Positions 1 through 64,000 of a stretch of 64,000 bases of DNA are shown piece after piece. A program made the translations under genes and the position numbers. The notes under the pieces were generated by a model. That model was not told where the DNA came from. It saw only the letters and a program-made list of their open reading frames with translations, and ran no database searches. Source of the stretch: Micromonospora halophytica (lineage in GTDB: Bacteria > Actinomycetota > Actinomycetes > Mycobacteriales > Micromonosporaceae); the NCBI RefSeq assembly GCF_900090245.1, contig NZ_FMDN01000012.1, forward strand, positions 124,001-188,000. The letters run 5' to 3'. The first letter of the stretch is position 1. Each line of letters begins with the position of its first letter.

Positions 1-1902
1 TGCCCCCTCGGCAAGGTCCCGCGCCCGCGTCAGGTCGCCTCGCCGGCCGGCGACGGCCGCCGCCAGGGCGGCGATCATGGCCGTCGGGGTGGGGTGCCCT
101 CGGGTGGCGGCCGCGCGCTCCAGCCGTTCGCACCAGTCCCCGGCGAGGTCGAGCCGGTCGGCGTAGATCATCGCGGTGACCGCGCAGACGGCGGTCCACA
201 TGCTCGCCTCGTCGTCCAGGCCGAGGGTGGCCAGGGCCCGTTCGGCGTCCTCGACCGCGCTGGTGTCACCCCGTTCGAGCACGGACCCGAGCATGGTGAC
301 ACCGCGGAGCCGGCGCTTGACCCGAGCCAGGGTCAGCGGGTCGCGGCCGGCGACGTGCGGCCGGCCCCGGTCGCACACCGCCAACCCGGGGTAGAGGGTG
401 GCCATCCACCCCCTGGTGATGAGCAGTTCGGCGGCGGAGCGGGGGTCGTCGCTGTCCGCCCGTCGGTCGAGATGTCGGACGAGTTCGACCGCGCGGTCGA
501 TCTGACCGTGCCACAGCAGGTACTGGATCGGTCCTGCGGCCTGCTGGCTGCCCAGGTGTCCCGCCTGCACTGCGGTGGCGACCCCCAGCAGGTGGGGGAC
601 GGCGGCCCGGGGGTCGAGGCGCCACTCGGCGCGGGCCAGGGCGGAGCGGATCCGGGCCCGCAGGCGCTCGTCCGCGCAGTCGCGGTTGGCGCGGCGCAGG
701 AACCGTCGCGCGGTGTCCACCTCACCGTCGAGCATCGCCTGCTCTCCGGCGTCCAGCAGCGTCTGGGCCATCCAGGGCTCGTCGAGGGCGTCGGTCCGGA
801 CCAGGTGCGTGGCGACCCGGACCGGCGGCGCGCCGTCGGCGTGCAGCAGGCCGGCGGCGGCCCGGTGCAGCCGGGCACGCTCCTCCGCCGTCATGCCGTC
901 GAGCACCGCCTGGCCGACCGCCGGATGGCAGAGCCCGGCCTCGGTGATCAGGCCCGCGCTGGTCGACACGTCGATCGCCCGCAGGTTCCACTCCGAGCGG
1001 ATACCGACGAGGTGGGAGAGCAGCGGACCGTGCAACGGCTCCTCGGTCACGGCCAGGGCCCGGGCGGCCTCCAGCACCAGACGGTCGCAGCGGTAGAGAC
1101 AGCTCAGCACGGCCTCGCGGAAGGCCTCCGCGGCGACCGGCCGGTCCGCCCGTCCGCCGGCGGCCTGGTGGTCGTCGGCCAACGCCTGCACCAGCAGGGG
1201 GTTGCCGCCGCTGATCCGGTGTGCCTCCGCCGCGATGGTCCGGGCCACCGGCGCACCGAGTCGGTCGGCCAGGACCTGGTACGTCCCGTCCCGGCTGAGT
1301 AGGGGGAGCCGGACGCGGTGCAGACGCGCGGGCTGTAACAGCTCCGCGTAGACGGTGGGGTGCCACGGCCCGGTACGGGGTGACTCGCTGAGGACGATCA
1401 GCACCGGAAGCCCGGCCACGCGCCGGGCGGCGTAGTCCAGGCAGCGCAGTGACGGCACGTCGGCGTGGTGCACGTCGTCGATCGCGATGACGAGCGGTTG
1501 TCGCCCGGCCAGCTCGAGCAGTTCGCCGCCGAGCGCGGCGATGATCGGGGCGAGCCGCTCCTCGTCCTTGTCCGCCTCGGTCCAGGCGATGGCGCCCTGG
1601 TCGATCAGCCGCCCGATCCGGTCGCGGGTGTCGTCGTCCAGCGTGGCCGCCCGGACGAGCTGGCGGACGACCTCCAGCGGCACGGCGCGCTCGGCACGGG
1701 AGGCGCTCGCGCCGAGGAATCCCACGCCGGCTTCGACCGCCCGTCGGGCGAAGGCGTGCAACACACTGGTCTTGCCGACACCGACGGGTCCCGACACCGC
1801 CGTCACCCGCGGGGTGGCCGCGGACGGACCGCCGGGTCGCAGCAGATCGCCGAGCCGGTCGGTGAGGACGTCGAGCTGCGGGCTCCGTTCGGTCAGCGTC
1901 AT
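1..1902 (-). CDS. LAL/LuxR-type ATP-binding transcriptional regulator, 3' end beyond window
   Basis: The reading frame is open from the ATG at 1902 to the window edge (634 codons, no stop), so the gene is incomplete. Near residue 40 it has a Walker A loop (GPVGVGKTS), then a Walker B-like stretch (LVIAIDDVHHAD), followed by a long helical, TPR-like region. This is the layout of large LuxR-family (LAL/MalT-like) regulators, whose LuxR helix-turn-helix is C-terminal and would lie outside the window. Such proteins are cytoplasmic ATP-dependent activators, often pathway-specific in actinomycete secondary metabolism. It is transcribed away from the neighbouring malonyl-CoA synthetase paralogue across a long non-coding gap. 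The family call is firm, the target is unknown, and the missing HTH is assumed rather than seen. Confidence 0.85.
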   Translation of the reverse strand, partial: MTLTERSPQLDVLTDRLGDLLRPGGPSAATPRVTAVSGPVGVGKTSVLHAFARRAVEAGVGFLGASASRAERAVPLEVVRQLVRAATLDDDTRDRIGRLIDQGAIAWTEADKDEERLAPIIAALGGELLELAGRQPLVIAIDDVHHADVPSLRCLDYAARRVAGLPVLIVLSESPRTGPWHPTVYAELLQPARLHRVRLPLLSRDGTYQVLADRLGAPVARTIAAEAHRISGGNPLLVQALADDHQAAGGRADRPVAAEAFREAVLSCLYRCDRLVLEAARALAVTEEPLHGPLLSHLVGIRSEWNLRAIDVSTSAGLITEAGLCHPAVGQAVLDGMTAEERARLHRAAAGLLHADGAPPVRVATHLVRTDALDEPWMAQTLLDAGEQAMLDGEVDTARRFLRRANRDCADERLRARIRSALARAEWRLDPRAAVPHLLGVATAVQAGHLGSQQAAGPIQYLLWHGQIDRAVELVRHLDRRADSDDPRSAAELLITRGWMATLYPGLAVCDRGRPHVAGRDPLTLARVKRRLRGVTMLGSVLERGDTSAVEDAERALATLGLDDEASMWTAVCAVTAMIYADRLDLAGDWCERLERAAATRGHPTPTAMIAALAAAVAGRRGDLTRARDLAEGA

Positions 1903-3359
1903 GGGCGGCGTCCCGCGACGCGCACGGTCACCGCAGCCACCCGGTGGCCCGTCCGTCCGGGGCCCGCCTGCTCTCCCGCTGGGGTCCGAGCCCGCCCGAT
2001 CCTCGACATATTCCTGCATTCAAAAATATAGCCAGTGATTGTACGTCGCATGGAAGTCATCGACCAACGTGCCTGCTCTGTGGCTTCGACATCCTGCTTC
2101 CACCTGCTGATTCGGCAATTCGACAAGCCGCCCGGACGCACCCCTCGCTATCGATCACCGTGCATCGTGGGAGTATGTCAGCCCGGCAAATGGGCGGCAA
2201 GTCGAGGTTTGTAAAGGATAGGCAAACATCCGTTTGGCCGCACGCGAGCCTCTCCTCGCCGCCGGGTCGCCCGATCATGGACAGTTGTGGCACGGTTTCG
2301 GAACGTGACGCCAGCGTTGCCGAGTGGCCGGTTGGTGCCCTTTCTCGGTCTTGCCGGCAATAGGCCGGAAAACGTGACGCCGTCCCGATGGCCGTGCCGA
2401 GGGTGCTTCTCCGGATCCGGTGGGTGATCTCCGCCCCGAGGACCCGGCCCGTCCGGAGGTCGCGTCCCGTTCCTCGTCGTGGTCGGCGCGTCGGTGGCGC
2501 CGCGGCCGTCGATCCGGCGTGGGCCGGTCCGTCGGCGGTCTGGTTGGACGGACGTCCTGCTCAGTGCGGGCCACCACCCTGGCTCTCGCCGCCGGTCGAC
2601 GCCGCCCGGCTATGCCGGGCCGAGGCGCTCGGGCTCCGGCCGCCCCGGTTCGACGGGAGTGCCGCCGTCCGGGTGGCGGCCCGGCTGCTCCCGCGCAGGT
2701 CCGGGCTGACGCCGGAGCGCGGACGGTTGATGACGGAGTGCATCCGAAATATCTCTCGCGTTTGCCCCGCTGCTGTCGTCGAATCGGCGCGGAGCCGGGT
2801 TCGGGTCGAGATCGTGCGAGCGGGAAAATCCTGATCCGCATCATCGCCCCGGCTTGCCCGATTCGGGCGTCTGGTCGCCGTTTAGCGTAACTTGCCGTTA
2901 AAGAATTACTATGGCGTGCCGGGCGATTCGTGAATTGAGGCGACGGTGGTGCCCCCGCGCTTACCCGGCACCCGAACGAAGTGATTCACCAAGGTCAAAG
3001 CATGTGAATCAGAGCCATTGTCCGCTGCCACTGAAAAATGGAGACCCGCACTATTGCCGCGCCGCTCTGCGCCGGAGCCGGTCCGTCGGTGCCCGGGCCA
3101 CCCGGAGAACCGTGCCGACCACTGCGACCGGACCCGGTCCCACCTGCCCCGGCCTGTGTCGAGCGGATCGCTCGCCGCTACCCGGCCGGTAAGGCTAGGG
3201 GTTGTGCCCGCCCTTAGCGCAGCCTAATTTCAAGGCATCCGCGCCGATGGCTCAGCCACAGGATATGGGGCGTGGGCACCCATGACCTGAAGGTTTTCCT
3301 GGCGTGACGACCCAGCCACTGGGGAAACTCGTCAACGCCCTCGACAGGGGTTAGGTCGG
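1903..3359. other. 1.46-kb intergenic region with no convincing gene
   Basis: Open frames here are Arg/Pro-rich, show no consistent third-position bias and match no family I recognise. The stretch about 2010-2250 is clearly lower in GC than its surroundings and could hold the promoter of the leftward LAL regulator. A short inverted repeat (CAAAC, four bases, GTTTG) lies near 2223-2236. Near 3190-3232 an imperfect dyad (TAAGGCT and AGCCTAA) lies about 130 bases before the start of the rightward gene. I see no RNA gene. Confidence 0.5.
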
Positions 3360-4739
3360 ATGACACTGCTGCCGGCGCTGCGGGGATCCGGCGCCGACCG
3401 GGCCGACGCGCTCCGGGTGGCCGGCAGGGTCCTCTCCAGCGAGGACCTGCTCGGCTGCGTGAACGCCGTCGCGGACCGGATCCGGGGCGCCCCCGCGGTC
3501 GCGGTCGAGGCGACACCCAGCCTGGAGGCCGTGGTCGGCATGGTGGGAGCCGTCCAGGCCGGCGTGCCACTGGTGCCGGTGCCCCCGGGCGCCGGCGCGG
3601 GCGAGCGGCGACGCATCGTGCGCGAGTCCGGCGCGGCGGCCCTGCTCGGCGGCGTTCCCGGCGCGCCCGCGCTGCCCGTGGTCCCGGTCGACCTCCGCCA
3701 GCGGTCCTGGACGGAGCAACCCGAACCGGCGCCGGGCGCGGACGCGGTCATCCTCTACACCGGCGGCGTCGGCGGCCCGTCGCGCGGGGTGCGCATCTCC
3801 CGCCGCGCGATCGCCGCCGACCTGGACCTGCTGGCCGACGCCTGGCGGTGGAGCGGGGACGACGTCCTCGTCCAGGGCGCGCCGCTCTTCCGGGCGTACG
3901 GCCTGGTGGTCGGCCTGCTCGGCGCGCTGCGGGTGGGCAGCCGGTTCGTGCACCTCGACCGGCACGCCGCCGCCGGTCCGGTCGGCACGATCTACCTGGC
4001 CGTCCCCGATCAGTGGGACCGGATCTCGCGCGACCGTCCCTGGGCCCGGACCCTGTCCTCGGCGCGGATCCTGGTCTCCGGCGACGCACCGCTGGCCCCC
4101 GCCGTGACCGAGCGGCTGCGGTTGCTGACCTCGCACTCGCCCATCCAGGGGTACGGGACGACGGAGACCCTCGTCGCGGTGACCGGCAACGCCGACGCCC
4201 GCTGCGCTCCCGGGGTCTCCGGGACACCCCTGCCCGGCGTCCAGACCCGGATCCTCGACTCCGACGGCCGACCGGTGCCCGCCGACGGCGAGTCGGTCGG
4301 CGAGTTGAGCATCCGAGGGCCGACGCTGTTCAGCGGCTACGTCGGCGACTCGGGTCGGGTGCCCGCCGACGGGTGGCACGCCACCGGCGACCTGGCCACC
4401 GTCGCCGCCGACGGATCGCACCGGATCATGGGCCGGCCCGGTGCCGACGTGGTACGCGGCCGTGGGCGCCTGGTGCACGCCGGGCAGGTCGAGGAGGTGC
4501 TGCTCAGCCACCCCGGGGTGCGCGACGTCGCCGTGGTGGGCACGCCGCACCGCGTCCTCGGCGAGCAGGTCACCGCGTACGTCGTGGCCGCCGAAGGGCT
4601 CACCGCGCAGGTGCTCGTCGACCACGTGGGGCGGCTCCTCTCGGCCGGGCACCGGCCACGCAGCGTCCGCTTCGTCGACGAACTGCCGCGTGGCCCGCAG
4701 GGGCGGGTCCGGAAGTCGGCGCTGATCGCGGCGGGTTGA
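3360..4739 (+). CDS. Degenerate MatB paralogue (AMP-binding fold, probably inactive)
   Basis: This 459-residue protein aligns end to end with the malonyl-CoA synthetase encoded at 5672-7081. It shares the VLVQG/FGLV-type core, the YGTTET (A5) and GDLAT (A7) motifs, and the C-terminal lid domain. Residues needed for adenylate formation are changed. The phosphate loop is YTGGVGGPSRG (about residues 133-143) instead of YTSGTTGxPKG. The substrate-side HVHG is RAYG. The hinge region IKSGG is VRGRG. The catalytic A10 lysine in the final GK motif is Arg (GRVRK). The frame is intact and codon use is normal, so this looks like a retained pseudoenzyme rather than a decaying gene. It could be a regulatory partner of MatB or have a non-adenylating role. 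The loss of activity is an inference from motifs. Confidence 0.75.
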   Translation: MTLLPALRGSGADRADALRVAGRVLSSEDLLGCVNAVADRIRGAPAVAVEATPSLEAVVGMVGAVQAGVPLVPVPPGAGAGERRRIVRESGAAALLGGVPGAPALPVVPVDLRQRSWTEQPEPAPGADAVILYTGGVGGPSRGVRISRRAIAADLDLLADAWRWSGDDVLVQGAPLFRAYGLVVGLLGALRVGSRFVHLDRHAAAGPVGTIYLAVPDQWDRISRDRPWARTLSSARILVSGDAPLAPAVTERLRLLTSHSPIQGYGTTETLVAVTGNADARCAPGVSGTPLPGVQTRILDSDGRPVPADGESVGELSIRGPTLFSGYVGDSGRVPADGWHATGDLATVAADGSHRIMGRPGADVVRGRGRLVHAGQVEEVLLSHPGVRDVAVVGTPHRVLGEQVTAYVVAAEGLTAQVLVDHVGRLLSAGHRPRSVRFVDELPRGPQGRVRKSALIAAG

Positions 4740-4846
4740 GCGGGCCGGAGGGGGCAGCGACGGCACCCGTACCCGACCCCTATCGGCCCCGTCGCGGCCG
4801 ACCTCACGGGTGGCGAGCGGCGGCCCGGTGTCTAGCATCGGCCGGT

Positions 4847-5509
4847 GTGATCGAGCGGATCCTGCCCCCGGCCGTGGCGGTCGTCGAGTCCTTCACCGAC
4901 CCCGCAGGTCTGCGGCTCTTCCCCGAGGAGGAGAAGGTGATCGCGAACTCGGTGCCGAAGCGTCGTCGCGAGTTCACCACGGTGCGGGACTGCGCCCGCC
5001 GGGCGTTGGGGCAGTTGGGCATCGCCCCGACGCCGATCCTCCCGGGTACCCGGGGTGCCCCGGGTTGGCCGGCCGGGGTGGTCGGCAGCATGACCCACTG
5101 TGACGGCTACCGGGGCGCGGTCGTCGCCCACGCGGCGGCGATCGCCACCGTCGGGGTCGACGCCGAACCACACGCGCCCCTGCCCGACGGCGTGCTCGAC
5201 GCGATCGCCCTGCCCGCCGAACAGGCCCGGACGGCCGCGCTGGCCGCCGCGCGTCCAGAGTTCTGCTGGGACCGCCTGCTGTTCAGCGCGAAGGAGTCGG
5301 TGTACAAGGCGTGGTTCCCGCTCACCGGCCGGTGGCTGGACTTCGCCGAGGCCGACATCGTGGTGGACCCGGCGGGGACGTTCGTCGCCCGGCTGCTGGT
5401 GCCCGGCCCGGTGCTCGACGGCGTGCCGGTGACCACCTTCCGGGGCCGCTTCCTTGTCGACCGGGACCTGGTCCTCACCGCGGTCGCCATCCCCTCGGCC
5501 ACCAGTTGA
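4847..5509 (+). CDS. 4'-phosphopantetheinyl transferase (EntD/Sfp superfamily)
   Basis: This 220-residue protein would transfer phosphopantetheine from CoA to the conserved serine of carrier proteins. It has the metal-binding VGVDAEPH motif (D105, E107) and FSAKESVYK (E150, K154), the two signatures of the family, plus an N-terminal CoA-binding stretch. The GTG at 4847 was chosen because it gives the usual family length and N-terminus (IERILPP...). An in-frame opening reaches much further upstream, but it overlaps the preceding gene and is not coding-like. The gene follows the degenerate MatB paralogue by 107 bases on the same strand and converges with matB. It probably activates polyketide or peptide carrier proteins, possibly including the ACP at 42.3 kb. 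Confidence 0.9.
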   Translation: MIERILPPAVAVVESFTDPAGLRLFPEEEKVIANSVPKRRREFTTVRDCARRALGQLGIAPTPILPGTRGAPGWPAGVVGSMTHCDGYRGAVVAHAAAIATVGVDAEPHAPLPDGVLDAIALPAEQARTAALAAARPEFCWDRLLFSAKESVYKAWFPLTGRWLDFAEADIVVDPAGTFVARLLVPGPVLDGVPVTTFRGRFLVDRDLVLTAVAIPSATS

Positions 5510-5525
5510 CCCGCCCGGTCCTTCG

Positions 5526-5552
5526 CCCGGCCCCGGCCCCGGCCCCGGCCCG
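5526..5552. repeat. Hexanucleotide C4G2 tract, G-quadruplex-capable on minus strand
   Basis: Three full CCCCGG units are flanked by partial ones. On the minus strand this gives five runs of three or four Gs separated by CC. It lies in the 162-bp gap between the convergent PPTase and matB genes. A role in transcription termination or replication pausing is possible but unproven. Confidence 0.7.
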
Positions 5553-5566
5553 TCGCCCGGTGCCGA

Positions 5567-5626
5567 TTCGCCGACCCGCCGGGCCTGGCTGTCCCCGTCA
5601 CGGTTCGCCAACCCGCCGGGCCCGGC
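5567..5626. repeat. Imperfect 23-bp direct repeat
   Basis: Two copies of a 23-base unit beginning TTCGCC occur at 5567-5589 and 5604-5626 (period 37). They differ at two positions. They lie downstream of the C4G2 tract in the PPTase/matB convergent gap. Function unknown. Confidence 0.6.
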
Positions 5627-5671
5627 ACGTCCGGTGACCGCCGGCCACTGCCCGGGACACCGGGGGAGGGC

Positions 5672-7081
5672 TCAGTCCGCCGCCAGCCGGGTCTTCTGCA
5701 CCTTGCCCAGGGCGTTGCGGGGCAGCGCGTCGACCAGGCGTACCTGCCGGGGACGCTTGTGCGCCGACAACTGCCGGGCCACGAAGTCGATCAGTTCCGC
5801 CTCGTCCACCCCGTCGCCCACCACGTACGCCGTCACCTGCTGACCCAGGTCCGGGTGCGGGGTGCCGACCACGGCGGCCTCCCGGACATCGGGGTGGGCC
5901 AGCAGCGCGTCCTCCACCTCGCCGGCGCCGATCCGGTAGCCGCCGCTCTTGATCAGGTCGGTGGCGGCCCGCCCGACGATCCGGTGCCAGCCGTCCGGGC
6001 CGATGGTGGCCACGTCCCCGGTGCGGAACCAGCCGTCCGGGGTCCGGGTCGCCGCGTCGGCGTCGGGCCGGTTGAGGTACCCGTCGAAGAGGGTCGGGCC
6101 GCACACCTGCAGCTCGCCCATCGCGACCCCGTCCGCCGCGACGGCGCCGCCCTGCTCGTCGACCACCCGGGTGCGTACCCCGGGCAGCGGCAGGCCGACG
6201 GTGCCGGGGCGGCGCGGCCCGTCGGCGCGGGCGCTCACCGTGATCAACGTTTCGGTCATGCCGTACCGCTCGACGGCGTGGTGACCGGTGAGCGTGGCGA
6301 GGTCGTCGAAGACGGCGGCGGGCAGTGCCGCGCTGCCGGAGACCAGCAGCCGCGCCCCGCGCAGCGCGCGGGCCGCGTCCGGGTCGGCGACGATCCGCGA
6401 CCAGACGGTGGGTACCCCGAAGTAGAGTGTGCCGGCCGCGGCCGCGTACCGCTGCGGACGGGGCCGGCCGACGTGGTGCAGCCGGCCGCCCAGGCGCAGC
6501 GGACCGAGCACACCGAGCACCAGGCCGTGCACGTGGAACAGGGGCAGCCCGTGCACGAGCAGGTCGTCCGGCGTCCACGCCCAGGCGTCGGCGAGTCCGT
6601 CCAGGCAGGCGGCGACGGCCCGGCGGGACAGCACCGCGCCCTTGGGGGCTCCGGTGGTGCCACTGGTGTAGAGGATCAGCGCGGTGTCCGCCGGGTCCGG
6701 CTCCGGGTGGACGGTGTCCGAGCGGCGGCTCAGGTCGACCGGCACGGTCGGTGGCCCCGGGGACTCGTCCGGGCCGCCGCCGTGCGCCGGCACGAGCAAC
6801 GCGCCGGCCGCCGAGTCCCGCAGGATGTGGCCGCGTTCCACCGGCCCGGAGTCCGGTGGCACCGGTACGACCGCCGCGCCGGCCAGCAGCGCCCCGACGA
6901 CCCCGACCACGGTCTCCAGGCTGGCGGTGGCCTCGACCGCCACCCGGTCGACGCCACGCAGGTCGTCGGCGACGGCGCAGGCGAGCCGGCGCAGCTCCAC
7001 CCAGGACACCACCCGGTCGTCGATCCGGATCGCGTCCGGACGCTCGTCGGTGGACTCGGAGAGCCAGTTCAGCAGCCGCAC
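5672..7081 (-). CDS. matB: Malonyl-CoA synthetase (MatB-like)
   Basis: This 469-residue acyl-CoA synthetase would convert malonate or methylmalonate, ATP and CoA to malonyl- or methylmalonyl-CoA in the cytoplasm. The motifs are canonical: YTSGTTGAPKG phosphate loop (about residues 137-147), LPLFHVHGLVLG, ERYGMTETL, TGDVAT, DLIKSGGYRIGAGE, and the catalytic lysine in NALGKVQK. The length and the HVHGL segment match Streptomyces MatB as I know it. The GTG at 7081 is preceded by a good ribosome site (GGAAAGGGG). An in-frame opening continues upstream but is shadow sequence. It converges with the PPTase and diverges from the HAD phosphatase. The likely role is extender supply for polyketide synthesis. 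Confidence 0.9.
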   Translation of the reverse strand: MRLLNWLSESTDERPDAIRIDDRVVSWVELRRLACAVADDLRGVDRVAVEATASLETVVGVVGALLAGAAVVPVPPDSGPVERGHILRDSAAGALLVPAHGGGPDESPGPPTVPVDLSRRSDTVHPEPDPADTALILYTSGTTGAPKGAVLSRRAVAACLDGLADAWAWTPDDLLVHGLPLFHVHGLVLGVLGPLRLGGRLHHVGRPRPQRYAAAAGTLYFGVPTVWSRIVADPDAARALRGARLLVSGSAALPAAVFDDLATLTGHHAVERYGMTETLITVSARADGPRRPGTVGLPLPGVRTRVVDEQGGAVAADGVAMGELQVCGPTLFDGYLNRPDADAATRTPDGWFRTGDVATIGPDGWHRIVGRAATDLIKSGGYRIGAGEVEDALLAHPDVREAAVVGTPHPDLGQQVTAYVVGDGVDEAELIDFVARQLSAHKRPRQVRLVDALPRNALGKVQKTRLAAD

Positions 7082-7291
7082 GGTGCGGGCCCCTTTCCAC
7101 GGTTCGCCCCGGACCGGCGTGGCGTGGGGCCGGGACGGCCGGCGCGGCCGGAACTCCGATAGTGTCGGTGGACGACGTCGGCGCCGCCACGCCGGGTGCC
7201 GGACGCCCCGACCGTAGTCGGGACACCCCGGGCCGGCCACCCCTACCGGTCCGCGCCGCCGTGTCGCTCCGCTGTCGAGGAGGTGGCGCCG

Positions 7292-8047
7292 GTGTCCCGC
7301 GCGGCGACGGAGCGGCCCGTCCCCGGTGACGTCCGGGCGGTCGTGTTCGACCTGGACGGCGTGCTGATCGACAGCCTGACCGTGGCCCGTGAGGCGTTCG
7401 CCCTCGCGTACGCCGAGGTGGTGGGTGACGGCGTCGCGCCGGTCGACGAGTACTGCCGCCATCCCGGCCGCTATCTGCCCGAGGTGCTGCGGATGATGGG
7501 CCTGCCCGCGGCGATGGCGGCCCCGTTCGTCCGGGAGAGCAACCGGCTGGCGCACCTGGTCGTGCCGCTGCCCGGGGCGCCGGAGCTGCTCGGCGAGCTG
7601 CGTCGGCGGGGCGTCGGGCTGGCGGTCGCCACCGGCCGCAGCGGTGCCCGGGCCCGGCACGTCCTGGACCTGGTGGGCATGCTGCCGTTGGTGGACCATG
7701 TGGTCGGGTCGGACGAGGTGCGCCGGCCGAAGCCGGCCCCCGACATCGTCCTGCGGGCCCTGGAGCTGCTGGCCGTCCGTCCCGCCGACGCGCTCATGGT
7801 CGGTGACGCGCCCGCCGACCTGGCCAGTGCCCACGCGGCGGGAGTGGTCGCGGTGGCGGCGCTGTGGGGTGAGTCCGATCCGCGGACGCTGCGGGCCGCC
7901 GGCCCGGACGTGACGCTGGCCCGCGTCGACGAGCTGCTGGCGCTCTGCGTGCCGCCGGACGGCGGACACCGAGGGTCACCGCGCGACACCCCTGACGCGC
8001 CGCCGGTACCCGGAACGACACCCCCGATTCATCGGCCGATGGGTTGA
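7292..8047 (+). CDS. HAD-superfamily phosphatase, resembles AHBA-pathway phosphatases (RifM-like)
   Basis: This 251-residue HAD hydrolase has VVFDLDGVLID (nucleophile D20, general acid/base D22), the ATGRSG motif, the lysine in RPKPAPD and MVGDAPADLA. It therefore dephosphorylates a small metabolite in the cytoplasm. The cap segment (EAFALAYAEVVGDG, GRYLPEVLRMMGLP, PFVRESNRLA) closely resembles what I recall of RifM-type phosphatases from 3-amino-5-hydroxybenzoate clusters, but I cannot confirm this by search. The GTG at 7292 has a strong GAGGAGG site (7277-7283, eight bases away), so I prefer it to the in-frame codon at 7196. It is divergent from matB and precedes an ABC exporter. No AHBA synthase is present in the window, so its substrate is open. 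Confidence 0.8.
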   Translation: MSRAATERPVPGDVRAVVFDLDGVLIDSLTVAREAFALAYAEVVGDGVAPVDEYCRHPGRYLPEVLRMMGLPAAMAAPFVRESNRLAHLVVPLPGAPELLGELRRRGVGLAVATGRSGARARHVLDLVGMLPLVDHVVGSDEVRRPKPAPDIVLRALELLAVRPADALMVGDAPADLASAHAAGVVAVAALWGESDPRTLRAAGPDVTLARVDELLALCVPPDGGHRGSPRDTPDAPPVPGTTPPIHRPMG

Positions 8048-8185
8048 ATGCGGCCTCGGTTGCCCGGATGATGGGCGGCGTCGGCCGGCCGTGCGCGGGC
8101 CGACCGTTCAGCACACCGACGCCGCGACACCCGGAGGGTCCCGCCCTCACGACGGCCCGCGCACGTGACGGAGGACCCAGAGCCC

Positions 8186-9127
8186 ATGCCGGCCATCGAA
8201 GTCGAGCACCTGCACAAGCGGTACGGTGACAAGGTCGCGGTCGACGACGTCTCCTTCACGGTGGAGCAGGGCGAGATCTTCGGCGTGCTCGGCCCCAACG
8301 GGGCGGGCAAGACCACCACCGTCGAGTGCGTGCAGGGCCTGCGCCGCGCTGACCGGGGGGTCGTCCGGGTGCTCGGTCTCGACCCGGTACGCGACCGCGC
8401 CGAGGTGCGCCAGCGGGTCGGCGCCCAGTTGCAGGAGAGCCAACTGCCGGACAAGCTGCGGGTCCGCGAGGCCCTCGACCTGTACCGCTCCTTCTACCGT
8501 AACCGCGCCGACATCGACGAGCTGCTGACGGACCTCGGCCTGGCCGGGCAGCGCGACACCGCCTTCCACAAGCTCTCCGGGGGCCAGAAGCAGCGCCTGT
8601 CGGTGGCTCTGGCGTTGGTCGGCCGACCGGAGATCGCGATCCTGGACGAGCTGACCACCGGCCTGGACCCGCAGGGCCGGCGGGACACCTGGGACCTGGT
8701 CGAGTCCATCCGGGACCGCGGGGTGACGGTCGTGCTGGTCACCCACTTCATGGAGGAGGCCGAGCGGCTCTGCGACCGGCTCGCCATCATCGATTCCGGC
8801 CGGGTGGTGGCCATCGACAGCCCGTCGGGTCTGCTCTCCCGGGTCGGCACCGAGCACCGGGTGCACTTCCGGCCGCTCGACCCGCTGGACGACGCGCTGC
8901 TCGCCGCGCTGCCCGAGGTGACCGACGTGCGCCGGGTCGGTGACGAGGTGACCGTCAGCGGCCCGGAGCAGGTCCTGCAGACGGTGCTGTCGGCGCTGGC
9001 CGAGCGGAAGGTCCGGTACGCCGCGCTCCGCGTCGAGCAGCCCACCCTGGATGACGCCTTCGTCTCGCTGACCGGCCGGGCCACCCGGACCGCCACCCCG
9101 CCGACGACCGACGAGAGGTCCTCGTGA
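8186..9127 (+). CDS. ABC transporter ATPase, DrrA-like
   Basis: This 313-residue nucleotide-binding subunit has Walker A GPNGAGKTTT, the signature LSGGQKQR, Walker B EIAILDELTTGLDP and the H-loop histidine in VTHFMEEAE. A C-terminal extension of about 90 residues is typical of the DrrA/antibiotic-export subfamily. It pairs with the permease whose start overlaps its stop by four bases, so the two are translationally coupled. The ATG at 8186 has GGAGG at 8170-8174; an in-frame GTG at 8165 would add seven residues. It is probably an exporter for a hydrophobic natural product, giving efflux self-resistance. The substrate is not deducible from sequence. Confidence 0.92.
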   Translation: MPAIEVEHLHKRYGDKVAVDDVSFTVEQGEIFGVLGPNGAGKTTTVECVQGLRRADRGVVRVLGLDPVRDRAEVRQRVGAQLQESQLPDKLRVREALDLYRSFYRNRADIDELLTDLGLAGQRDTAFHKLSGGQKQRLSVALALVGRPEIAILDELTTGLDPQGRRDTWDLVESIRDRGVTVVLVTHFMEEAERLCDRLAIIDSGRVVAIDSPSGLLSRVGTEHRVHFRPLDPLDDALLAALPEVTDVRRVGDEVTVSGPEQVLQTVLSALAERKVRYAALRVEQPTLDDAFVSLTGRATRTATPPTTDERSS

Positions 9128-9861
9128 ACGCCCTGTCCAAGCTCGTCGCCGTCGAGGCAAAGCTGTTCCTGCGCGAGCCGGTGTCGCTGTTCTTCGTCTT
9201 CGCCCTGCCGCTGGGTCTGATGCTCGTCTTCGGCCTGCCTCAACGCGGCGCGACCGCCGACGACGGTGGCCAGCACACCGAGCTGACCTTCCTGCCGGCC
9301 CTCGCCCTGGCCCTCACCATCGGGATGCTCGCGCTGTTCACCCTGCCCATGGCGCTGGGCATCTACCGGGAGCGGCGGGTGCTGCGTCGGCTCGCCACCA
9401 CCCCCGTGCACCCCGCCCTGCTGCTCATCGCCCAGGTCGTGGTCAACCTGGCGATGGGGGTGGCCGGCGCGGTGGTCACCGCGATCGGTGTTCGGTTCCT
9501 GCTGGACCAGCCGGCCCCGGCCAACATGCCGGCGTTCGTGCTGGCGTTCCTGCTCGGGGTGGCCTGCCTGTTCGCGGTCGGCCTGCTCATCGCCGCGCTC
9601 GCCCCGTCGGCGCGGGCGGCCCAGTCGATCGGGCCGGCGCTCTTCTTCCCGCTGCTCTTCCTCGCCGGCGCCTGGCTGCCCCGCGACCAGATGCCCACCG
9701 TGCTGGCCCGGATCGGCGACTATTCGCCGCTCGGCGCCACCGTGGACACTCTCGCCGCGGCCTGGGCGGGCGAGAGCCCGGCGCTGCCGCAGCTGCTCGC
9801 CCTGGCGGTCACCGCCGTGCTCGGCAGCGTGCTGGCCACCCGCTTCTTCCGCTGGGAGTGA
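9124..9861 (+). CDS. ABC-2 type permease, DrrB-like
   Basis: This 245-residue membrane protein has about six hydrophobic segments (for example LSLFFVFALPLGLMLVFG near the N-terminus, then others near residues 60, 105, 145, 180 and 225). It contains the ABC-2 signature region around the fourth and fifth helices (GPALFFPLLFLAGAWLP). The GTG start lies within the GTGA overlap with the ATPase stop. It forms the membrane pore of the exporter. A single ABC-2 permease per ATPase, acting as a dimer, is the usual DrrAB arrangement. Confidence 0.92.
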   Translation: MNALSKLVAVEAKLFLREPVSLFFVFALPLGLMLVFGLPQRGATADDGGQHTELTFLPALALALTIGMLALFTLPMALGIYRERRVLRRLATTPVHPALLLIAQVVVNLAMGVAGAVVTAIGVRFLLDQPAPANMPAFVLAFLLGVACLFAVGLLIAALAPSARAAQSIGPALFFPLLFLAGAWLPRDQMPTVLARIGDYSPLGATVDTLAAAWAGESPALPQLLALAVTAVLGSVLATRFFRWE

Positions 9862-9932
9862 GCCCGCCCCCGCCCCGGTGCGGCTGCGGGAGCGCGGCCT
9901 TCCGCTAGGGGGTGGTTAAGGGTATTCGGCGA

Positions 9933-10001
9933 TTGTGACGTGGATTACCTTCAATAGTGAGAAGTGGTCGTCATCGGAGGCGGGAAAGCATTTTTCCTGC
10001 C
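9933..10001 (+). promoter_or_regulatory. Putative promoter and hairpin before the DUF5988 gene
   Basis: TTGTGA (9933-9938) and TAGTGA (9955-9960) are 16 bases apart, a plausible housekeeping-type promoter. Just downstream, GGCGGGAAA (9979-9987) and TTTCCTGCC (9993-10001) form a nine-base stem with one mismatch. The hairpin could be the terminator of the exporter operon or a leader element of the next transcript. Inference from spacing only. Confidence 0.4.
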
Positions 10002-10108
10002 ACCCGTTCCCTTCCCCGGGAACGCCGGTGTGCCCTTTCTCGGTAATCCGCGCCGCATGAGCGACCGGCGCACGGCGAGGCGGAACGACGAACGACGGAG
10101 GTCGTGCG

Positions 10109-10423
10109 ATGACACATTCTTCCGATCCCGCGCCGACTGTCCGGACGGCAGATTCCATCGTCAATGGCGACGACCGGACCGACTGGTCAGTACCGGCCCC
10201 ATCGATCAGCAGGGAGGCTGTCGGCATCGTCGAGGCGGTGCTGGAGGGCGGGCCGGTGAACCTGCCGGCCGAACTGCGCAGCCACCGGGTCTCGCCGGTG
10301 GCCGACAAGATCAAGGTGCACCACTACGGCGGGTACGAGCACTTCGAACGGGACTCCTCCAGGGGCACCGACGACGCGCCCGTGGTCTTCCGCTGGACCG
10401 GGCGTACCCGGATCGCCGAGTAG
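10109..10423 (+). CDS. DUF5988-like small protein
   Basis: This 104-residue protein has a disordered, Asp/Ser-rich N-terminal third. Its conserved core includes VEAVLEGGPVNLPAELR, KIKVHHYGGYEHFERD and the C-terminal FRWTGRTRIAE. I recognise this pattern as DUF5988, a family of small uncharacterised actinobacterial proteins frequently found near biosynthetic clusters. There is no signal peptide or membrane segment, so it is probably cytoplasmic. The ATG has a GGAGG site at 10096-10100. It is followed after 18 bases by the VOC gene, likely in one transcript. The biochemical role is unknown. Confidence 0.7.
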   Translation: MTHSSDPAPTVRTADSIVNGDDRTDWSVPAPSISREAVGIVEAVLEGGPVNLPAELRSHRVSPVADKIKVHHYGGYEHFERDSSRGTDDAPVVFRWTGRTRIAE

Positions 10424-10441
10424 CGGAAGGCAACAACTCCG

Positions 10442-10819
10442 ATGGGCATCCCGAATCCGCGGCCCGTCCCGCACCTCATGGTCAGGGACGCGGCCCCGGT
10501 CATCGCGTTCTACACCGACGTCTTCGAGGCCGTCCCGATCGAGCGGGAGTGCCTGCTCGACGGGCGGGTCCTGCATGCCGAGCTGGCCGTGGGTGGGCAC
10601 CGACTGGCGGTCAGCGAGTGGTACGACGGGCCCGGGGCGGTCGCGGCCGACGGCCCGGTCGTGCTGACCGTCGCCCCGGACGATCCGCAGCTGCTGCTCA
10701 AGCGGGCCCTCGCGGCCGGCGCGGAGCTCGAAGCGGCGGCCGACGGGGCGGTGGACGCGGTGTTCCGGGACCCGGCCGGGCAGCGGTGGTCGGTGGTCGG
10801 GGCCAGCCGACCGGAGTAG
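10442..10819 (+). CDS. VOC-superfamily (glyoxalase/bleomycin-resistance-like) protein
   Basis: This 125-residue protein has a single paired beta-alpha-beta-beta-beta fold of the vicinal oxygen chelate type. It starts with VPHLMVRDAAPVIAFYTDVF and ends with the typical FRDPAGQRWSVVG. PhnB-like members resemble this sequence. Possible roles are drug binding or a metal-dependent isomerase or dioxygenase. Only some of the metal ligands (H12, and an acidic residue in the last strand) can be guessed. It lies in a probable operon with the DUF5988 gene upstream (18-base gap, GGAAGG ribosome site) and after the ABC exporter, so a resistance role is conceivable. Confidence 0.75.
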   Translation: MGIPNPRPVPHLMVRDAAPVIAFYTDVFEAVPIERECLLDGRVLHAELAVGGHRLAVSEWYDGPGAVAADGPVVLTVAPDDPQLLLKRALAAGAELEAAADGAVDAVFRDPAGQRWSVVGASRPE

Positions 10820-10948
10820 CGGTGCGCCGCGACGGTAAGACGACGAACGAAGCGACCCGGCCGCGCTCCCGGTGGGTGCGACCGGGCCGCTGCACCGTGC
10901 AGCCGGTGCCGAGGTCGGGTCGATCCGATCTCGGCACCGCCCCGGTGG

Positions 10949-11782
10949 TCAGCGCCGCGCGGTGGGGGTCAGGCCGCCGCTGCCCCGGCGGTGCCGCCAG
11001 TACAGGTCCCGCCGGGCGCCCTTGGGGAAGCCCGGCTGCCAGGGCTTGATCGGCCCCGCCGGGTGCAGGATCGCCGAGTCGGAGAGCTTGCCGCCGAACT
11101 CCGGCTCCAGCCGCCACGCCATCAGGTCGTTCCACCGCCGGGGCAGGCGCAGCCAGTTGTCGTACACGGCGTAGTTCAGCGCGTCCTGGTCCGGGTAGCG
11201 CGACTCGTGCGCGTGCCGGCCGAGGTACGCCAGGGACCGCTCGGTGACCTCGCACTCCTTCCACCGGTCGACGTCGATCAGCAGCACCCCGGAGTTGAAG
11301 TAGTACCCGAAGGGATCCAGGTCCCGGTAGGTCGCCAGACCGGGGATGCCGCCCATGTCCAGCAGCCGCCGGTTGAACGGGTCGCGGACCGCGCCGAGCG
11401 GCACCCCGCCCATGTCCACCTCGAACAGCGGCTTGAGGCTGTTGGTGCACATCGTGTCGCAGTCGAGGTAGAGCACCCGGCGCACGTCGGCCGGCAGCGC
11501 GGCGGGGACCAGCAGGCGCAGGTACATCGCCGGTGACAGGTAGGCCATCACCGGATCGTTGCCCTTGGGCAGGTTGGCGGGGGAAGTGTCGACGCGCAGG
11601 TACTCCACGGTGGCGTTCGGCCCGGCGACCCGGGTGAGTGCGGCCCGGGTGGAGGCGTTCACGTCGTCGGCCGCGATCAACCAGTACCGCAGGGCCTCGC
11701 CGGGGTTCGACTCGGCGACGGTCGACATGACGACCGCGGCGTGGGGCGCGTACGCGGCGTCGAAGGTCAGAGTGAGGTCCAC
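10949..11782 (-). CDS. Glycosyltransferase family 8 protein
   Basis: This 277-residue GT-A fold enzyme opens with LTLTFDAAYAPHAAVVMSTV and carries the metal-binding DxD motif in YLDCDTM (about residue 115). The later FNSGVLLIDVDRW and DQDALNYAVYDNW segments are diagnostic of GT8 retaining galactosyl/glucosyltransferases. The HPAGPIKPW histidine is the usual third metal ligand. No signal peptide is visible, so it acts on a cytoplasmic acceptor that is not deducible. The GTG start at 11782 has AAGGAGAG seven bases upstream. It is convergent with the VOC gene, with no functional partner beside it. Confidence 0.85.
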   Translation of the reverse strand: MDLTLTFDAAYAPHAAVVMSTVAESNPGEALRYWLIAADDVNASTRAALTRVAGPNATVEYLRVDTSPANLPKGNDPVMAYLSPAMYLRLLVPAALPADVRRVLYLDCDTMCTNSLKPLFEVDMGGVPLGAVRDPFNRRLLDMGGIPGLATYRDLDPFGYYFNSGVLLIDVDRWKECEVTERSLAYLGRHAHESRYPDQDALNYAVYDNWLRLPRRWNDLMAWRLEPEFGGKLSDSAILHPAGPIKPWQPGFPKGARRDLYWRHRRGSGGLTPTARR

Positions 11783-11825
11783 GGGGTGCTCTCCTTCGCA
11801 CGGTTGAGCGCAACTCAGCGAAACT

Positions 11826-11842
11826 AACTCGAATAATGAGTT
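11826..11842. promoter_or_regulatory. Inverted repeat upstream of the GT8 gene
   Basis: AACTC (11826-11830) and GAGTT (11838-11842) form a perfect five-base dyad in a locally AT-rich stretch about 45 bases before the GT8 start. It could be an operator. Too short to be sure. Confidence 0.3.
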
Positions 11843-11965
11843 CGCGGCAACGAAGAGCCATTCTTTATCACCCGTATTCCTGACTGTCTCCGACGAATCG
11901 CCGAGCCGTACCCCAGAATTGACCCCTCAAGGGTGGTCAGGTGTCGGACATCGGACCGATAATGT

Positions 11966-11983
11966 CGGCCGGCATGCCGGCCG
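11966..11983. terminator. Perfect 18-bp palindrome downstream of the hydrolase gene
   Basis: CGGCCGGCA and its complement TGCCGGCCG abut at 11974/11975, about 60 bases past the stop of the leftward alpha/beta hydrolase. It may act as a factor-dependent terminator. No T-run is present, which is usual in this genome type. Confidence 0.35.
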
Positions 11984-12040
11984 GCGGTGGTTGCGGTGCG
12001 CCGGGGCGCGCCGCCGGTCGGCGTTCGCGTGTCACGGCAA

Positions 12041-12817
12041 TCAGCCGTCGAGGAACTCCTCGACCATCGGGACGAGCCACCGGGCGCGCTGCGGGAGGGT
12101 CGTGTGGGTCGTGCCGGGCAGGACCGCCAACCGGCACGACGGCAACCCGGCCAGGTCGCCGGCCACTCCGCCGCCGAGCAGCCGGAACATCTCCACGGCG
12201 TGCTCCGGCTGGACGATGTCGCCGTCCGCCAGCACGATCATGGTCGGGGCGGCCAGGTCCCGGATCGCCGAGGCCGGCCACTGCGGCAGGTCGGCGTCGA
12301 GGCGCTTGACCTTGGCGACCAGGGCCGGCCAGCCACCCGGGTCGGGCGCGGTGCGCAGGTACTCCTCGTGGAACTCGGAGCCGTGCAGGTGTTCGGGCCG
12401 CAGGTCCTGGATGCCGTCGAGCAGGCCCGGGTGCAGGCCCGCGTGGTGGAAGCTCACCGACGCCAGCACGAGCCGGCCGACCCGCGGCGCGTGGTGGGTG
12501 CCGAGTCGCAGCGCAACCATCGCGCCCATGCTCCAGCCGAACACGTCCGCGGTGGGAACGCGCAGGTGGTCGAGGAGGGCGACCACGTCCGCGGCGAGCC
12601 CGTCGACCGTGAGCGGCCGGCCCGCGTCCGGGGTGCGGCCGTGGGCCTGCAGTTCGACGGCGACGACCCGGCGGGTCCTCGCCAGCAGCGGCAGCATCGT
12701 GCCGAACGACGTGCCGATGCCGGAGAGCGCGCCGTGGATCAGCACGACCGGACGGCCGTCGCCGTCGCCGTGCGACTCGTAGTAGAGGGACAGGCCGTTG
12801 ACGGGTGCGTAGCTCAT
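12041..12817 (-). CDS. Alpha/beta hydrolase
   Basis: This 258-residue alpha/beta-hydrolase-fold enzyme has the oxyanion HG motif (VVLIHGALSG), nucleophile serine in GWSMG (about residue 96), the acid in VLADGDIV and the catalytic histidine in PGTTHTTL. There is no signal peptide, so it is cytoplasmic. Sequence alone does not separate esterase, lactonase or epoxide/peroxidase-type hydrolase. It is divergent from the AfsR-like regulator with only 68 bases between starts, so the regulator may control it. Confidence 0.88.
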   Translation of the reverse strand: MSYAPVNGLSLYYESHGDGDGRPVVLIHGALSGIGTSFGTMLPLLARTRRVVAVELQAHGRTPDAGRPLTVDGLAADVVALLDHLRVPTADVFGWSMGAMVALRLGTHHAPRVGRLVLASVSFHHAGLHPGLLDGIQDLRPEHLHGSEFHEEYLRTAPDPGGWPALVAKVKRLDADLPQWPASAIRDLAAPTMIVLADGDIVQPEHAVEMFRLLGGGVAGDLAGLPSCRLAVLPGTTHTTLPQRARWLVPMVEEFLDG

Positions 12818-12885
12818 GCAACCACCCTGCGCCGCGGCCCTTACGGCCCCCTTCCCACCCGCTTACCGCTTGTAGGGTGGCCCGC

Positions 12886-15800
12886 ATGCGTTTCGGTGTC
12901 CTCGGGCCGCTCGCCGTCGTCACCGACACCGGCGAGCCCGTCACCGTGCCGGGTGCCAAGGTCCGGGCCCTGCTCGCCGACCTGGTCGCCCACCGCAACC
13001 AGGTCGTCTCCGCCGACCGGCTGATCGACGACCTGTGGGGCGACGACGCGCCCGCCAACGCCGCCGGCGCCCTGCAGGTGCGCGTGTCCCAGCTGCGCAA
13101 GGCGCTCAACGACGCCGAGCCGGGGGCGCGGGACCTGGTCGAGTCGCGGCCGCCGGGGTACCTGCTGCGCACCGAGTCCGTCGACGCCGACCGGTTCACC
13201 GAGCTCGCCGCCGCCGCCGCCGACGCGAGCCTGACCGAGGCGCTGCGGCTCTGGCGGGGCGAGCCGTACGCCGACGTCGCCGACGCGCCGTGGGTGCGCG
13301 CCGAGGCCGACCGTCTCGTCGAGGCCCGGCTGATCGTGCTGGAGAAACTCGCCGAGGCCCGGCTGGCCCGGGGCGACCACGCGCTGGTCGCCGCCGACCT
13401 GGCCGAACTGGTGGCCCGACACCCGCTGCGTGAGGGTCTACGGGCGCTGCACCTGCGTGCCCTGTACGCCGCCGGTCGCCAGTCCGAGGCACTGGACAGC
13501 TACGCCGACCTGCGCACCCGCCTCGCCGACGAACTGGGCCTCGACCCGGGGCCGGAGCTGGTCACCCTGCACCGGCAGATCCTGGCCCAGGACGACGCAC
13601 TGAGCGCCCCGCCGAAGGCGGCGCTGGTCCGCAACAGCCTGCCCGCCCGGCCCGACGAACTGGTCGGCCGCGCCGAGGCCGTCGCCGAGCTGCGCGCGCT
13701 CGTGCCGGCCTGCCGGCTGGTCACGCTGACCGGGCCCGGCGGTGTCGGCAAGACCCGGCTCGCCACCGAGGTCGCCGGAGAGCAGTCGTTCCCGGACGGT
13801 GTGCACCTCGTCGAGCTGACCGCGCTGCGGCCCGGTGACACCGCCGTCGCCGAAGTGGTCCTGGCCGCCCTCGACGTACGGGAGACCACGGGCGCCGGTG
13901 TCGCTCCCGACGACCGGCTGATCGCCGTCCTGCGCCACCGGCAGGCGTTGCTCCTGCTGGACAACTGCGAGCACGTCATCGAGCCGGCCGCCGCGCTCGT
14001 GTCCCGCCTGCTGCGCGAGACCACGGGCGTCACCGTGCTGGCGACGAGTCGGGAACCGCTCGGGCTGGCCGGGGAGGTGCTGTGGGAGGTGCCGACGCTG
14101 CCCGTGCCCCTCGACGAGCGGGACCTCGACGCGGTCCGTCGTTCGGCGGCGGCCCGACTCTTCGCGGCCCGGGTCGCCGCGCGGCAGCGCGCCTTCCGGC
14201 TCGACGAACGAACCGGTCCCGCCGTCGCGCGGCTGTGCCGCCGCCTCGACGGCCTGCCGCTGGCGCTGGAGCTGGCCGCGACCCGGGTGCGCGCGCTCGG
14301 CGTCGAGCAGGTGGTGCAGCGGTTGGACGACCGGTTCCGGCTGCTCGGCACCACGCAGCGCGACCTGCCGGCGCGGCAGCGCACCCTCACCGCGGTGATC
14401 GGCTGGAGCTGGGACCTGCTGGCGCCGGAGGAGCGGGCCGTGCTCGCCCGGCTCGCCGTGCACCACGACGGCTGCACCCTGGACGCGGCCGAGCAGGTCT
14501 GCGACGCCGACGTGGACGTGCTGACCCGGCTGGTCGACCGCTCCCTGGTGGTACTGGACGACTCCGGCCCGGCCCCGCGGTACCGCCTGCTGGAGTCGGT
14601 CGCCGCGTTCTGCCTGGACCGCCTCGCCGACGCCGACGCGGTGCGCGCCCGCCACGCGGCGTACTACACCGCCCTGGCCGAGCGCGCCGACCCGCTGCTG
14701 CGCGGCCCGGGCCAGCGGGAGTGGCTGCTCCGGCTGGACGCCGAGGCCGCCAACCTGCGGGCCGCGTTCGGGTACGGCGGCGGGCTGCGCCTCGCCAACG
14801 CCCTCACCTGGTACTGGTTCCTGCGTGGCCGGCTCACCGAGGCGCGTCGCGCGCTGGCCCTCGACGGGGACCCCGCCGCGCGGGCCCGGGCCGCGGTGTG
14901 GCGGATCGGGTTCACCCTGCTGCAGGGCGGCACCGTCACCGCGGCGGAGACCGAGGCGGCCCTGGCGGGGTACGCCGAGGGCCGGGCGACCTGGTTCGTG
15001 GCGGCCGCGCTCGTCGACCGCAGCGAACTGGCCCGGGCGGGCGAACTGCTGGAGCGGGCCCGGTCCGCCGGCGAGGACCCGTGGGTCGAGGCGGCCGTGT
15101 GCGTCACCCGCGCCAAACTGGCGCACGCCGCGAGCGACCTCACCGCGCTGGAGCGCGACAGCGGGCGGGCGGCGGCGCTCTTCGCCGAGCTGGGCGACCC
15201 GTGGGGCCGGTTGCAGGCCACCGACTGGGTGGGCGGGTTGGCCGAGCTGACCGGCGAGTACGCGCGTGCCGCCGCGCTGCACCGCGAGGGCCTGCGCTGG
15301 GCCGAGGAACTGGCGCTCTGGCCCGAGGTCGGCAGCAAGCTGTCCTGGCTGGCCTGGATCGCCGTGCAGAGGCAGGACCACCGGCAGGCCCGGGAACTGG
15401 CCGAGCGCGCCTACCGGCTGGCCGTCGAGCAGGATTCGCCCGGTGCCCGGGTCTTCGCCGAACTGAGCCTCGGCATCGCCGCGCGCCGCGAGGGCCGGCG
15501 GGACGCCGCCGTCACCCACCTGCAACGGCTGGTCGACTCCGGCGGCGACGACGCGCTGTTCCTGCCGATGGTGCTGGCCGAGTTGGCGTACGCGATCGCG
15601 GACGAGGACCCGGCGCGGGCGCTCGCGCTGCACGCGCGGGCGTACGACGTCGCGGTGGCGATCGGCGCGCCCCGCGACGCGGCCGGCGCGCTGGCCGGGC
15701 TGGCCGCGGCGGTGCCGCAGCCGCAGGTGGCGGCGCGGATCCTCGGCGCGGCGGCGGCCGCGCGGAGTACCCAGGTGCCGAGGTCACCGGCGGAGCGCGA

Positions 15801-15996
15801 CGAGGTCGACCGGGTCACCGTGCGTTGCGTCGCCGCGCTCGGCGCGGACGGGTTCGCGACGGCCTACCGGGCCGGGCTCGACCTGTGCCCGGACGAGGCC
15901 CGGGCACAGGTCGAGGCGTTTCTGGTCACCGCGGGGCCGGCCGGTAGCAGGCGACGATCACGCCGCTCTTCATCACCGTCGTGTCCACCAGGGTGA
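12886..15996 (+). CDS. AfsR-like regulator (SARP/BTAD + NB-ARC ATPase + TPR)
   Basis: This 1036-residue regulator has an OmpR-type winged helix (residues 1-95, RFGVLGPLAVV...), a bacterial transcriptional activation domain (about 100-245), and an NTPase domain with Walker A GPGGVGKTRL (about residue 285) and Walker B QALLLLDNCEH. The rest is TPR-like. This is the AfsR architecture, in which ATP and phosphorylation modulate a SARP DNA-binding head. The ATG at 12886 matches the SARP N-terminus. The last 20 or so residues are Arg/Ser-rich and overlap the convergent reductase gene by 71 bases, so the true fold probably ends near AFLVT. It is divergent from an alpha/beta hydrolase. Its target is not known. 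Confidence 0.92.
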   Translation: MRFGVLGPLAVVTDTGEPVTVPGAKVRALLADLVAHRNQVVSADRLIDDLWGDDAPANAAGALQVRVSQLRKALNDAEPGARDLVESRPPGYLLRTESVDADRFTELAAAAADASLTEALRLWRGEPYADVADAPWVRAEADRLVEARLIVLEKLAEARLARGDHALVAADLAELVARHPLREGLRALHLRALYAAGRQSEALDSYADLRTRLADELGLDPGPELVTLHRQILAQDDALSAPPKAALVRNSLPARPDELVGRAEAVAELRALVPACRLVTLTGPGGVGKTRLATEVAGEQSFPDGVHLVELTALRPGDTAVAEVVLAALDVRETTGAGVAPDDRLIAVLRHRQALLLLDNCEHVIEPAAALVSRLLRETTGVTVLATSREPLGLAGEVLWEVPTLPVPLDERDLDAVRRSAAARLFAARVAARQRAFRLDERTGPAVARLCRRLDGLPLALELAATRVRALGVEQVVQRLDDRFRLLGTTQRDLPARQRTLTAVIGWSWDLLAPEERAVLARLAVHHDGCTLDAAEQVCDADVDVLTRLVDRSLVVLDDSGPAPRYRLLESVAAFCLDRLADADAVRARHAAYYTALAERADPLLRGPGQREWLLRLDAEAANLRAAFGYGGGLRLANALTWYWFLRGRLTEARRALALDGDPAARARAAVWRIGFTLLQGGTVTAAETEAALAGYAEGRATWFVAAALVDRSELARAGELLERARSAGEDPWVEAAVCVTRAKLAHAASDLTALERDSGRAAALFAELGDPWGRLQATDWVGGLAELTGEYARAAALHREGLRWAEELALWPEVGSKLSWLAWIAVQRQDHRQARELAERAYRLAVEQDSPGARVFAELSLGIAARREGRRDAAVTHLQRLVDSGGDDALFLPMVLAELAYAIADEDPARALALHARAYDVAVAIGAPRDAAGALAGLAAAVPQPQVAARILGAAAAARSTQVPRSPAERDEVDRVTVRCVAALGADGFATAYRAGLDLCPDEARAQVEAFLVTAGPAGSRRRSRRSSSPSCPPG

Positions 15997-16477
15997 GCGT
16001 GGTCCGGGCGTCGGCCAGCGGCGCGCTGACCGAGGGGCCGCCCTGGAGCACGGGGTGGATCCAGAACCGGACCTCGTCCACCAGCCCCGCCTCGACCAGG
16101 GCGTGGGTGACCACCCCGTAGCCGTACATCAGGATGTCCCTGCCGTCCTGGGCCTTGAGCTTGGTGACCTCTTCGATCAGGTCGCCCTGCAACACCTCGG
16201 TGTTGTTCCACTCCGGGTCGGTCAGGGTGGTCGAGGCGACGTACTTCTTGACGTTGTTGAAGTAGGCCGCACCGGTGCTCGGGTCGCTCTCGTCCATGTT
16301 CGGCCAGGCGGCGGCGAAGCCGTCGTACGTGCGGCGGCCCATCAGCAGCGCGTCTGCCGCGTCGGTCTGCTGGCCGGCGAAGGCGGCGGCCTCGTCGTCG
16401 AAGTACGGCATGGTCCACGCCGGGTCCTCGATGACGCCGTCGAGGGTGATGTAGGTCGAGCTGATGATCCTGCGCAT
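15926..16477 (-). CDS. Dihydrofolate-reductase-like (RibD C-terminal domain) protein
   Basis: This 183-residue protein opens with MRRIISSTYITLDGVIEDP and has the ALLMGRRTYDGF and DILMYGYGVVTHALVEAGLVDE segments typical of the YyaP/RibD-C DHFR-like family. The fold binds NADPH and is assumed to reduce a small heterocycle. The physiological substrate is unknown for most members. The ATG at 16477 has AGGGAGC upstream; a longer in-frame extension is unlikely. Its 3' end overlaps the AfsR-like gene tail-to-tail by 71 bases. Confidence 0.85.
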   Translation of the reverse strand: MRRIISSTYITLDGVIEDPAWTMPYFDDEAAAFAGQQTDAADALLMGRRTYDGFAAAWPNMDESDPSTGAAYFNNVKKYVASTTLTDPEWNNTEVLQGDLIEEVTKLKAQDGRDILMYGYGVVTHALVEAGLVDEVRFWIHPVLQGGPSVSAPLADARTTLTLVDTTVMKSGVIVACYRPAPR

Positions 16478-16653
16478 CGTGTGCTCCCTGGCTGCGTGTC
16501 TCGGTGACACCAGGAACCCTGCCAGGGCCCGCTTACGGTTCGCTTCAGGTGCGCTTCCCGCGTGGCGGCGGCGAGCGCGTAGCGCCCTGCGCCCGCCGGT
16601 GTCGGCGGGTGTGCTGCCGAGGCGGCCGGACGCACCGGTGGCCGCGACGGCGC

Positions 16654-17205
16654 TCACGGGCCGGTTCCGTCGGTGCGGGGTCCCGGGTGTCCCGGGTCTG
16701 CCAGGCTCGCGTCGGCGGACCTGCGCGCGCGGACGCGACGCATGAGGCGCACCCAGGGCGACCATCGAGCAGGCTCGGCCACCGGGGTGCCGGTGACGCG
16801 GCGTTCCGCATTGTCGAACAGGTCGTGCACGAGGGCCTCGTGGAACCATCGCACAACAAGGGGCCACAGCCATCGCATCCGCCCGGTCGTCGTGGCCGAG
16901 ATCGTGTGGACGAGTCTGGTCTCGTCGTCGGACTCGGGGGTCACTCGCAGCTCGTGCCAGCCGTCGAGGCCGCAGCTCGGGGCGAAGGTGAGCACCACGT
17001 GGCGACCCGGCTCATGGGACGTCACCGAGTAGCGGATCGGTCCGTGGCCGCCGCTTGACCCCGGCTGCAGTCCGTTGTCGAGGACGAGGGGCGGCCAGGA
17101 CGGGCTCGGCCAGGCGGATGACTCGGGCGTCGCCAACTCGTCGATGACCCGGCCGACGGCGTTGGCCGGTGCCGCGATGACTCTCTGTTGCACGTTGCGC
17201 ATCAT
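16654..17205 (-). CDS. SRPBCC/polyketide-cyclase-like protein
   Basis: This 183-residue protein starts RNVQQRVIAAPANAV, as SRPBCC (START-like) lipid-binding proteins do. The curved-sheet pattern continues through VVLTFAPSCGLDGWHELRVTP and RLVHTISATTTG. The C-terminal 40 residues are Arg-rich and have no recognised domain. The function is probably binding of a hydrophobic ligand. GGAGG lies four to seven bases before two adjacent ATG codons (17205 and 17202). It is divergent from the TetR gene across a perfect palindrome, so TetR probably controls it. Confidence 0.7.
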   Translation of the reverse strand: MMRNVQQRVIAAPANAVGRVIDELATPESSAWPSPSWPPLVLDNGLQPGSSGGHGPIRYSVTSHEPGRHVVLTFAPSCGLDGWHELRVTPESDDETRLVHTISATTTGRMRWLWPLVVRWFHEALVHDLFDNAERRVTGTPVAEPARWSPWVRLMRRVRARRSADASLADPGHPGPRTDGTGP

Positions 17206-17234
17206 GACCTCCGTTGCACCCGACGTGGCGCGCA

Positions 17235-17259
17235 AACATAACATAGGCTATGTTATGTT
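17235..17259. promoter_or_regulatory. Perfect 25-bp palindrome, probable TetR operator with symmetric -10 boxes
   Basis: The arms are AACATAACATAG at 17235-17246 and its exact complement at 17248-17259, with a single central G. Each arm holds a TATGTT hexamer. On the plus strand TATGTT (17249-17254) is six bases before the ATG at 17261. On the minus strand TATGTT (17245-17240) serves the SRPBCC gene. Binding by the adjacent TetR protein would block both directions. The AT-rich sequence stands out sharply in this GC-rich region. Confidence 0.85.
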
Positions 17260-17260
17260 C

Positions 17261-17821
17261 ATGACGCAGATGACGAAGGACGACTGGTTCCGCGTCGCCA
17301 GCCGGCAACTCGTCGAGCACGGCGAACAGGGACTCACTCTGGCTGCCCTGACCAGTGCGGCCGGCGTGACCCAAGGGTCCTTCTACCACCACTTCGGAGG
17401 GCAGGCCGGGTTCGTGGAAGCCTTCCTGGCGCACCTGGCGGCCCGGGCCTTCATCGACGTCTCGGCTGCGGCGGACGAGGATTCCACCACCCCGGCCGGT
17501 GCTCGGCGCGCGCTGCGCCGACTCGTCGAGATCATCGCCGCTGAGGATCTCGAGCTCGAGGCGGCCGTCCGCCGCTGGTCGCAGAGCAATGCGCGAGTGG
17601 CGGAGGTCGTCGCGGAGATCGACAGCCGCCGGGGTGAGCTGCTGGGCCGGCTCTTTCTCGTCGCGACGGGGGACCCGTCCAGGGCGGCCCACCTGACACG
17701 GCTCAACGGGACCTTCTACCTCGGAGCGGTCCACTCGCGTCCGGTCGTCCAGGGCGAGGAGTATGCCCGGATGGCCCGTGACCTCGAGCGACTGATCGAG
17801 CCGCCGGAGGCGACACCGTGA
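17261..17821 (+). CDS. TetR-family transcriptional regulator
   Basis: This 186-residue protein has an N-terminal helix-turn-helix (residues about 15-55: LTLAALTSAAGVTQGSFYHHFGGQ). A helical ligand-binding domain of usual length follows. Three in-frame ATGs exist (17255, 17261, 17270). 17261 fits a leaderless transcript from the TATGTT box inside the palindrome, and no ribosome site is visible for any of them. The stop overlaps the start of the FAD oxidoreductase (GTGA). It probably represses itself, the oxidoreductase and the divergent SRPBCC gene. Confidence 0.9.
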   Translation: MTQMTKDDWFRVASRQLVEHGEQGLTLAALTSAAGVTQGSFYHHFGGQAGFVEAFLAHLAARAFIDVSAAADEDSTTPAGARRALRRLVEIIAAEDLELEAAVRRWSQSNARVAEVVAEIDSRRGELLGRLFLVATGDPSRAAHLTRLNGTFYLGAVHSRPVVQGEEYARMARDLERLIEPPEATP

Positions 17822-19134
17822 GGGTCATCGTCGTCGGAGCCGGGATCGCGGGTCTCGGCGCTGCCTGGACTCTCCGGGCCCACAGCGTCACCGTGCTGGA
17901 AGCAAGCGCCCACGTCGGAGGGCGCATGCGTTCGCAACTGGTGGACGGCGTCCCGATGGAGCTCGGGGCGCAGTTTCTCAGCTCGCACTACACGGTGGTT
18001 CCCCGGCTCGCGCGAGAGATGGGGCTGGCCCTGCGCCCGGTAGCTCCGGGCACCGCCGTCGTGCGAGGTGGCGCCCTACGGCACTTCCGCAGCGACCGTC
18101 CGCACACCCAGATGACCGGCGGCGTCCTGCCCTGGCGGTCCGCACCCCGGGCCGCCGCCGGGCTTGTTCGGGTGGCTTCGCTGGCATCCGGCCGCGCCAC
18201 CAGCGACATCACGGCCTGGAGGGACCTGGACGACCGGTCCGGCAGCGAGTGGTCACGACGCGTTCTCGGGCCCGCCGTGACAGAACGGCTGCTCGAGCCC
18301 ACGATCCACGGCTTCTACTTCCAATCCCTCTCCGACAACGCCGCGGCACTCGCCGCAGCCGTGTCGGCCTTCGGGGCCCGGCCCGGCTCGACCCTGACCA
18401 TCGACGGTGGCCTGGGACGCCTCACCGAGGCGCTGGCGGACCGATTGGACGTCCGGCTCGGGCGGCCGGTCCTCGCTGTGGCCAGAGCTGGCCGGAAAGC
18501 AGTCGTCACCACCGAATCGGGAGACGTCGTGGCCGACCGCGTCATCATCGCCGTCCCCGGTGCCGCCGCGCTGGCCATGGTGAGTGACCCGACCACGGCG
18601 GAACGAGACCTCATGGCCACGCCCTACAGCAGTGGCCTGCTCGTCGGAGTCCCACTGCCCCGGCCTCTGCACTCCACGCAGTTGGCCGCCTCCTACGGTG
18701 TCCTCGTCCATCCCGGGGAACGCACCCCCATCGCAGCCGTCGCTGTCGCGAGCCGCGCACACCCCGGGACGGCCACAGGCGACCTCCTCACGGTGATGCT
18801 CACGCACGAATCCGCCACCACGCTCGCTGCTGCTGACGACCATCGCGTAGCGGCGACGGCTGTCGCGGCCCTTGCCGAGCTCGACCCGACACTGCGCTCG
18901 ATCCTGCCGACGGCCCTCTCGGGCACCCTCGTCGTACGCCACCCCCAGGCCATGCCCACCTGCCCCCTCGGACACAGCGCCGCCGTGGCCTCCTACCGCA
19001 GGTGCCGCGCGAGTCGACCCGATGACCCCGTCGTCCTGGCCGGCGACTACCTCGGCTTTCCGTGGACCGACTCCGCAGCGGCCACCGGCATCTGGGCCGC
19101 GCGGGCGGTGGCGGGACCGTACGCCCCGTCGTGA
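17818..19134 (+). CDS. FAD-dependent amine-oxidase/protoporphyrinogen-oxidase-like oxidoreductase
   Basis: This 438-residue flavoprotein has an N-terminal dinucleotide-binding motif (VIVVGAGIAGLGAAW). The second conserved stretch is VLEASAHVGGRMRS and the GG motif is ELGAQFLSSHY. Near the C-terminus, LAGDYLGFPWTDSAAATG contacts FAD. This is the amine oxidase/phytoene desaturase/PPO superfamily. The substrate cannot be assigned. It is translationally coupled to the upstream TetR gene (GTGA overlap), so expression should respond to the TetR ligand. Confidence 0.85.
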   Translation: MRVIVVGAGIAGLGAAWTLRAHSVTVLEASAHVGGRMRSQLVDGVPMELGAQFLSSHYTVVPRLAREMGLALRPVAPGTAVVRGGALRHFRSDRPHTQMTGGVLPWRSAPRAAAGLVRVASLASGRATSDITAWRDLDDRSGSEWSRRVLGPAVTERLLEPTIHGFYFQSLSDNAAALAAAVSAFGARPGSTLTIDGGLGRLTEALADRLDVRLGRPVLAVARAGRKAVVTTESGDVVADRVIIAVPGAAALAMVSDPTTAERDLMATPYSSGLLVGVPLPRPLHSTQLAASYGVLVHPGERTPIAAVAVASRAHPGTATGDLLTVMLTHESATTLAAADDHRVAATAVAALAELDPTLRSILPTALSGTLVVRHPQAMPTCPLGHSAAVASYRRCRASRPDDPVVLAGDYLGFPWTDSAAATGIWAARAVAGPYAPS

Positions 19135-19184
19135 CGGCCCGACGGTCGTCCTTTCTGACGCCCCCTCGACCGGCCCGCTCGCGC

Positions 19185-19253
19185 CCACCCGCCCAGGGCG
19201 AACGGCACGCCGAACGCCAGGACGACCTGCGACCAGATCGGGGCGGTGGTGGG
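19185..19253 (-). pseudogene. Possible relic of an Nramp-type metal transporter
   Basis: Minus-strand translation gives PIWSQVVLAFGVPFAL (core 19194-19238). This strongly resembles the conserved SQVVLSFGIPFAL helix of Nramp/MntH manganese transporters, with high G/C third positions. No start, stop or remaining domain is present. The fragment lies in the 284-bp gap between the FAD oxidoreductase and the LacI gene, whose remainder shows nothing else. A chance match cannot be excluded at this length. Confidence 0.35.
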
Positions 19254-19418
19254 ATGGCGGGTGCCGGGCAGCGTCGGGGACTGGCGTAGAGTGTTGGCTC
19301 CAGCGCTCTCCGCCCGCTGAAGCGCGCACCGGTGTCGTAGTCGCCAGGCGATCGGGCATCGGGATGCCCGTTCACCTCGGCGGGCCAGGGCGACCGGCGG
19401 GCAGGCGGGGGGAGTGAG

Positions 19419-20426
19419 ATGGCGGCACGGGGTCCTGCGATGACGGATGTGGCCCGCCTTGCCGGTGTCTCCCACCAGACGGTGTCGCGGGTGCTCAACG
19501 GCCATCCCTACGTCCGTGAGCAGACCCGACTGCGCGTGGAGGCCGCCATCGCCGAGCTGGGATACCGGCCCAACCGGGCGGCCCGGGCGTTGGTCACCGG
19601 CCGCTCGCAGGTGATCGGCGTGGTCGCGCAGAACACCACCCTCTACGGGCCGGCGTCGCTGCTCGCCGCCCTGGAGCAGGTCGCCGCCGAGGCGGGCTTC
19701 GCCGTCAGCGTGGGCAGCGTCCGCGATCTCGACCACCGGTCGGTCTCGGCGGTCGTCGAGCGACACCTGGCCCATGGTGTCGCCGGTGTCGTGGTGATCG
19801 CACCGGTGGAGTCGGCCGGCGAGGCGTTGGAACGCCTCCCGAAGGACGTCCCGCTGGTGACCGTCGACGGTGATCCGTGTGGATCGGTGCCGTTGGTCAC
19901 CGTCGACCAGGTTGCCGGTGCCCGGGAGGCCACCCGGCACCTGCTCGGCGCCGGCCACCGCACGGTCTGGCACGTGTCCGGACCGTCCGACTGGTTCGAC
20001 AGCGCCGGTCGTATCCAGGGCTGGCGGGAGGCGTTGCGAGCCGCCGGGGCGGAGCTGCCGGAGCCGGTGCCGGCGGACTGGTCCGCGGCGTCCGGCTACC
20101 GGTGCGGGCAGATGCTGGCCCGGATGCCGGAGGTCACCGCGATCTTCACCGCCAACGACCACCTCGCGCTCGGTGTGCTGCGGGCGCTGCACGAGTACGG
20201 CCGGCGGGTGCCGGACGAGATGAGCGTGGTGGGCTTCGACGACGTGCCGGAGGCCGCCTACTTCATCCCGCCGTTGACCACCGTACGGCCGGATTTCGCC
20301 GCGGTGGCCAGGGCGAGCCTCGACATGCTCCTGGCCCAGATAGAGGGCGACACCGGGGGTGAGCTGCGGCAGACCATCGCGCCCACCCTGGTGGCCCGGA
20401 ACAGCGTCGCCGCACCACCGCGCTGA
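19419..20426 (+). CDS. LacI-family transcriptional regulator
   Basis: This 335-residue protein has an N-terminal LacI helix-turn-helix (TDVARLAGVSHQTVSRVLNG, residues 9-28), a hinge helix (RAARALVTGRS) and a periplasmic-binding-protein-like sugar domain ending with VPDEMSVVGFDDVPEA. It has the normal family length and a GGGGGGAG ribosome site. Such proteins repress sugar-utilisation genes until a carbohydrate ligand binds. A perfect GAGAGCGCTCTC palindrome sits before the GH16 glucanase gene 1.3 kb downstream and is a likely target. The inducer would then be a beta-glucan oligosaccharide (inference). Confidence 0.92.
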   Translation: MAARGPAMTDVARLAGVSHQTVSRVLNGHPYVREQTRLRVEAAIAELGYRPNRAARALVTGRSQVIGVVAQNTTLYGPASLLAALEQVAAEAGFAVSVGSVRDLDHRSVSAVVERHLAHGVAGVVVIAPVESAGEALERLPKDVPLVTVDGDPCGSVPLVTVDQVAGAREATRHLLGAGHRTVWHVSGPSDWFDSAGRIQGWREALRAAGAELPEPVPADWSAASGYRCGQMLARMPEVTAIFTANDHLALGVLRALHEYGRRVPDEMSVVGFDDVPEAAYFIPPLTTVRPDFAAVARASLDMLLAQIEGDTGGELRQTIAPTLVARNSVAAPPR

Positions 20427-20454
20427 CCCGCCGACGCCGGGCCGGTGTCCGGCC

Positions 20455-20625
20455 GTCGCGTGGGAGCGGAACCAGCGGCGGCCGTCACTGCCGATCGCCT
20501 CGTGGATCAGCAGCCAGGTGTTGCTGCCGGCGACCCTTCGCACGCCACGGCCGTTCACGCACACGGCAGGTCCGGACCACCGTACGGGGAAGCGATCGAC
20601 CCGGGTGTCCCCGAACGGGTGGGCG
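20455..20625 (-). pseudogene. Coding-like fragment of an unrecognised protein
   Basis: In one minus-strand frame about 57 codons show strong G/C third-position bias and a protein-like composition (for example RFPVRWSGPAVCVNGRG and NTWLLIHEAIGSDGRRWFR). I see no start codon with a ribosome site and no in-frame stop nearby. It sits between the convergent LacI and protease genes. It could be the remnant C-terminus of a lost gene or an unrecognised small gene. I do not recognise the family. Confidence 0.35.
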
Positions 20626-20653
20626 GGAGGCGGACACGTCCGGACGTGCCGGT

Positions 20654-21496
20654 CTACGGGACGGTGACCCCGTACGCGGCCAGTGCCTCCGTGACGGGCT
20701 GGTAGTAGGTCGTTCCACCGGTGCTGCAGGTGCCGCTGCCGCCGGACAGGATGCCGAGGACGGTGCCGGTGGTCGGGGAGTAGAGCGGCCCGCCGCTGTC
20801 TCCGGGTTCGGCGCAGATGTTGGTACGGATGAGTCCGGAGACGCTGCCCTCGGCGTAGTTCACCGTCTGGTTCAGCCCGGTCACCGAGCCGCACCGCACG
20901 CCGGTGGTGGCGCCGCTGCGGCAGACGGCCTGGCCGACGTACGCGTTGCCGGCGCGGTTGATCGTGACCGTCCCCGGGTAGGTGTATACGGCGCTGGGGT
21001 GGCTGACCGTGCCGGTGTAGCGCACGATGCCGTAGTCGTTGCCGGGAAAGCTGCTGCCGGTACGGCTGCCGAGCACGATGGTCTGGCTGCTGTTGGCGTA
21101 CCAGGTCGAGGCGACGCGGGCGCAGTGCCCGGCGGTGATGAAGTAGTAGGTGCTGCCGCTGCGGACGTTGGCGCCGAGGGAACACCGGGCGCCGGCGCCG
21201 TGGATGGCCTGTCCGCCGGCGATGAGCAGGCGCAGGCGGCCGGGTTCCCGGCGCAGGGTCGCCCCGGCCTGCTCGGCGACCGCGCGTAGCGCGCGGGACT
21301 GGGCCTCGGTGACGGACTCGTCGACGGTGAGGGTGGTCCGGCCGGTCGCCGGGTCGAAGCCCCACGCGGTGCCGGCGGTGCGCACCGCGCTCAGGGCGTG
21401 CGGACCGGCTGTGGCGGTGACGCCACCGTGCGCGGCCGCCGGGGTGGCCGGGAGCAGCAGGACGAGAGCGAGGACGACGAGCGGAAGACGACGCAT
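20654..21496 (-). CDS. Secreted chymotrypsin-like serine protease (streptogrisin/alpha-lytic type, S1)
   Basis: This 280-residue protein has a Sec signal peptide ([22 protein letters not shown]) and a short propeptide of roughly 70 residues with an alpha-lytic-protease-like pro-region. The mature S1 domain carries the triad in ITAGHC, NDYGIV and GDSGGP. Paired cysteines ([33 protein letters not shown]) match the three disulfides of streptogrisins. It is probably extracellular and self-processed. The ATG has AGGTGGTGG upstream. It is convergent with LacI and divergent from the glucanase. Confidence 0.93.
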
Positions 21497-21637
21497 GCCA
21501 CCACCTGCGATCGTTGAGAATCGATGTAATAGACAGCATCCGCCCTCCGGGTCGCGGTTTCAAGCGTCGTCGGGCGCCGATCGTGCGCCGGGTCGACGGA
21601 TGCGGGCGCCCGGCCACGGCAGGAACTGCAAGGAGTG

Positions 21638-21666
21638 TTGACAGTAGGTGAGCAAATCGACAGACT
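21638..21666 (+). promoter_or_regulatory. Promoter of the GH16 gene
   Basis: TTGACA (21638-21643) and CAGACT (21661-21666) are 17 bases apart. Transcription would begin near 21673, directly against the LacI-type palindrome at 21674-21685. The arrangement fits repression by promoter occlusion. Confidence 0.6.
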
Positions 21667-21673
21667 TCCACCT

Positions 21674-21685
21674 GAGAGCGCTCTC
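21674..21685. promoter_or_regulatory. LacI-type operator, GAGAGCGCTCTC
   Basis: This is a perfect 12-bp palindrome with the central CG step and AGCGCT core typical of actinobacterial LacI operators such as the CebR box. It lies at the predicted start of the glucanase transcript. The LacI gene at 19419 is the nearest candidate regulator. Only a partial match (AGCGCTCTC) is seen upstream of the LacI gene, near 19303-19311. Confidence 0.75.
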
Positions 21686-21763
21686 CCGATCTGCGGTCAT
21701 CAGCCCGTCCACGACGGACACTGCCGGTGACCGGGACAGAGCGGCCCCGCCGAGGAGGTTGTC

Positions 21764-23017
21764 ATGGTTCTGACCCACGCCCGCCGCACCTGGATGATCG
21801 TCACCGCGCTCGCGGTCGCGATCTCCGTGGCGCTCGTCTGGTGGACCCCGCCCCGACCCGCCGAGGCGGACATCGGCGGCATCACCTGGCAGGACGAGTT
21901 CAACGAACCGGCGGGCACACCGGTCAACCAGAACCGGTGGCGGTTCGACATCGGCGGCAGCGGCTGGGGCAACAACGAGCGGCAGTACTACACCAGCAGC
22001 ACCAGCAACGCCGTGCACGACGGCCAGGGCAACCTGGTCATCACGGCCCGACGGGAGAACCCGGCCAACTACCAGTGCCACTACGGCCGGTGCGAGTACA
22101 CCTCGGCGCGGCTGCTGACCGCCCAGACCTTCACCCAGGCGTACGGCCGGTTCGAGGCGCGCATCAAGATCCCTCGGGGGCAGGGCATCTGGCCGGCGTT
22201 CTGGATGCTCGGCAACGACATGGGCAGCGTGGGCTGGCCCGCCGCCGGGGAGATCGACATCATGGAGAACATCGGCCGGGAGCCGAACACGGTCTACGGC
22301 ACCATCCACGGCCCCGGCTACTCCGGCGGTGGCGGGATCACCGGCAGCCGTACCATCGGCAGCCCGCTCGCCGACGGCTTCCACACCTACCGGGTCGACT
22401 GGCAGCCGAACTCCATCGTCTGGTACCTCGACGGCGTCGAGTACCACCGGGTCGACCCGGGCCGGCTCGGCGGCAACCGTTGGGTCTTCGACCACCCCTT
22501 CTTCATGATCCTGAACGTGGCGGTCGGCGGGAACTGGCCCGGCTACCCCGACGCCTCGACCCAGTTCCCGCAGCAGATGCTCGTCGACTACGTCCGCGTC
22601 TCCGGGTACGTCCCCGGCGGCAACCCGCCGCCCGGCACCACCCGTCTCCGCGGCACCCAGAGTGGACGCTGCATTGACATTCCGGGCGCGAACCCGGTCG
22701 ACGGCGCCAAGCTGCAGATCTGGGACTGCAACACCACCCCCGCCCAGGCCTGGACCTTCGAGGCCGACGGCACGGTACGGGCGATGGGCAAGTGCATGGA
22801 CCCGGCCTGGGCCGGCACCGCCAACGGCACCGAGGTCAACCTCGTCACCTGCAACGGCAATCCGGTGCAACGCTTCACCCTCAACGGCGCCGGCGACCTG
22901 GTCAACCTCAGCGCCAACCGGTGCGTGGACGTGCGGGATGCGAACCCGAACAACGGCGGCAAGCTCCAGCTCTGGGACTGCACCGGCGCCACCAACCAGA
23001 AGTGGTCCCGGTACTGA
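21764..23017 (+). CDS. Secreted GH16 endo-beta-1,3-glucanase with C-terminal ricin-type lectin domain
   Basis: This 417-residue protein has a signal peptide (hydrophobic residues about 10-35) and a GH16 laminarinase domain (about 38-285). The catalytic EIDIMEN motif supplies nucleophile and acid/base glutamates. A short Gly/Pro linker leads to a ricin B/CBM13 domain (about 295-417) with GRCIDIPG, KCMDPAW and RCVDVRD repeats and QxW signatures. It would hydrolyse fungal or plant beta-1,3-glucans outside the cell while bound through its lectin domain. A GAGGAGG ribosome site precedes the ATG. A LacI operator overlaps the predicted transcription start. Confidence 0.95.
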   Translation: MVLTHARRTWMIVTALAVAISVALVWWTPPRPAEADIGGITWQDEFNEPAGTPVNQNRWRFDIGGSGWGNNERQYYTSSTSNAVHDGQGNLVITARRENPANYQCHYGRCEYTSARLLTAQTFTQAYGRFEARIKIPRGQGIWPAFWMLGNDMGSVGWPAAGEIDIMENIGREPNTVYGTIHGPGYSGGGGITGSRTIGSPLADGFHTYRVDWQPNSIVWYLDGVEYHRVDPGRLGGNRWVFDHPFFMILNVAVGGNWPGYPDASTQFPQQMLVDYVRVSGYVPGGNPPPGTTRLRGTQSGRCIDIPGANPVDGAKLQIWDCNTTPAQAWTFEADGTVRAMGKCMDPAWAGTANGTEVNLVTCNGNPVQRFTLNGAGDLVNLSANRCVDVRDANPNNGGKLQLWDCTGATNQKWSRY

Positions 23018-23116
23018 GGTCTGTGCAACGATCGTCGGGCGTCGTGCCGACGGCCCGTCCCGCCGTTCTGCCCGCGCGGTCGTAGGCGCCACACCTCGTA
23101 CCCCTTGGAGAGCACG

Positions 23117-24493
<1,377 letters not shown>

Positions 24494-24654
24494 GCGCAGC
24501 CGCCGTCGGCCGGCGGCCCGGGTGGGTGCTGGCGACGCGAGACCGACCGTAGTCGGCGCGCGGACCGAACGGAAGAGCGGCTGTCGGCGGAGACCGGCCG
24601 GGCCGTCGGCGCCGGGACGGACACAACGGACGCCGACGTGGAGTCGACCGACTC

Positions 24655-24682
24655 GTGAGTGGGATTTTGCACTCACAGTGCA
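24655..24682. promoter_or_regulatory. Overlapping inverted repeats, operator candidate for the DUF2855 gene
   Basis: GTGAGTG (24655-24661) pairs with CACTCAC (24670-24676). TGCACT (24668-24673) pairs with AGTGCA (24677-24682) across three bases. Both dyads are perfect and share bases, so two alternative structures or two protein sites exist immediately before the -35 box at 24684. The binding protein is unknown. Confidence 0.6.
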
Positions 24683-24683
24683 C

Positions 24684-24718
24684 TTGTCTCGGGTTTCGGC
24701 GCCGCTTAGCGTCACACC

Positions 24719-24719
<1 letters not shown>
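24684..24719 (+). promoter_or_regulatory. Leaderless promoter of the DUF2855 gene
   Basis: TTGTCT (24684-24689) and TAGCGT (24707-24712) are 17 bases apart. The start site predicted six bases after the -10 box is the A of the ATG at 24719. There is no ribosome site. This is the classic layout of an actinobacterial leaderless transcript. Confidence 0.65.
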
Positions 24720-28589
<3,870 letters not shown>

Positions 28590-28595
28590 TCGTGG

Positions 28596-28631
28596 GCGTC
28601 CGGGCCGGCCCGCACGGGCCGGCCCGGACGC
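28596..28631 (+). terminator. katG terminator hairpin
   Basis: A perfect 16-base stem (28596-28611 with 28616-28631) has a four-base GCAC loop and starts seven bases after the katG stop. No T-run follows. Confidence 0.8.
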
Positions 28632-28803
28632 GGTGCCGCACAGCAGCATCGGGGTGCACATCGATCGACTTGCCCGGCGTCGACCCGTCGGCGGCGGTGG
28701 CGCGGGCCCGGTGGACGCGCGTGGCGCGGCGGTGGCCTTAGCTGGCCGTTAAGTAACGGGCGAACTGGTTCACCCGGCCGGCCGCACTGGGCAGACTGGG
28801 GAG

Positions 28804-30456
28804 ATGATCACCCCCGACCCGCCCGCTCCGCCCGTCCGCCGTCGTCGTACCCGGGCGCTCGTCGCGGTGATCGCCACGCTCACCGTGGCGGTCACGGCCG
28901 GCGCCTGGTCGCTGCGGGAGCGGGTGGGTGGCGACGGCGGCACGCCGGGCCGTGCCGTGGCGGCGCCCGACGCCGGTCCGGCAGGCGGCGCCCCCGCCTG
29001 CGCCGGCCAACCGGCCCAGGCGCTCCGCGAACTGCGCGGCATGTGGATCACCACGGTGAACAACATCGACTGGCCGAGCCGGCGCGGACTGCCGGCCGAG
29101 ACGGTACGGACGGAGTTGCGGGGCTGGCTCGACCTGGCCGTGCGGCACCACCACAACGCGGTCTTCGTGCACGTGAGGCCGAGCGGCGACGCGCTCTGGC
29201 CGTCGGAGTACGCGCCGTGGTCGGAGTGGCTGACCGGACACCGCGACGGCCGGGACCCGGGCTGGGACCCGATGGAGTTCATGATCGCCGAGGCGCACGC
29301 CCGCAACCTGGAGTTCCACGCCTGGTTCAATCCGTACCGGGGTGGGCAGCCGGCCACGGTGGGCGGACCCGGCCCCCGGCTGGACCGGCTCGCGCCGACC
29401 CACCCGCTGCGGCGGCACCGCGACTGGGTGGTGACCTATCCCAGCGCCGACCGGCCCGGCAGCCGCCTCTACTTCAACCCGGGCATCCCCGAGGCGCGCA
29501 CGTTCGTCGAGGACTCCATGCTGGAGGCGGTCCGCCGCTACGACGTCGACGGGGTGCACTTCGACGACTTCTTCTACCCGTACCCGGAGGCCGGGCAGGA
29601 CTTCCCGGACGACGCGGCGTTCGCCCGGTACGGCCGGGGGCACACGGACAAGCACGCCTGGCGCCGGGACAACGTGAACACGCTGGTCCGCGAGATGAGT
29701 GAGCGGATCAAGGCGCTCAAGCCGTGGGTGAAGTTCGGCATCAGCCCGTTCGGCATCTGGCGCAACGCGCGTACCGATCCGGCCGGCTCGGCGACCGCGG
29801 GCCTGCAGAGCTACGACGACATCTACGCCGACACCCGGCTCTGGGTACGACAGCAGTGGCTGGACTACGTCGTGCCGCAGCTCTACTGGCACATCGGGTT
29901 CGGCAAGGCCGACTACGCCAAGCTGCTGCCGTGGTGGGCGGCCACGGTGCGGGGCACCCGGGTGCAGCTCTACATCGGTCAGGCCGACTACCGGGTGGGC
30001 GAGCGTGGCGCCTGGCGCGACCCGGCCGAGCTGGACCGCCAGCTCGCCCTCAACCGCCGCCACGGGGTGAGCGGGAGCGTGCACTTCAGCGCCAGACAGG
30101 TCCGCGCCGACAGGCTCGGGGCGGTCAGCCGTTACCGCGGTGCGCACTACGCCGGCCCGGCGCTGGTGCCCGTGATGACGCACCTGCCGGCCGCCCCGCC
30201 GACCGCACCGACGGTGACCGACGTGCGGAGTGAGGCCGGTCAGGTGGCGCTGACCTGGCGCGGGGAGGGTGCGGCGAGCTTCGCCGTCTACCGGGTGGAC
30301 GGTGACGCGGCCCGCCTCGTGGGCACCACGCGGGGCACCGGTTGGGTCGACCGCACCGCGCCCACCGGACGCCCGCTCTCCTACTGCGTGTCGGGACTGG
30401 ACCGCAGCGGGAACGAGGGCCGGCTCAGTGCGCCGGTGCCGGTCACCGCGCGGTGA
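28804..30456 (+). CDS. Secreted GHL10 (DUF187) glycoside-hydrolase-like protein
   Basis: This 550-residue protein has a basic N-terminus and hydrophobic segment (about 17-37) acting as signal or anchor, then a low-complexity linker. The GHL10 TIM-barrel domain (about 75-420) begins RELRGMWITTVNNIDWPS and includes HAWFNPYRG, GVHFDDFFYPYP, KFGISPFGIWRN and DYVVPQLYWHIGF. A C-terminal fibronectin-III-like domain covers about 445-550. The family is thought to act on bacterial cell-wall or exopolysaccharide glycans, but activity is not established. It is extracellular or surface-attached. Transcription probably starts in the gap after katG. Confidence 0.85.
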   Translation: MITPDPPAPPVRRRRTRALVAVIATLTVAVTAGAWSLRERVGGDGGTPGRAVAAPDAGPAGGAPACAGQPAQALRELRGMWITTVNNIDWPSRRGLPAETVRTELRGWLDLAVRHHHNAVFVHVRPSGDALWPSEYAPWSEWLTGHRDGRDPGWDPMEFMIAEAHARNLEFHAWFNPYRGGQPATVGGPGPRLDRLAPTHPLRRHRDWVVTYPSADRPGSRLYFNPGIPEARTFVEDSMLEAVRRYDVDGVHFDDFFYPYPEAGQDFPDDAAFARYGRGHTDKHAWRRDNVNTLVREMSERIKALKPWVKFGISPFGIWRNARTDPAGSATAGLQSYDDIYADTRLWVRQQWLDYVVPQLYWHIGFGKADYAKLLPWWAATVRGTRVQLYIGQADYRVGERGAWRDPAELDRQLALNRRHGVSGSVHFSARQVRADRLGAVSRYRGAHYAGPALVPVMTHLPAAPPTAPTVTDVRSEAGQVALTWRGEGAASFAVYRVDGDAARLVGTTRGTGWVDRTAPTGRPLSYCVSGLDRSGNEGRLSAPVPVTAR

Positions 30457-30921
30457 GTGGCCCCCCGGACGGCTGAGCCCGCAACACCCGGAGACGAATC
30501 CCGGCCGAGAGGCCGTCCCCGCCCCGAGCACGGCGCGGGAGCGGCCCCACCCATGGCGCGGGCCGTGGCGACCGCGCACCGCGTCCTCCGATCGGAGGAC
30601 GACTCCCCGGTACGGCAGCGCCGAGACCGGCGGTGGCGTTGACTTCGCCTCGGAGTGTCCGCGTCGCTGGGCGCCGGGACGGGCCTGCGCCGGCGCCGTG
30701 CGGGCGGATCCGGGCGTCGGGCACCGGCGCCCGGTCGGCGCACCGTCGACGGTCGGCAGCGGGTCCGGGCCCGCACGGAACAGTTCGAGGAGCCACATCG
30801 TGAACGGGCCGACCGTGACCCGTCCCCGCTCCCTCCGGGGACGCGGTGACCGCCAGGAGCACCGCTGCGACACCTCCCCGGCGCCCGGTCACCGGTTCAG
30901 GCCCCCGGCACGGGCCGCCCG
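30457..30921. other. 465-bp intergenic region with one 20-bp palindrome
   Basis: No convincing gene is present; open frames are Arg/Pro-rich shadows. The notable element is a perfect 20-bp palindrome at 30582-30601. The zwf start at 30922 has no clear ribosome site and no obvious promoter. Confidence 0.5.
30582..30601. promoter_or_regulatory. Perfect 20-bp palindrome
   Basis: The arm CGTCCTCCGA (30582-30591) is followed directly by its exact complement (30592-30601). It lies midway between the GHL10 and G6PDH genes. It could be an operator for a dimeric regulator or a terminator. Confidence 0.5.
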
Positions 30922-32274
30922 ATGATCCAGAACCTGGTCGTCCTCGGCGCGTCGGGGGACCTCTCGGCCCGGTACCTGCTGCCCGCGGTGGCCCGGCTGC
31001 ACGCCGCCGGGCTGCTCGACGATCGGCAGACCATCCTCGGCATCGACCGGGACGAGCGCGACGACGAGGAGTTCCGCGCTGCCGCCCGGGCACGGCTCGC
31101 CCGAAAGGCACCCGACCTGAGTGCCCGGGACGTACGCGGCGTCACGGATCGGCTGCGTCACCGTAGCGCCGACGTCACCGATGCGGCCCAGCTGGCCGCC
31201 GCGCTGGGTGACCTGACCGGGCCGGCCGCGGTCTACCTCGCCCTGCCCAACACGATCTTCCAGGGCGCGGTGCGAGCCCTGGCCGGGAGCGGCCTGCCGG
31301 CCGGCAGTCGCCTGATCGTGGAGAAGCCCTTCGGCGCCGATCTCGCCGACGCCCGCCGGCTCAACGAGACCATCCACGGCTGCTTCGCCGAGGACGACGT
31401 GTTCCGCGTCGACCACTTCCTGGCCAAGCAGACCGTGCTCAACGTGCTCGGCCTGCGCTTCGCCAACCGGGTTTTCGAACCGGTCTGGAACGCCCTGCAC
31501 ATCGCGTCCGTCGACATCGTCTGGGACGAGACCGTCGCGCTGAAGGGCCGTGCCGGCTACTACGACGGCGCCGGAGCGCTCAAGGACATGACCCAGAACC
31601 ACCTGCTCCAACTGCTCGCCCTCGTCGCCATGGAACCACCGACCAGCACCGGCCACCGGGACCTGCGCGACCGCAAGATCGACGCGCTGCGCGCGGTGCG
31701 CCCTCCGGCGGCGGACCAGATGGGCGCGTTGACGCGCCGCGCCCGGTACACCGCCGGCCGCGTCGACGGCAGGTCGGTGCCCGCCTACGTCGACGAACCC
31801 GGGGTGGATCCTGGTCGCGACACGGAGACCTTCGCCGAGGTCACCGTGTACGTCGACAACTGGCGCTGGGCCGGTGTGCCGTTCCGGCTGCGCACCGGCA
31901 AAGCCCTCGGTCAGGCGCGTCGGGAGATCGTCGTGCGGTTCCGGCCCGTCCCGCACCAGCCCTTTCCCGACACCGCACCGGCGAACCGGCTGCGCATGCG
32001 TCTGGACCCGGACGCGATCAGCCTCGACATCAACCTCAACGGCAGCGGCGACCCGTTCTGCCTGGAACGCGTCCACCTCGACGCGCGCTTCCCCGCCCAA
32101 CAACTGCCGCCCTACGCCCACGTCCTGCTGGGTGTCCTGCACGGCGATCCCACGCTGTCCATCCGCGGCGACGAGGCGGAGGAGGGCTGGCGCATCGTCG
32201 AACCCGTCCTCAAGGCCTGGTCCGACGGCACCGTCCCGATGCTCACGTACCCCGCCGGGTCCGGCGGCCCCTGA
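30922..32274 (+). CDS. zwf: Glucose-6-phosphate dehydrogenase family protein, divergent
   Basis: This 450-residue protein has an N-terminal Rossmann fold (LVVLGASGDLSARYLLPA), the EKPFG motif and the C-terminal G6PDH domain (FRLRTGKAL). The family catalyses NADP-dependent oxidation of glucose 6-phosphate. The active-site signature normally reading RIDHYLGKE is RVDHFLAKQ (about residues 162-170). The catalytic His-Asp pair and the substrate-binding Lys are retained, but Gly and Glu are changed. It is probably a divergent paralogue with altered kinetics or substrate. It stands alone, not with tal, opcA or pgl, unlike the usual actinobacterial zwf operon. ATG start without a clear ribosome site. 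Confidence 0.85.
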   Translation: MIQNLVVLGASGDLSARYLLPAVARLHAAGLLDDRQTILGIDRDERDDEEFRAAARARLARKAPDLSARDVRGVTDRLRHRSADVTDAAQLAAALGDLTGPAAVYLALPNTIFQGAVRALAGSGLPAGSRLIVEKPFGADLADARRLNETIHGCFAEDDVFRVDHFLAKQTVLNVLGLRFANRVFEPVWNALHIASVDIVWDETVALKGRAGYYDGAGALKDMTQNHLLQLLALVAMEPPTSTGHRDLRDRKIDALRAVRPPAADQMGALTRRARYTAGRVDGRSVPAYVDEPGVDPGRDTETFAEVTVYVDNWRWAGVPFRLRTGKALGQARREIVVRFRPVPHQPFPDTAPANRLRMRLDPDAISLDINLNGSGDPFCLERVHLDARFPAQQLPPYAHVLLGVLHGDPTLSIRGDEAEEGWRIVEPVLKAWSDGTVPMLTYPAGSGGP

Positions 32275-32393
32275 GTTGCCCGGCAGCGACACAGGGCCGG
32301 CCGGGCGGCAGGTGCGACGTCGCGGGTATCCGGTGGGGCCACACCGCCGGGTCTCGGGATGCCATTCTTCAGGTCGGCGCGGAGGAGGCGGGC

Positions 32394-33488
32394 ATGCGGG
32401 AACTCGACCCGGGGATCCGGCGGTGGCGTACCGTGCTGATCGCGTCGGGTGTCGTCGTCGCCCTGACGGTCGCCCCCGGTGCGGCGGTGGCCGCGCCGCC
32501 GGCCCCCGGAACGCCGGTGTGCCGGGTGGCCGACGAGCGGCTGGACGAGATCTCGGGGCTGGTCGCCACGGACGACGGCTTCGTCGCCGTCAACGACGGC
32601 AGCGACGAGGAGTCCCACCGCCGGATCTTCTTCCTCGACGCGGACTGCGCGGTGGTGCGTACCGTGCGGTTCCCCTCCCGTCCCCGGGACACCGAGGACC
32701 TGGCGGTCACCGCCGACGGCACGGTCTGGGTGGCCGACATCGGCGACAACGACCGGGCCCGGGAGACGGTCGCGGTGTGGACGCTGCGTCCGGGAATCCG
32801 GCGGCCGGCGCTGCACCGGATGGCCTATCCGGACGGCCCGCACGACGCCGAGGCGCTGCTGGTCACCGGGGACGGCCGGCCGCTGATCGTCACCAAGCAG
32901 GTCGGCGCCGCCGGACTGTACGCCCCGGCGACGCCGCTACGCACGGGGGCGACCGTGCCGTTGTCCCGGGTCGGTGCGGTGCGGCTGCCCGACAGCAGCA
33001 CCAGCAACCCGTTCGGCTTCTTCGGTCGACGGCTGGTGACCGGCGCGGCGAGCGCGCCCGACCGGCGGCGGGTGGTGCTGCGCAGCTACGCCGACGCGTT
33101 CGAGTTCGACGTCCCCGGCGGGGATGTGATCGCGGCGTTGACCACCGGCCGGCCGCGCGTGGTTGCCCTTCCGGACGAGCCGCAGGGCGAGTCGGTCACC
33201 TACAGCCGGGACGGGCGCTTCCTGCTCACCGTCTCCGAGACCGCCGACCAGCCGTCCGGCACCCGACCCACGGTCCTGCGCTATCCGTTGCCGTCCGCCC
33301 CGGCCGCCGCCGCGACCCGGCCCGCTCCGCCGGCCTCCGCCGCCGGACCGGGGACCCGAACGGGGGCGGTGCCGGCGCCGGCGAGCCGCAGGGAGTCCGG
33401 TGCGGCCGCGGTGGGGGTCGGGGTGGTCGGGCTCGGCGTGGCCGCGCTGGTGCTGTTCGGACTGGCCCGGGGTCGTCGCCGCCGGTGA
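32394..33488 (+). CDS. Secreted, C-terminally membrane-anchored beta-propeller-like protein
   Basis: This 364-residue protein has a signal peptide (hydrophobic residues about 12-34, cleavage after AVA). The repetitive beta-rich domain carries motifs such as LDEISGLVATDDGFVAVNDG, VWVADIGDNDRARETVAVW and GESVTYSRDGRFLLTVSE, as in esterase-like or PQQ-type propellers. A Pro/Ala linker precedes a single transmembrane helix (about 337-358) and an Arg-rich tail. The LPxTG motif is absent, so it is a membrane-anchored rather than sortase-linked surface protein. GGAGGAGG precedes the ATG. Function unknown. Confidence 0.75.
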   Translation: MRELDPGIRRWRTVLIASGVVVALTVAPGAAVAAPPAPGTPVCRVADERLDEISGLVATDDGFVAVNDGSDEESHRRIFFLDADCAVVRTVRFPSRPRDTEDLAVTADGTVWVADIGDNDRARETVAVWTLRPGIRRPALHRMAYPDGPHDAEALLVTGDGRPLIVTKQVGAAGLYAPATPLRTGATVPLSRVGAVRLPDSSTSNPFGFFGRRLVTGAASAPDRRRVVLRSYADAFEFDVPGGDVIAALTTGRPRVVALPDEPQGESVTYSRDGRFLLTVSETADQPSGTRPTVLRYPLPSAPAAAATRPAPPASAAGPGTRTGAVPAPASRRESGAAAVGVGVVGLGVAALVLFGLARGRRRR

Positions 33489-33727
33489 CCCGACCGGTGC
33501 CGCCCGCACCGGCGCTCCGGCGGGACATCGAGAGCGCGACGCGCCCGACCGGCGGCGCCACCCGGGGTGCGTGCCTTCGGTAACAGGCACAACATTGCAT
33601 CCATGAGCGACCGGCACCCTACGAAAATGCGGCAATCACACTGGGCCATGGCCGCTTGCAAAACGGTAGGCTGCCAGCGTCGGAGCCAATTCCCGAAGCG
33701 ATGCCGGATGCCAGCGGAGGTTGTTTC

Positions 33728-34330
33728 ATGAAAGTGGAGAGACTTGCCATCGAGGGTGCCTGGCTCATGTCGCCGAGCCGCGGGACCGACGTGCAGGACG
33801 ACTGTCTCGACTGGTGCCGGTCCGAGGTGCTGGAAGAGCATCTCGGCCACGAAATGGCGTTGACCAGGGGCGGTCTTTCCGTCTCCACGGGCGGGGCCGT
33901 CCGCGGCATCTATTTCACCGATGACACGCCCGGAGCGGCGAAATATGTCATGTGCATCAACGGCGCCGTGCAGGAGGTGGTGGTCGACCTGCGGGAGGGG
34001 TCGCCCACCTTCGGCTGCGCCGACGCGGTGATCCTGGACGACCGGAAAAGCTGCGGACTGTACATTACCCAAGGGCTGGGACATGGTTTCTGCGCGCTGA
34101 CCGAAACGGCGGTGACCGTCCGTCTGAGGTCTGCGGCCTACAACTCCGACGCCGAGCGCACGGTCCATCCCCTCGATCCGGCATTCGGAATCGAGTGGCT
34201 GACCGACGCCCCGGCCCTGTTGTCACAGGACGCAGCGGCGCCGACCCTGGCATCCCTGGTGGCGGCCGGAGGGCTCTCCCGCGTCGTACGGCGTCAGGAC
34301 GAGGCCAGGTTCACGCCGGCGTCGCCCTGA
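33728..34330 (+). CDS. dTDP-4-keto-6-deoxyhexose 3,5-epimerase-like protein with His-to-Tyr change
   Basis: This 200-residue RmlC-type cupin is related to the C-5 epimerases that convert D- to L-configured dTDP-deoxysugars. VVVDLREGSPTFG, YITQGLGHGFCAL and HPLDPAFGIEW are conserved. The general-base histidine in the RGxHF motif is replaced: here it reads RGIYF (Tyr62). The tyrosine acid in AAYNSDAE is kept. The protein may be inactive, act on another step, or use Tyr62. The ATG has GGAGG at 33716-33720, seven bases away. It is the first gene of the aromatic polyketide region and converges with the NmrA-type gene at a strong hairpin. Confidence 0.85.
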   Translation: MKVERLAIEGAWLMSPSRGTDVQDDCLDWCRSEVLEEHLGHEMALTRGGLSVSTGGAVRGIYFTDDTPGAAKYVMCINGAVQEVVVDLREGSPTFGCADAVILDDRKSCGLYITQGLGHGFCALTETAVTVRLRSAAYNSDAERTVHPLDPAFGIEWLTDAPALLSQDAAAPTLASLVAAGGLSRVVRRQDEARFTPASP

Positions 34331-34348
34331 GCGTCCACCGGCCCGGAC

Positions 34349-34391
34349 GACAAAGAGGTGAGGGCGGCTGCACCGCTCTCACCTCTTTGTC
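34349..34391. terminator. Bidirectional terminator hairpin
   Basis: A perfect 14-base stem (GACAAAGAGGTGAG at 34349-34362 with 34378-34391) has an inner GCGG/CCGC extension. It lies between the convergent epimerase-like and NmrA-like genes. Confidence 0.85.
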
Positions 34392-34404
34392 ATGCCGTAG
34401 ACGA

Positions 34405-35226
34405 TCAGCGGAACTCGTCCCGATGGTCCGCCGCCCACTGCACCAGCGTCCGGGCCGGCCGACCGAGGACCTCCTGGACCGTCGGCAGCACCTGCTCCGG
34501 ATTGTCGACCGTCTTGGCCCAGAGGCCCAGCAGCCAGTCGATGACGAATTCCGGCATCTGGTCCCTGACGTGCGCGCGCCACTGGTCCGGGGTCAGTTCC
34601 TCGAACTGGATCTCCCGCCCTACGCCCTCGCTGAGGGCCCGCACCTGCTCGCTCTTGGTGAGCGACTCAGGTCCGGTCACGGTGTAGATCTTCCCCTCGT
34701 CGGCGGCGACCAGCGCGGCGGCGGCCACCTCGGCGACGTCCGCCTCGTGGACCGGCGCCTGCCGTGCCGCGTCGTACGGCGCCCGCACCACTGCCTCGGT
34801 GCGGATCGCCTCGGCCCAGTCCGAGAGGTTCCCCGCGAACATGCCGGGGCGGACGTGCGCCCAGCCGACGCCGGAGTTCTCGACCACCAACTCCGCGGCG
34901 CGGTGGAAACCGCCGGTCGGGTCACCCTCGAACGCCGCGCTCGCGGACGAGAGCAACACAATTCGCTGAACGCCGGCCTGCTTGGCCAGGTCCACCACTT
35001 TCTGCGTTTCTCCGGCGACCACCAGATACAGTCGGTCGATTCCCTCGAAATGCTCCGCGAGGGCGTCCGGCTTTTCGAGGTCGCCGGCCACGACGTCGAC
35101 TCCGGACGGCAGGCCGGCAGTTTCCGGCCGCCGCGTCAATGCGCGTACTTCCACCTTCTGGTCGAGCAGACTGTCGACTACGTGGCGGCCGACTGTTCCC
35201 GTAGCTCCGGTCACAAAGATCTTCAC
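34405..35226 (-). CDS. NmrA-like NAD(P)-binding oxidoreductase
   Basis: This 273-residue protein is an atypical short-chain dehydrogenase. It has the N-terminal Rossmann motif VTGATGTVGRHVV, AGDLEKPDAL and VQRIVLLSSASA, and lacks the YxxxK active site of classical SDRs. This is the NmrA/quinone-reductase-2-like family. Members in aromatic polyketide clusters are proposed to reduce quinones or bind NADP(H), with few proven. The GTG at 35226 follows GAAGGAGC by seven bases. It is last in the leftward set cyclase, aromatase, methyltransferase, NmrA, 102 bases after the methyltransferase. Likely a tailoring reductase. Confidence 0.85.
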   Translation of the reverse strand: MKIFVTGATGTVGRHVVDSLLDQKVEVRALTRRPETAGLPSGVDVVAGDLEKPDALAEHFEGIDRLYLVVAGETQKVVDLAKQAGVQRIVLLSSASAAFEGDPTGGFHRAAELVVENSGVGWAHVRPGMFAGNLSDWAEAIRTEAVVRAPYDAARQAPVHEADVAEVAAAALVAADEGKIYTVTGPESLTKSEQVRALSEGVGREIQFEELTPDQWRAHVRDQMPEFVIDWLLGLWAKTVDNPEQVLPTVQEVLGRPARTLVQWAADHRDEFR

Positions 35227-35328
35227 GCAAGCTCCTTCGTGCTCCGCGGTCTCGAGCGACCGTACCAACGTCCCGGCGAAATTTCACATAGCTCTTCGCC
35301 GGGCGTTCGCAGGGCCGCTGAGCTGGGC

Positions 35329-36006
35329 TTACAGCCTCACCTCGAACAATGCGACAGATCCTCGTACTGTCACTTCGTAATCGGTGAATCTGCTGGCCAG
35401 CTCCGCCTCCAGGCCGCGGAGCGAGTCGCCCTCGTTGTCGAAGGTCCGCTTCTCGTTCAGGGTCTCCAGCAGCCTCAGCGCCTCGCTGCTGTGCGGGACG
35501 CCGGTTCCCGGCACGGTGCTGCCGAAGATCCGGCCGCCCGGTACGACATGTGCGCGGGCGTGGTCGAACACCCTTGCCTTGTGGCGCATCCCGCCCGGCA
35601 GGCAGTGCAGCAGGAAGTTCATGCCCACCGAGTCGAACTGTTCGCCGTCGAGCGCGAATGGCGACAGCACGTCGCGTTCGAAGACGGCCGGTTGGAACCG
35701 CCGTAACCGGGCAGCCGACTGGGCCAGCACGGTCGGGTTGAGATCGACCAGCGCGATCCGGGGCCGCGGTGAGCGTTGCCGGCAGCTGTCGAGGAAGAAC
35801 CCGGTGCCCGGCCCGAGGTCGAGGTGCCGCTCACCGATGTTCCGGTCGTAGAGCCGGACCATCTCGGCGCTGTCGCAGAGCCAGATCCGGCGGCAGATCC
35901 GGTCGAGCACGACGTTGTCGTACTGCGACAGCCACTCCTGGTCGTAGACGGCCGTGCCGGCGAGGACGTCCCCGCGGGTCGGACTGGTGTCGACCTGCTC
36001 AGGCAT
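35329..36006 (-). CDS. SAM-dependent class I methyltransferase
   Basis: This 225-residue protein has motif I LDLGPGTGFFLD (about residue 64), an acidic motif II (ALVDLN) and post-motifs around GMNFLLHCLPGG. It would transfer a methyl group from SAM. The type (O-, C- or N-) and acceptor are not evident. Its ATG lies eight bases inside the end of the aromatase/cyclase gene, so the two are translationally coupled, which suggests an early action on the polyketide. No ring-binding domain typical of DnrK/TcmO O-methyltransferases is present, so it is a small single-domain enzyme. Confidence 0.88.
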   Translation of the reverse strand: MPEQVDTSPTRGDVLAGTAVYDQEWLSQYDNVVLDRICRRIWLCDSAEMVRLYDRNIGERHLDLGPGTGFFLDSCRQRSPRPRIALVDLNPTVLAQSAARLRRFQPAVFERDVLSPFALDGEQFDSVGMNFLLHCLPGGMRHKARVFDHARAHVVPGGRIFGSTVPGTGVPHSSEALRLLETLNEKRTFDNEGDSLRGLEAELASRFTDYEVTVRGSVALFEVRL

Positions 36007-36931
36007 GGTGCTGCTCCTCGGCGTACGCCTTCGCCAGCCGCAGATTGCTCATGCTGTTCGCGCTGAGGACCCGGCGCAGGTACTTGCGGGCGTCCAGCAC
36101 CGTGGTGTCCGCACCGAGGATCGGCAGCGCGGACGGCTTGATCACCGCGGTGTGCCGGGCGCCGAGGATGAAGCCCTCCCGCGTCGGCGTGAACCTCCAG
36201 TGCCCGGTGTGGCCGTCCAACAGCTTCGGCAGGTGGATCTGCTTGTAGACGATCTTGTTGTTGGGCAGGCAGATCCGCACCGACCGGGTGGTGTGCGGCG
36301 AGCCGTCCGGCGTGTGGGTGTCCATGTCGAAGAACTGGATGTTCGGGACCCGCTCCTCAAGCACCAGCCGCGAGACGTGCGGGATGCGCTCCGGCCACTT
36401 GTCGGCCTCGTACAGGTACTCGTACGCGGCGTCGAGCGACCCGGCCACGAAGAGCGGATCCTCGAAGTCGACGACCAGGTCCCGCCGTTCCTCGTCGTGC
36501 TCCGCGGCCGTGCGGACGGCGTTGAGCAGTTCCCGCAGTTCCCGCTCCGCGCCGGCCGCGTCGTAGCTGCCGTCACCCGCCGCGGCCTGCTCCAACCGGA
36601 CCTCGGTGGACGAGTCGGACGACGGGTGCAGGATCCACTCGCCCCGCGCGCCGGCCGCGCCGGGCTGGTGCGGCGCGAACTCGTAGCGGATCCGCAACTG
36701 CTCACGATCGAAGTGCCAGCTCGCCTGCCAGGTCCGCACGGTGTGGTCGTCGATCACCCACCAGTGCCGGAAGAGCTGCCCGTGCTCGTCGGCGCCGAGC
36801 GGTTCCGCGTGCACGGACGGGCCGTGGAACTGCGGCCAGCTACCCAGGTCGGCGACCAGGTCGAACACCAGGGTCGCGGGTGCGGCAACCGTCGCGGTGT
36901 GCTGGATGGTGTCCTTGTTCAGAGTCGGCAC
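35999..36931 (-). CDS. Didomain polyketide aromatase/cyclase
   Basis: This 310-residue protein has two SRPBCC (START-like) domains, about 1-150 and 155-305. The first starts IQHTATVAAPATLVFDLVADLGSWPQFHG and the second carries YEYLYEADKWPERIPHVSRLVLEE, a hallmark of ActVII/Gra-type didomain enzymes. These close and aromatise the first ring of C-9-reduced poly-beta-ketone chains. The presence of a didomain rather than monodomain enzyme suggests a reduced first ring. It is transcribed leftward from a promoter with heptamer repeats (36982-37024) and coupled to the methyltransferase. Confidence 0.93.
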   Translation of the reverse strand: MPTLNKDTIQHTATVAAPATLVFDLVADLGSWPQFHGPSVHAEPLGADEHGQLFRHWWVIDDHTVRTWQASWHFDREQLRIRYEFAPHQPGAAGARGEWILHPSSDSSTEVRLEQAAAGDGSYDAAGAERELRELLNAVRTAAEHDEERRDLVVDFEDPLFVAGSLDAAYEYLYEADKWPERIPHVSRLVLEERVPNIQFFDMDTHTPDGSPHTTRSVRICLPNNKIVYKQIHLPKLLDGHTGHWRFTPTREGFILGARHTAVIKPSALPILGADTTVLDARKYLRRVLSANSMSNLRLAKAYAEEQHHA

Positions 36932-36981
36932 GGTGCGGTACCTCCGGGATCGGGTGGAAACGTTCAGCGCCTGCTGGCCTG

Positions 36982-37024
36982 AGATTCGCCGTTGTGGCTC
37001 GAGTACCTGTGGAACCTCGGTGGA
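36982..37024 (-). promoter_or_regulatory. SARP-type repeat and -10 box before the aromatase gene
   Basis: On the minus strand three heptamers lie at an exact 11-base period: TCCACCG (37024-37018), TCCACAG (37013-37007) and TCGAGCC (37002-36996). Eight bases after the last comes GAATCT (36987-36982), a possible -10 box. The layout matches known SARP sites. The first two repeats are weak matches. Confidence 0.5.
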
Positions 37025-37030
37025 CCACGC

Positions 37031-37810
37031 TCAGTCGGCCAGCAACGCCACCGCCCTCGTCCATCCCGCGCCGCCGCCGGTGATCTTCACCGGGAAGCAC
37101 GAGACGTCGAACCCGTACGGGTGGGGCAGCGTGCCGAGGTTGGCCAGGCGCTCGATCTGGCAGTACTCCCGGTCCCGGCCGGCGAAGTGCGCGGGCCACA
37201 GCACGGACCGGTCGCCCGTCCGCTGGTACCGCCGGATGATGTCGCCGAACGGCGCGTCCAGGCTGAAGGCGTCGGTGCCGATCACCTTCACCCCGAGATC
37301 CAGCAACAGGTGGACGGCGGGACCGTCGAGGCCGGCGAAGTCCGTGAAGTACTCCGGGGTCCCCACCCGCTGGTCGGCGCCGGTGTGCAGCAGCACGATC
37401 TCCCCCGCGGACGGGGTGTGCCCGATCCGGGCGAACTCCTTCTCCAACCGGGCGGCGCCGATCACCCCGGTCGGGGCGTCGGTCACGTCGAGCACGACAC
37501 CGGGGCCGTGGAACCAGTCGAGCGGCAGCTCGTCGATGTGCCGCGGGGTGCCGGTCCCGTAGGTGCACCGGGATCCGTAGTGCGACGGAGCGTCGACGTG
37601 GGTGCCGGTGTGCGTGGTGAGGGAGATCCGGTCGAGCGAGAGGAACTCGCCCTCCGGCAGCACGTCCGGATCGAAGTCGATGCCGAAGTGCTCGCGCATC
37701 TCGGAACTCATGTGCAGGGCACCCGCCCGCGGGGTGAGCACCTCGTGGACCACGGGGTCGGGCTCGTGGGCCCGGGCGTCCACGGGTGAGGACAGATCGA
37801 TGATGCGCAC
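37031..37810 (-). CDS. PF04199-type polyketide cyclase (SnoaM/DpsY-like)
   Basis: This 259-residue protein belongs to the cyclase/kynurenine-formamidase-like family. It begins RIIDLSSPVDARAHEP and has the metal-site motif THTGTHVDAPSHYG (the HxGTHxDxPxH signature) and IVLLHTGAD. In anthracycline-type pathways such enzymes (SnoaM, DpsY) assist second and third ring closure. The GTG at 37810 follows GGAGG by five bases. It is the first gene of the leftward set, divergent from the SnoaL-like gene; the 173-bp gap carries a period-11 repeat that may serve either side. Confidence 0.88.
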   Translation of the reverse strand: MRIIDLSSPVDARAHEPDPVVHEVLTPRAGALHMSSEMREHFGIDFDPDVLPEGEFLSLDRISLTTHTGTHVDAPSHYGSRCTYGTGTPRHIDELPLDWFHGPGVVLDVTDAPTGVIGAARLEKEFARIGHTPSAGEIVLLHTGADQRVGTPEYFTDFAGLDGPAVHLLLDLGVKVIGTDAFSLDAPFGDIIRRYQRTGDRSVLWPAHFAGRDREYCQIERLANLGTLPHPYGFDVSCFPVKITGGGAGWTRAVALLAD

Positions 37811-37902
37811 TGCTGCCTCCGGTGGGTGTGTCGGCTGCGCCGTCGCCGGGAATGGTCCCGGGAGCTGAGCCAGGCCCGTTGGAGCCTCGCTGTACACCCG
37901 CC

Positions 37903-37934
37903 TCGAGCAGGACTCGAAACCACTGTGGAACGTT
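37903..37934 (+). promoter_or_regulatory. SARP-type direct repeat in the divergent cyclase/SnoaL-like promoter region
   Basis: TCGAGCA (37903-37909) and TCGAAAC (37914-37920) are separated by four bases, giving an 11-base period that matches the TCGAGC-type consensus of ActII-ORF4 and DnrI. Eight bases later AACGTT (37929-37934) is a plausible -10 box, 50 bases before the SnoaL-like start. Confidence 0.65.
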
Positions 37935-37983
37935 GCCGTCCGGGGAGATCCGTCCCCGGCGTACCACTGCGGAGATGAGGAGC

Positions 37984-38454
37984 ATGTCCTTGACGACGGC
38001 GCAGCAGGCATTCGAACGGACCTACGCGGAGGTGCTGCAGTTCTACGCCGAGCACATCCAGGCGATGGACGAGGGGCGGGCGGAGGAGGTGGCGCTGACC
38101 TTCACCGAGGACGCCTCGCTGGTGTCCCCGCCGAAGATCGCCGAGCCGGTCCGGGGGCGGGCGAACCTCCGCGCCGGCCTGCGGAAGGCGGCCGACGCAC
38201 AGGCGGCCGAGGGAGTGCGGTACCGCCGGTGCCACACCATGATGTCGGTACGGCCGGGCCCCGACGCCGAACTGTTCGTCCGGGCGTACGTGCAGGTGGT
38301 GCGCACCGGACCGGACGGCGGCTCGCACCTGCACGCCATGTGCGTCTGCGAGGACGTGCTGGTGCGCCGGGACGGCGCGCTGAAGATCCGTGAGCGGGTG
38401 GTCACCCGCGACGACCAACTTCGGGTCGACCCCGGCTCGAGCGCCCATGGGTAG
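37984..38454 (+). CDS. SnoaL-like/NTF2-fold protein
   Basis: This 156-residue cone-shaped alpha+beta protein has the SnoaL/ketosteroid-isomerase-like pattern: AFERTYAEVLQFYAEHIQAMDEGRAEEVALTFTEDASLVSP and C-terminal LKIRERVVTRDDQ. In aromatic polyketide pathways relatives act as aldol cyclases (SnoaL), hydroxylases or ActVI-A-type proteins. The active-site Asp of SnoaL cannot be assigned with confidence. Two in-frame ATGs exist (37975, 37984). I chose 37984, for which GGAG at 37971-37974 is well placed. Its stop overlaps the ATG of the SDR gene (eight bases), so they are coupled. Confidence 0.82.
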   Translation: MSLTTAQQAFERTYAEVLQFYAEHIQAMDEGRAEEVALTFTEDASLVSPPKIAEPVRGRANLRAGLRKAADAQAAEGVRYRRCHTMMSVRPGPDAELFVRAYVQVVRTGPDGGSHLHAMCVCEDVLVRRDGALKIRERVVTRDDQLRVDPGSSAHG

Positions 38455-39232
38455 CTTCCTCGCCGTGAGCGACTCCAGGTACAACACCGCCGCACGCGGT
38501 GTCATCGTCACCGGTGGTGGTACGGGCATCGGCCGGGCCACCGCGCAAGGGTTCGCCGAGCAGGGCGACCAGGTGCTGGTCGTGGGGCGTACGGAGCGGA
38601 CACTCGCCGAGACCGCGCTCGACCGGCCGAACATCCGCACGCTGGCTGTCGACATCACCGACCCGGGCGCCGCCGAGGTGATCGTCAGCACCGCGCTGCG
38701 CGAGTTCGGCAGGCTCGACGTGCTGGTCAACAACGCCGGGATCGCCGTACCGGCACCGGTCGGGCAGATCGACCGCCGCAGCGCCACCGAGCAGCTCGAG
38801 GTGAATCTCCTCGCCCCGATCTTCCTCACCCAGCAGGCGCTCCCCGCGCTCGCCGAGACCAACGGCACGGTGGTGAACCTGAGCAGCGCCGGTTCCCTGG
38901 GCCGCCGGGCCTGGCCGTACCTGTCGATCTACGGCGCCGGCAAGGTGGCCATCGACTTCCTCACCAGGACGTGGGCGGTCGAGTTCGCCCCGCGGGGGGT
39001 GCGCGTCGTGGCTGTCGCCGCCGGAGTGATCGCGACCGGTATGGGCATCCGCTCGGGTTCCACCCCGCAGGAGTACGAGGGTTTCCTCGCCCAGATCAGC
39101 AAGCTCGCTCCGCTCGGGCGGGTCGGACAGCCGGAGGAGATCGCCTGGTGGGTGCGGCAGCTCACCGATCCGGCGGCCGGCTACGCGACGGGGACGGTCC
39201 TCGCGGTCGACGGGGGATTGAGCGTCACCTGA
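38447..39232 (+). CDS. SDR-family ketoreductase
   Basis: This 261-residue classical short-chain dehydrogenase has the cofactor motif VTGGGTGIGRA, NNAG, catalytic Ser in VNLSSAGS and YGAGK (Tyr, Lys). An Arg after the second beta strand (VVGRTERT) suggests NADPH. It does not look like the ActIII C-9 ketoreductase group, whose active-site region reads PYSASKHG. It is therefore more likely a later tailoring reductase or a non-canonical chain reductase. ATG at 38447 overlaps the preceding stop; a GTG at 38465 is a possible shorter start. Confidence 0.85.
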   Translation: MGSFLAVSDSRYNTAARGVIVTGGGTGIGRATAQGFAEQGDQVLVVGRTERTLAETALDRPNIRTLAVDITDPGAAEVIVSTALREFGRLDVLVNNAGIAVPAPVGQIDRRSATEQLEVNLLAPIFLTQQALPALAETNGTVVNLSSAGSLGRRAWPYLSIYGAGKVAIDFLTRTWAVEFAPRGVRVVAVAAGVIATGMGIRSGSTPQEYEGFLAQISKLAPLGRVGQPEEIAWWVRQLTDPAAGYATGTVLAVDGGLSVT

Positions 39233-39239
39233 GGGCGTG

Positions 39240-39257
39240 CCGAGCGAAAGTCGAGCG
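39240..39257 (+). promoter_or_regulatory. SARP-type direct repeat before the ABM-KS-CLF-ACP genes
   Basis: CCGAGCG (39240-39246) and TCGAGCG (39251-39257) differ at one base and are separated by four bases, an exact 11-base period. No strong -10 box is seen at the eight-base spacing (GAGACA at 39266-39271 is weak). It lies 74 bases before the ABM start, just after the SDR stop. Confidence 0.6.
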
Positions 39258-39330
39258 ACCCGCAAGAGACATCGGGCAGCGTTGCCGTCAGTGAAACGGG
39301 TTCCACCGAGAGCGACGAGGGGTGCAGCAG

Positions 39331-39666
39331 ATGCCGACCACCAAGTACGACGTCACCGTCCCGGAAGCGGTGACCTTCGTCAACACGTTCACCGTGTCCA
39401 GCCCGCCGGAGGAGTTCGAGCGGGTGTTCGCGGAGATCTCGGAGTTCATGGCCGCCCAGCCGGGCTTCATCCAGTACACGTTGTCCCGCAACATCGACGA
39501 CGACAAGCAGAACCGCTACGTCAACGTCGCCCTCTGGACGGATGTCGAGTCCTGGCGCAGGGCGGTCTCCCACCCGGACTTCCAGTCCCACGCGAGGGAG
39601 ATCCGGGCGCGCTGCACCAACGAGGCCAACATGTACGTGCCTCGCCAGGCCTACTCGGTGAAGTGA
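39331..39666 (+). CDS. ABM-family (TcmH/SnoaB-like) monooxygenase
   Basis: This 111-residue dimeric alpha/beta-barrel protein contains [31 protein letters not shown] and [18 protein letters not shown] with the conserved W and H of the family. Cofactor-free members oxidise anthrones to anthraquinones (TcmH, ActVA-ORF6) or hydroxylate the ring (SnoaB). It probably oxygenates the tricyclic or tetracyclic intermediate. The ATG at 39331 has GAGGGG eight bases upstream and is preferred to the in-frame GTG at 39322. A strong hairpin follows before the ketosynthase gene. Confidence 0.85.
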
Positions 39667-39677
39667 CCGCGACGCCA

Positions 39678-39700
39678 CCCCCGGTCCGTCGGACCGGGGG
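39678..39700 (+). terminator. Hairpin between ABM and ketosynthase genes
   Basis: A ten-base perfect stem (39678-39687 with 39691-39700) has a three-base loop, eleven bases after the ABM stop. It may terminate part of the transcripts or protect the upstream mRNA, so that ketosynthase expression may depend on read-through or a separate promoter. Confidence 0.65.
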
Positions 39701-39766
39701 ACCCAGCCGCGCGGTAGATCATGGCGGCCACGGCCGCCCGCCCAACCGTTACGAGGTCAGGCAGAG

Positions 39767-41035
39767 ATGAAGCGTCGTGTCGTGATTACCGGAGTGGGAC
39801 TCGTCGCCCCCGGCGGCAACGGGGCCAAGCAGTTCTGGGATCTGATTTCCGAGGGGCGGACGGCCACCGGCCGGATCTCCTTCTTCGATCCGAGTCCGTT
39901 CCGCTCGCAGGTCGCCGCGGAGTGCGACTTCGACCCGGAGCTCGAAGGGTTCAGCCCACAACAGATCCGGCGGATGGACCGGGCCACCCAGTTGGCGGTG
40001 GCGAGTGCCCGGGAGTGCGTGCAGGACAGCGGACTGGACCTGCGGGCGGTCGATCCGGCGCGTACCGGGGTCACCGTCGGCAGTGCGGTCGGCTGCACGA
40101 TGGGCCTGGAGGAGGAGTACCGGGTCGTCAGTGACGGTGGGCGGAGCTGGCACGTCGACGAGAGCTACGCGGTGCCGCACCTGTTCGACTACTTCGTACC
40201 GAGCTCCATCGCCGCCGAGGTCGCCTGGGAGGTCGGCGCGGAGGGCCCGGTGGCGACCGTCTCCACCGGCTGCACCTCGGGGCTGGACTCGGTCGGTCAG
40301 GCGGTGGAGCTGGTCGCGGACGGTCTGGCGGACGTGATGGTGGCCGGCGCCTCCGACGCGCCGATCTCGCCGATCACCGTCGCCTGCTTCGACGCGATCA
40401 GGGCGACCACCCCCCGAAACGACGACCCGGCCACGGCGTCGCGGCCGTTCGACCGGAGCCGGAACGGGTTCGTGCTGGGTGAGGGCTCCGCCATGTTCGT
40501 GCTGGAGGAGTACGAACGGGCCCGTCGGCGCGGTGCGCACATCTACGCGGAGGTCGCCGGCTTCGCGACGCGGAGCAACGCCTTCCACATGACCGGCCTT
40601 CGGCCGGACGGCAGGGAGATGGCCGAGGCCATCACCGTGGCCATGGCCCGTGCTGCGGTGGAGCCGGGCGACATCGACTACATCAACGCACACGGTTCCG
40701 GCACCGTCCAGAACGATCGTCACGAGACGGCGGCCTTCAAGCTGAGTCTGGGGTCGCGCGCCTACGAGACTCCGGTCAGCTCCATCAAGTCCATGATCGG
40801 CCACTCCCTGGGAGCCATCGGCTCCCTCGAGATCGCCGCGTGCGTGTTGGCGATGGAGAACGGGGTGGTGCCACCCACCGCGAACCTGCATGATCCGGAT
40901 CCGGTGTGCGACCTGGACTACGTGCCACTGGTGGCGCGGGAGCACCGGGTCGACGTCGCACTGACCGTGGGCAGCGGGTTCGGTGGCTTCCAGAGTGCGA
41001 TGGTGCTGGCCAGGCCCGACCGGGTGGGGCGATGA
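39767..41035 (+). CDS. Type II PKS ketosynthase alpha (KS-alpha)
   Basis: This 422-residue beta-ketoacyl synthase carries the nucleophile Cys169 in [11 protein letters not shown] and the catalytic histidines in [14 protein letters not shown] and [12 protein letters not shown]. With the CLF it elongates the poly-beta-ketone chain on ACP from malonyl units. It has full family length. Its last base pair overlaps the CLF start (ATGA), as in nearly all type II clusters. GAGGTCAGGCAGAG precedes the ATG. This firmly defines the 34-64 kb region as an aromatic polyketide cluster. Confidence 0.98.
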
Positions 41036-42240
41036 GCGCCGTCGTGGTGACCGGCATGGGCGTGGTGGCGCCAACCGGTCTGGGTGCCCGCCGGCACTGG
41101 GAGAACACGCTCGCCGGGCGGACCGCGATCGGCCGGATCACCGCCTTCGACCCGGCCGGGTACTCCAGCCGGCTCGCCGGGGAGATCAGGGACTTCGTAC
41201 CGGGGGAGCACCTGCCGGGGCGGCTGTTGCCGCAGACCGACCACATGACCCGGCTGTCCCTGGTGGCGGCGGACTGGGCGCTCGAGGAGGCGGCGGTCGA
41301 CCAGGCCGCGCTGCCGGAGTTCGGCATGGGGGTGGTGACGGCCAGTTCGGCCGGCGGCTTCGAGTTCGGCCACCGGGAGCTGGAGAAGTTGTGGAGCAGG
41401 GGGCCGGAACACGTCAGCGCCTACCAGTCCTTCGCCTGGTTCTACGCGGTGAACACCGGCCAGATCGCGATCCGGCACGGGATGCGGGGCCCGAACGGTG
41501 TGCTGGTCACCGAGCAGGCGGGCGGGCTCGACGCGGTGGCGCAGGCTCGCCGGCAGGTGCGCGGTGGCACGCCGGTGATGGTCTCCGGCGCCGTCGACGG
41601 ATCACCCTGTCCGTGGGGATGGGTCGCGCAGCTCTCGGGCGGCGGCATCAGCAGGTCCGAGGATCCCGACCGGGCCTTCCTTCCCTTCGACGTCCAGGCG
41701 GCGGGCTACGTACCCGGCGACGGTGGCGCGCTCTTCGTGCTGGAGACCGAGCAGGGGGCGCGGGCTCGGGGCGTACGGTCCCGGTACGGCGAGATAGCCG
41801 GGTACGCCGCGACGTTCGACCCGCCGCCGCGGTCGGAGCGGCCGTCGACGCTGCGCCGGGCGATCGAACTCGCGCTGGAGGACGCCGGGCTCGAACCGAG
41901 CCGGATCGACGTGGTCTTCGCCGACGGCGCCGGGGTGCCGGAACGCGACCGGGTGGAGGCGGAGGCCCTGCTGTCGGTGTTCGGACCGTACGGCGTGTCG
42001 GTGACCGTGCCCAAGACGATGACCGGCCGCCTCAGCGCCGGTGGGGCGGCCCTGGACCTGGCCACCGCACTGCTGACCCTGCGGCACGGGGAGATTCCCC
42101 CGACCGTCAACGTCACCAGCCCGGTGCCGGACTACCAGCTCGACCTGGTGACGCAGCCGCGCCGGCGGCCGGTCTCGGCGGCCCTGGTGGTGGCTCGAGG
42201 TCACGGCGGCTTCAACGCCGCCATGGTCGTGACGAGGTGA
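41032..42240 (+). CDS. Chain length factor (KS-beta)
   Basis: This 402-residue partner of KS-alpha has glutamine in place of the catalytic cysteine ([11 protein letters not shown]162), the mark of a CLF. It shares [15 protein letters not shown] and [17 protein letters not shown] with characterised CLFs such as that of actinorhodin. The heterodimer cavity sets the chain length, and the sequence alone does not tell me C16 from C20. The start overlaps the KS-alpha stop (ATGA), so the two are made in equal amounts. Confidence 0.97.
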
Positions 42241-42273
42241 CGCATTCCGATCTGACCGAGAAGGGCGCAGAGA

Positions 42274-42531
42274 ATGAACGAATTCACGGTGGACGATCTC
42301 ACAACGATTTTGCGGGAATGTGCGGGTGAGGATGACGAGTCGGCCCTCGATGGCGACATCCTGGACGTGGAGTTCGGCAGTCTCGGGTACGACTCGATCG
42401 CGATGATGGAGACTGCGGGTCGTATCAAGATTGACTACGGGGTGGTGCTGGCCGATGACGTGGTGCTGTCGGCCGGGACCCCGCGCGAACTGGTGCGGCT
42501 GGTCAATCTGACCATGGTCGAGAGTTCCTGA
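42274..42531 (+). CDS. Type II PKS acyl carrier protein
   Basis: This 85-residue acidic four-helix protein has the phosphopantetheine attachment serine in GYDSIAMM (Ser41). It carries the growing polyketide. It lies 33 bases after the CLF, completing the minimal PKS in the standard KS-CLF-ACP order. It needs a phosphopantetheinyl transferase; the one at 4847-5509 is a candidate. No malonyl-CoA:ACP transacylase gene is in the window, as is common, since the fatty-acid enzyme serves. Confidence 0.97.
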   Translation: MNEFTVDDLTTILRECAGEDDESALDGDILDVEFGSLGYDSIAMMETAGRIKIDYGVVLADDVVLSAGTPRELVRLVNLTMVESS

Positions 42532-42660
42532 GGCTGCTCCGAGCCGTTGCGGGGCGATGGCGCGGCCGACCGGGAAGCGGCATGGTCGACATCGGTCGTA
42601 CTGCGGTGAGCTGCGGTGACGAGGGCCGCGGACGCCGGCTTGTCCATCCCTGTCCGCGCA

Positions 42661-42690
42661 GGCGCGGCGACCGGACCCGGTCGCCGCGCC
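42661..42690 (+). terminator. Terminator hairpin of the minimal PKS transcript
   Basis: A perfect 14-base dyad (42661-42674 with 42677-42690) has two central bases, 130 bases after the ACP stop. It separates the PKS operon from the regulator. Confidence 0.7.
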
Positions 42691-42901
42691 ACTTGCTGCG
42701 CCACTTGCGGGGAGCTCGCCTCCGGCTGCCCGGGCGGGCGCACCGGGGCGGGTCCGCTGGTCGCGTGTCGTCGTGTGCACTCCCGGTCCGGAGGCTGCCC
42801 GGCGAGGCGGCGGAGGTCTGCCGAATGGGCGACCTGCGGCATGGTCGATGGCGCCGGGAGAGGGGTGTGGTCGGTTTCACAGCAGCGTCGACAGAGGGCG
42901 C

Positions 42902-42928
42902 TTGACAAACGCGACTGGCTCATATCAA
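42902..42928 (+). promoter_or_regulatory. Candidate promoter of the SARP gene
   Basis: TTGACA (42902-42907) is followed after 15 bases by TATCAA (42923-42928); an alternative CAATAG gives 18-base spacing. The -35 box overlaps the left half of the CTTGACA/TGTCAAG dyad, which could be an operator. Confidence 0.4.
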
Positions 42929-43093
42929 TAGAAGGCTGTCAAGGCCATTTTGGAGCGGAGATAGGACTTGCGCGCTGAGTGGTACTCGCGTCACGCGCCG
43001 CCCCATGGTACTTTTGCCGGAACGCATGGTTCTTCCTTTCCATCACATTTGAACTCGGGGGACGCTGTGGGATTTGAAGGTCCGGCGACAGTT

Positions 43094-43939
43094 ATGAATC
43101 TGGGAGTCCTGGGTCCACTGTCCGTTCTTTCCAACTCGGTCAACAAAACGCCCAGCGCGCGGAAACCGCGCAATGTTCTCGCGATGCTTCTGGTCCACGC
43201 GGATCAGGTGGTTCCGGTATCCGCGTTGATCTCGGAATTGTGGGAGGACGAGCCTCCGGTCAGCGGGCTGACCACCCTGCAGACCTACATCCTGAACCTG
43301 CGGAAGACCTTCGTCGCGGCGACCGGCCGGCCCGCCGCCGAGATCACGAAGGAAGTCCTGGTCACCCGCGTCGGGGGCTACATGTTCAGAAGCGATGCCA
43401 GCGTGCTGGACGTGCGCGAGTACGACAAGCTGGTCTCGGCCGGCTGGTCGGCGCTGGGTGACGGCGACGATCTCACCGGGATGATGCGCCTGACCGAGGC
43501 GCTCCGGCTGTGGCGGGGCGCGGCCCTGGTCGACGTGCCACTGGGGCGGGTGCTCGAGTCCAAGCGCCGTGAGCTGGAGGAATCCCGACTGATGGTGACG
43601 GAATATCTGGTGGGTGCCAAGTTGCGGCTCGGGATGTACCGCGAGGTGCTGACCGAACTGGCCGCGCTCACCGCCGAGAATCCGTTGCACGAGGGCCTGC
43701 AGGCGCAATACATGCGTGCGCTGCACCTCGGTGGCCGGCGTGCGCAGGCGCTCGAGGTCTTCCACCGGTTACGGCGCAACCTCATCGACGAACTGGGCCT
43801 GGAACCCGAGTCGCAGGTGCAGCGTGCCTACCAGGCGATTCTCAATTCCGACACCGAATTCGACCAGGACCTCCACGTGGTCCGTCCGCTCGCGGGCAGT
43901 CTCAGCAGCTCCAGTTGGGGTCGCGCCCGAACGTATTGA
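43094..43939 (+). CDS. SARP-family pathway activator with an in-frame TTA codon
   Basis: This 281-residue protein has an OmpR-like winged helix (about 1-100, NLGVLGPLSVL...) and a bacterial transcriptional activation domain (about 105-255), as in ActII-ORF4, DnrI and RedD. It would bind heptamer repeats and recruit RNA polymerase at cluster promoters. Several such repeats are seen in this window. The ATG at 43094 matches the family N-terminus; a GTG at 43067 would add nine residues. Codon 226 (43769-43771) is TTA, which in streptomycete-type genomes makes translation depend on the bldA leucyl-tRNA and delays production. It is placed just after the minimal PKS. Confidence 0.93.
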   Translation: MNLGVLGPLSVLSNSVNKTPSARKPRNVLAMLLVHADQVVPVSALISELWEDEPPVSGLTTLQTYILNLRKTFVAATGRPAAEITKEVLVTRVGGYMFRSDASVLDVREYDKLVSAGWSALGDGDDLTGMMRLTEALRLWRGAALVDVPLGRVLESKRRELEESRLMVTEYLVGAKLRLGMYREVLTELAALTAENPLHEGLQAQYMRALHLGGRRAQALEVFHRLRRNLIDELGLEPESQVQRAYQAILNSDTEFDQDLHVVRPLAGSLSSSSWGRARTY

Positions 43940-44080
43940 GCGGTGCTGACTGAAACCTGACAGCCACCAACACGGTACGATTCGTTTCTCGGATACGGGT
44001 GGAGTGGCGCTCAAAATGACGCCCCGGCAGTTTGAGGCCATTCCAAGTGTGATTCGAGCGCCGCGACACACAGTGGAAGG

Positions 44081-45235
44081 GTGCTGACACAGACGGACAG
44101 TGAGCTCGGTCGGTCCCTGATGACCGAGCGCGGAATGCAATGGTTGTACGCACACGGCAGCGACCCGCACTCGGTTCTGCTACGCGCGGAAGACGAGAAT
44201 CGCGGCGCGCTCCTCGAAAGGCTCCATGAGCTGGGGCCACTCCAGCGCAGCCGCAACGGCGCCTGGGTGACCGGCGACTTCCTGCTCGGTCACGAGATCC
44301 TCCACGATCGGCGGATCACTCCCGGCACACCGGACGACGCCGCCGACGGGCACGAGCTCCGTCGGCGGGTCGCCCTTCTCGGGCTGCCCGAGGAGGCGCG
44401 GGAACGGCCGTGGACCGGGTCCGAACGGTGTCCGGACGGCGGCGCGGTCGAGCACGCCTGTGCCGACGGGCTCGAGCGGATCGGTGACGAGTTCGACCTC
44501 GTCACCGACCTGCTGCGTCCGGTGATGATCGCGATCGTCGGGGACCTCCACCGAGTGCCGGAGGCGGACCGGGCCGCGTTCAGCCGGTTCTGCACCGCCG
44601 CCGCGCCGGTTCTCGACGCCCGACTGGCCCCGCCGAGGCTCGCCCGCGCCCGGGCGGTGATCGACGCGGTCGACGGCCTGGAATCCCTGCTCCGCAAGCT
44701 CCCCGGCGCGGACGACGACCACATCGCCGCCACGACGGTGAGTTGCCTGGTCGGCGTGGAGGTGGCGGTCGACCTCGTCGCGAACGCGGTGCAGGCCCTG
44801 CTCGACCACCCTGTCGCGTGGCGAACGCTGGGCGAGGACCCGGCGTTCGCCGGCCGCGTGGTGGAGGAGACGCTGCGACACGATCCGCCGATCCGGCTGG
44901 AGAGCCGCATCGCCCGAACCGACCTCGAACTCGCCGGCCAGCCGATCGACGCCGGCACCGAGGTCGTGGTGAACGTCGAGGCAGCCAACCGCGACCCCCG
45001 ACGCGGCGCGGACCTCGACCGGTTCGACCCGTTCAGGACGCCCCCGGCGGCGCACCTCTCGCTGACCGGTGCGCCGTACCTCGACGCGGTCGCGCCGCTG
45101 GCGCGTACCTCGGCGGCCGCGATGTTGCGCGTCCTGGCCATCCGGTGCCCGCGGATCCGCCGGCGCGGGCCCGTCGTACGCCGGCTGCGCGCTCCCGTGA
45201 CCCACGCGATCACGCGGTTGCCCGTGACCGCCTGA
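44081..45235 (+). CDS. P450-like auxiliary protein for glycosyl transfer (DnrQ/AknT/DesVIII family)
   Basis: This 384-residue cytochrome-P450-like protein lacks the haem-ligand cysteine. The region that would hold FGxGxHxCxG reads RTPPAAHLSLTGAPYLDAVAP. The ExxR-like part (VVEETLRHDP) is retained. Family members are not oxygenases but activate and stabilise a partner glycosyltransferase. The partner is the next gene, 47 bases downstream, exactly the DesVIII-DesVII or AknT-AknS order. The N-terminus RGMQWLYAHGSDPHSVLLR parallels the second helper beginning at 63690. The GTG start sits against GGAAGG, so the exact start is uncertain. Confidence 0.9.
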   Translation: MLTQTDSELGRSLMTERGMQWLYAHGSDPHSVLLRAEDENRGALLERLHELGPLQRSRNGAWVTGDFLLGHEILHDRRITPGTPDDAADGHELRRRVALLGLPEEARERPWTGSERCPDGGAVEHACADGLERIGDEFDLVTDLLRPVMIAIVGDLHRVPEADRAAFSRFCTAAAPVLDARLAPPRLARARAVIDAVDGLESLLRKLPGADDDHIAATTVSCLVGVEVAVDLVANAVQALLDHPVAWRTLGEDPAFAGRVVEETLRHDPPIRLESRIARTDLELAGQPIDAGTEVVVNVEAANRDPRRGADLDRFDPFRTPPAAHLSLTGAPYLDAVAPLARTSAAAMLRVLAIRCPRIRRRGPVVRRLRAPVTHAITRLPVTA

Positions 45236-45282
45236 GATCTGCCTCCCGCGACGTTCGTCCCCTCTGGAAGGACTCCTGTCCC

Positions 45283-46554
45283 ATGCGCGTTCTCATGACG
45301 TCCCTGGCGGTCGAAGCGCACTTCAACAACACCGTGCCGCTGGCCTGGGCGCTCCGGGCAGCCGGGCACGAGGTCCACGTCGCGAGTCATCCGGCGTTGA
45401 CCGAGATCATCACCCGCGCCGGGCTGGTCGCGGCGCCGGTGGGCACGGACCATACCCATCACGAACTGGTCCGCGAACTCGGAGCGGAGCTGACCGGCTT
45501 CTACCGCGACATCGACTTCACCGGTGAACGCGGCGGCGGCTACACCGAACTGAAGGGCGCCAACACACTGTTGACGGCCACCTTCTACGCCCAGGCCAAC
45601 AACGACTCGATGGTCGACGAGCTGGTCGACTACGCCCGGTTCTGGGAGCCGGACCTGGTGGTCTGGGAGCCGTTCACGTTCGCCGGGGCGGTGGCCGCCC
45701 GAGCGACCGGCGCCGCCCACGCCCGCCTGCTCTGGGGACCGGACCTGTTCCTGCAGACGCGGCAGACGTTCCGGCGGCAGACGGATCTGCTGCCCGAGGA
45801 ACTGCACGACGACGCGCTGGAGGAGTGGCTGTCCTGGACCCTGGACCGGTTCGGCTGCGCCTTCGACGAGGAGGTCGTGACCGGGCAGTGGAACATCGAC
45901 CAGATGCCCAGGAGCGTCCGACTGGACCTGGGGCGACCGTCGGTGCCGGTGCGGTACGTGCCGTACAACGGGCCGTCGGTGATACCGCAGTGGCTCCGTA
46001 CGCCGGCCGACCGGCCGAGGATCTGCCTGACCCTCGGTATCACCTCCCGCGACCTGCCCTACCCGAACATGGTCTCGGTGGACCAGCTCTTCGAGTCGGT
46101 CGCCGGGCTGGACGCGGAGATCGTGGCGACGTTCGACGCCGGGCAGCTCGCCGAGTCGACCCGACTGCCCGACAACGTCCGCGTGACGGACTTCGTACCC
46201 CTGCAGGCCCTGCTGCCGACCTGTTCGGCGGTGGTCCACCACGGCGGCGTCGGGACCTGGTCCACCGCGGCCGTCAGCGGCGTGCCCCAGCTCGTGGTCG
46301 CCGGCATGTGGGACAACGTCTACCGGGCCCGGCGACTGGCGGACCTCGGGGCCGGGATCTTCCTGCCGCCGCACGAGCTGACGGCGGCGGCGCTGCGCGA
46401 CGGTCTGGAACAGCTCCTGACGAAACCGTCCTTCCGCGAGGAGTCCCACCGGCTCCAGGCGGAGATCCTGGCCGAGCCGAGCCCCGGCGCGGTCGTGCCG
46501 GTCATCGAGGAGATGACCGGACGGCACCGGAGGCCCCGACCGGGGTCGCGGTGA
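45283..46554 (+). CDS. Deoxysugar glycosyltransferase (AknS/DesVII/EryCIII-type, GT1)
   Basis: This 423-residue GT-B fold enzyme has the N-terminal MRVLMTSLAVEAHFNNTVPLAWALRAAGHEV. Its C-terminal nucleotide-sugar motif is CSAVVHHGGVGTWSTAAVSGVPQLV. It would transfer a dTDP-deoxysugar to the polyketide aglycone or to a first sugar. The family needs a P450-like helper, supplied by the preceding gene. The ATG has GGAAGGA 11 bases upstream. The predicted sugar donor is the aminodeoxysugar made by genes at 58-62 kb. Confidence 0.95.
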   Translation: MRVLMTSLAVEAHFNNTVPLAWALRAAGHEVHVASHPALTEIITRAGLVAAPVGTDHTHHELVRELGAELTGFYRDIDFTGERGGGYTELKGANTLLTATFYAQANNDSMVDELVDYARFWEPDLVVWEPFTFAGAVAARATGAAHARLLWGPDLFLQTRQTFRRQTDLLPEELHDDALEEWLSWTLDRFGCAFDEEVVTGQWNIDQMPRSVRLDLGRPSVPVRYVPYNGPSVIPQWLRTPADRPRICLTLGITSRDLPYPNMVSVDQLFESVAGLDAEIVATFDAGQLAESTRLPDNVRVTDFVPLQALLPTCSAVVHHGGVGTWSTAAVSGVPQLVVAGMWDNVYRARRLADLGAGIFLPPHELTAAALRDGLEQLLTKPSFREESHRLQAEILAEPSPGAVVPVIEEMTGRHRRPRPGSR

Positions 46555-46560
46555 GTCGAC

Positions 46561-46603
46561 TCGAGTCGGGCTCGAGCGTGCCGACTGGCCCGGACCATAC
46601 GTT
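46561..46603 (+). promoter_or_regulatory. SARP-type repeats and -10 box before the isomerase/OMT/Rieske operon
   Basis: TCGAGTC (46561-46567) and TCGAGCG (46572-46578) are repeated at an exact 11-base period. A degenerate third copy GACTGGC lies at 46583-46589. Eight bases after the third copy comes TACGTT (46598-46603), a good -10 box. The geometry is that of ActII-ORF4/DnrI-type activator sites. Confidence 0.65.
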
Positions 46604-46634
46604 TCCCGTGTTCGGCTAGATACGAGGAGGAGAG

Positions 46635-46970
46635 ATGGCGCTCTTTGCGGTGCTGGCGACCCAGGCGCCGGCCGCCGGTGAGGCGAAGGAGTTCCGGGAG
46701 CGGCTGCCGGAAGGCTTCGCCTACACGAAGGCCCTGGTGGACAAGGGGGTCATCCGGCACAGCTGGATCCGGGTCGGCGCGTCCGGTGGCCTCAACATCT
46801 ACGACGTCGCCTCGCACGAGGAGTTGCTCGCGGTGCTCTACGACAATCCGGTCAGCCCGCATCTGAAGTTCGAGGTGATCCCGCTGGCCGAGCCGGCCAG
46901 TTTCGATCCGGCCGCTCAACTGCTCAAGTGGGCCCGGAAGAGCGACCAGGCCACCCCGGAGACGGCATGA
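46635..46970 (+). CDS. Muconolactone-isomerase-like small ferredoxin-fold protein
   Basis: This 111-residue protein has a dimeric alpha/beta-barrel pattern (ALFAVLATQAP..., HSWIRVGASGGLNIYDVASHEELLAVLYDNP, HLKFEVIPLAEP) like muconolactone delta-isomerases. Such proteins recur in aromatic polyketide clusters, where they may assist cyclisation, isomerisation or oxygenation; no role is established that I can cite for this type. It has a strong GAGGAGGAG ribosome site. It starts a coupled set: its stop overlaps the start of the O-methyltransferase (ATGA), and the Rieske gene follows. Confidence 0.75.
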   Translation: MALFAVLATQAPAAGEAKEFRERLPEGFAYTKALVDKGVIRHSWIRVGASGGLNIYDVASHEELLAVLYDNPVSPHLKFEVIPLAEPASFDPAAQLLKWARKSDQATPETA

Positions 46971-48142
46971 CCGTCGACCGTCGACTGGCCGGGCGCCTCG
47001 CCGAGCGGGGGGCCGGGTCCGACCTGGAGATCTCCACCCTGCTGAAGGAGGCGGGCCTGGACGCCGTCGTCGACGTCCTCGTCGACGAGATCCTGTTCCG
47101 GTGCGACGCGCCGGTGAATCCGGTGCCCGTCGACATCGCGATGAACGTCACGCACGGCAGCGAACAGCGCCGGATCGTCTTCCGGATCGCCCGGGACCGG
47201 CCGATCGACGTCGTGGACGGCGACGACACGTCGATCCGGCGGGAGATCGGCATCGGCGCGGTGGACCTGGTCCGCCGGCTGTACGGGCGGACCGGCCAGC
47301 GTCGCCTCGGCGACTTCACCGACACCTTCCTGCCGACGCGCCCCGCCGACCTGGCGGAGCTGCCGGGGATCCTGACGTCGACCAACCAGGCGTCCGGGAC
47401 CCTGTTCTCGGGGTGCACGGTGCCCCAGGACGACCTGGGCAAGCTCTCGGTGGCGTACGGATCCGACAAGTGGGCCAGCTTCCACTGGTACACCGGCCAC
47501 TACGAGGAGCAGTTCGCCAGGTACCGGGACCAGCCCGTACGGCTGCTGGAGATCGGCATCGGCGGCTTCGACGGGCAACTCGGCGGCGCGTCGCTGAAGA
47601 TGTGGAAGAAGTACTTCCACCGTGGGCTGATCTACGGGCTCGACCTGTTCGACAAGTCCGCGCTCAATCAGGGCCGGCTGACCGCGCTCACCGGGGACCA
47701 GTCGGATCCGGCCGCGCTGACCGCCATCGCGGAGGAGCACGGGCCCTTCGACATCGTCATCGACGACGGCAGCCACGAGAACGAACACGTCCGGACCTCG
47801 TTCGACGCGCTGTTCCCGTACGTCCGTCCCGGCGGTCTGTACGTCATCGAGGACATGCAGACCTCCTACATCCCCAGGTGCGGGGGGACCGCGGGACCGG
47901 TCGCCGGCCCGGACACCACGGTCGGCCTGCTGAAGCGGCTGCTGGACGACATCCACCACAACGAGCAGGAGCCGCGAATCGCAGAGGCGCCCACCATCAC
48001 GCAGAGCCAGGTGGTCAGCGTGCGGGTGTGCCGGAACATCGCGTTCATCGAGAAGGGCGTCAACGGCGAGAACGGCATTCCCGGCTGGATGGACGACGAC
48101 GCCTGGGTCGCCCTGGGTGCCATACCTCCGGCGGACAGCTGA
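46967..48142 (+). CDS. MycE/ElmM-like sugar O-methyltransferase
   Basis: This 391-residue protein has an N-terminal auxiliary domain (about 1-150) and a C-terminal SAM-binding domain (about 165-390). The latter has VRLLEIGIGGFDGQLGGASLKMWKKYF and the metal/SAM acid pair in FDIVIDDGSHENEH. This is the architecture of metal-dependent deoxysugar O-methyltransferases such as MycE and ElmM. It suggests that one attached sugar carries an O-methyl group. ATGA overlap with the upstream gene shows coupling. The order isomerase-like, O-methyltransferase, Rieske forms one probable transcript. Confidence 0.88.
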   Translation: MTVDRRLAGRLAERGAGSDLEISTLLKEAGLDAVVDVLVDEILFRCDAPVNPVPVDIAMNVTHGSEQRRIVFRIARDRPIDVVDGDDTSIRREIGIGAVDLVRRLYGRTGQRRLGDFTDTFLPTRPADLAELPGILTSTNQASGTLFSGCTVPQDDLGKLSVAYGSDKWASFHWYTGHYEEQFARYRDQPVRLLEIGIGGFDGQLGGASLKMWKKYFHRGLIYGLDLFDKSALNQGRLTALTGDQSDPAALTAIAEEHGPFDIVIDDGSHENEHVRTSFDALFPYVRPGGLYVIEDMQTSYIPRCGGTAGPVAGPDTTVGLLKRLLDDIHHNEQEPRIAEAPTITQSQVVSVRVCRNIAFIEKGVNGENGIPGWMDDDAWVALGAIPPADS

Positions 48143-48159
48143 GGCAGAGGGGGAGCATT

Positions 48160-49329
48160 GTGAGTCCGACCGAGACCGCCCGGGTGACGGCGTCGCCCGA
48201 CCTTTCGGCGACCGAACTGGTGGCGGAGCTGCGACAGTACCTGCGGCCCGACCCACCCGCGATCAGCCTGCCGCCGCAGTTGTTCACCTCACCCGAGGTG
48301 TACGAGTGGGAGCGGACCAGGATCTTCCAACGTTCCTGGATCCTGGTCGGTCACGTCGACCAACTCGCCGTGCCGGGTGACTATCTCGCGTTGACGATCG
48401 CCGGCGAACCGGTCGCGATCACCCGGGGTCGGGACGGTCTGCTGCACGGCCTGTCGCCGGTCTGCCGGCACCGGATGATGCCGTTGGTCGAGCCCGGCGG
48501 CGGCAACACCAAGGACCTGACCTGTTCCTACCACCTGTGGCGCTACAACCTCGACGGCACCCTGCTCGCCGCCACCCACATGCGCGGCAACAGCGACTTC
48601 GACCCGGCGGACTGCCGCCTGCCCACCTTCGCCGTCGCGCAGTGGCACGGTCTGGTCTTCGTCAACCTCGACGCCGACGCGCCGGCCTTCGACGGTGACC
48701 TGTCGGTGGTGGAGCGGGAGATGACCAACTACCACCTCGACGAGATGGTCCAGGTCAGCAGCTGGACCGAGGAGTGGAACTGCAACTGGAAGATCGCTGT
48801 CGAGAACGGCCACGAGAACTACCACGCGATCGGGTTCCATCCCGACACGGTCAAGCCGCTGATGACCGGCGGCATCGACATGGACGTGCACGCCGACTCG
48901 CCGCTGGTGACCCGGCTGCTCAGTCCGACCGGCACACCGTTCGAGACGACCTTCCTGCCGTTGACCGAGGCGGAGAAGAGCGTCATGTACAGCTTCCGGA
49001 TGTTTCCGTGCGGAGCCGTGGCGACCTTCGGGGAGAGCATCGCCTGGATCAGTCTCGTGCCGATCTCGATCGACCGGACCCAGGTACGTGGGGGCACCCT
49101 GATGCCGGCGGCCGCTCTGGAGGGCGCGGACGTGGCGGCGATCCGGGCGCAGATCGAGGGGCTCACCGGTGTGATCAACGCCGAGGACCGCCGCGGTCTG
49201 GAGGCCGTGCAGAGCACGGTCGGTTCGCGGTTCGTCCAGCGCGGGCACCTCAGCCCGAAGGAGCCGGGAGTACTGGCCTTCTACCGCAACCTGGCCCTCG
49301 CGATGACCGGTGGGACCACCGGCGTCTGA
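48160..49329 (+). CDS. Rieske non-haem iron oxygenase, alpha subunit
   Basis: This 389-residue protein has a Rieske [2Fe-2S] domain with Cys102-x-His104 and Cys122-x2-His125. The catalytic mononuclear iron site is in ENGHENYHAIGFH (two His, four residues apart) with a likely downstream acid ligand. Such enzymes perform hydroxylation, desaturation or cyclisation. The substrate here would be the polyketide or its sugar. The electron-transfer reductase and ferredoxin are not encoded in the window, so host partners are assumed. The GTG at 48160 has GAGGGGGAG upstream. It is last in its operon, before a strong convergent hairpin. Confidence 0.9.
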   Translation: MSPTETARVTASPDLSATELVAELRQYLRPDPPAISLPPQLFTSPEVYEWERTRIFQRSWILVGHVDQLAVPGDYLALTIAGEPVAITRGRDGLLHGLSPVCRHRMMPLVEPGGGNTKDLTCSYHLWRYNLDGTLLAATHMRGNSDFDPADCRLPTFAVAQWHGLVFVNLDADAPAFDGDLSVVEREMTNYHLDEMVQVSSWTEEWNCNWKIAVENGHENYHAIGFHPDTVKPLMTGGIDMDVHADSPLVTRLLSPTGTPFETTFLPLTEAEKSVMYSFRMFPCGAVATFGESIAWISLVPISIDRTQVRGGTLMPAAALEGADVAAIRAQIEGLTGVINAEDRRGLEAVQSTVGSRFVQRGHLSPKEPGVLAFYRNLALAMTGGTTGV

Positions 49330-49343
49330 TCCGGGTCATGCCT

Positions 49344-49373
49344 TCGCCCGGCCGGGAGCACCCGGCCGGGCGA
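49344..49373. terminator. Bidirectional terminator hairpin
   Basis: A perfect 13-base stem (TCGCCCGGCCGGG at 49344-49356 with 49361-49373) has a four-base loop. It lies between the convergent Rieske and FAD-oxidase genes. Confidence 0.85.
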
Positions 49374-49409
49374 GAGCGTGCGGAGCAGGCGGCGTGCGGG
49401 GCGCGCGCC

Positions 49410-50954
49410 TCAGTCGGGCAACCGCACCGACAGACCGTGCCGGAAGACGTCCAGCGGATCCCAGCGGGCCTTCACCTGTTGCAGCCGCGGGTAGTTGTCC
49501 TTGTGGTACAGCGTGTACCAGGGTGTCCCCGAGGTGTTCCAGCGGGGATCCGCGAGGTCGGTGTCGGGGTAGTTGATGTACGAGCCGTCGCTGTCGTCAC
49601 CGGGCACCGGGACCCCGCCGGTGTCGGCGTAGAGCTCCCGGTAGAACTCCCGGATCCAGGTGATGTGCTCGTCGTCCTGCGCCGCGTCGGTCCAGTTGTC
49701 GAGGTAGAAGGCCTTGAGCACCGAGTCGCGTTGGGCGGTGGCGGTGGCGTCCGGCGGCACCGCGGCGGCCATCCCGCCGTACGCGGCGAGGATGACCCCG
49801 GCCGTCGGGTTCCGGTAGTCCTCGCTGGTCAGCCGGCGGTAGATCACGTCCGTCTGCGCCTCGGTGTACCGCCTGCGCAGGTACGCCGCCTTGCACTTCG
49901 CGCGCAGGCCCCACACGTTGCCGGACATCCGGGGGTGCAGCATGGAGCGCAGCCAGGGCCTGGTCTGGACGTCATGGGTGTACGGCACGCCGACACCCTC
50001 GTTGAGCGCCGCCAGATACGCGTCGAGCATCTCCGCGGCGTCAGGCCGGCCGGCGTCCACCTGCGTGGTCAGCCCGACCATGCCGGACTCCCGGCGTAGC
50101 ACGGTGAGGATGCTGAACAGGCTGGTGAACCGGGAGTCCGGGCCGCTGTTGAGTTCGTGCCAGCGGCCGTGGTTGCGCAGCAGCCGGCCGAAGGATTCCC
50201 GGGTGAGATCCGGCCACGACCAGAGGACCAGGCTGTCCAGCACCTCGGCCGGTGGCGTGGGCAGCAGCCCGGCGGGATCCGGGCCGACCGCCCCGGGGGT
50301 ACGGAACCAGTAGCGGGTGACGATGCCGAAGGTGCCGCCCCCACCGCCGGTGTGCGCCCACCACAGCTCCCGGGCCGGGTCGGCGGGATCACGGCTGGCC
50401 ACGACGGCGCCGGCGGTGCCGGAACGGTCCACCACCACCACTTCGACGGCCTCGAGGTGGTCCACGACCGAGCCGTACCGGCGGGTCAGCGGGCCGTAGC
50501 CGCCACCGGGAACGTGTCCGCCGACGCCGACGCCGGCCTCCAGGCCGGCCGGGATGGTGACGCCCCAGCCCTTGAGCAGGGTGCGGTACACGTCGCCGAG
50601 CAGCGCGCCGGGCTCGACGAAGAAGGCCCGGCGGCCCGCGTCGTACCCCACCGCCTTGAGCTCGGACAGGTCGATGAGGAACTCGGTCTCCGGCGAGTCG
50701 ACGAAGTCCTCCAGGCAGTGGCCGCCGCTGCGCGCCACCACCCTCGCCCCGGCGTCCACCGCGTCCTGGACGGCCTGGACGACCTGCGCCGTGGAACCGA
50801 CGACCCGGACCTGCCGGGGACGGCAGCGGAACCTGCCATTGGCGGCGGAGGTCACCTCGACGTACCGGGAGTCGCCCGGCACGATCGTCACCGGCCCGGC
50901 CGTCGAGCTGTCCTCGGTCGACGTGGTCACGGGCGGGCCCGACTCCACGCCCAC
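49410..50954 (-). CDS. BBE/AknOx-like FAD-linked oxidase lacking the cysteinyl FAD link
   Basis: This 514-residue flavoprotein has the FAD_binding_4 domain and C-terminal BBE motif (YINYPDTDLADPRW). His79 in RSGGHCLED is the usual 8-alpha covalent FAD residue. The second link in this family is a cysteine 60 residues later (as in H70/C130 of glucooligosaccharide oxidase). Here that position is Glu139 in GLEAGVGVGGH. The enzyme is thus probably mono-covalent. Relatives oxidise terminal sugars (AknOx) or phenolic scaffolds. No signal peptide is evident. The start (GTG 50954, or 50948) lies at the stop of the P450 gene, so the two are one operon. Confidence 0.9.
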   Translation of the reverse strand: MGVESGPPVTTSTEDSSTAGPVTIVPGDSRYVEVTSAANGRFRCRPRQVRVVGSTAQVVQAVQDAVDAGARVVARSGGHCLEDFVDSPETEFLIDLSELKAVGYDAGRRAFFVEPGALLGDVYRTLLKGWGVTIPAGLEAGVGVGGHVPGGGYGPLTRRYGSVVDHLEAVEVVVVDRSGTAGAVVASRDPADPARELWWAHTGGGGGTFGIVTRYWFRTPGAVGPDPAGLLPTPPAEVLDSLVLWSWPDLTRESFGRLLRNHGRWHELNSGPDSRFTSLFSILTVLRRESGMVGLTTQVDAGRPDAAEMLDAYLAALNEGVGVPYTHDVQTRPWLRSMLHPRMSGNVWGLRAKCKAAYLRRRYTEAQTDVIYRRLTSEDYRNPTAGVILAAYGGMAAAVPPDATATAQRDSVLKAFYLDNWTDAAQDDEHITWIREFYRELYADTGGVPVPGDDSDGSYINYPDTDLADPRWNTSGTPWYTLYHKDNYPRLQQVKARWDPLDVFRHGLSVRLPD

Positions 50955-50955
50955 C

Positions 50956-52149
50956 TCAGCGGACGACCAGGTCGAGCGGAAGGTACTTCGTGCCGTTGAA
51001 GTCCTTCGGATCGTGGAACACGATCGGCTCGTCGGTCGGGATCCTGAAGTCGTCGTACCGGTCCAGCATCGCGTTCAACGCGATCCTGACCTCCATCCGG
51101 GCCAGCGGCGCGCCCAGGCAGAAGTGGATGCCCATGCCGAAGGCCAGGTGCCGGATCTGCTCGCGGTGGATGTCGAAGGTGTCCGGATCCTTGAACTCGC
51201 TCTCGTCCCGGCCGACCGAGACGAGTGAGACGCTCACCAGTGAGCCCTCGGGTATCCGCTTCCCGCCGAGTTCGACGTCCTCCGTCGCCCGCCGGTCGAG
51301 CCAGACCAGTGGTGACCGGTACCGCAGCACCTCTTCGAGCATGTCGGGGATGAGACCGCGGTCGGCCCGGATCTCCTTCATGGCCCCGGGATTCTCGTCC
51401 AGGCAGAGGATCGCGTTGGTGAACATCGTGCTCGTGGTGAGGTGCCCGGCGATCAGCAGCAGCGCCAGGAAGCCCACGATCTCCTGGTCGTCGAGGCGTC
51501 GGCCGTCGGTCTCCGCGGCGACGAGCGCGCGGATCAGGCCCGCCTTGTCGGAGGCCCGGTACTCCCGCACATGGCTGAGCAGGTACTGGTTCATCTCGCG
51601 GATCGACGGCGCCATGGCCGCCACGCCCTCCTCACTGAACAGGGCGTCCACCCCGTTGTCGACGAGCAGCGCGTCCGCCCACTTGCGGAACAGGTGCCGG
51701 TCGGCGACCGGCAGGCCCATCACCTCGGCGATGACGGTGACCGGCAGCGGGTGCGCCAGGTCGCCGACCAGGTCGATGCGGTCGCGGCCCTGGTCGCGGA
51801 TCCGGTCGAGCAGTTCGGTGGCGACCTGTTCGATCCGGGGTGCCAGGCCCTGTACGAACTTCGGCGTGAAGCCCTGGCTGACCAGGCTGCGCATCTGCCG
51901 GTGCCGGGGGTCGTCCATGGCCTGGAAGTTGCCCTTGGTGAACGTCTTCAGTTCCTCGTGGTCGGGGATGAAGGCGCTCAGGTCGTTGGAGAACCTCTTC
52001 GCATCGGTGGCGACGGTGACGCCGTCCCGGTAGCCGAACACCTGCCACCGCCCGGACGTCTCGTCCAGGCTGACCGGTTCGCTCTGCCGCTTCGACTGGT
52101 ACAGAGCGAGCATGTCTCGCATCTTCTCCGGAATGTGCGGACCACCCAT
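50956..52149 (-). CDS. Cytochrome P450
   Basis: This 397-residue P450 has the haem loop FGMGIHFCLGAPLARME (Cys344), ExxR at 273-276 and the PRHRQMRSLV helix C. The I-helix motif normally AGxE/DTT reads AGHLTT (234-239), so the conserved acid for proton delivery is Leu. This occurs in some P450s with unusual chemistry. It is presumed to act in polyketide or sugar tailoring. Ferredoxin partners are not in the window. The ATG at 52149 follows GAGGGG by eight bases. It lies between the MarR gene (upstream) and the FAD oxidase (downstream), probably one leftward transcript. Confidence 0.93.
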   Translation of the reverse strand: MGGPHIPEKMRDMLALYQSKRQSEPVSLDETSGRWQVFGYRDGVTVATDAKRFSNDLSAFIPDHEELKTFTKGNFQAMDDPRHRQMRSLVSQGFTPKFVQGLAPRIEQVATELLDRIRDQGRDRIDLVGDLAHPLPVTVIAEVMGLPVADRHLFRKWADALLVDNGVDALFSEEGVAAMAPSIREMNQYLLSHVREYRASDKAGLIRALVAAETDGRRLDDQEIVGFLALLLIAGHLTTSTMFTNAILCLDENPGAMKEIRADRGLIPDMLEEVLRYRSPLVWLDRRATEDVELGGKRIPEGSLVSVSLVSVGRDESEFKDPDTFDIHREQIRHLAFGMGIHFCLGAPLARMEVRIALNAMLDRYDDFRIPTDEPIVFHDPKDFNGTKYLPLDLVVR

Positions 52150-52241
52150 TGATCGACCCCTCACGTGGCGGACGGAGACCTGTGGGTGCATCACAACGGA
52201 GCGGGCTCGAAGGGCCCTGGAACGCTGGTGGACCTGGGTGG

Positions 52242-52742
52242 TCAGGGCGCGGGCCGGTCGGCGGGGGAGCGCAGCCGTTCGACCTCCGCGGCCGCGCTCG
52301 CCCGGAAGACCTCGATGAACCGCAGCAGCGTGCGTAGCTGTTCGTCGTCGAAGGCGGCCAGATCCTGGTGGGTCCGCGCGGTCAGTCCCGCGTAGTACGC
52401 GTTGATCCGTTCAAGTCCCTCTTCGGTCGGCTCGATGAGGATGCGACGTCGGTCGTGCGGGTCGGGCACCCGGCGGACGCAACCGGCGTCCGCGAGCCGG
52501 TCGATCATGCGGGAGGCCGAGCCGGGGGTGAGGCCGACCCGCCCGGCCAGCACCCCGGCCGTGGTCGGGCCGTGCTGCTGCAACGCGTGCAGGCAGTGGA
52601 AGTCGGTCACGACCACCCCCATCCGACTCGCGATCAGGCTGTTGATCTGGATCAGGTGGGTGATCCAGTCCGGCAGCCTGCTCACGACCTCGTCGGCGAG
52701 CGACCCGCTGACCGCGGTGGGGTGCTCCTTCTTCGCCCGCAT
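52242..52742 (-). CDS. MarR-family transcriptional regulator
   Basis: This 166-residue winged-helix protein has the recognition region TTAGVLAGRVGLTPGSASRMIDRL and the wing VRRVPDPHDRRRILIEPTEEG, the MarR signature. It would sense a small phenolic or drug-like ligand. It heads the leftward set MarR, P450, FAD oxidase and probably regulates it and itself through dyads in the gap at 52795-52817. The ATG at 52742 was chosen because it gives the usual N-terminal helix; a longer in-frame start at 52799 is less likely. Confidence 0.9.
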   Translation of the reverse strand: MRAKKEHPTAVSGSLADEVVSRLPDWITHLIQINSLIASRMGVVVTDFHCLHALQQHGPTTAGVLAGRVGLTPGSASRMIDRLADAGCVRRVPDPHDRRRILIEPTEEGLERINAYYAGLTARTHQDLAAFDDEQLRTLLRFIEVFRASAAAEVERLRSPADRPAP

Positions 52743-52794
52743 GGTCACACCCGGTCCGATCTGTGGTGCATAATTCCTCTTATTGATTGCGTGG

Positions 52795-52817
52795 CACAAC
52801 GGTTGTGTCCGACAACC
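52795..52817. promoter_or_regulatory. Overlapping dyads, candidate MarR operator
   Basis: CACAAC (52795-52800) pairs with GTTGTG (52802-52807) around one base. GGTTGT (52801-52806) pairs with ACAACC (52812-52817). Both are perfect and overlapping, in the 182-bp divergent gap between MarR and the SNF2 gene, 53 bases upstream of MarR. Confidence 0.6.
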
Positions 52818-52924
52818 ATCATGTCATCCCCGTCCTAGGAGTGGGTATTGCCTAGCTCGTCCGCCATGCCGATGCCACTGTGCCCGCCGGCCCCCGTCGC
52901 GTCTCCCGTCACCCGAGGTGGACG

Positions 52925-54778
52925 ATGACTGAGCTGCCCGGCACGCTGCAGGCCACCTTCGTCCCCGCCGAGGACGCGATCGCCTGGTGGGGAGTCGAGC
53001 AGCTGACCGAGACCGTACGGGAACACGGGCTGCCCGAAGGCCGGCCCGGCGTCTGCCGTCTGGCCCTGCCCGAGGCAGGCCGGATGACCGCGGCCAGCGT
53101 CCCGGTGCTGCTGGCGGAGCTGGACGCGGCGCTGCCGGCCCTGCGCGCCCTCGACCCGCGGGCGACGGTCGGCGAGTCCGTCCGGGTGTGGCGGGACGCG
53201 GCCGAGCTGCCGGAGGGCGACGACGAGGGCTACGCGACGTTGAGCACGCGGATGCCGGCGGCGGCCCACGCCGTGCTCAACAGCGAGGGCACCGCCATCA
53301 CCGCCGCGCCCGCCCTGCTCACCCAGTTCCGGCAGGCGATGACCACCCGGGCCGCCCTGCACCGCACAGCCATCCAGGCAGAGCTGCGGCCGTACCAGGT
53401 CCACGGGGTGGCCTGGCTCAGCGCGCGGCCCGGGCTCGGCCACGGCGGTGTGCTCGCCGACGAGATGGGCCTGGGCAAGACCCTCCAGGCCATCTGCCTG
53501 CTCGCCACCCGCCGCTCGGCCGAACCGCACCTGGTGGTCTGCCCGACCTCCCTGATCGGGAACTGGCGGCGGGAACTGGCCCGCTTCTCCCCGGCCACCC
53601 CGACGATCAGCTATCACGGCGCCGGTCGGCAGCTGCCGGACGCCTACCAGCCGGGGACCGTGGTGATCACCAGCTATCCGGTGCTGCGCAGGGACGAACC
53701 GTTGATGAAGACCGACTGGGACGTGGTCGTCTTCGACGAGGCGCAGCAGATCAAGAATCCGGAGGCGTTGGCCAGCCGGGCGGCATCCGCGCTGTCCGCC
53801 CGGTCGCGGATCGCCATGACCGGCACCCCGGTGGAGAACCGGCTCGACGAACTCTGGTCCATCCTCAACGTGACCAACCCTGGCCTGCTGGGCAGCCGTG
53901 CCCGCTTCCGGCAACGCTTCGTGGCGCCGATCGAGCAACGACGCTCCGCCACCGCCGCAGCCGCCCTCAACGCGATCGTCCAGCCGCACCTGCTTCGCCG
54001 GACAAAGGCCGAGGTGGCGGCCGAACTGCCGCCCAAGCAGTACTCGACGATGGTCTGCACCCTGACCGACGAGCAGGCCCGGCTCTACCGGGAAGCGGTG
54101 GACCGCGCCTTCTCCGACGGTCTCGGCGCCGGCATCGAGCGCAGTGGCCGGGTCCTCGCGCTGCTCACCGCGCTCAAGCAGATCTGCAACCACCCCGCCC
54201 AGTTCCTGCGCGACGGTCCCGCGCAGCCAGGGCGGTCCGGCAAGTTCGATCGGGCGACCGAGATGCTCGCCGAGATCGTCGACGAGAACGACCGGGCGCT
54301 CGTCTTCACCCAGTACCGGGCGATGGGCGAGCTGTTGTCCGGTCACCTGGCCGACAGCCTGGGGGTGGGCCCGATCCCGTTCCTGCACGGTGGCCTCTCC
54401 GCCGCTCAGCGCGACCGGCTCGTCCATGCGTTTCAGGAGGACGACGACGCCCCTCCCGTGCTCCTGCTCAGCCTGCGGGCGGCCGGATTCGGCCTGAACC
54501 TCACCCGGGCCACCCACGTCATGCACTACGACCGCTGGTGGAACCCCGCCGTCGAGGAGCAGGCCACCGACCGTGCCCACCGGCTTGGCCAGCAGCGCAC
54601 CCTGAACGTCTACACCCTGGTCACCGGCGGCACGATCGAGGACCACATCGCCCAGATGCACGACAGCAAGCGAGGGCTCGCGGAAATCGTCTCCGGTGAC
54701 ACGGAGGCCGCCCTCGCCAAGTTGTCCGACGACGAGCTGCACGCGGTGCTCGACCTCGATCTAGGAGCGTTCAATTGA
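52925..54778 (+). CDS. SNF2-family helicase/ATPase
   Basis: This 617-residue protein has an N-terminal region of about 150 residues of unknown fold and an SNF2 ATPase core. Core motifs are LADEMGLGKT (Walker A), DEAQQIKNP (DExx box), the MTGTPVENRLDELWS motif and the helicase C lobe with LVFTQYRAMGE and DRAHRLGQQRTLNVY. It would translocate on double-stranded DNA and may remodel DNA-protein complexes. In actinobacteria such helicases often pair with a SWIM-domain protein, here the next gene with overlapping codons. Placed inside a biosynthetic cluster, it may be unrelated or help cope with DNA-active product. Confidence 0.93.
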   Translation: MTELPGTLQATFVPAEDAIAWWGVEQLTETVREHGLPEGRPGVCRLALPEAGRMTAASVPVLLAELDAALPALRALDPRATVGESVRVWRDAAELPEGDDEGYATLSTRMPAAAHAVLNSEGTAITAAPALLTQFRQAMTTRAALHRTAIQAELRPYQVHGVAWLSARPGLGHGGVLADEMGLGKTLQAICLLATRRSAEPHLVVCPTSLIGNWRRELARFSPATPTISYHGAGRQLPDAYQPGTVVITSYPVLRRDEPLMKTDWDVVVFDEAQQIKNPEALASRAASALSARSRIAMTGTPVENRLDELWSILNVTNPGLLGSRARFRQRFVAPIEQRRSATAAAALNAIVQPHLLRRTKAEVAAELPPKQYSTMVCTLTDEQARLYREAVDRAFSDGLGAGIERSGRVLALLTALKQICNHPAQFLRDGPAQPGRSGKFDRATEMLAEIVDENDRALVFTQYRAMGELLSGHLADSLGVGPIPFLHGGLSAAQRDRLVHAFQEDDDAPPVLLLSLRAAGFGLNLTRATHVMHYDRWWNPAVEEQATDRAHRLGQQRTLNVYTLVTGGTIEDHIAQMHDSKRGLAEIVSGDTEAALAKLSDDELHAVLDLDLGAFN

Positions 54779-55338
54779 TCCCGGCGGAGTTCGGAGCCAC
54801 CCCCTGGGGCCGGGCCTGGGTGCGTACGGTCGCCTCGACGGCCTCGGCCGGGCCCAACGCCCTGCTTCCGAAGGCGCGGAGTCTCGCCCGCAACCACGCG
54901 GTGACCGTGACGGCCGACGGCGGCCACCTCGAGGCCGACGTGGTGGTGTCCGGCGTCGGCAACCACGTCCGCATCGAGCTGCCGCCCTGGCCCGCCGAGA
55001 CCCAGGCCGAGGCGAAACGCCTGATCGCCAAGGCGATGGCGGACAACTCGGGCCTGGCTCCCGGCGACCTTCCGGACACTCTGGACGCCGACTTCCGGCA
55101 CCACGGCATCAGTGTCGGCATCGGACTGGACGACCTGGTGTCCGAGTGCAACTGCCGGAGCCGGCGGCGCCCCTGCGTGCACGTCCTGGCCACGATCTAC
55201 ACGCTGTCCCAGCTCGTCGACGAGCGCCCGGAACTCGCCATCGACCTGCGTATGTCGCCCACCGAGCTCGCCCCACCGCCGGACCCGAACTGGGTCCCGC
55301 TGACCGACGTCGACCCGGCCACCTTCTACGGCGGCTGA
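54775..55338 (+). CDS. SWIM zinc-finger protein, partner of SNF2 helicase
   Basis: This 187-residue protein has a SWIM motif CxCx6CxH (Cys125, Cys127, Cys134, His136). An N-terminal segment GRAWVRTVASTASAG is typical of SWIM proteins beside SNF2 helicases. It is expected to bind DNA or protein as part of the helicase complex. The TTG start (54775) overlaps the helicase TGA, with GGAG seven bases upstream, so translation is coupled. Confidence 0.9.
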   Translation: MIPAEFGATPWGRAWVRTVASTASAGPNALLPKARSLARNHAVTVTADGGHLEADVVVSGVGNHVRIELPPWPAETQAEAKRLIAKAMADNSGLAPGDLPDTLDADFRHHGISVGIGLDDLVSECNCRSRRRPCVHVLATIYTLSQLVDERPELAIDLRMSPTELAPPPDPNWVPLTDVDPATFYGG

Positions 55339-55380
55339 ACCGCCCGTCACCTTCCGGCACGCCTGAGCCGACGTCGGACG

Positions 55381-58188
55381 CTACACCGACACGGCCCGCA
55401 GGCGTACCGGGCCGATGAGGCCGGCCGGGCGGGGGGTCCGGGACGCGAAGCGCCCGTAGGCGTCCTCCCTCGCCCGGCTCAGGGCGATCAGCCGGTTGCC
55501 CAGCGTCGTGGCGATCTCGACGGTGACGGTGTTGGCGCCGCGGCGCAGGTACGGCAGCACGTTCCGGGTGCCGGGCGCGACGCAGCCGCCGGGCACCGCC
55601 AGGCCGTTGACCTCCACCCGGACGGTGCCCCCGACGTGGCCGAGGTCGAGCAGCACCGCGTCGATGTCCCGGTCCCAGTCGTCGTCGAGAAGGACGGTGG
55701 TGCGATAGGTCCCGCTACCCGCGACGTCCGCGAGTCGGGGAATCGTCCGCCAGTCGCCGAGCGCGTGGTCGACGAGCCGATGGGTCTCCTCACCCCCGGG
55801 GTGCCAGTCCCGCACGTCGAGGTCCCACTCCGCCAGGTTCCGCGACCACCGGTCCCGGACCGGTACGGTGGGAGCCGGAGTCGCGACCGGTTCGGCGTCC
55901 AGACCGGGCCCCTCGCCGAGGAAGACCACCGTGGCCTCGCCCGGGTCCAGTTCGAGTGACACCTTACGGCGACCGTCCGCCTCGGTGGTGTCGACGTGGT
56001 GCGACGTCCCGGTCCAGAGGTCGAGGATGCGTCCGGCGCCACGGCCGCGGAGTTCGGCGGTGAAGCGTGCCCTGGTGGCACCCATGTTGAACAGGTGGTA
56101 GTAGTCGCCGTCGGTGCCCGCGCGATGCACCGGCAGGACGGCGGTGGCGTTCTGCAACCGGGCGTCCGGCTGCACGTCGAGGTCCCGCAGCGCGGACCGG
56201 ATCTCCTCCTGCGTGCCGACCCGGCGGACGGTGGGCAGGGAGAGCAGGTCGGCGGCCCGGCCCGCGACGGCCGCGTCGGCGAGGGGTGCCCGGTGGAACC
56301 CCTGGGCGCGGTGCGGAGCCGTGCCGACGACGACGATCGGCAGGCCCTGGACGGCCAGGGTGTACAGCCGTTCCAGGACTTCGGGCTCCATCGCGGGCTC
56401 GTCGTCGACGACGAGGGCGCGGTAGCCGGCGTGCTCGGGCGCCAGCTGCCGGTCGCGTACCACGGCGGCGTCGGTCGCGAGCAGGCTCGGGCTGAGGAAG
56501 CCGTACGTGTAGCCGGCGTCGGCGAGGTTGGTCGCCGTCACCTTCGGCCAGGCGAGACACCAGTACGCCTGCCGGTAGAACGCCACGTCGATCCGGGGGC
56601 GGCCGTACCGGAGCACCGCGGACGCCCGGGCGACGTAGTCGGTGAACGCCCGGATGTGCCGCCACATCGGCTGGCGCGGGCCCCAGGCGTCGGAGACCGC
56701 AGGGGAGTTCTCGTTGGAGAACGGCGCCCAGCCGGGCCAGGCGGCGCCGGGCACGTCCGAGTAGGGGAATCCGTGCAGCACCAGTTGGTTCACCCCGCCG
56801 CTGAACGCGACGTCGACGTGCCGCTTCAGCTCGGCCAGGCCGGTCTGATAGTCGGCGTCGAGCACCGCACAGCACTCCAGCGAGACCACGGCCCTACCTC
56901 GCATGTGCGCCCCGGAGGCGATGCCGCGGTGGAAGTCGACGGCGCGGTCGTACGCCGCGGCGCCGTCGGTCATGCCTCCGGCGGCGAGCCAGTTGACCAG
57001 GTCCTCGCTCTCCGGCACCTGCACCGAACCGGCGACCTCGACATGGTCGATCGTGTTGCCGTACGGCTGGGCCCGGTAGCTGAGCCCTCGGCTGTTCGCC
57101 CAGCGGGTCAACGGCGCGACATGGTTGTCGGCGTACAGCTCGTTGAGCGTCCGGTAGTAGTCGTGCCGGATCCGACGCCCCAGTCCGCCCGGGAAGTCGT
57201 ACCCGGACGGGCTCTCGGGGTTGGTGCCCTTGCGCAGGGTGGCCCAGTCGAAGCGGTAGAGGCCGTCGATGCGCAACACCGGCAGGTAGGGTGTCAGATC
57301 GTAGCCTCGGCGGCGGGCGAACTCCGCCGGTAGCGAGGCGGTCCAGAGCTCGGCGTCGACGGCGATCTCCAGCGAGTCCTCGAAGACGTCCCCGCCGGCC
57401 TGGCGCAACAGCGGGTCCAGGCGGGCCGGCAGCACGTACCGGTCGATATGGCCGATCGCCGCCGTCGTCGCCTCGCGGGAGAAGTGGTCGATGACGAGCG
57501 CGTCGGTGGCTCCGGCGTCGACGAGCGAGCGCTGCCCGGACGGCCGGGACCAGAAGCTGAAGACCAGCCAGGAGCCGGTCGGGGGCGCGGTCCAGCGCAG
57601 CGAGCCGGCGACGACGTGACCGGTCAGGTCGACGGCCGAGGCCTCGTCGAGCAGGATCGACCCGTCCGGGGTCCGGGGTGTGTCGCAGAGGCGGGCGGCG
57701 GTCACCGCGACGAGCCGGTCGGCCTCCGTGGGCTCGCCCTCGGGCGAGGGCACCGCCGCGTCGACGACCTCGCCGGGAGCCACCGCCCGGCAGCCCTGGA
57801 CGAGCTTCTGCTGGGCGAGCCCGATCCGGTCGCCGCAGACGGCGGGACTGGCCAGCGGCCACCCGGGACTCACGGTCAGGTCGAGGCGCATCCCGTACGC
57901 CCGCGCGGCGACCAGGGCGGCTTCGATGCTCTCGGTGAACCGTGCGGTCCCCCAGGTCCTGACCGCGTCCGGGTCGGCCGCCGCGGGCAGGCCCATCGGA
58001 AGCAGGGCGATCTCGGCCCGCGCGAACCCGGCGTCGCGGAGGGTACGAAGTTCGCGCTGCACCTCGGCCGTGGTGACCGCCCCACCGGGCCACCACCACC
58101 GCACCCGGGGACGTGACGCGGCGCCGGGCGTGGCGAAGCAGCCCCCGTCCCGTGCGCCGCCATTCCGGTCTTCTCCCGATCGGACCAT
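55381..58188 (-). CDS. Glycoside hydrolase (GH106 alpha-L-rhamnosidase-like)
   Basis: This 935-residue protein opens with SRPRVRWWWPGGAVTTAEVQRELRTL, the start typical of GH106-type proteins. It then has a large TIM-barrel region with SLECCAV, FHRGIASGAHMRGRAVVS and QLVLHGFPYSD, and C-terminal beta-sandwich domains (VNGLAVPGGCVAPGTRNVLPYL). Members cleave alpha-L-rhamnose and related sugars. There is no signal peptide, so it is cytoplasmic. That makes a role in trimming or recycling deoxysugars on the natural product possible. The ATG at 58188 has GGGAG seven bases upstream. It is divergent from the sugar C-methyltransferase. Confidence 0.8.
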   Translation of the reverse strand: MVRSGEDRNGGARDGGCFATPGAASRPRVRWWWPGGAVTTAEVQRELRTLRDAGFARAEIALLPMGLPAAADPDAVRTWGTARFTESIEAALVAARAYGMRLDLTVSPGWPLASPAVCGDRIGLAQQKLVQGCRAVAPGEVVDAAVPSPEGEPTEADRLVAVTAARLCDTPRTPDGSILLDEASAVDLTGHVVAGSLRWTAPPTGSWLVFSFWSRPSGQRSLVDAGATDALVIDHFSREATTAAIGHIDRYVLPARLDPLLRQAGGDVFEDSLEIAVDAELWTASLPAEFARRRGYDLTPYLPVLRIDGLYRFDWATLRKGTNPESPSGYDFPGGLGRRIRHDYYRTLNELYADNHVAPLTRWANSRGLSYRAQPYGNTIDHVEVAGSVQVPESEDLVNWLAAGGMTDGAAAYDRAVDFHRGIASGAHMRGRAVVSLECCAVLDADYQTGLAELKRHVDVAFSGGVNQLVLHGFPYSDVPGAAWPGWAPFSNENSPAVSDAWGPRQPMWRHIRAFTDYVARASAVLRYGRPRIDVAFYRQAYWCLAWPKVTATNLADAGYTYGFLSPSLLATDAAVVRDRQLAPEHAGYRALVVDDEPAMEPEVLERLYTLAVQGLPIVVVGTAPHRAQGFHRAPLADAAVAGRAADLLSLPTVRRVGTQEEIRSALRDLDVQPDARLQNATAVLPVHRAGTDGDYYHLFNMGATRARFTAELRGRGAGRILDLWTGTSHHVDTTEADGRRKVSLELDPGEATVVFLGEGPGLDAEPVATPAPTVPVRDRWSRNLAEWDLDVRDWHPGGEETHRLVDHALGDWRTIPRLADVAGSGTYRTTVLLDDDWDRDIDAVLLDLGHVGGTVRVEVNGLAVPGGCVAPGTRNVLPYLRRGANTVTVEIATTLGNRLIALSRAREDAYGRFASRTPRPAGLIGPVRLRAVSV

Positions 58189-58334
58189 TGCCCACTCCCA
58201 GTGCCCGTTTACTGGACGCCGACCATCGCGGCCGCCGTTCTTGGCGACGAGTGCCGCCACGTTACCGCAAATTCCGGGCGCTCGTGACGACGAATCGGAG
58301 CGCCATTGGACACGCATCCTCCGACTGTTTTCCT

Positions 58335-58375
58335 AGCGATTCTCAAGCGATTCTTGTGGTCGTCTCCCATACGAT
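58335..58375 (+). promoter_or_regulatory. Period-11 repeats and leaderless promoter of the sugar C-methyltransferase
   Basis: AGCGATTCT occurs at 58335-58343 and again at 58346-58354, an 11-base period. TACGAT (58370-58375) is a good -10 box, from which transcription would begin at or next to the ATG at 58383. There is no ribosome site. The repeats cover the -35 position, as activator sites do. Confidence 0.5.
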
Positions 58376-58382
58376 CTCGGCC

Positions 58383-59600
58383 ATGGTCAAATGCCGTGTT
58401 TGTGGTGGGTCACTGACTGAGTTCATCGACTTCGGGCAGCAGCCCCTCTCCGACGCCTTCCTGCCGCCGGACGACATCGCGGGCGAGTTCTTCTTCCGGC
58501 TCGCCGTAGGCCTGTGCGCGGACTGCACGATGGTGCAGCTCATGGAGGAGGTGCCGCGGGAGCGCATGTTCCACGACGAGTACCCCTACGTGTCGTCCGG
58601 GTCGGTGGTGATGCGGGAGCACTTCGAGGCGACCGCCCGGCAGTTCCTGGCGACCGAACTCTCCGGCCCGGACCCGTTCATCGTCGAGATCGGCAGCAAC
58701 GACGGCGTCATGCTCAGGACGATCGACAAGGCCGGCGTGCGACACCTCGGGGTCGAGCCGTCCGGGAGCGTGGCCGAACTGGCCCGGATGCAGGGCATCC
58801 AGGTGCTCAACGAGTTCTTCGAGGCGTCCTCGGCGGTCCGGATCCGCGCGGAGCACGGGCCGGCCCAGGTCGTCTACGCCGCGAACACCATGTGCCACAT
58901 CCCCTACGCCGAGTCGATCTTCCGAGGGCTGGACGCCCTGCTGGCACCGGACGGGGTGTTCGTGTTCGAGGACCCGTACCTCGGCGAGATCGTCGACCGG
59001 ACGTCCTTCGACCAGATCTACGACGAGCACTTCTACTTCTTCACCGCCCGGTCGGTCGCGGCGATGGCCGAACGCTTCGGGTTCCAGCTGGTCGACGTGC
59101 GGCGGCTGCCGGTGCACGGCGGCGAGGTGCGGTACACCCTGGCCCGGGCTGGCGTCCGTACCCCCACGGCGGCCGTCGCCGACCTCCTCGCCGAGGAGGC
59201 GGCCGCCGGGCTCGCCGACCTGGCCACCTTCCAGCGGTTCGCCGCGGCGGTACGTGCGGTACGGGACGACCTGCTGACCCTGCTGCGCCGGCTCAAGGCC
59301 GAAGGCCGGGTGGTGGGCGCGTACGGGGCGACCGCGAAGAGCGCCACCGTCACCAACTACTGCGGGATCACTCCCGACCTGGTGGCGTACGTTCTCGACA
59401 CGACTCCTGCGAAGCAGGGCCGGCTGACCCCCGGGGCGCACCTGCCGGTACGCCCGGCGCAGGAGTTCCGGCCGCCATACCCGGACTACCTGCTGCTCTT
59501 CGCCTGGAACCACGCCGAGGAAATCATGGCGAAGGAGCAGTCGTTCCGCGACGCAGGCGGCCGGTGGATCCTGTACACACCGAAGGTCCACCTGAGGTGA
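58383..59600 (+). CDS. dTDP-sugar C-3 methyltransferase (TylCIII/EvaC-like)
   Basis: This 405-residue protein has an N-terminal zinc-binding module (CRVCGGSLTEF..., CADCTMVQL), a SAM domain (FIVEIGSNDGVMLRTID) and the C-terminal domain AYGATAKSATVTNYCGI. The architecture is that of deoxysugar 3-C-methyltransferases that methylate the 4-keto (3-keto) dTDP-sugar to give branched sugars such as mycarose or vancosamine precursors. With the DnrJ-type aminotransferase at 60.8 kb it implies a 3-amino-3-C-methyl sugar. The start is firm because the zinc module begins directly at MVKCRVC. Confidence 0.93.
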   Translation: MVKCRVCGGSLTEFIDFGQQPLSDAFLPPDDIAGEFFFRLAVGLCADCTMVQLMEEVPRERMFHDEYPYVSSGSVVMREHFEATARQFLATELSGPDPFIVEIGSNDGVMLRTIDKAGVRHLGVEPSGSVAELARMQGIQVLNEFFEASSAVRIRAEHGPAQVVYAANTMCHIPYAESIFRGLDALLAPDGVFVFEDPYLGEIVDRTSFDQIYDEHFYFFTARSVAAMAERFGFQLVDVRRLPVHGGEVRYTLARAGVRTPTAAVADLLAEEAAAGLADLATFQRFAAAVRAVRDDLLTLLRRLKAEGRVVGAYGATAKSATVTNYCGITPDLVAYVLDTTPAKQGRLTPGAHLPVRPAQEFRPPYPDYLLLFAWNHAEEIMAKEQSFRDAGGRWILYTPKVHLR

Positions 59601-59619
59601 CCTCGCCGGGCCGGGGTGT

Positions 59620-60573
59620 TCACCCTGCCCGGAAGGTCTCCCACATCGCGCGTAACGACCGTCCGAGCGGGATCCGGGGAACCCAGTCCAGCAGCTTCCC
59701 CGCCCGCCGGATGTCGGCCTCGATCCAGGCCCCGCCCAGGCTCCGTACGGGCCGGGGCCGTTCCACGAGGATCGACGCCGGGTAGCCGGCGCTGGTGACG
59801 AAGAGCGTCACGAAGTCCCGCATCGGCACCGCCGTTCCGCTCCCGATGTTGACGGCACATCCCAGGCCGGGCCGGTCGGCGGCTCGCAGGATGGCGTCGG
59901 CCAGGTCGCGGACGTCCACGAAGTCGCGTCGGTCCGTGGCGACGGACACCTCCATCCGACCCGTTCGGGTGGCCTCGTCCAGCAGTCGCAGCAGCCTGCC
60001 GGGGAGACTCACCGGGGACGGGTGCGGCCCGCAGACGTTCACCGCGCGCAGCACCACACCGTCGACCAGCCCGGTGTGTGCGGCCTCGAGCACGGCGTTC
60101 GAGCCGGCCAGCTTGGTCCGGGCGTACCCGGAGACCGGCTTCGGTACGACGGTCTCGTCGATCGCGACGCCGGGCTCCACCGCACCGTATTCGTGGATGG
60201 TGCCGAGGTGCACCAGGCGTGGCCGCCGGGGCAGCGAGGTGATCGCCGAGAGCAGGCGGCGGACCAGGTCGACGTTGACGCGGGCCAACTGCTCCTCGGT
60301 GCGGTCCCAGCCGTCGGTGGCGTTGGCCGCGTCGGTGGCGTTGACCACCACGCGCACCTCCTCGGCGCGGAGGATCTCGGCGATGGTGCCGGGCGCCGCG
60401 GCGGCCAGGTCCAGCCGGACGAACGCGTCGTGCCGAACGCCCGGGACAGGGTTGCGTGCCAACGCGACGACCCGGTGGCCCCGGCTGGCGAACGCCTCGC
60501 AGACGTGCCTGCCCACCCAGCCGGTGCCGCCCAGCACGGCGACGCAGCCGTTCTCCTCGCTCTTCGGCGACAA
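59620..60573 (-). CDS. dTDP-4-keto-6-deoxyhexose 4-ketoreductase (DnmV/EvaE-like)
   Basis: This 317-residue NAD(P)-dependent epimerase/dehydratase-type protein has GGTGWVGRHV at the N-terminus and active-site TIHEYG plus YARTK (Tyr and Lys). Such enzymes reduce the C-4 keto group at the end of deoxysugar formation. The TTG at 60573 is preferred, with GGAGAG five bases upstream; no better ATG or GTG is available. It is divergent from the aminotransferase, and the shared 191-bp gap holds SARP-type repeats. Confidence 0.88.
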   Translation of the reverse strand: MSPKSEENGCVAVLGGTGWVGRHVCEAFASRGHRVVALARNPVPGVRHDAFVRLDLAAAAPGTIAEILRAEEVRVVVNATDAANATDGWDRTEEQLARVNVDLVRRLLSAITSLPRRPRLVHLGTIHEYGAVEPGVAIDETVVPKPVSGYARTKLAGSNAVLEAAHTGLVDGVVLRAVNVCGPHPSPVSLPGRLLRLLDEATRTGRMEVSVATDRRDFVDVRDLADAILRAADRPGLGCAVNIGSGTAVPMRDFVTLFVTSAGYPASILVERPRPVRSLGGAWIEADIRRAGKLLDWVPRIPLGRSLRAMWETFRAG

Positions 60574-60680
60574 CTCTTCTCTCCAGATCTTTGTTCGGTG
60601 CAGCGGTCAGGGCGGTCGGTGCGCCTCGAATATAGGAAGACCGCACGGAATTCGTCCAGCGGCGATTGCGGATGCGTTGT

Positions 60681-60723
60681 CCGAGCGACATCCGACCAGT
60701 CGTCGAGTGTGCCGTGCTAAACC
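60681..60723 (+). promoter_or_regulatory. Triple SARP-type repeat and -10 box before the aminotransferase gene
   Basis: CCGAGCG (60681-60687), CCGACCA (60692-60698) and TCGAGTG (60703-60709) lie at exact 11-base spacing. Eight bases after the last comes TAAACC (60718-60723), a possible -10 box. The aminotransferase ATG is 41 bases further on. Confidence 0.65.
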
Positions 60724-60764
60724 TGCTGATATTCCATCAACGGCCCGGGAGGCAAGGCGGATCG

Positions 60765-61874
60765 ATGGCCACTCTTGTGTGGGACTATGTGCAGGAATAC
60801 GACGACGAGCGCGACGAGATACTCGCCGGTGTGGACCGGGTGTTCCGTTCCGGCCGCCTGATATTCGGCGAGAGCGGGCGTGGTTTCGAACGCGAGTTCG
60901 CCGCCTATCACGGCGTCGCGCACGCTGTCGGCGTGGACAACGGGACCAACGCCATCAAGATCGCCCTCCAGTCCCTCGGTGTCGGGCCCGGCGACGAGGT
61001 GATCACCGTCTCGAACACCGCCGCGCCGACCGTCGTGGCCATCGACGCGCTGGGCGCCGTGCCGGTGTTCGTGGACGTTCGTGCCGAGGACTACCTGATG
61101 GACACCGCCCTGGTCGCCGAGGCGATCACGGAGCGGACCCGCTGCCTGCTCCCGGTGCACCTCTACGGCCAGTGCGTCGAGATGGCGCCGTTGGAGCGGC
61201 TCGCCGCGGAGCACGGCCTGGTGATCCTGGAGGACTGCGCGCAGGCCCACGGGGCTCGACACCACGGTCGGATCGCGGGCGGCATGGGCGACGCCGCGGC
61301 CTTTTCCTTCTACCCGACGAAGGTGCTCGGTGCGTACGGCGACGGCGGGGCGATGCTCACCGGCGACGACGCCGTGGAGCAGCGCATGCGCCGCCTGCGG
61401 TACTACGGGATGGCCGAGCGCTACTACGTCGTGGAGACGCCCGGGCACAACAGTCGGCTGGACGAGGTGCAGGCCGAGATCCTGCGCGGCAAGTTGCGCC
61501 GGCTGGACGACTACATCGCCGCCCGGCGTGCGGTGGCCGCACGGTACGCCGAGGGTCTCGCCGGCACCGGGTTGGAGCTTCCGGCCGTCGCGGACGGCAA
61601 CGACCACGTCTACTACCTCTACGTGGTGCGCCATCCCCGGCGCGACGAGATCCTCGCCGCGCTGGAGGCCTACGGCATCTCGCTCAACGTCAGCTACCGC
61701 TGGCCGGTGCACACCATGTCGGGTTTCGCCCATCTCGACGACCGGCGCGGGTCGCTGCCGGTCACCGAGCGGCTCGCCGACGAGATCTTCTCGTTGCCGA
61801 TGTACCCGTCGCTGTCGAAGGACGTCCAGGACAAGGTGATCATGGCCCTGCGTGAGGTGCTGCAGCGGCTCTGA
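60765..61874 (+). CDS. dTDP-3-keto-6-deoxyhexose 3-aminotransferase (DnrJ-like, DegT family)
   Basis: This 369-residue PLP enzyme has [36 protein letters not shown] and the PLP lysine in [14 protein letters not shown]. It closely follows DnrJ-type transaminases: the start ([12 protein letters not shown]) and end ([13 protein letters not shown]) are characteristic of that group. It would place the C-3 amino group of an aminodeoxysugar from glutamate. AAGGCGGA precedes the ATG. It is convergent with the MFS gene at a strong terminator. AHBA synthases also belong to the DegT family, but this sequence groups with sugar enzymes by these motifs. Confidence 0.93.
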
Positions 61875-61880
61875 GCCGGC

Positions 61881-61924
61881 CCACCCGTTCCGTCCCGCGC
61901 CCCGGCGAGGGACGGAACGGGTGG
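61881..61924. terminator. Bidirectional terminator hairpin
   Basis: A perfect 16-base stem (61881-61896 with 61909-61924) has a 12-base loop, between the convergent aminotransferase and MFS genes. Confidence 0.88.
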
Positions 61925-61933
61925 TGCCCGGGC

Positions 61934-63430
61934 TCAGTCGGTGGCGGCCACCTCGGCAGGCTGGTCACGTCGGCTGGTCGATCGGATGAAGAGGCTGGTC
62001 ACCGCGACGCCGGCAGCGATGATCGCGGCCGCCACGAAGCCGGGGGACATGCTCTCGGTCAGCACGTGGTGGTCGAGCGCCTCCGGCGTCAGGCCCGCCG
62101 GTGCGGTCGCGTACGAGGTCCGGCTCGCCGTGCCGTAGACCGTCACCAGTACGGCGAGGACGAACGGACCACCCAGTTGCAGCATGGTGTTGTACGTGCT
62201 GGAGGCCGCGCCGTAGTTGTTGGAGGTGACGCCGGCCCCCGCCATCTCGGTGGCGGGAATGAGGGTGCACGCCATCCCCGCTCCGACCAGGGCGAGCGGG
62301 CCGAAGATGGAGCTCCAGTAGCCGCTCTCCTGGGAGAGGGTGGCCAGCCACAGGTACCCGACGACCAGCGCCAGCGCGCCGATGAGCGTCATCCACCGCT
62401 CGCCGATCCTCGGCACCACGGCGGTGACGGCCACCGAGGTGAAGACCAGCGCGAACCCCGTCGTCAGGAACGACAGGCCGGCGATGAGCGGATTGAAGCC
62501 CAGCGGTCCCTGCACGAACATGGTGAGGAAGAACGACATCCCGATCATGCTGCCGGTGACCAGCACCGCCGAGACGTACGCGGTGACCCGGTTGCGATCC
62601 GAGAACAGCCGCAGCGGCATGATCGGTTGCTTCGCGCGACTCTCCACGACGATGAAGGCCACGAACAGGATCGTTCCTCCGATGATCGGGCCCACCACCG
62701 CCGACCAGTTCGACCATCCGTCGTGTCCGGCGTTGGAGAGACCGTAGACCAGTAGCACGACACTCAGGGCGGAAGTGATCGCGCCGGCCACGTCGAAACG
62801 TCCTCGCATTCGCGGCTGCTCGGCGATGAATATCGGCGTGAGAAGGAGTACGAGCAGACCGACCGGCACATTGACGAACATCACCCAGCGCCAGGAGAGT
62901 CCGGTGGCCAGGACGCCCCCGAGGAGCAACCCGACCACCGCACCGGAACTGCTGGCCGCCGCCGAGGTGGCGATGGCCTTGGTGCGTCCGGGCCCTTCCT
63001 GGAACAGGCTGAGGATCAGCGCCAGGGTGGTCGGCATGGCCATGGCGGCGCCCACGCCCTGGAGGGTGCGGGCGGCGAGGAACCACCAGTCCGCGGTCGC
63101 GAAGCCGCCCAGCAGTGACGCGGCGGTGAACAGGGCTATGCCGGCCATGAAGATCCGGCGGCGGCCGAAGATGTCGCCCATCCGGCCGCCGAGCAGCATC
63201 AGGCCGCCGAGGGCCAACCCGTACACGTTCACCACCCAGGCCAGCCCGGTCTCCGAGAAGCCGAGGTCGGCGCCGATCGACGGAAGCGCGACCGTCACGA
63301 TCATGAGGTCGATGGTGAGCATCAACTGGCAGGACACGATAATTGCGAGAGCAATTCCGGTACGGTGTGCTTGGGGAGCTGTTCCCGGCCGCTCTCCGAT
63401 AGTTCTCGTCAAGATGGCCTCAGGCGGCAT
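61934..63430 (-). CDS. MFS drug exporter (EmrB/QacA, DHA2, 14-helix)
   Basis: This 498-residue membrane protein has about 14 hydrophobic segments. It carries motif A GGRMGDIFGRRRIF after helix 2 and motif C-like SGAVVGLLLGGVLATGLSWRW, as in DHA2 drug:proton antiporters. It probably exports the cluster product and gives self-resistance. The ATG at 63430 is assumed. It is divergent from the second P450-like helper gene. Confidence 0.93.
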   Translation of the reverse strand: MPPEAILTRTIGERPGTAPQAHRTGIALAIIVSCQLMLTIDLMIVTVALPSIGADLGFSETGLAWVVNVYGLALGGLMLLGGRMGDIFGRRRIFMAGIALFTAASLLGGFATADWWFLAARTLQGVGAAMAMPTTLALILSLFQEGPGRTKAIATSAAASSSGAVVGLLLGGVLATGLSWRWVMFVNVPVGLLVLLLTPIFIAEQPRMRGRFDVAGAITSALSVVLLVYGLSNAGHDGWSNWSAVVGPIIGGTILFVAFIVVESRAKQPIMPLRLFSDRNRVTAYVSAVLVTGSMIGMSFFLTMFVQGPLGFNPLIAGLSFLTTGFALVFTSVAVTAVVPRIGERWMTLIGALALVVGYLWLATLSQESGYWSSIFGPLALVGAGMACTLIPATEMAGAGVTSNNYGAASSTYNTMLQLGGPFVLAVLVTVYGTASRTSYATAPAGLTPEALDHHVLTESMSPGFVAAAIIAAGVAVTSLFIRSTSRRDQPAEVAATD

Positions 63431-63517
63431 CGTCCCTCCAGGGAAGCTGATCGTGCGACTGCGCGTGACGCAGACACGCTAGTGGAATCGCCTCGCCCCC
63501 GCACATGACCCGCCAAC

Positions 63518-63571
63518 TTGACAATGCGTCGGAAATGTTATCCGGAAAACGGGTCCAAAATGTTCTTGACA
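63518..63571 (+). promoter_or_regulatory. Two TTGACA boxes in the MFS/helper divergent gap
   Basis: TTGACA occurs at 63518-63523 and 63566-63571. AAATGTT repeats lie at 63533-63539 and 63558-63564 (period 25). No clear -10 box follows at 17 bases. The 259-bp gap is locally AT-rich and likely holds the promoters of both divergent genes. Confidence 0.35.
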
Positions 63572-63689
63572 GGGCGGGAAAATGCCATCACCGGCACCTG
63601 TCACGTCGCTTCTAGTGGTATTCGAATCAGCGCTAGTACCGTCCGCTCCGGTAGCTGGGCACGTGTGCGGCAGAGGAGAGGACGTCGAC

Positions 63690-64000
63690 ATGTCGGTGGA
63701 TGGTGGCCTGCGCCGCCGGATGCAGCTCGTACAGGGAATCCAGTGGCTACGGGCCGCGCAGGGTGACGCCTTCGCCGACCTGTTGCGCGGTCAGGGACAG
63801 GACCCCGAGGCGCTGACCGCGCGACTGCGCGGCGGCGAGCCGATGACGCGCAGCGCCACCGGGACCTGGGTGGCGGCCCGCCATCCGGTCGCGGCGGCCG
63901 TGCTGGCGAACCCCGCGTTCGACCCGGGTCCGCTCGACTGGCGGCCCGGTGGTGTGCCGGCGATGCCGCTGACCGGGGCGGACCTCGGGCTCACGCTCGA
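63690..64000 (+). CDS. Second P450-like glycosyltransferase helper (DnrQ/AknT-like), truncated by window end
   Basis: The ATG at 63690 with GAGGAGAGG (63673-63681) begins a frame open to the window edge (103 codons). The N-terminus LRRRMQLVQGIQWLRAAQGDAFADLLRG matches DnrQ/AknT-type proteins and the helper at 44081 (RGMQWLYAHGSDPHSVLLR). The haem region is outside the window, so lack of the cysteine cannot be checked. A partner glycosyltransferase is predicted just downstream, which would make two transferase-helper pairs in the cluster. Confidence 0.75.
   Translation, partial: MSVDGGLRRRMQLVQGIQWLRAAQGDAFADLLRGQGQDPEALTARLRGGEPMTRSATGTWVAARHPVAAAVLANPAFDPGPLDWRPGGVPAMPLTGADLGLTL

Follow-up and report, generated by a model that had tools for sequence, protein, structure and literature searches.

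In RmlC, a histidine takes a proton from C3 or C5 of the sugar and a tyrosine returns one on the other face (PMC9095892), while a lysine stabilizes the enolate (PMC7949155). Mutants of the RmlC base, acid, or enolate-stabilizing lysine have their activity abolished (PMC7949155, Table 2). In the heptose epimerases of Campylobacter, mutation of the base leaves 25–30% of C3 activity on heptose and none on mannose, and an acid mutant of DdahB retains part of its activity (PMC7949155). The mutants taken from Table 2 include none in which base and acid are lost together. In the relative StrM, the base is His64 and the acid Tyr134, corresponding to positions 62 and 132 in the protein described below. 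Direct nucleotide contacts are made by F21, R25, F28, E30, Q48, R61, H64, Y140 and K170, and some TDP contacts come from domain-swapped strands (PMC9095892).

The closest described relative of our protein, both by sequence and by fold, is NovW, the 4-keto-6-deoxysugar epimerase of novobiocin formation (2c0z). Next among the solved structures, ranked by sequence, are Mycobacterium tuberculosis RmlC (1pm7, 2ixc), ChmJ, and StrM, with the dTDP-4-keto-6-deoxyglucose 5-epimerase EvaD (1ofn) further off within the same family. The double variant ChmJ H60N/Y130F (4hn1) was engineered; according to the title of the structure entry it was crystallized with dTDP, so that its other nucleotide contacts are presumably unaltered.

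The gene and its catalytic positions

We analyzed a window of 64,000 nucleotides from the draft genome of Micromonospora halophytica, an assembly of 64 contigs. The gene of interest (33728-34330; see table) was originally assigned to the sugar epimerase family, and that assignment is sound: the open reading frame is real, and its product exceeds the curated PF00908 cut-off of 27 bits by a wide margin. The NCBIfam equivalog model for RmlC, TIGR01221, gives 93.5 bits against a cut-off of 155.75, a threshold that the three other members of the family in this genome also fail to reach (151.2, 133.1, and 103.9 bits). Translation likely starts at ATG 33728 and less likely at the TTG of a longer frame beginning at 33656, because a GGAGG lies seven bases upstream of the ATG. 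The protein aligns to M. tuberculosis RmlC without gaps from residue 1 to about residue 157, so that residue positions in the two proteins are directly comparable over this range.

Features of the gene and its surroundings (window positions unless a locus is named)
Feature	Coordinates	Strand	Evidence or remark
Putative RmlC-family pseudo-epimerase gene, 200 aa	33728..34330	+	PF00908 125.9 bits; NovW 2c0z E 7.1e-46
GGAGG, probable ribosome binding site, 7 bases 5' of ATG	33716..33720	+	read from sequence
Codons 23-26: Gln, Asp, Asp, Cys; homologs Arg, Gly, x, Phe	33794..33805	+	StrM contacts R25, F28 (PMC9095892)
Codons 47-49: Arg, Gly, Gly; homologs Gln47, Asn49	33866..33874	+	nucleotide contacts, direct and via water (PMC9095892)
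TAT, Tyr62 replacing the base His	33911..33913	+	His in 190/190 homologous stretches
GAG, Glu83 replacing an invariant Asp	33974..33976	+	Asp in 190/190 homologous stretches
CGT, Arg132 replacing the acid Tyr	34121..34123	+	Tyr in 190/190 homologous stretches
TAC, Tyr138, kept; matches a nucleotide-contact Tyr, not the acid	34139..34141	+	equivalent to StrM Tyr140
NmrA-like reductase, methyltransferase, aromatase/cyclase, cyclase, SnoaL-like, SDR, ABM monooxygenase, ketosynthase pair, ACP, BTAD regulator	34405..43939	.	Pfam, gene calls
Two ketosynthases	39767-42240		adjoining pair
P450-derived glycosyltransferase activator and activator-dependent glycosyltransferase	44081..46554	+	TIGR04515 368.7 bits (cut-off 343), TIGR04516 633.9 (440)
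Deoxysugar genes: C-methyltransferase, NAD-dependent reductase, DegT aminotransferase	58356..61874	.	PF08484/PF08421, PF01370, PF01041
Second activator-glycosyltransferase pair	L115:1690-4181, reaching beyond window		all four genes of the two pairs over NCBIfam cut-offs
EvaD-like 5-epimerase gene, outside window	68170-68772 (L115:6170-6772)	-	224 bits vs EvaD; catalytic residues intact
NDP-hexose 2,3-dehydratase gene	L115:6769-8226	-	overlaps EvaD-like gene by four bases
Fourth RmlC-family gene	G000:C16:334856-335374		catalytic residues intact

The replacement of the catalytic base that the sequence-only reading had pointed out is borne out. Residues 59-63 read RGIYF, with tyrosine at position 62, where every one of the homologous stretches compared has histidine. 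These 190 stretches are distinct, have at least 100 residues aligned in pairwise tblastn, and come from fetched loci, rather than forming a random sample of the family; duplicates, stretches with fewer than 100 aligned residues, and copies of the query itself were left out. Read at residue 62, the fetched homologs are ordinary RmlC-type proteins with His62. The same reading had, however, taken the acid tyrosine to be kept, which is a mistake. Position 132 is arginine, and the surviving tyrosine is residue 138, whose StrM counterpart contacts TDP (PMC9095892); the case for lost activity is thus stronger than the sequence-only reading allowed.

Alongside these losses, Arg59, Lys72, His119, Tyr138, Glu143, and Asp168 are kept, and both the enolate-stabilizing lysine (Lys72) and the dyad aspartate (Asp168) are present in the MAFFT alignment. 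NovW, by comparison, has RGIHF together with the acid tyrosine, and does not share the loss of the nucleotide-site Arg, Phe, Gln, and Asn seen here. M. tuberculosis RmlC and the RmlC encoded on contig C49 of this genome keep His62, Asp83, and Tyr132, unlike our protein. The ChmJ variant, fifth among the fold matches, resembles it in that base and acid are both replaced, but here the replacement is natural.

The nucleotide site and the predicted structure

A MAFFT alignment was made with 157 of 165 collected rows, seven with an internal stop and the query itself having been dropped. Five nearly invariant residues, Arg23, Gly24, Phe26, Gln47, and Asn49, are replaced in our protein by Gln, Asp, Cys, Arg, and Gly, respectively, and all of them except Asn49 also appear on a second list of nearly invariant residues. 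These positions sit in or beside the nucleotide site. Arg23 and Phe26 occur at frequencies of 1.00 and 0.97 in the 157 rows, none of which has Gln23 or Cys26. The same two positions are ragged in the pairwise tblastn comparison, with 138 Arg, 35 uncovered, 6 Gly, 6 Glu, 2 His, and 2 Gln among the residues printed for position 23, and 118 Phe and 21 Ala for position 26.

When the nine direct StrM contacts are carried over by motif, a mapping of our own in which the numbering is shifted by 1 to 3 relative to StrM, the equivalents are G19, Q23, C26, D28, R47, R59, Y62, Y138, and Q167. Only R59 and Y138 are identical (2/9), compared with 7/9 in the C49 protein, 8/9 in the C16 protein, and 6/9 in the EvaD-like protein.

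For a count over the whole pocket, we take Asp83 and His119 to be pocket residues. Together with these two and Asp168, the sites described in PMC9095892 (section 9) give a list of 12; Asp168 is the dyad aspartate of PMC7949155, positioned by alignment. Among the 157 homologs, 111 deviate at none of the 12 sites, 38 at one, 5 at two, and 3 at three, whereas our protein deviates at six. Leaving out Asp83 brings it to 5 deviations in 11 sites; for the homologs, in which Asp83 is invariant, the counts stay almost the same.

Among columns conserved in at least 90% of rows, 7 of 12 pocket columns are changed versus 4 of 22 others (one-sided p = 0.023; 0.025 and 0.056 when the conservation threshold is set to 0.8 and 0.7). 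With the 80 closer homologs the corresponding counts are 9/16 and 17/72 (p = 0.013, or 0.069 at 70%). Counting Asp83 outside the pocket raises the 90% values to 0.066 for all homologs and 0.031 for the closer ones. At 97% conservation or more, changes affect 5 of 9 pocket columns and 1 of 10 non-pocket columns, the latter being position 24 (p = 0.05), and the same contrast at 99% and 100% gives p values of 0.077 and 0.063. These comparisons suggest that the pocket has been altered more than the scaffold, although the statistic is modest and the columns are not independent of one another.

An AlphaFold2 monomer model shows the RmlC cupin fold with a pLDDT of 86.2. It superimposes on NovW with Z 28.0 and an rmsd of 1.9 over 190 residues, on M. 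tuberculosis RmlC with Z 27.6, and on EvaD with Z 24.8. Sugar 3,4-ketoisomerases of the FdtA/QdtA type, which we considered as an alternative identity, score far below the RmlC-type structures (Z 12.8 to 14.6), and no residues support that assignment. Model confidence falls to 57 over residues 21-30 and 67 over residues 31-40. One intact control, modeled with the same sequence set, reaches 97 and 98 in these two blocks and has strands 18-21 and 24-27, which our model lacks. From their spacing, we take F21, R25, F28, and E30 of StrM to be the swapped-strand residues, so that they fall in this low-confidence region. The drop is only supportive, because confidence partly reflects the closer relatives of the control, which is mostly 40–60% identical to other sequences versus 26–34% for our protein.

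Genomic setting and descent

The gene stands beside a set of polyketide genes that we read as type II, from the adjoining ketosynthase pair and the ACP. The two pairs of activator and glycosyltransferase suggest two glycosylations. Beyond the window, the same contig carries a methyltransferase, an acyltransferase, and the NDP-hexose 2,3-dehydratase. The deoxysugar gene set resembles that for vancosamine-like sugars. Further genes lie among or near these. A glycoside hydrolase of family 106 (alpha-L-rhamnosidase; 55381-58188, minus strand, 935 aa), located amid the sugar genes, could serve in trimming or activation of a glycoside. A methyltransferase at 46967-48142 (plus strand) has the MycE N-terminal domain PF17843, a type that we take to be a sugar O-methyltransferase. 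Close to the contig end lies a transposase with an integrase core (L115:10260-11105, minus strand), IS3-type by eye, and this may be where the cluster is interrupted or ends.

A search for a 5-epimerase outside the window was positive. The EvaD-like gene lies about 4.2 kb beyond the window end, and it, rather than our gene (95.8 bits), is the nearer relative of EvaD. His62, Asp83, and Tyr132 are retained in all three paralogs of the genome. The only RmlB and RmlD proteins of the genome that exceed their cut-offs are encoded together on contig C49, near the RmlC gene. Because of the intact EvaD-like gene, we reject 33728-34330 as the source of 5-epimerization. The sequence-only reading had expected the change at position 62 to affect the predicted stereochemistry of the sugar; this expectation is not supported, as the intact gene overlaps the 2,3-dehydratase gene just outside the window.

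To the left, the neighboring gene (32394-33488) has matches in 60 of 61 genomes of the genus. A close copy (61–71% identity) occurs in 29 of the 60 others, and the remaining genomes match a second copy of this gene family at about 45–50%. What lies downstream of this gene varies among relatives: 11 of 19 fetched flanks match gene families of the window, of five kinds, and none of the 19 matches gene 33728-34330. We infer that this gene may be the first of an accessory island, at its left edge. Nine regions with a ketosynthase 74–79% identical to that of the window contain no counterpart in the 36–50 kb covered for each, which is not always the whole cluster. Three of the nine hold an epimerase, and each is closer to the EvaD-like protein (47, 41, and 45% identity) than to ours (36, 35, and 36%).

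Protein searches in 354 genomes of the family, 394 of the class, 295 of one genus, and 397 of the order, draws that overlap and from each of which at most 30 loci were fetched, gave no ortholog among the matches listed. Apart from the gene itself, the best of those matches is an ordinary RmlC at 53% identity. All matches in a collection of 638 plasmid records fall below 60% identity, with 44.7% for the top-listed one; two plasmid records without annotation were fetched and are included in the loci behind the 190 stretches. A scan of genome contigs listed 80 loci, all at 39% identity or less. A tree of 113 rows places the protein in a 53-row clade of actinobacterial RmlC proteins that includes the genome's own RmlC, to which it is 48% identical. 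Support for this clade is 93/87, marginally under the firm mark of the tool, and the placement of rows with such long branches is unsure. With 1.9 changes per column against a median of 0.12, its end branch is the second longest in the tree, but two intact proteins also have long ones, the EvaD-like paralog with 1.72 and a row belonging to a related cluster with 2.16, so that a long branch alone is no sign of lost function.

Codon statistics are those of a coding gene, with GC of 0.82 at third positions versus 0.67 and 0.52 at first and second positions. At 0.821, its GC3 is lower than that of any other gene call above 450 bases (54 in all); below it come the short ACP gene (0.779) and two intact homologs elsewhere (0.76 and 0.814).

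Competing explanations and their consequences

We consider the protein to be a pseudo-epimerase that is unable to epimerize dTDP-4-keto-sugars, with a probability of roughly 0.75. The ancestor would have been an actinobacterial RmlC-type dTDP-4-keto-6-deoxysugar epimerase, of which the cupin core was retained. With His62 replaced by Tyr there would be no histidine to take the proton, and with Tyr132 replaced by Arg no tyrosine to return one on the opposite face. The changes at positions 23, 26, 47, and 49 would reduce the grip on the nucleotide. Asp83 is gone as well; Lys72 remains. 5-Epimerization for the amino-deoxysugar of the cluster would then come from the intact EvaD-like enzyme. The RmlC reaction is probably lost because base, acid, Asp83, and several nucleotide contacts are gone, and the original suggestion that the protein is inactive or catalyzes a different step thereby gains support. 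With Lys72, Arg59, His119, Glu143, and Asp168 still in place, the protein might bind anions or perform some chemistry. The argument also stops short of proof, because the Campylobacter base mutants keep part of their C3 activity. An epimerase that is still active, with Tyr62 or water serving as the base, would profit from the kept Lys72 and Asp168 and has a parallel in the residual activity of DdahB and MlghB base mutants (PMC7949155). Nonetheless, it is unlikely, as base, acid, and nucleotide contacts are lost together, none of the 190 homologous stretches is without His62 or Tyr132, and the EvaD-like gene makes such an activity unnecessary. An artifact of sequencing or assembly, for which only the draft state of the genome speaks, is highly improbable. 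The frame is open with normal coding statistics, eight well-conserved positions differ (23, 24, 26, 47, 49, 62, 83, and 132), and a single error would not suffice because several pocket codons are changed, some by two bases.

If the protein is indeed a pseudo-epimerase, it might be a fading relic, that is, an rmlC copy at the island's left end that is under relaxed selection and yields a useless protein, or it might function as a pseudoenzyme or repurposed cupin whose pocket was rebuilt for another ligand, partner, or step. Neither reaches even odds on its own, and we regard the two as about equally likely. The relic would fit the long end branch, the low GC3, the position at the edge of the island, the failure to find an ortholog among the matches listed, and the missing counterpart in the 36–50 kb of the nine ketosynthase regions. 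Against it, the frame is intact over 200 codons and still 48% identical to the genome's RmlC, a ribosome binding site is present, and third-position GC remains far above that of the other two positions, with GC3 being weak evidence alone in view of the lower values in the ACP gene and two intact homologs. In addition, changes concentrate in the pocket (the 5/9 versus 1/10 contrast above), and uniform decay would not single out the pocket. A kept core with an altered pocket is what a rebuilt protein would display, and Tyr62, Arg47, Arg132, and Arg134 beside the kept Arg59 and Lys72 would be its new residues.

A second argument for function comes from within the cluster. P450-derived glycosyltransferase activators are a family not known to be catalytically active, and the two encoded here offer a precedent for enzyme-derived proteins that have left their ancestral chemistry, although their fold is unrelated to that of our protein and their partner, a glycosyltransferase, is known. 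Conversely, no ortholog among the matches listed shows the new pocket conserved, and the model is poor over residues 21-40. The pocket-biased pattern leans mildly toward function and the failure to find a relative toward a relic. A more specific role seems a long shot: paired with RmlC or the EvaD-like enzyme in a mixed dimer, the protein would poison or regulate the sugar pathway as a subunit. RmlC-type enzymes work as dimers, and each nucleotide site is completed with the help of strands swapped in from the partner chain. Gln23, Asp24, and Cys26 fall, in our reading, in the swapped strand. A mixed dimer would then have two crippled sites, and dTDP-4-keto-6-deoxyglucose, apparently supplied by the single full-scoring RmlB of the genome, would be steered from rhamnose into the antibiotic sugar.

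The sugar prediction for the cluster need not change because of the intact EvaD-like gene beyond the window, and an L-type amino sugar is probably still produced by way of that other gene. A family-based annotation of 33728-34330 would probably read dTDP-4-dehydrorhamnose 3,5-epimerase and predict an L-sugar, which on our reading would be wrong here. A survey of titles and abstract starts in the open-licence literature found no described case of a sugar-epimerase-derived pseudoenzyme in an antibiotic pathway. The remaining interest lies in an epimerase that has been dismantled in nature while its reading frame stayed intact and that, if it has a job, would be such a pseudoenzyme.
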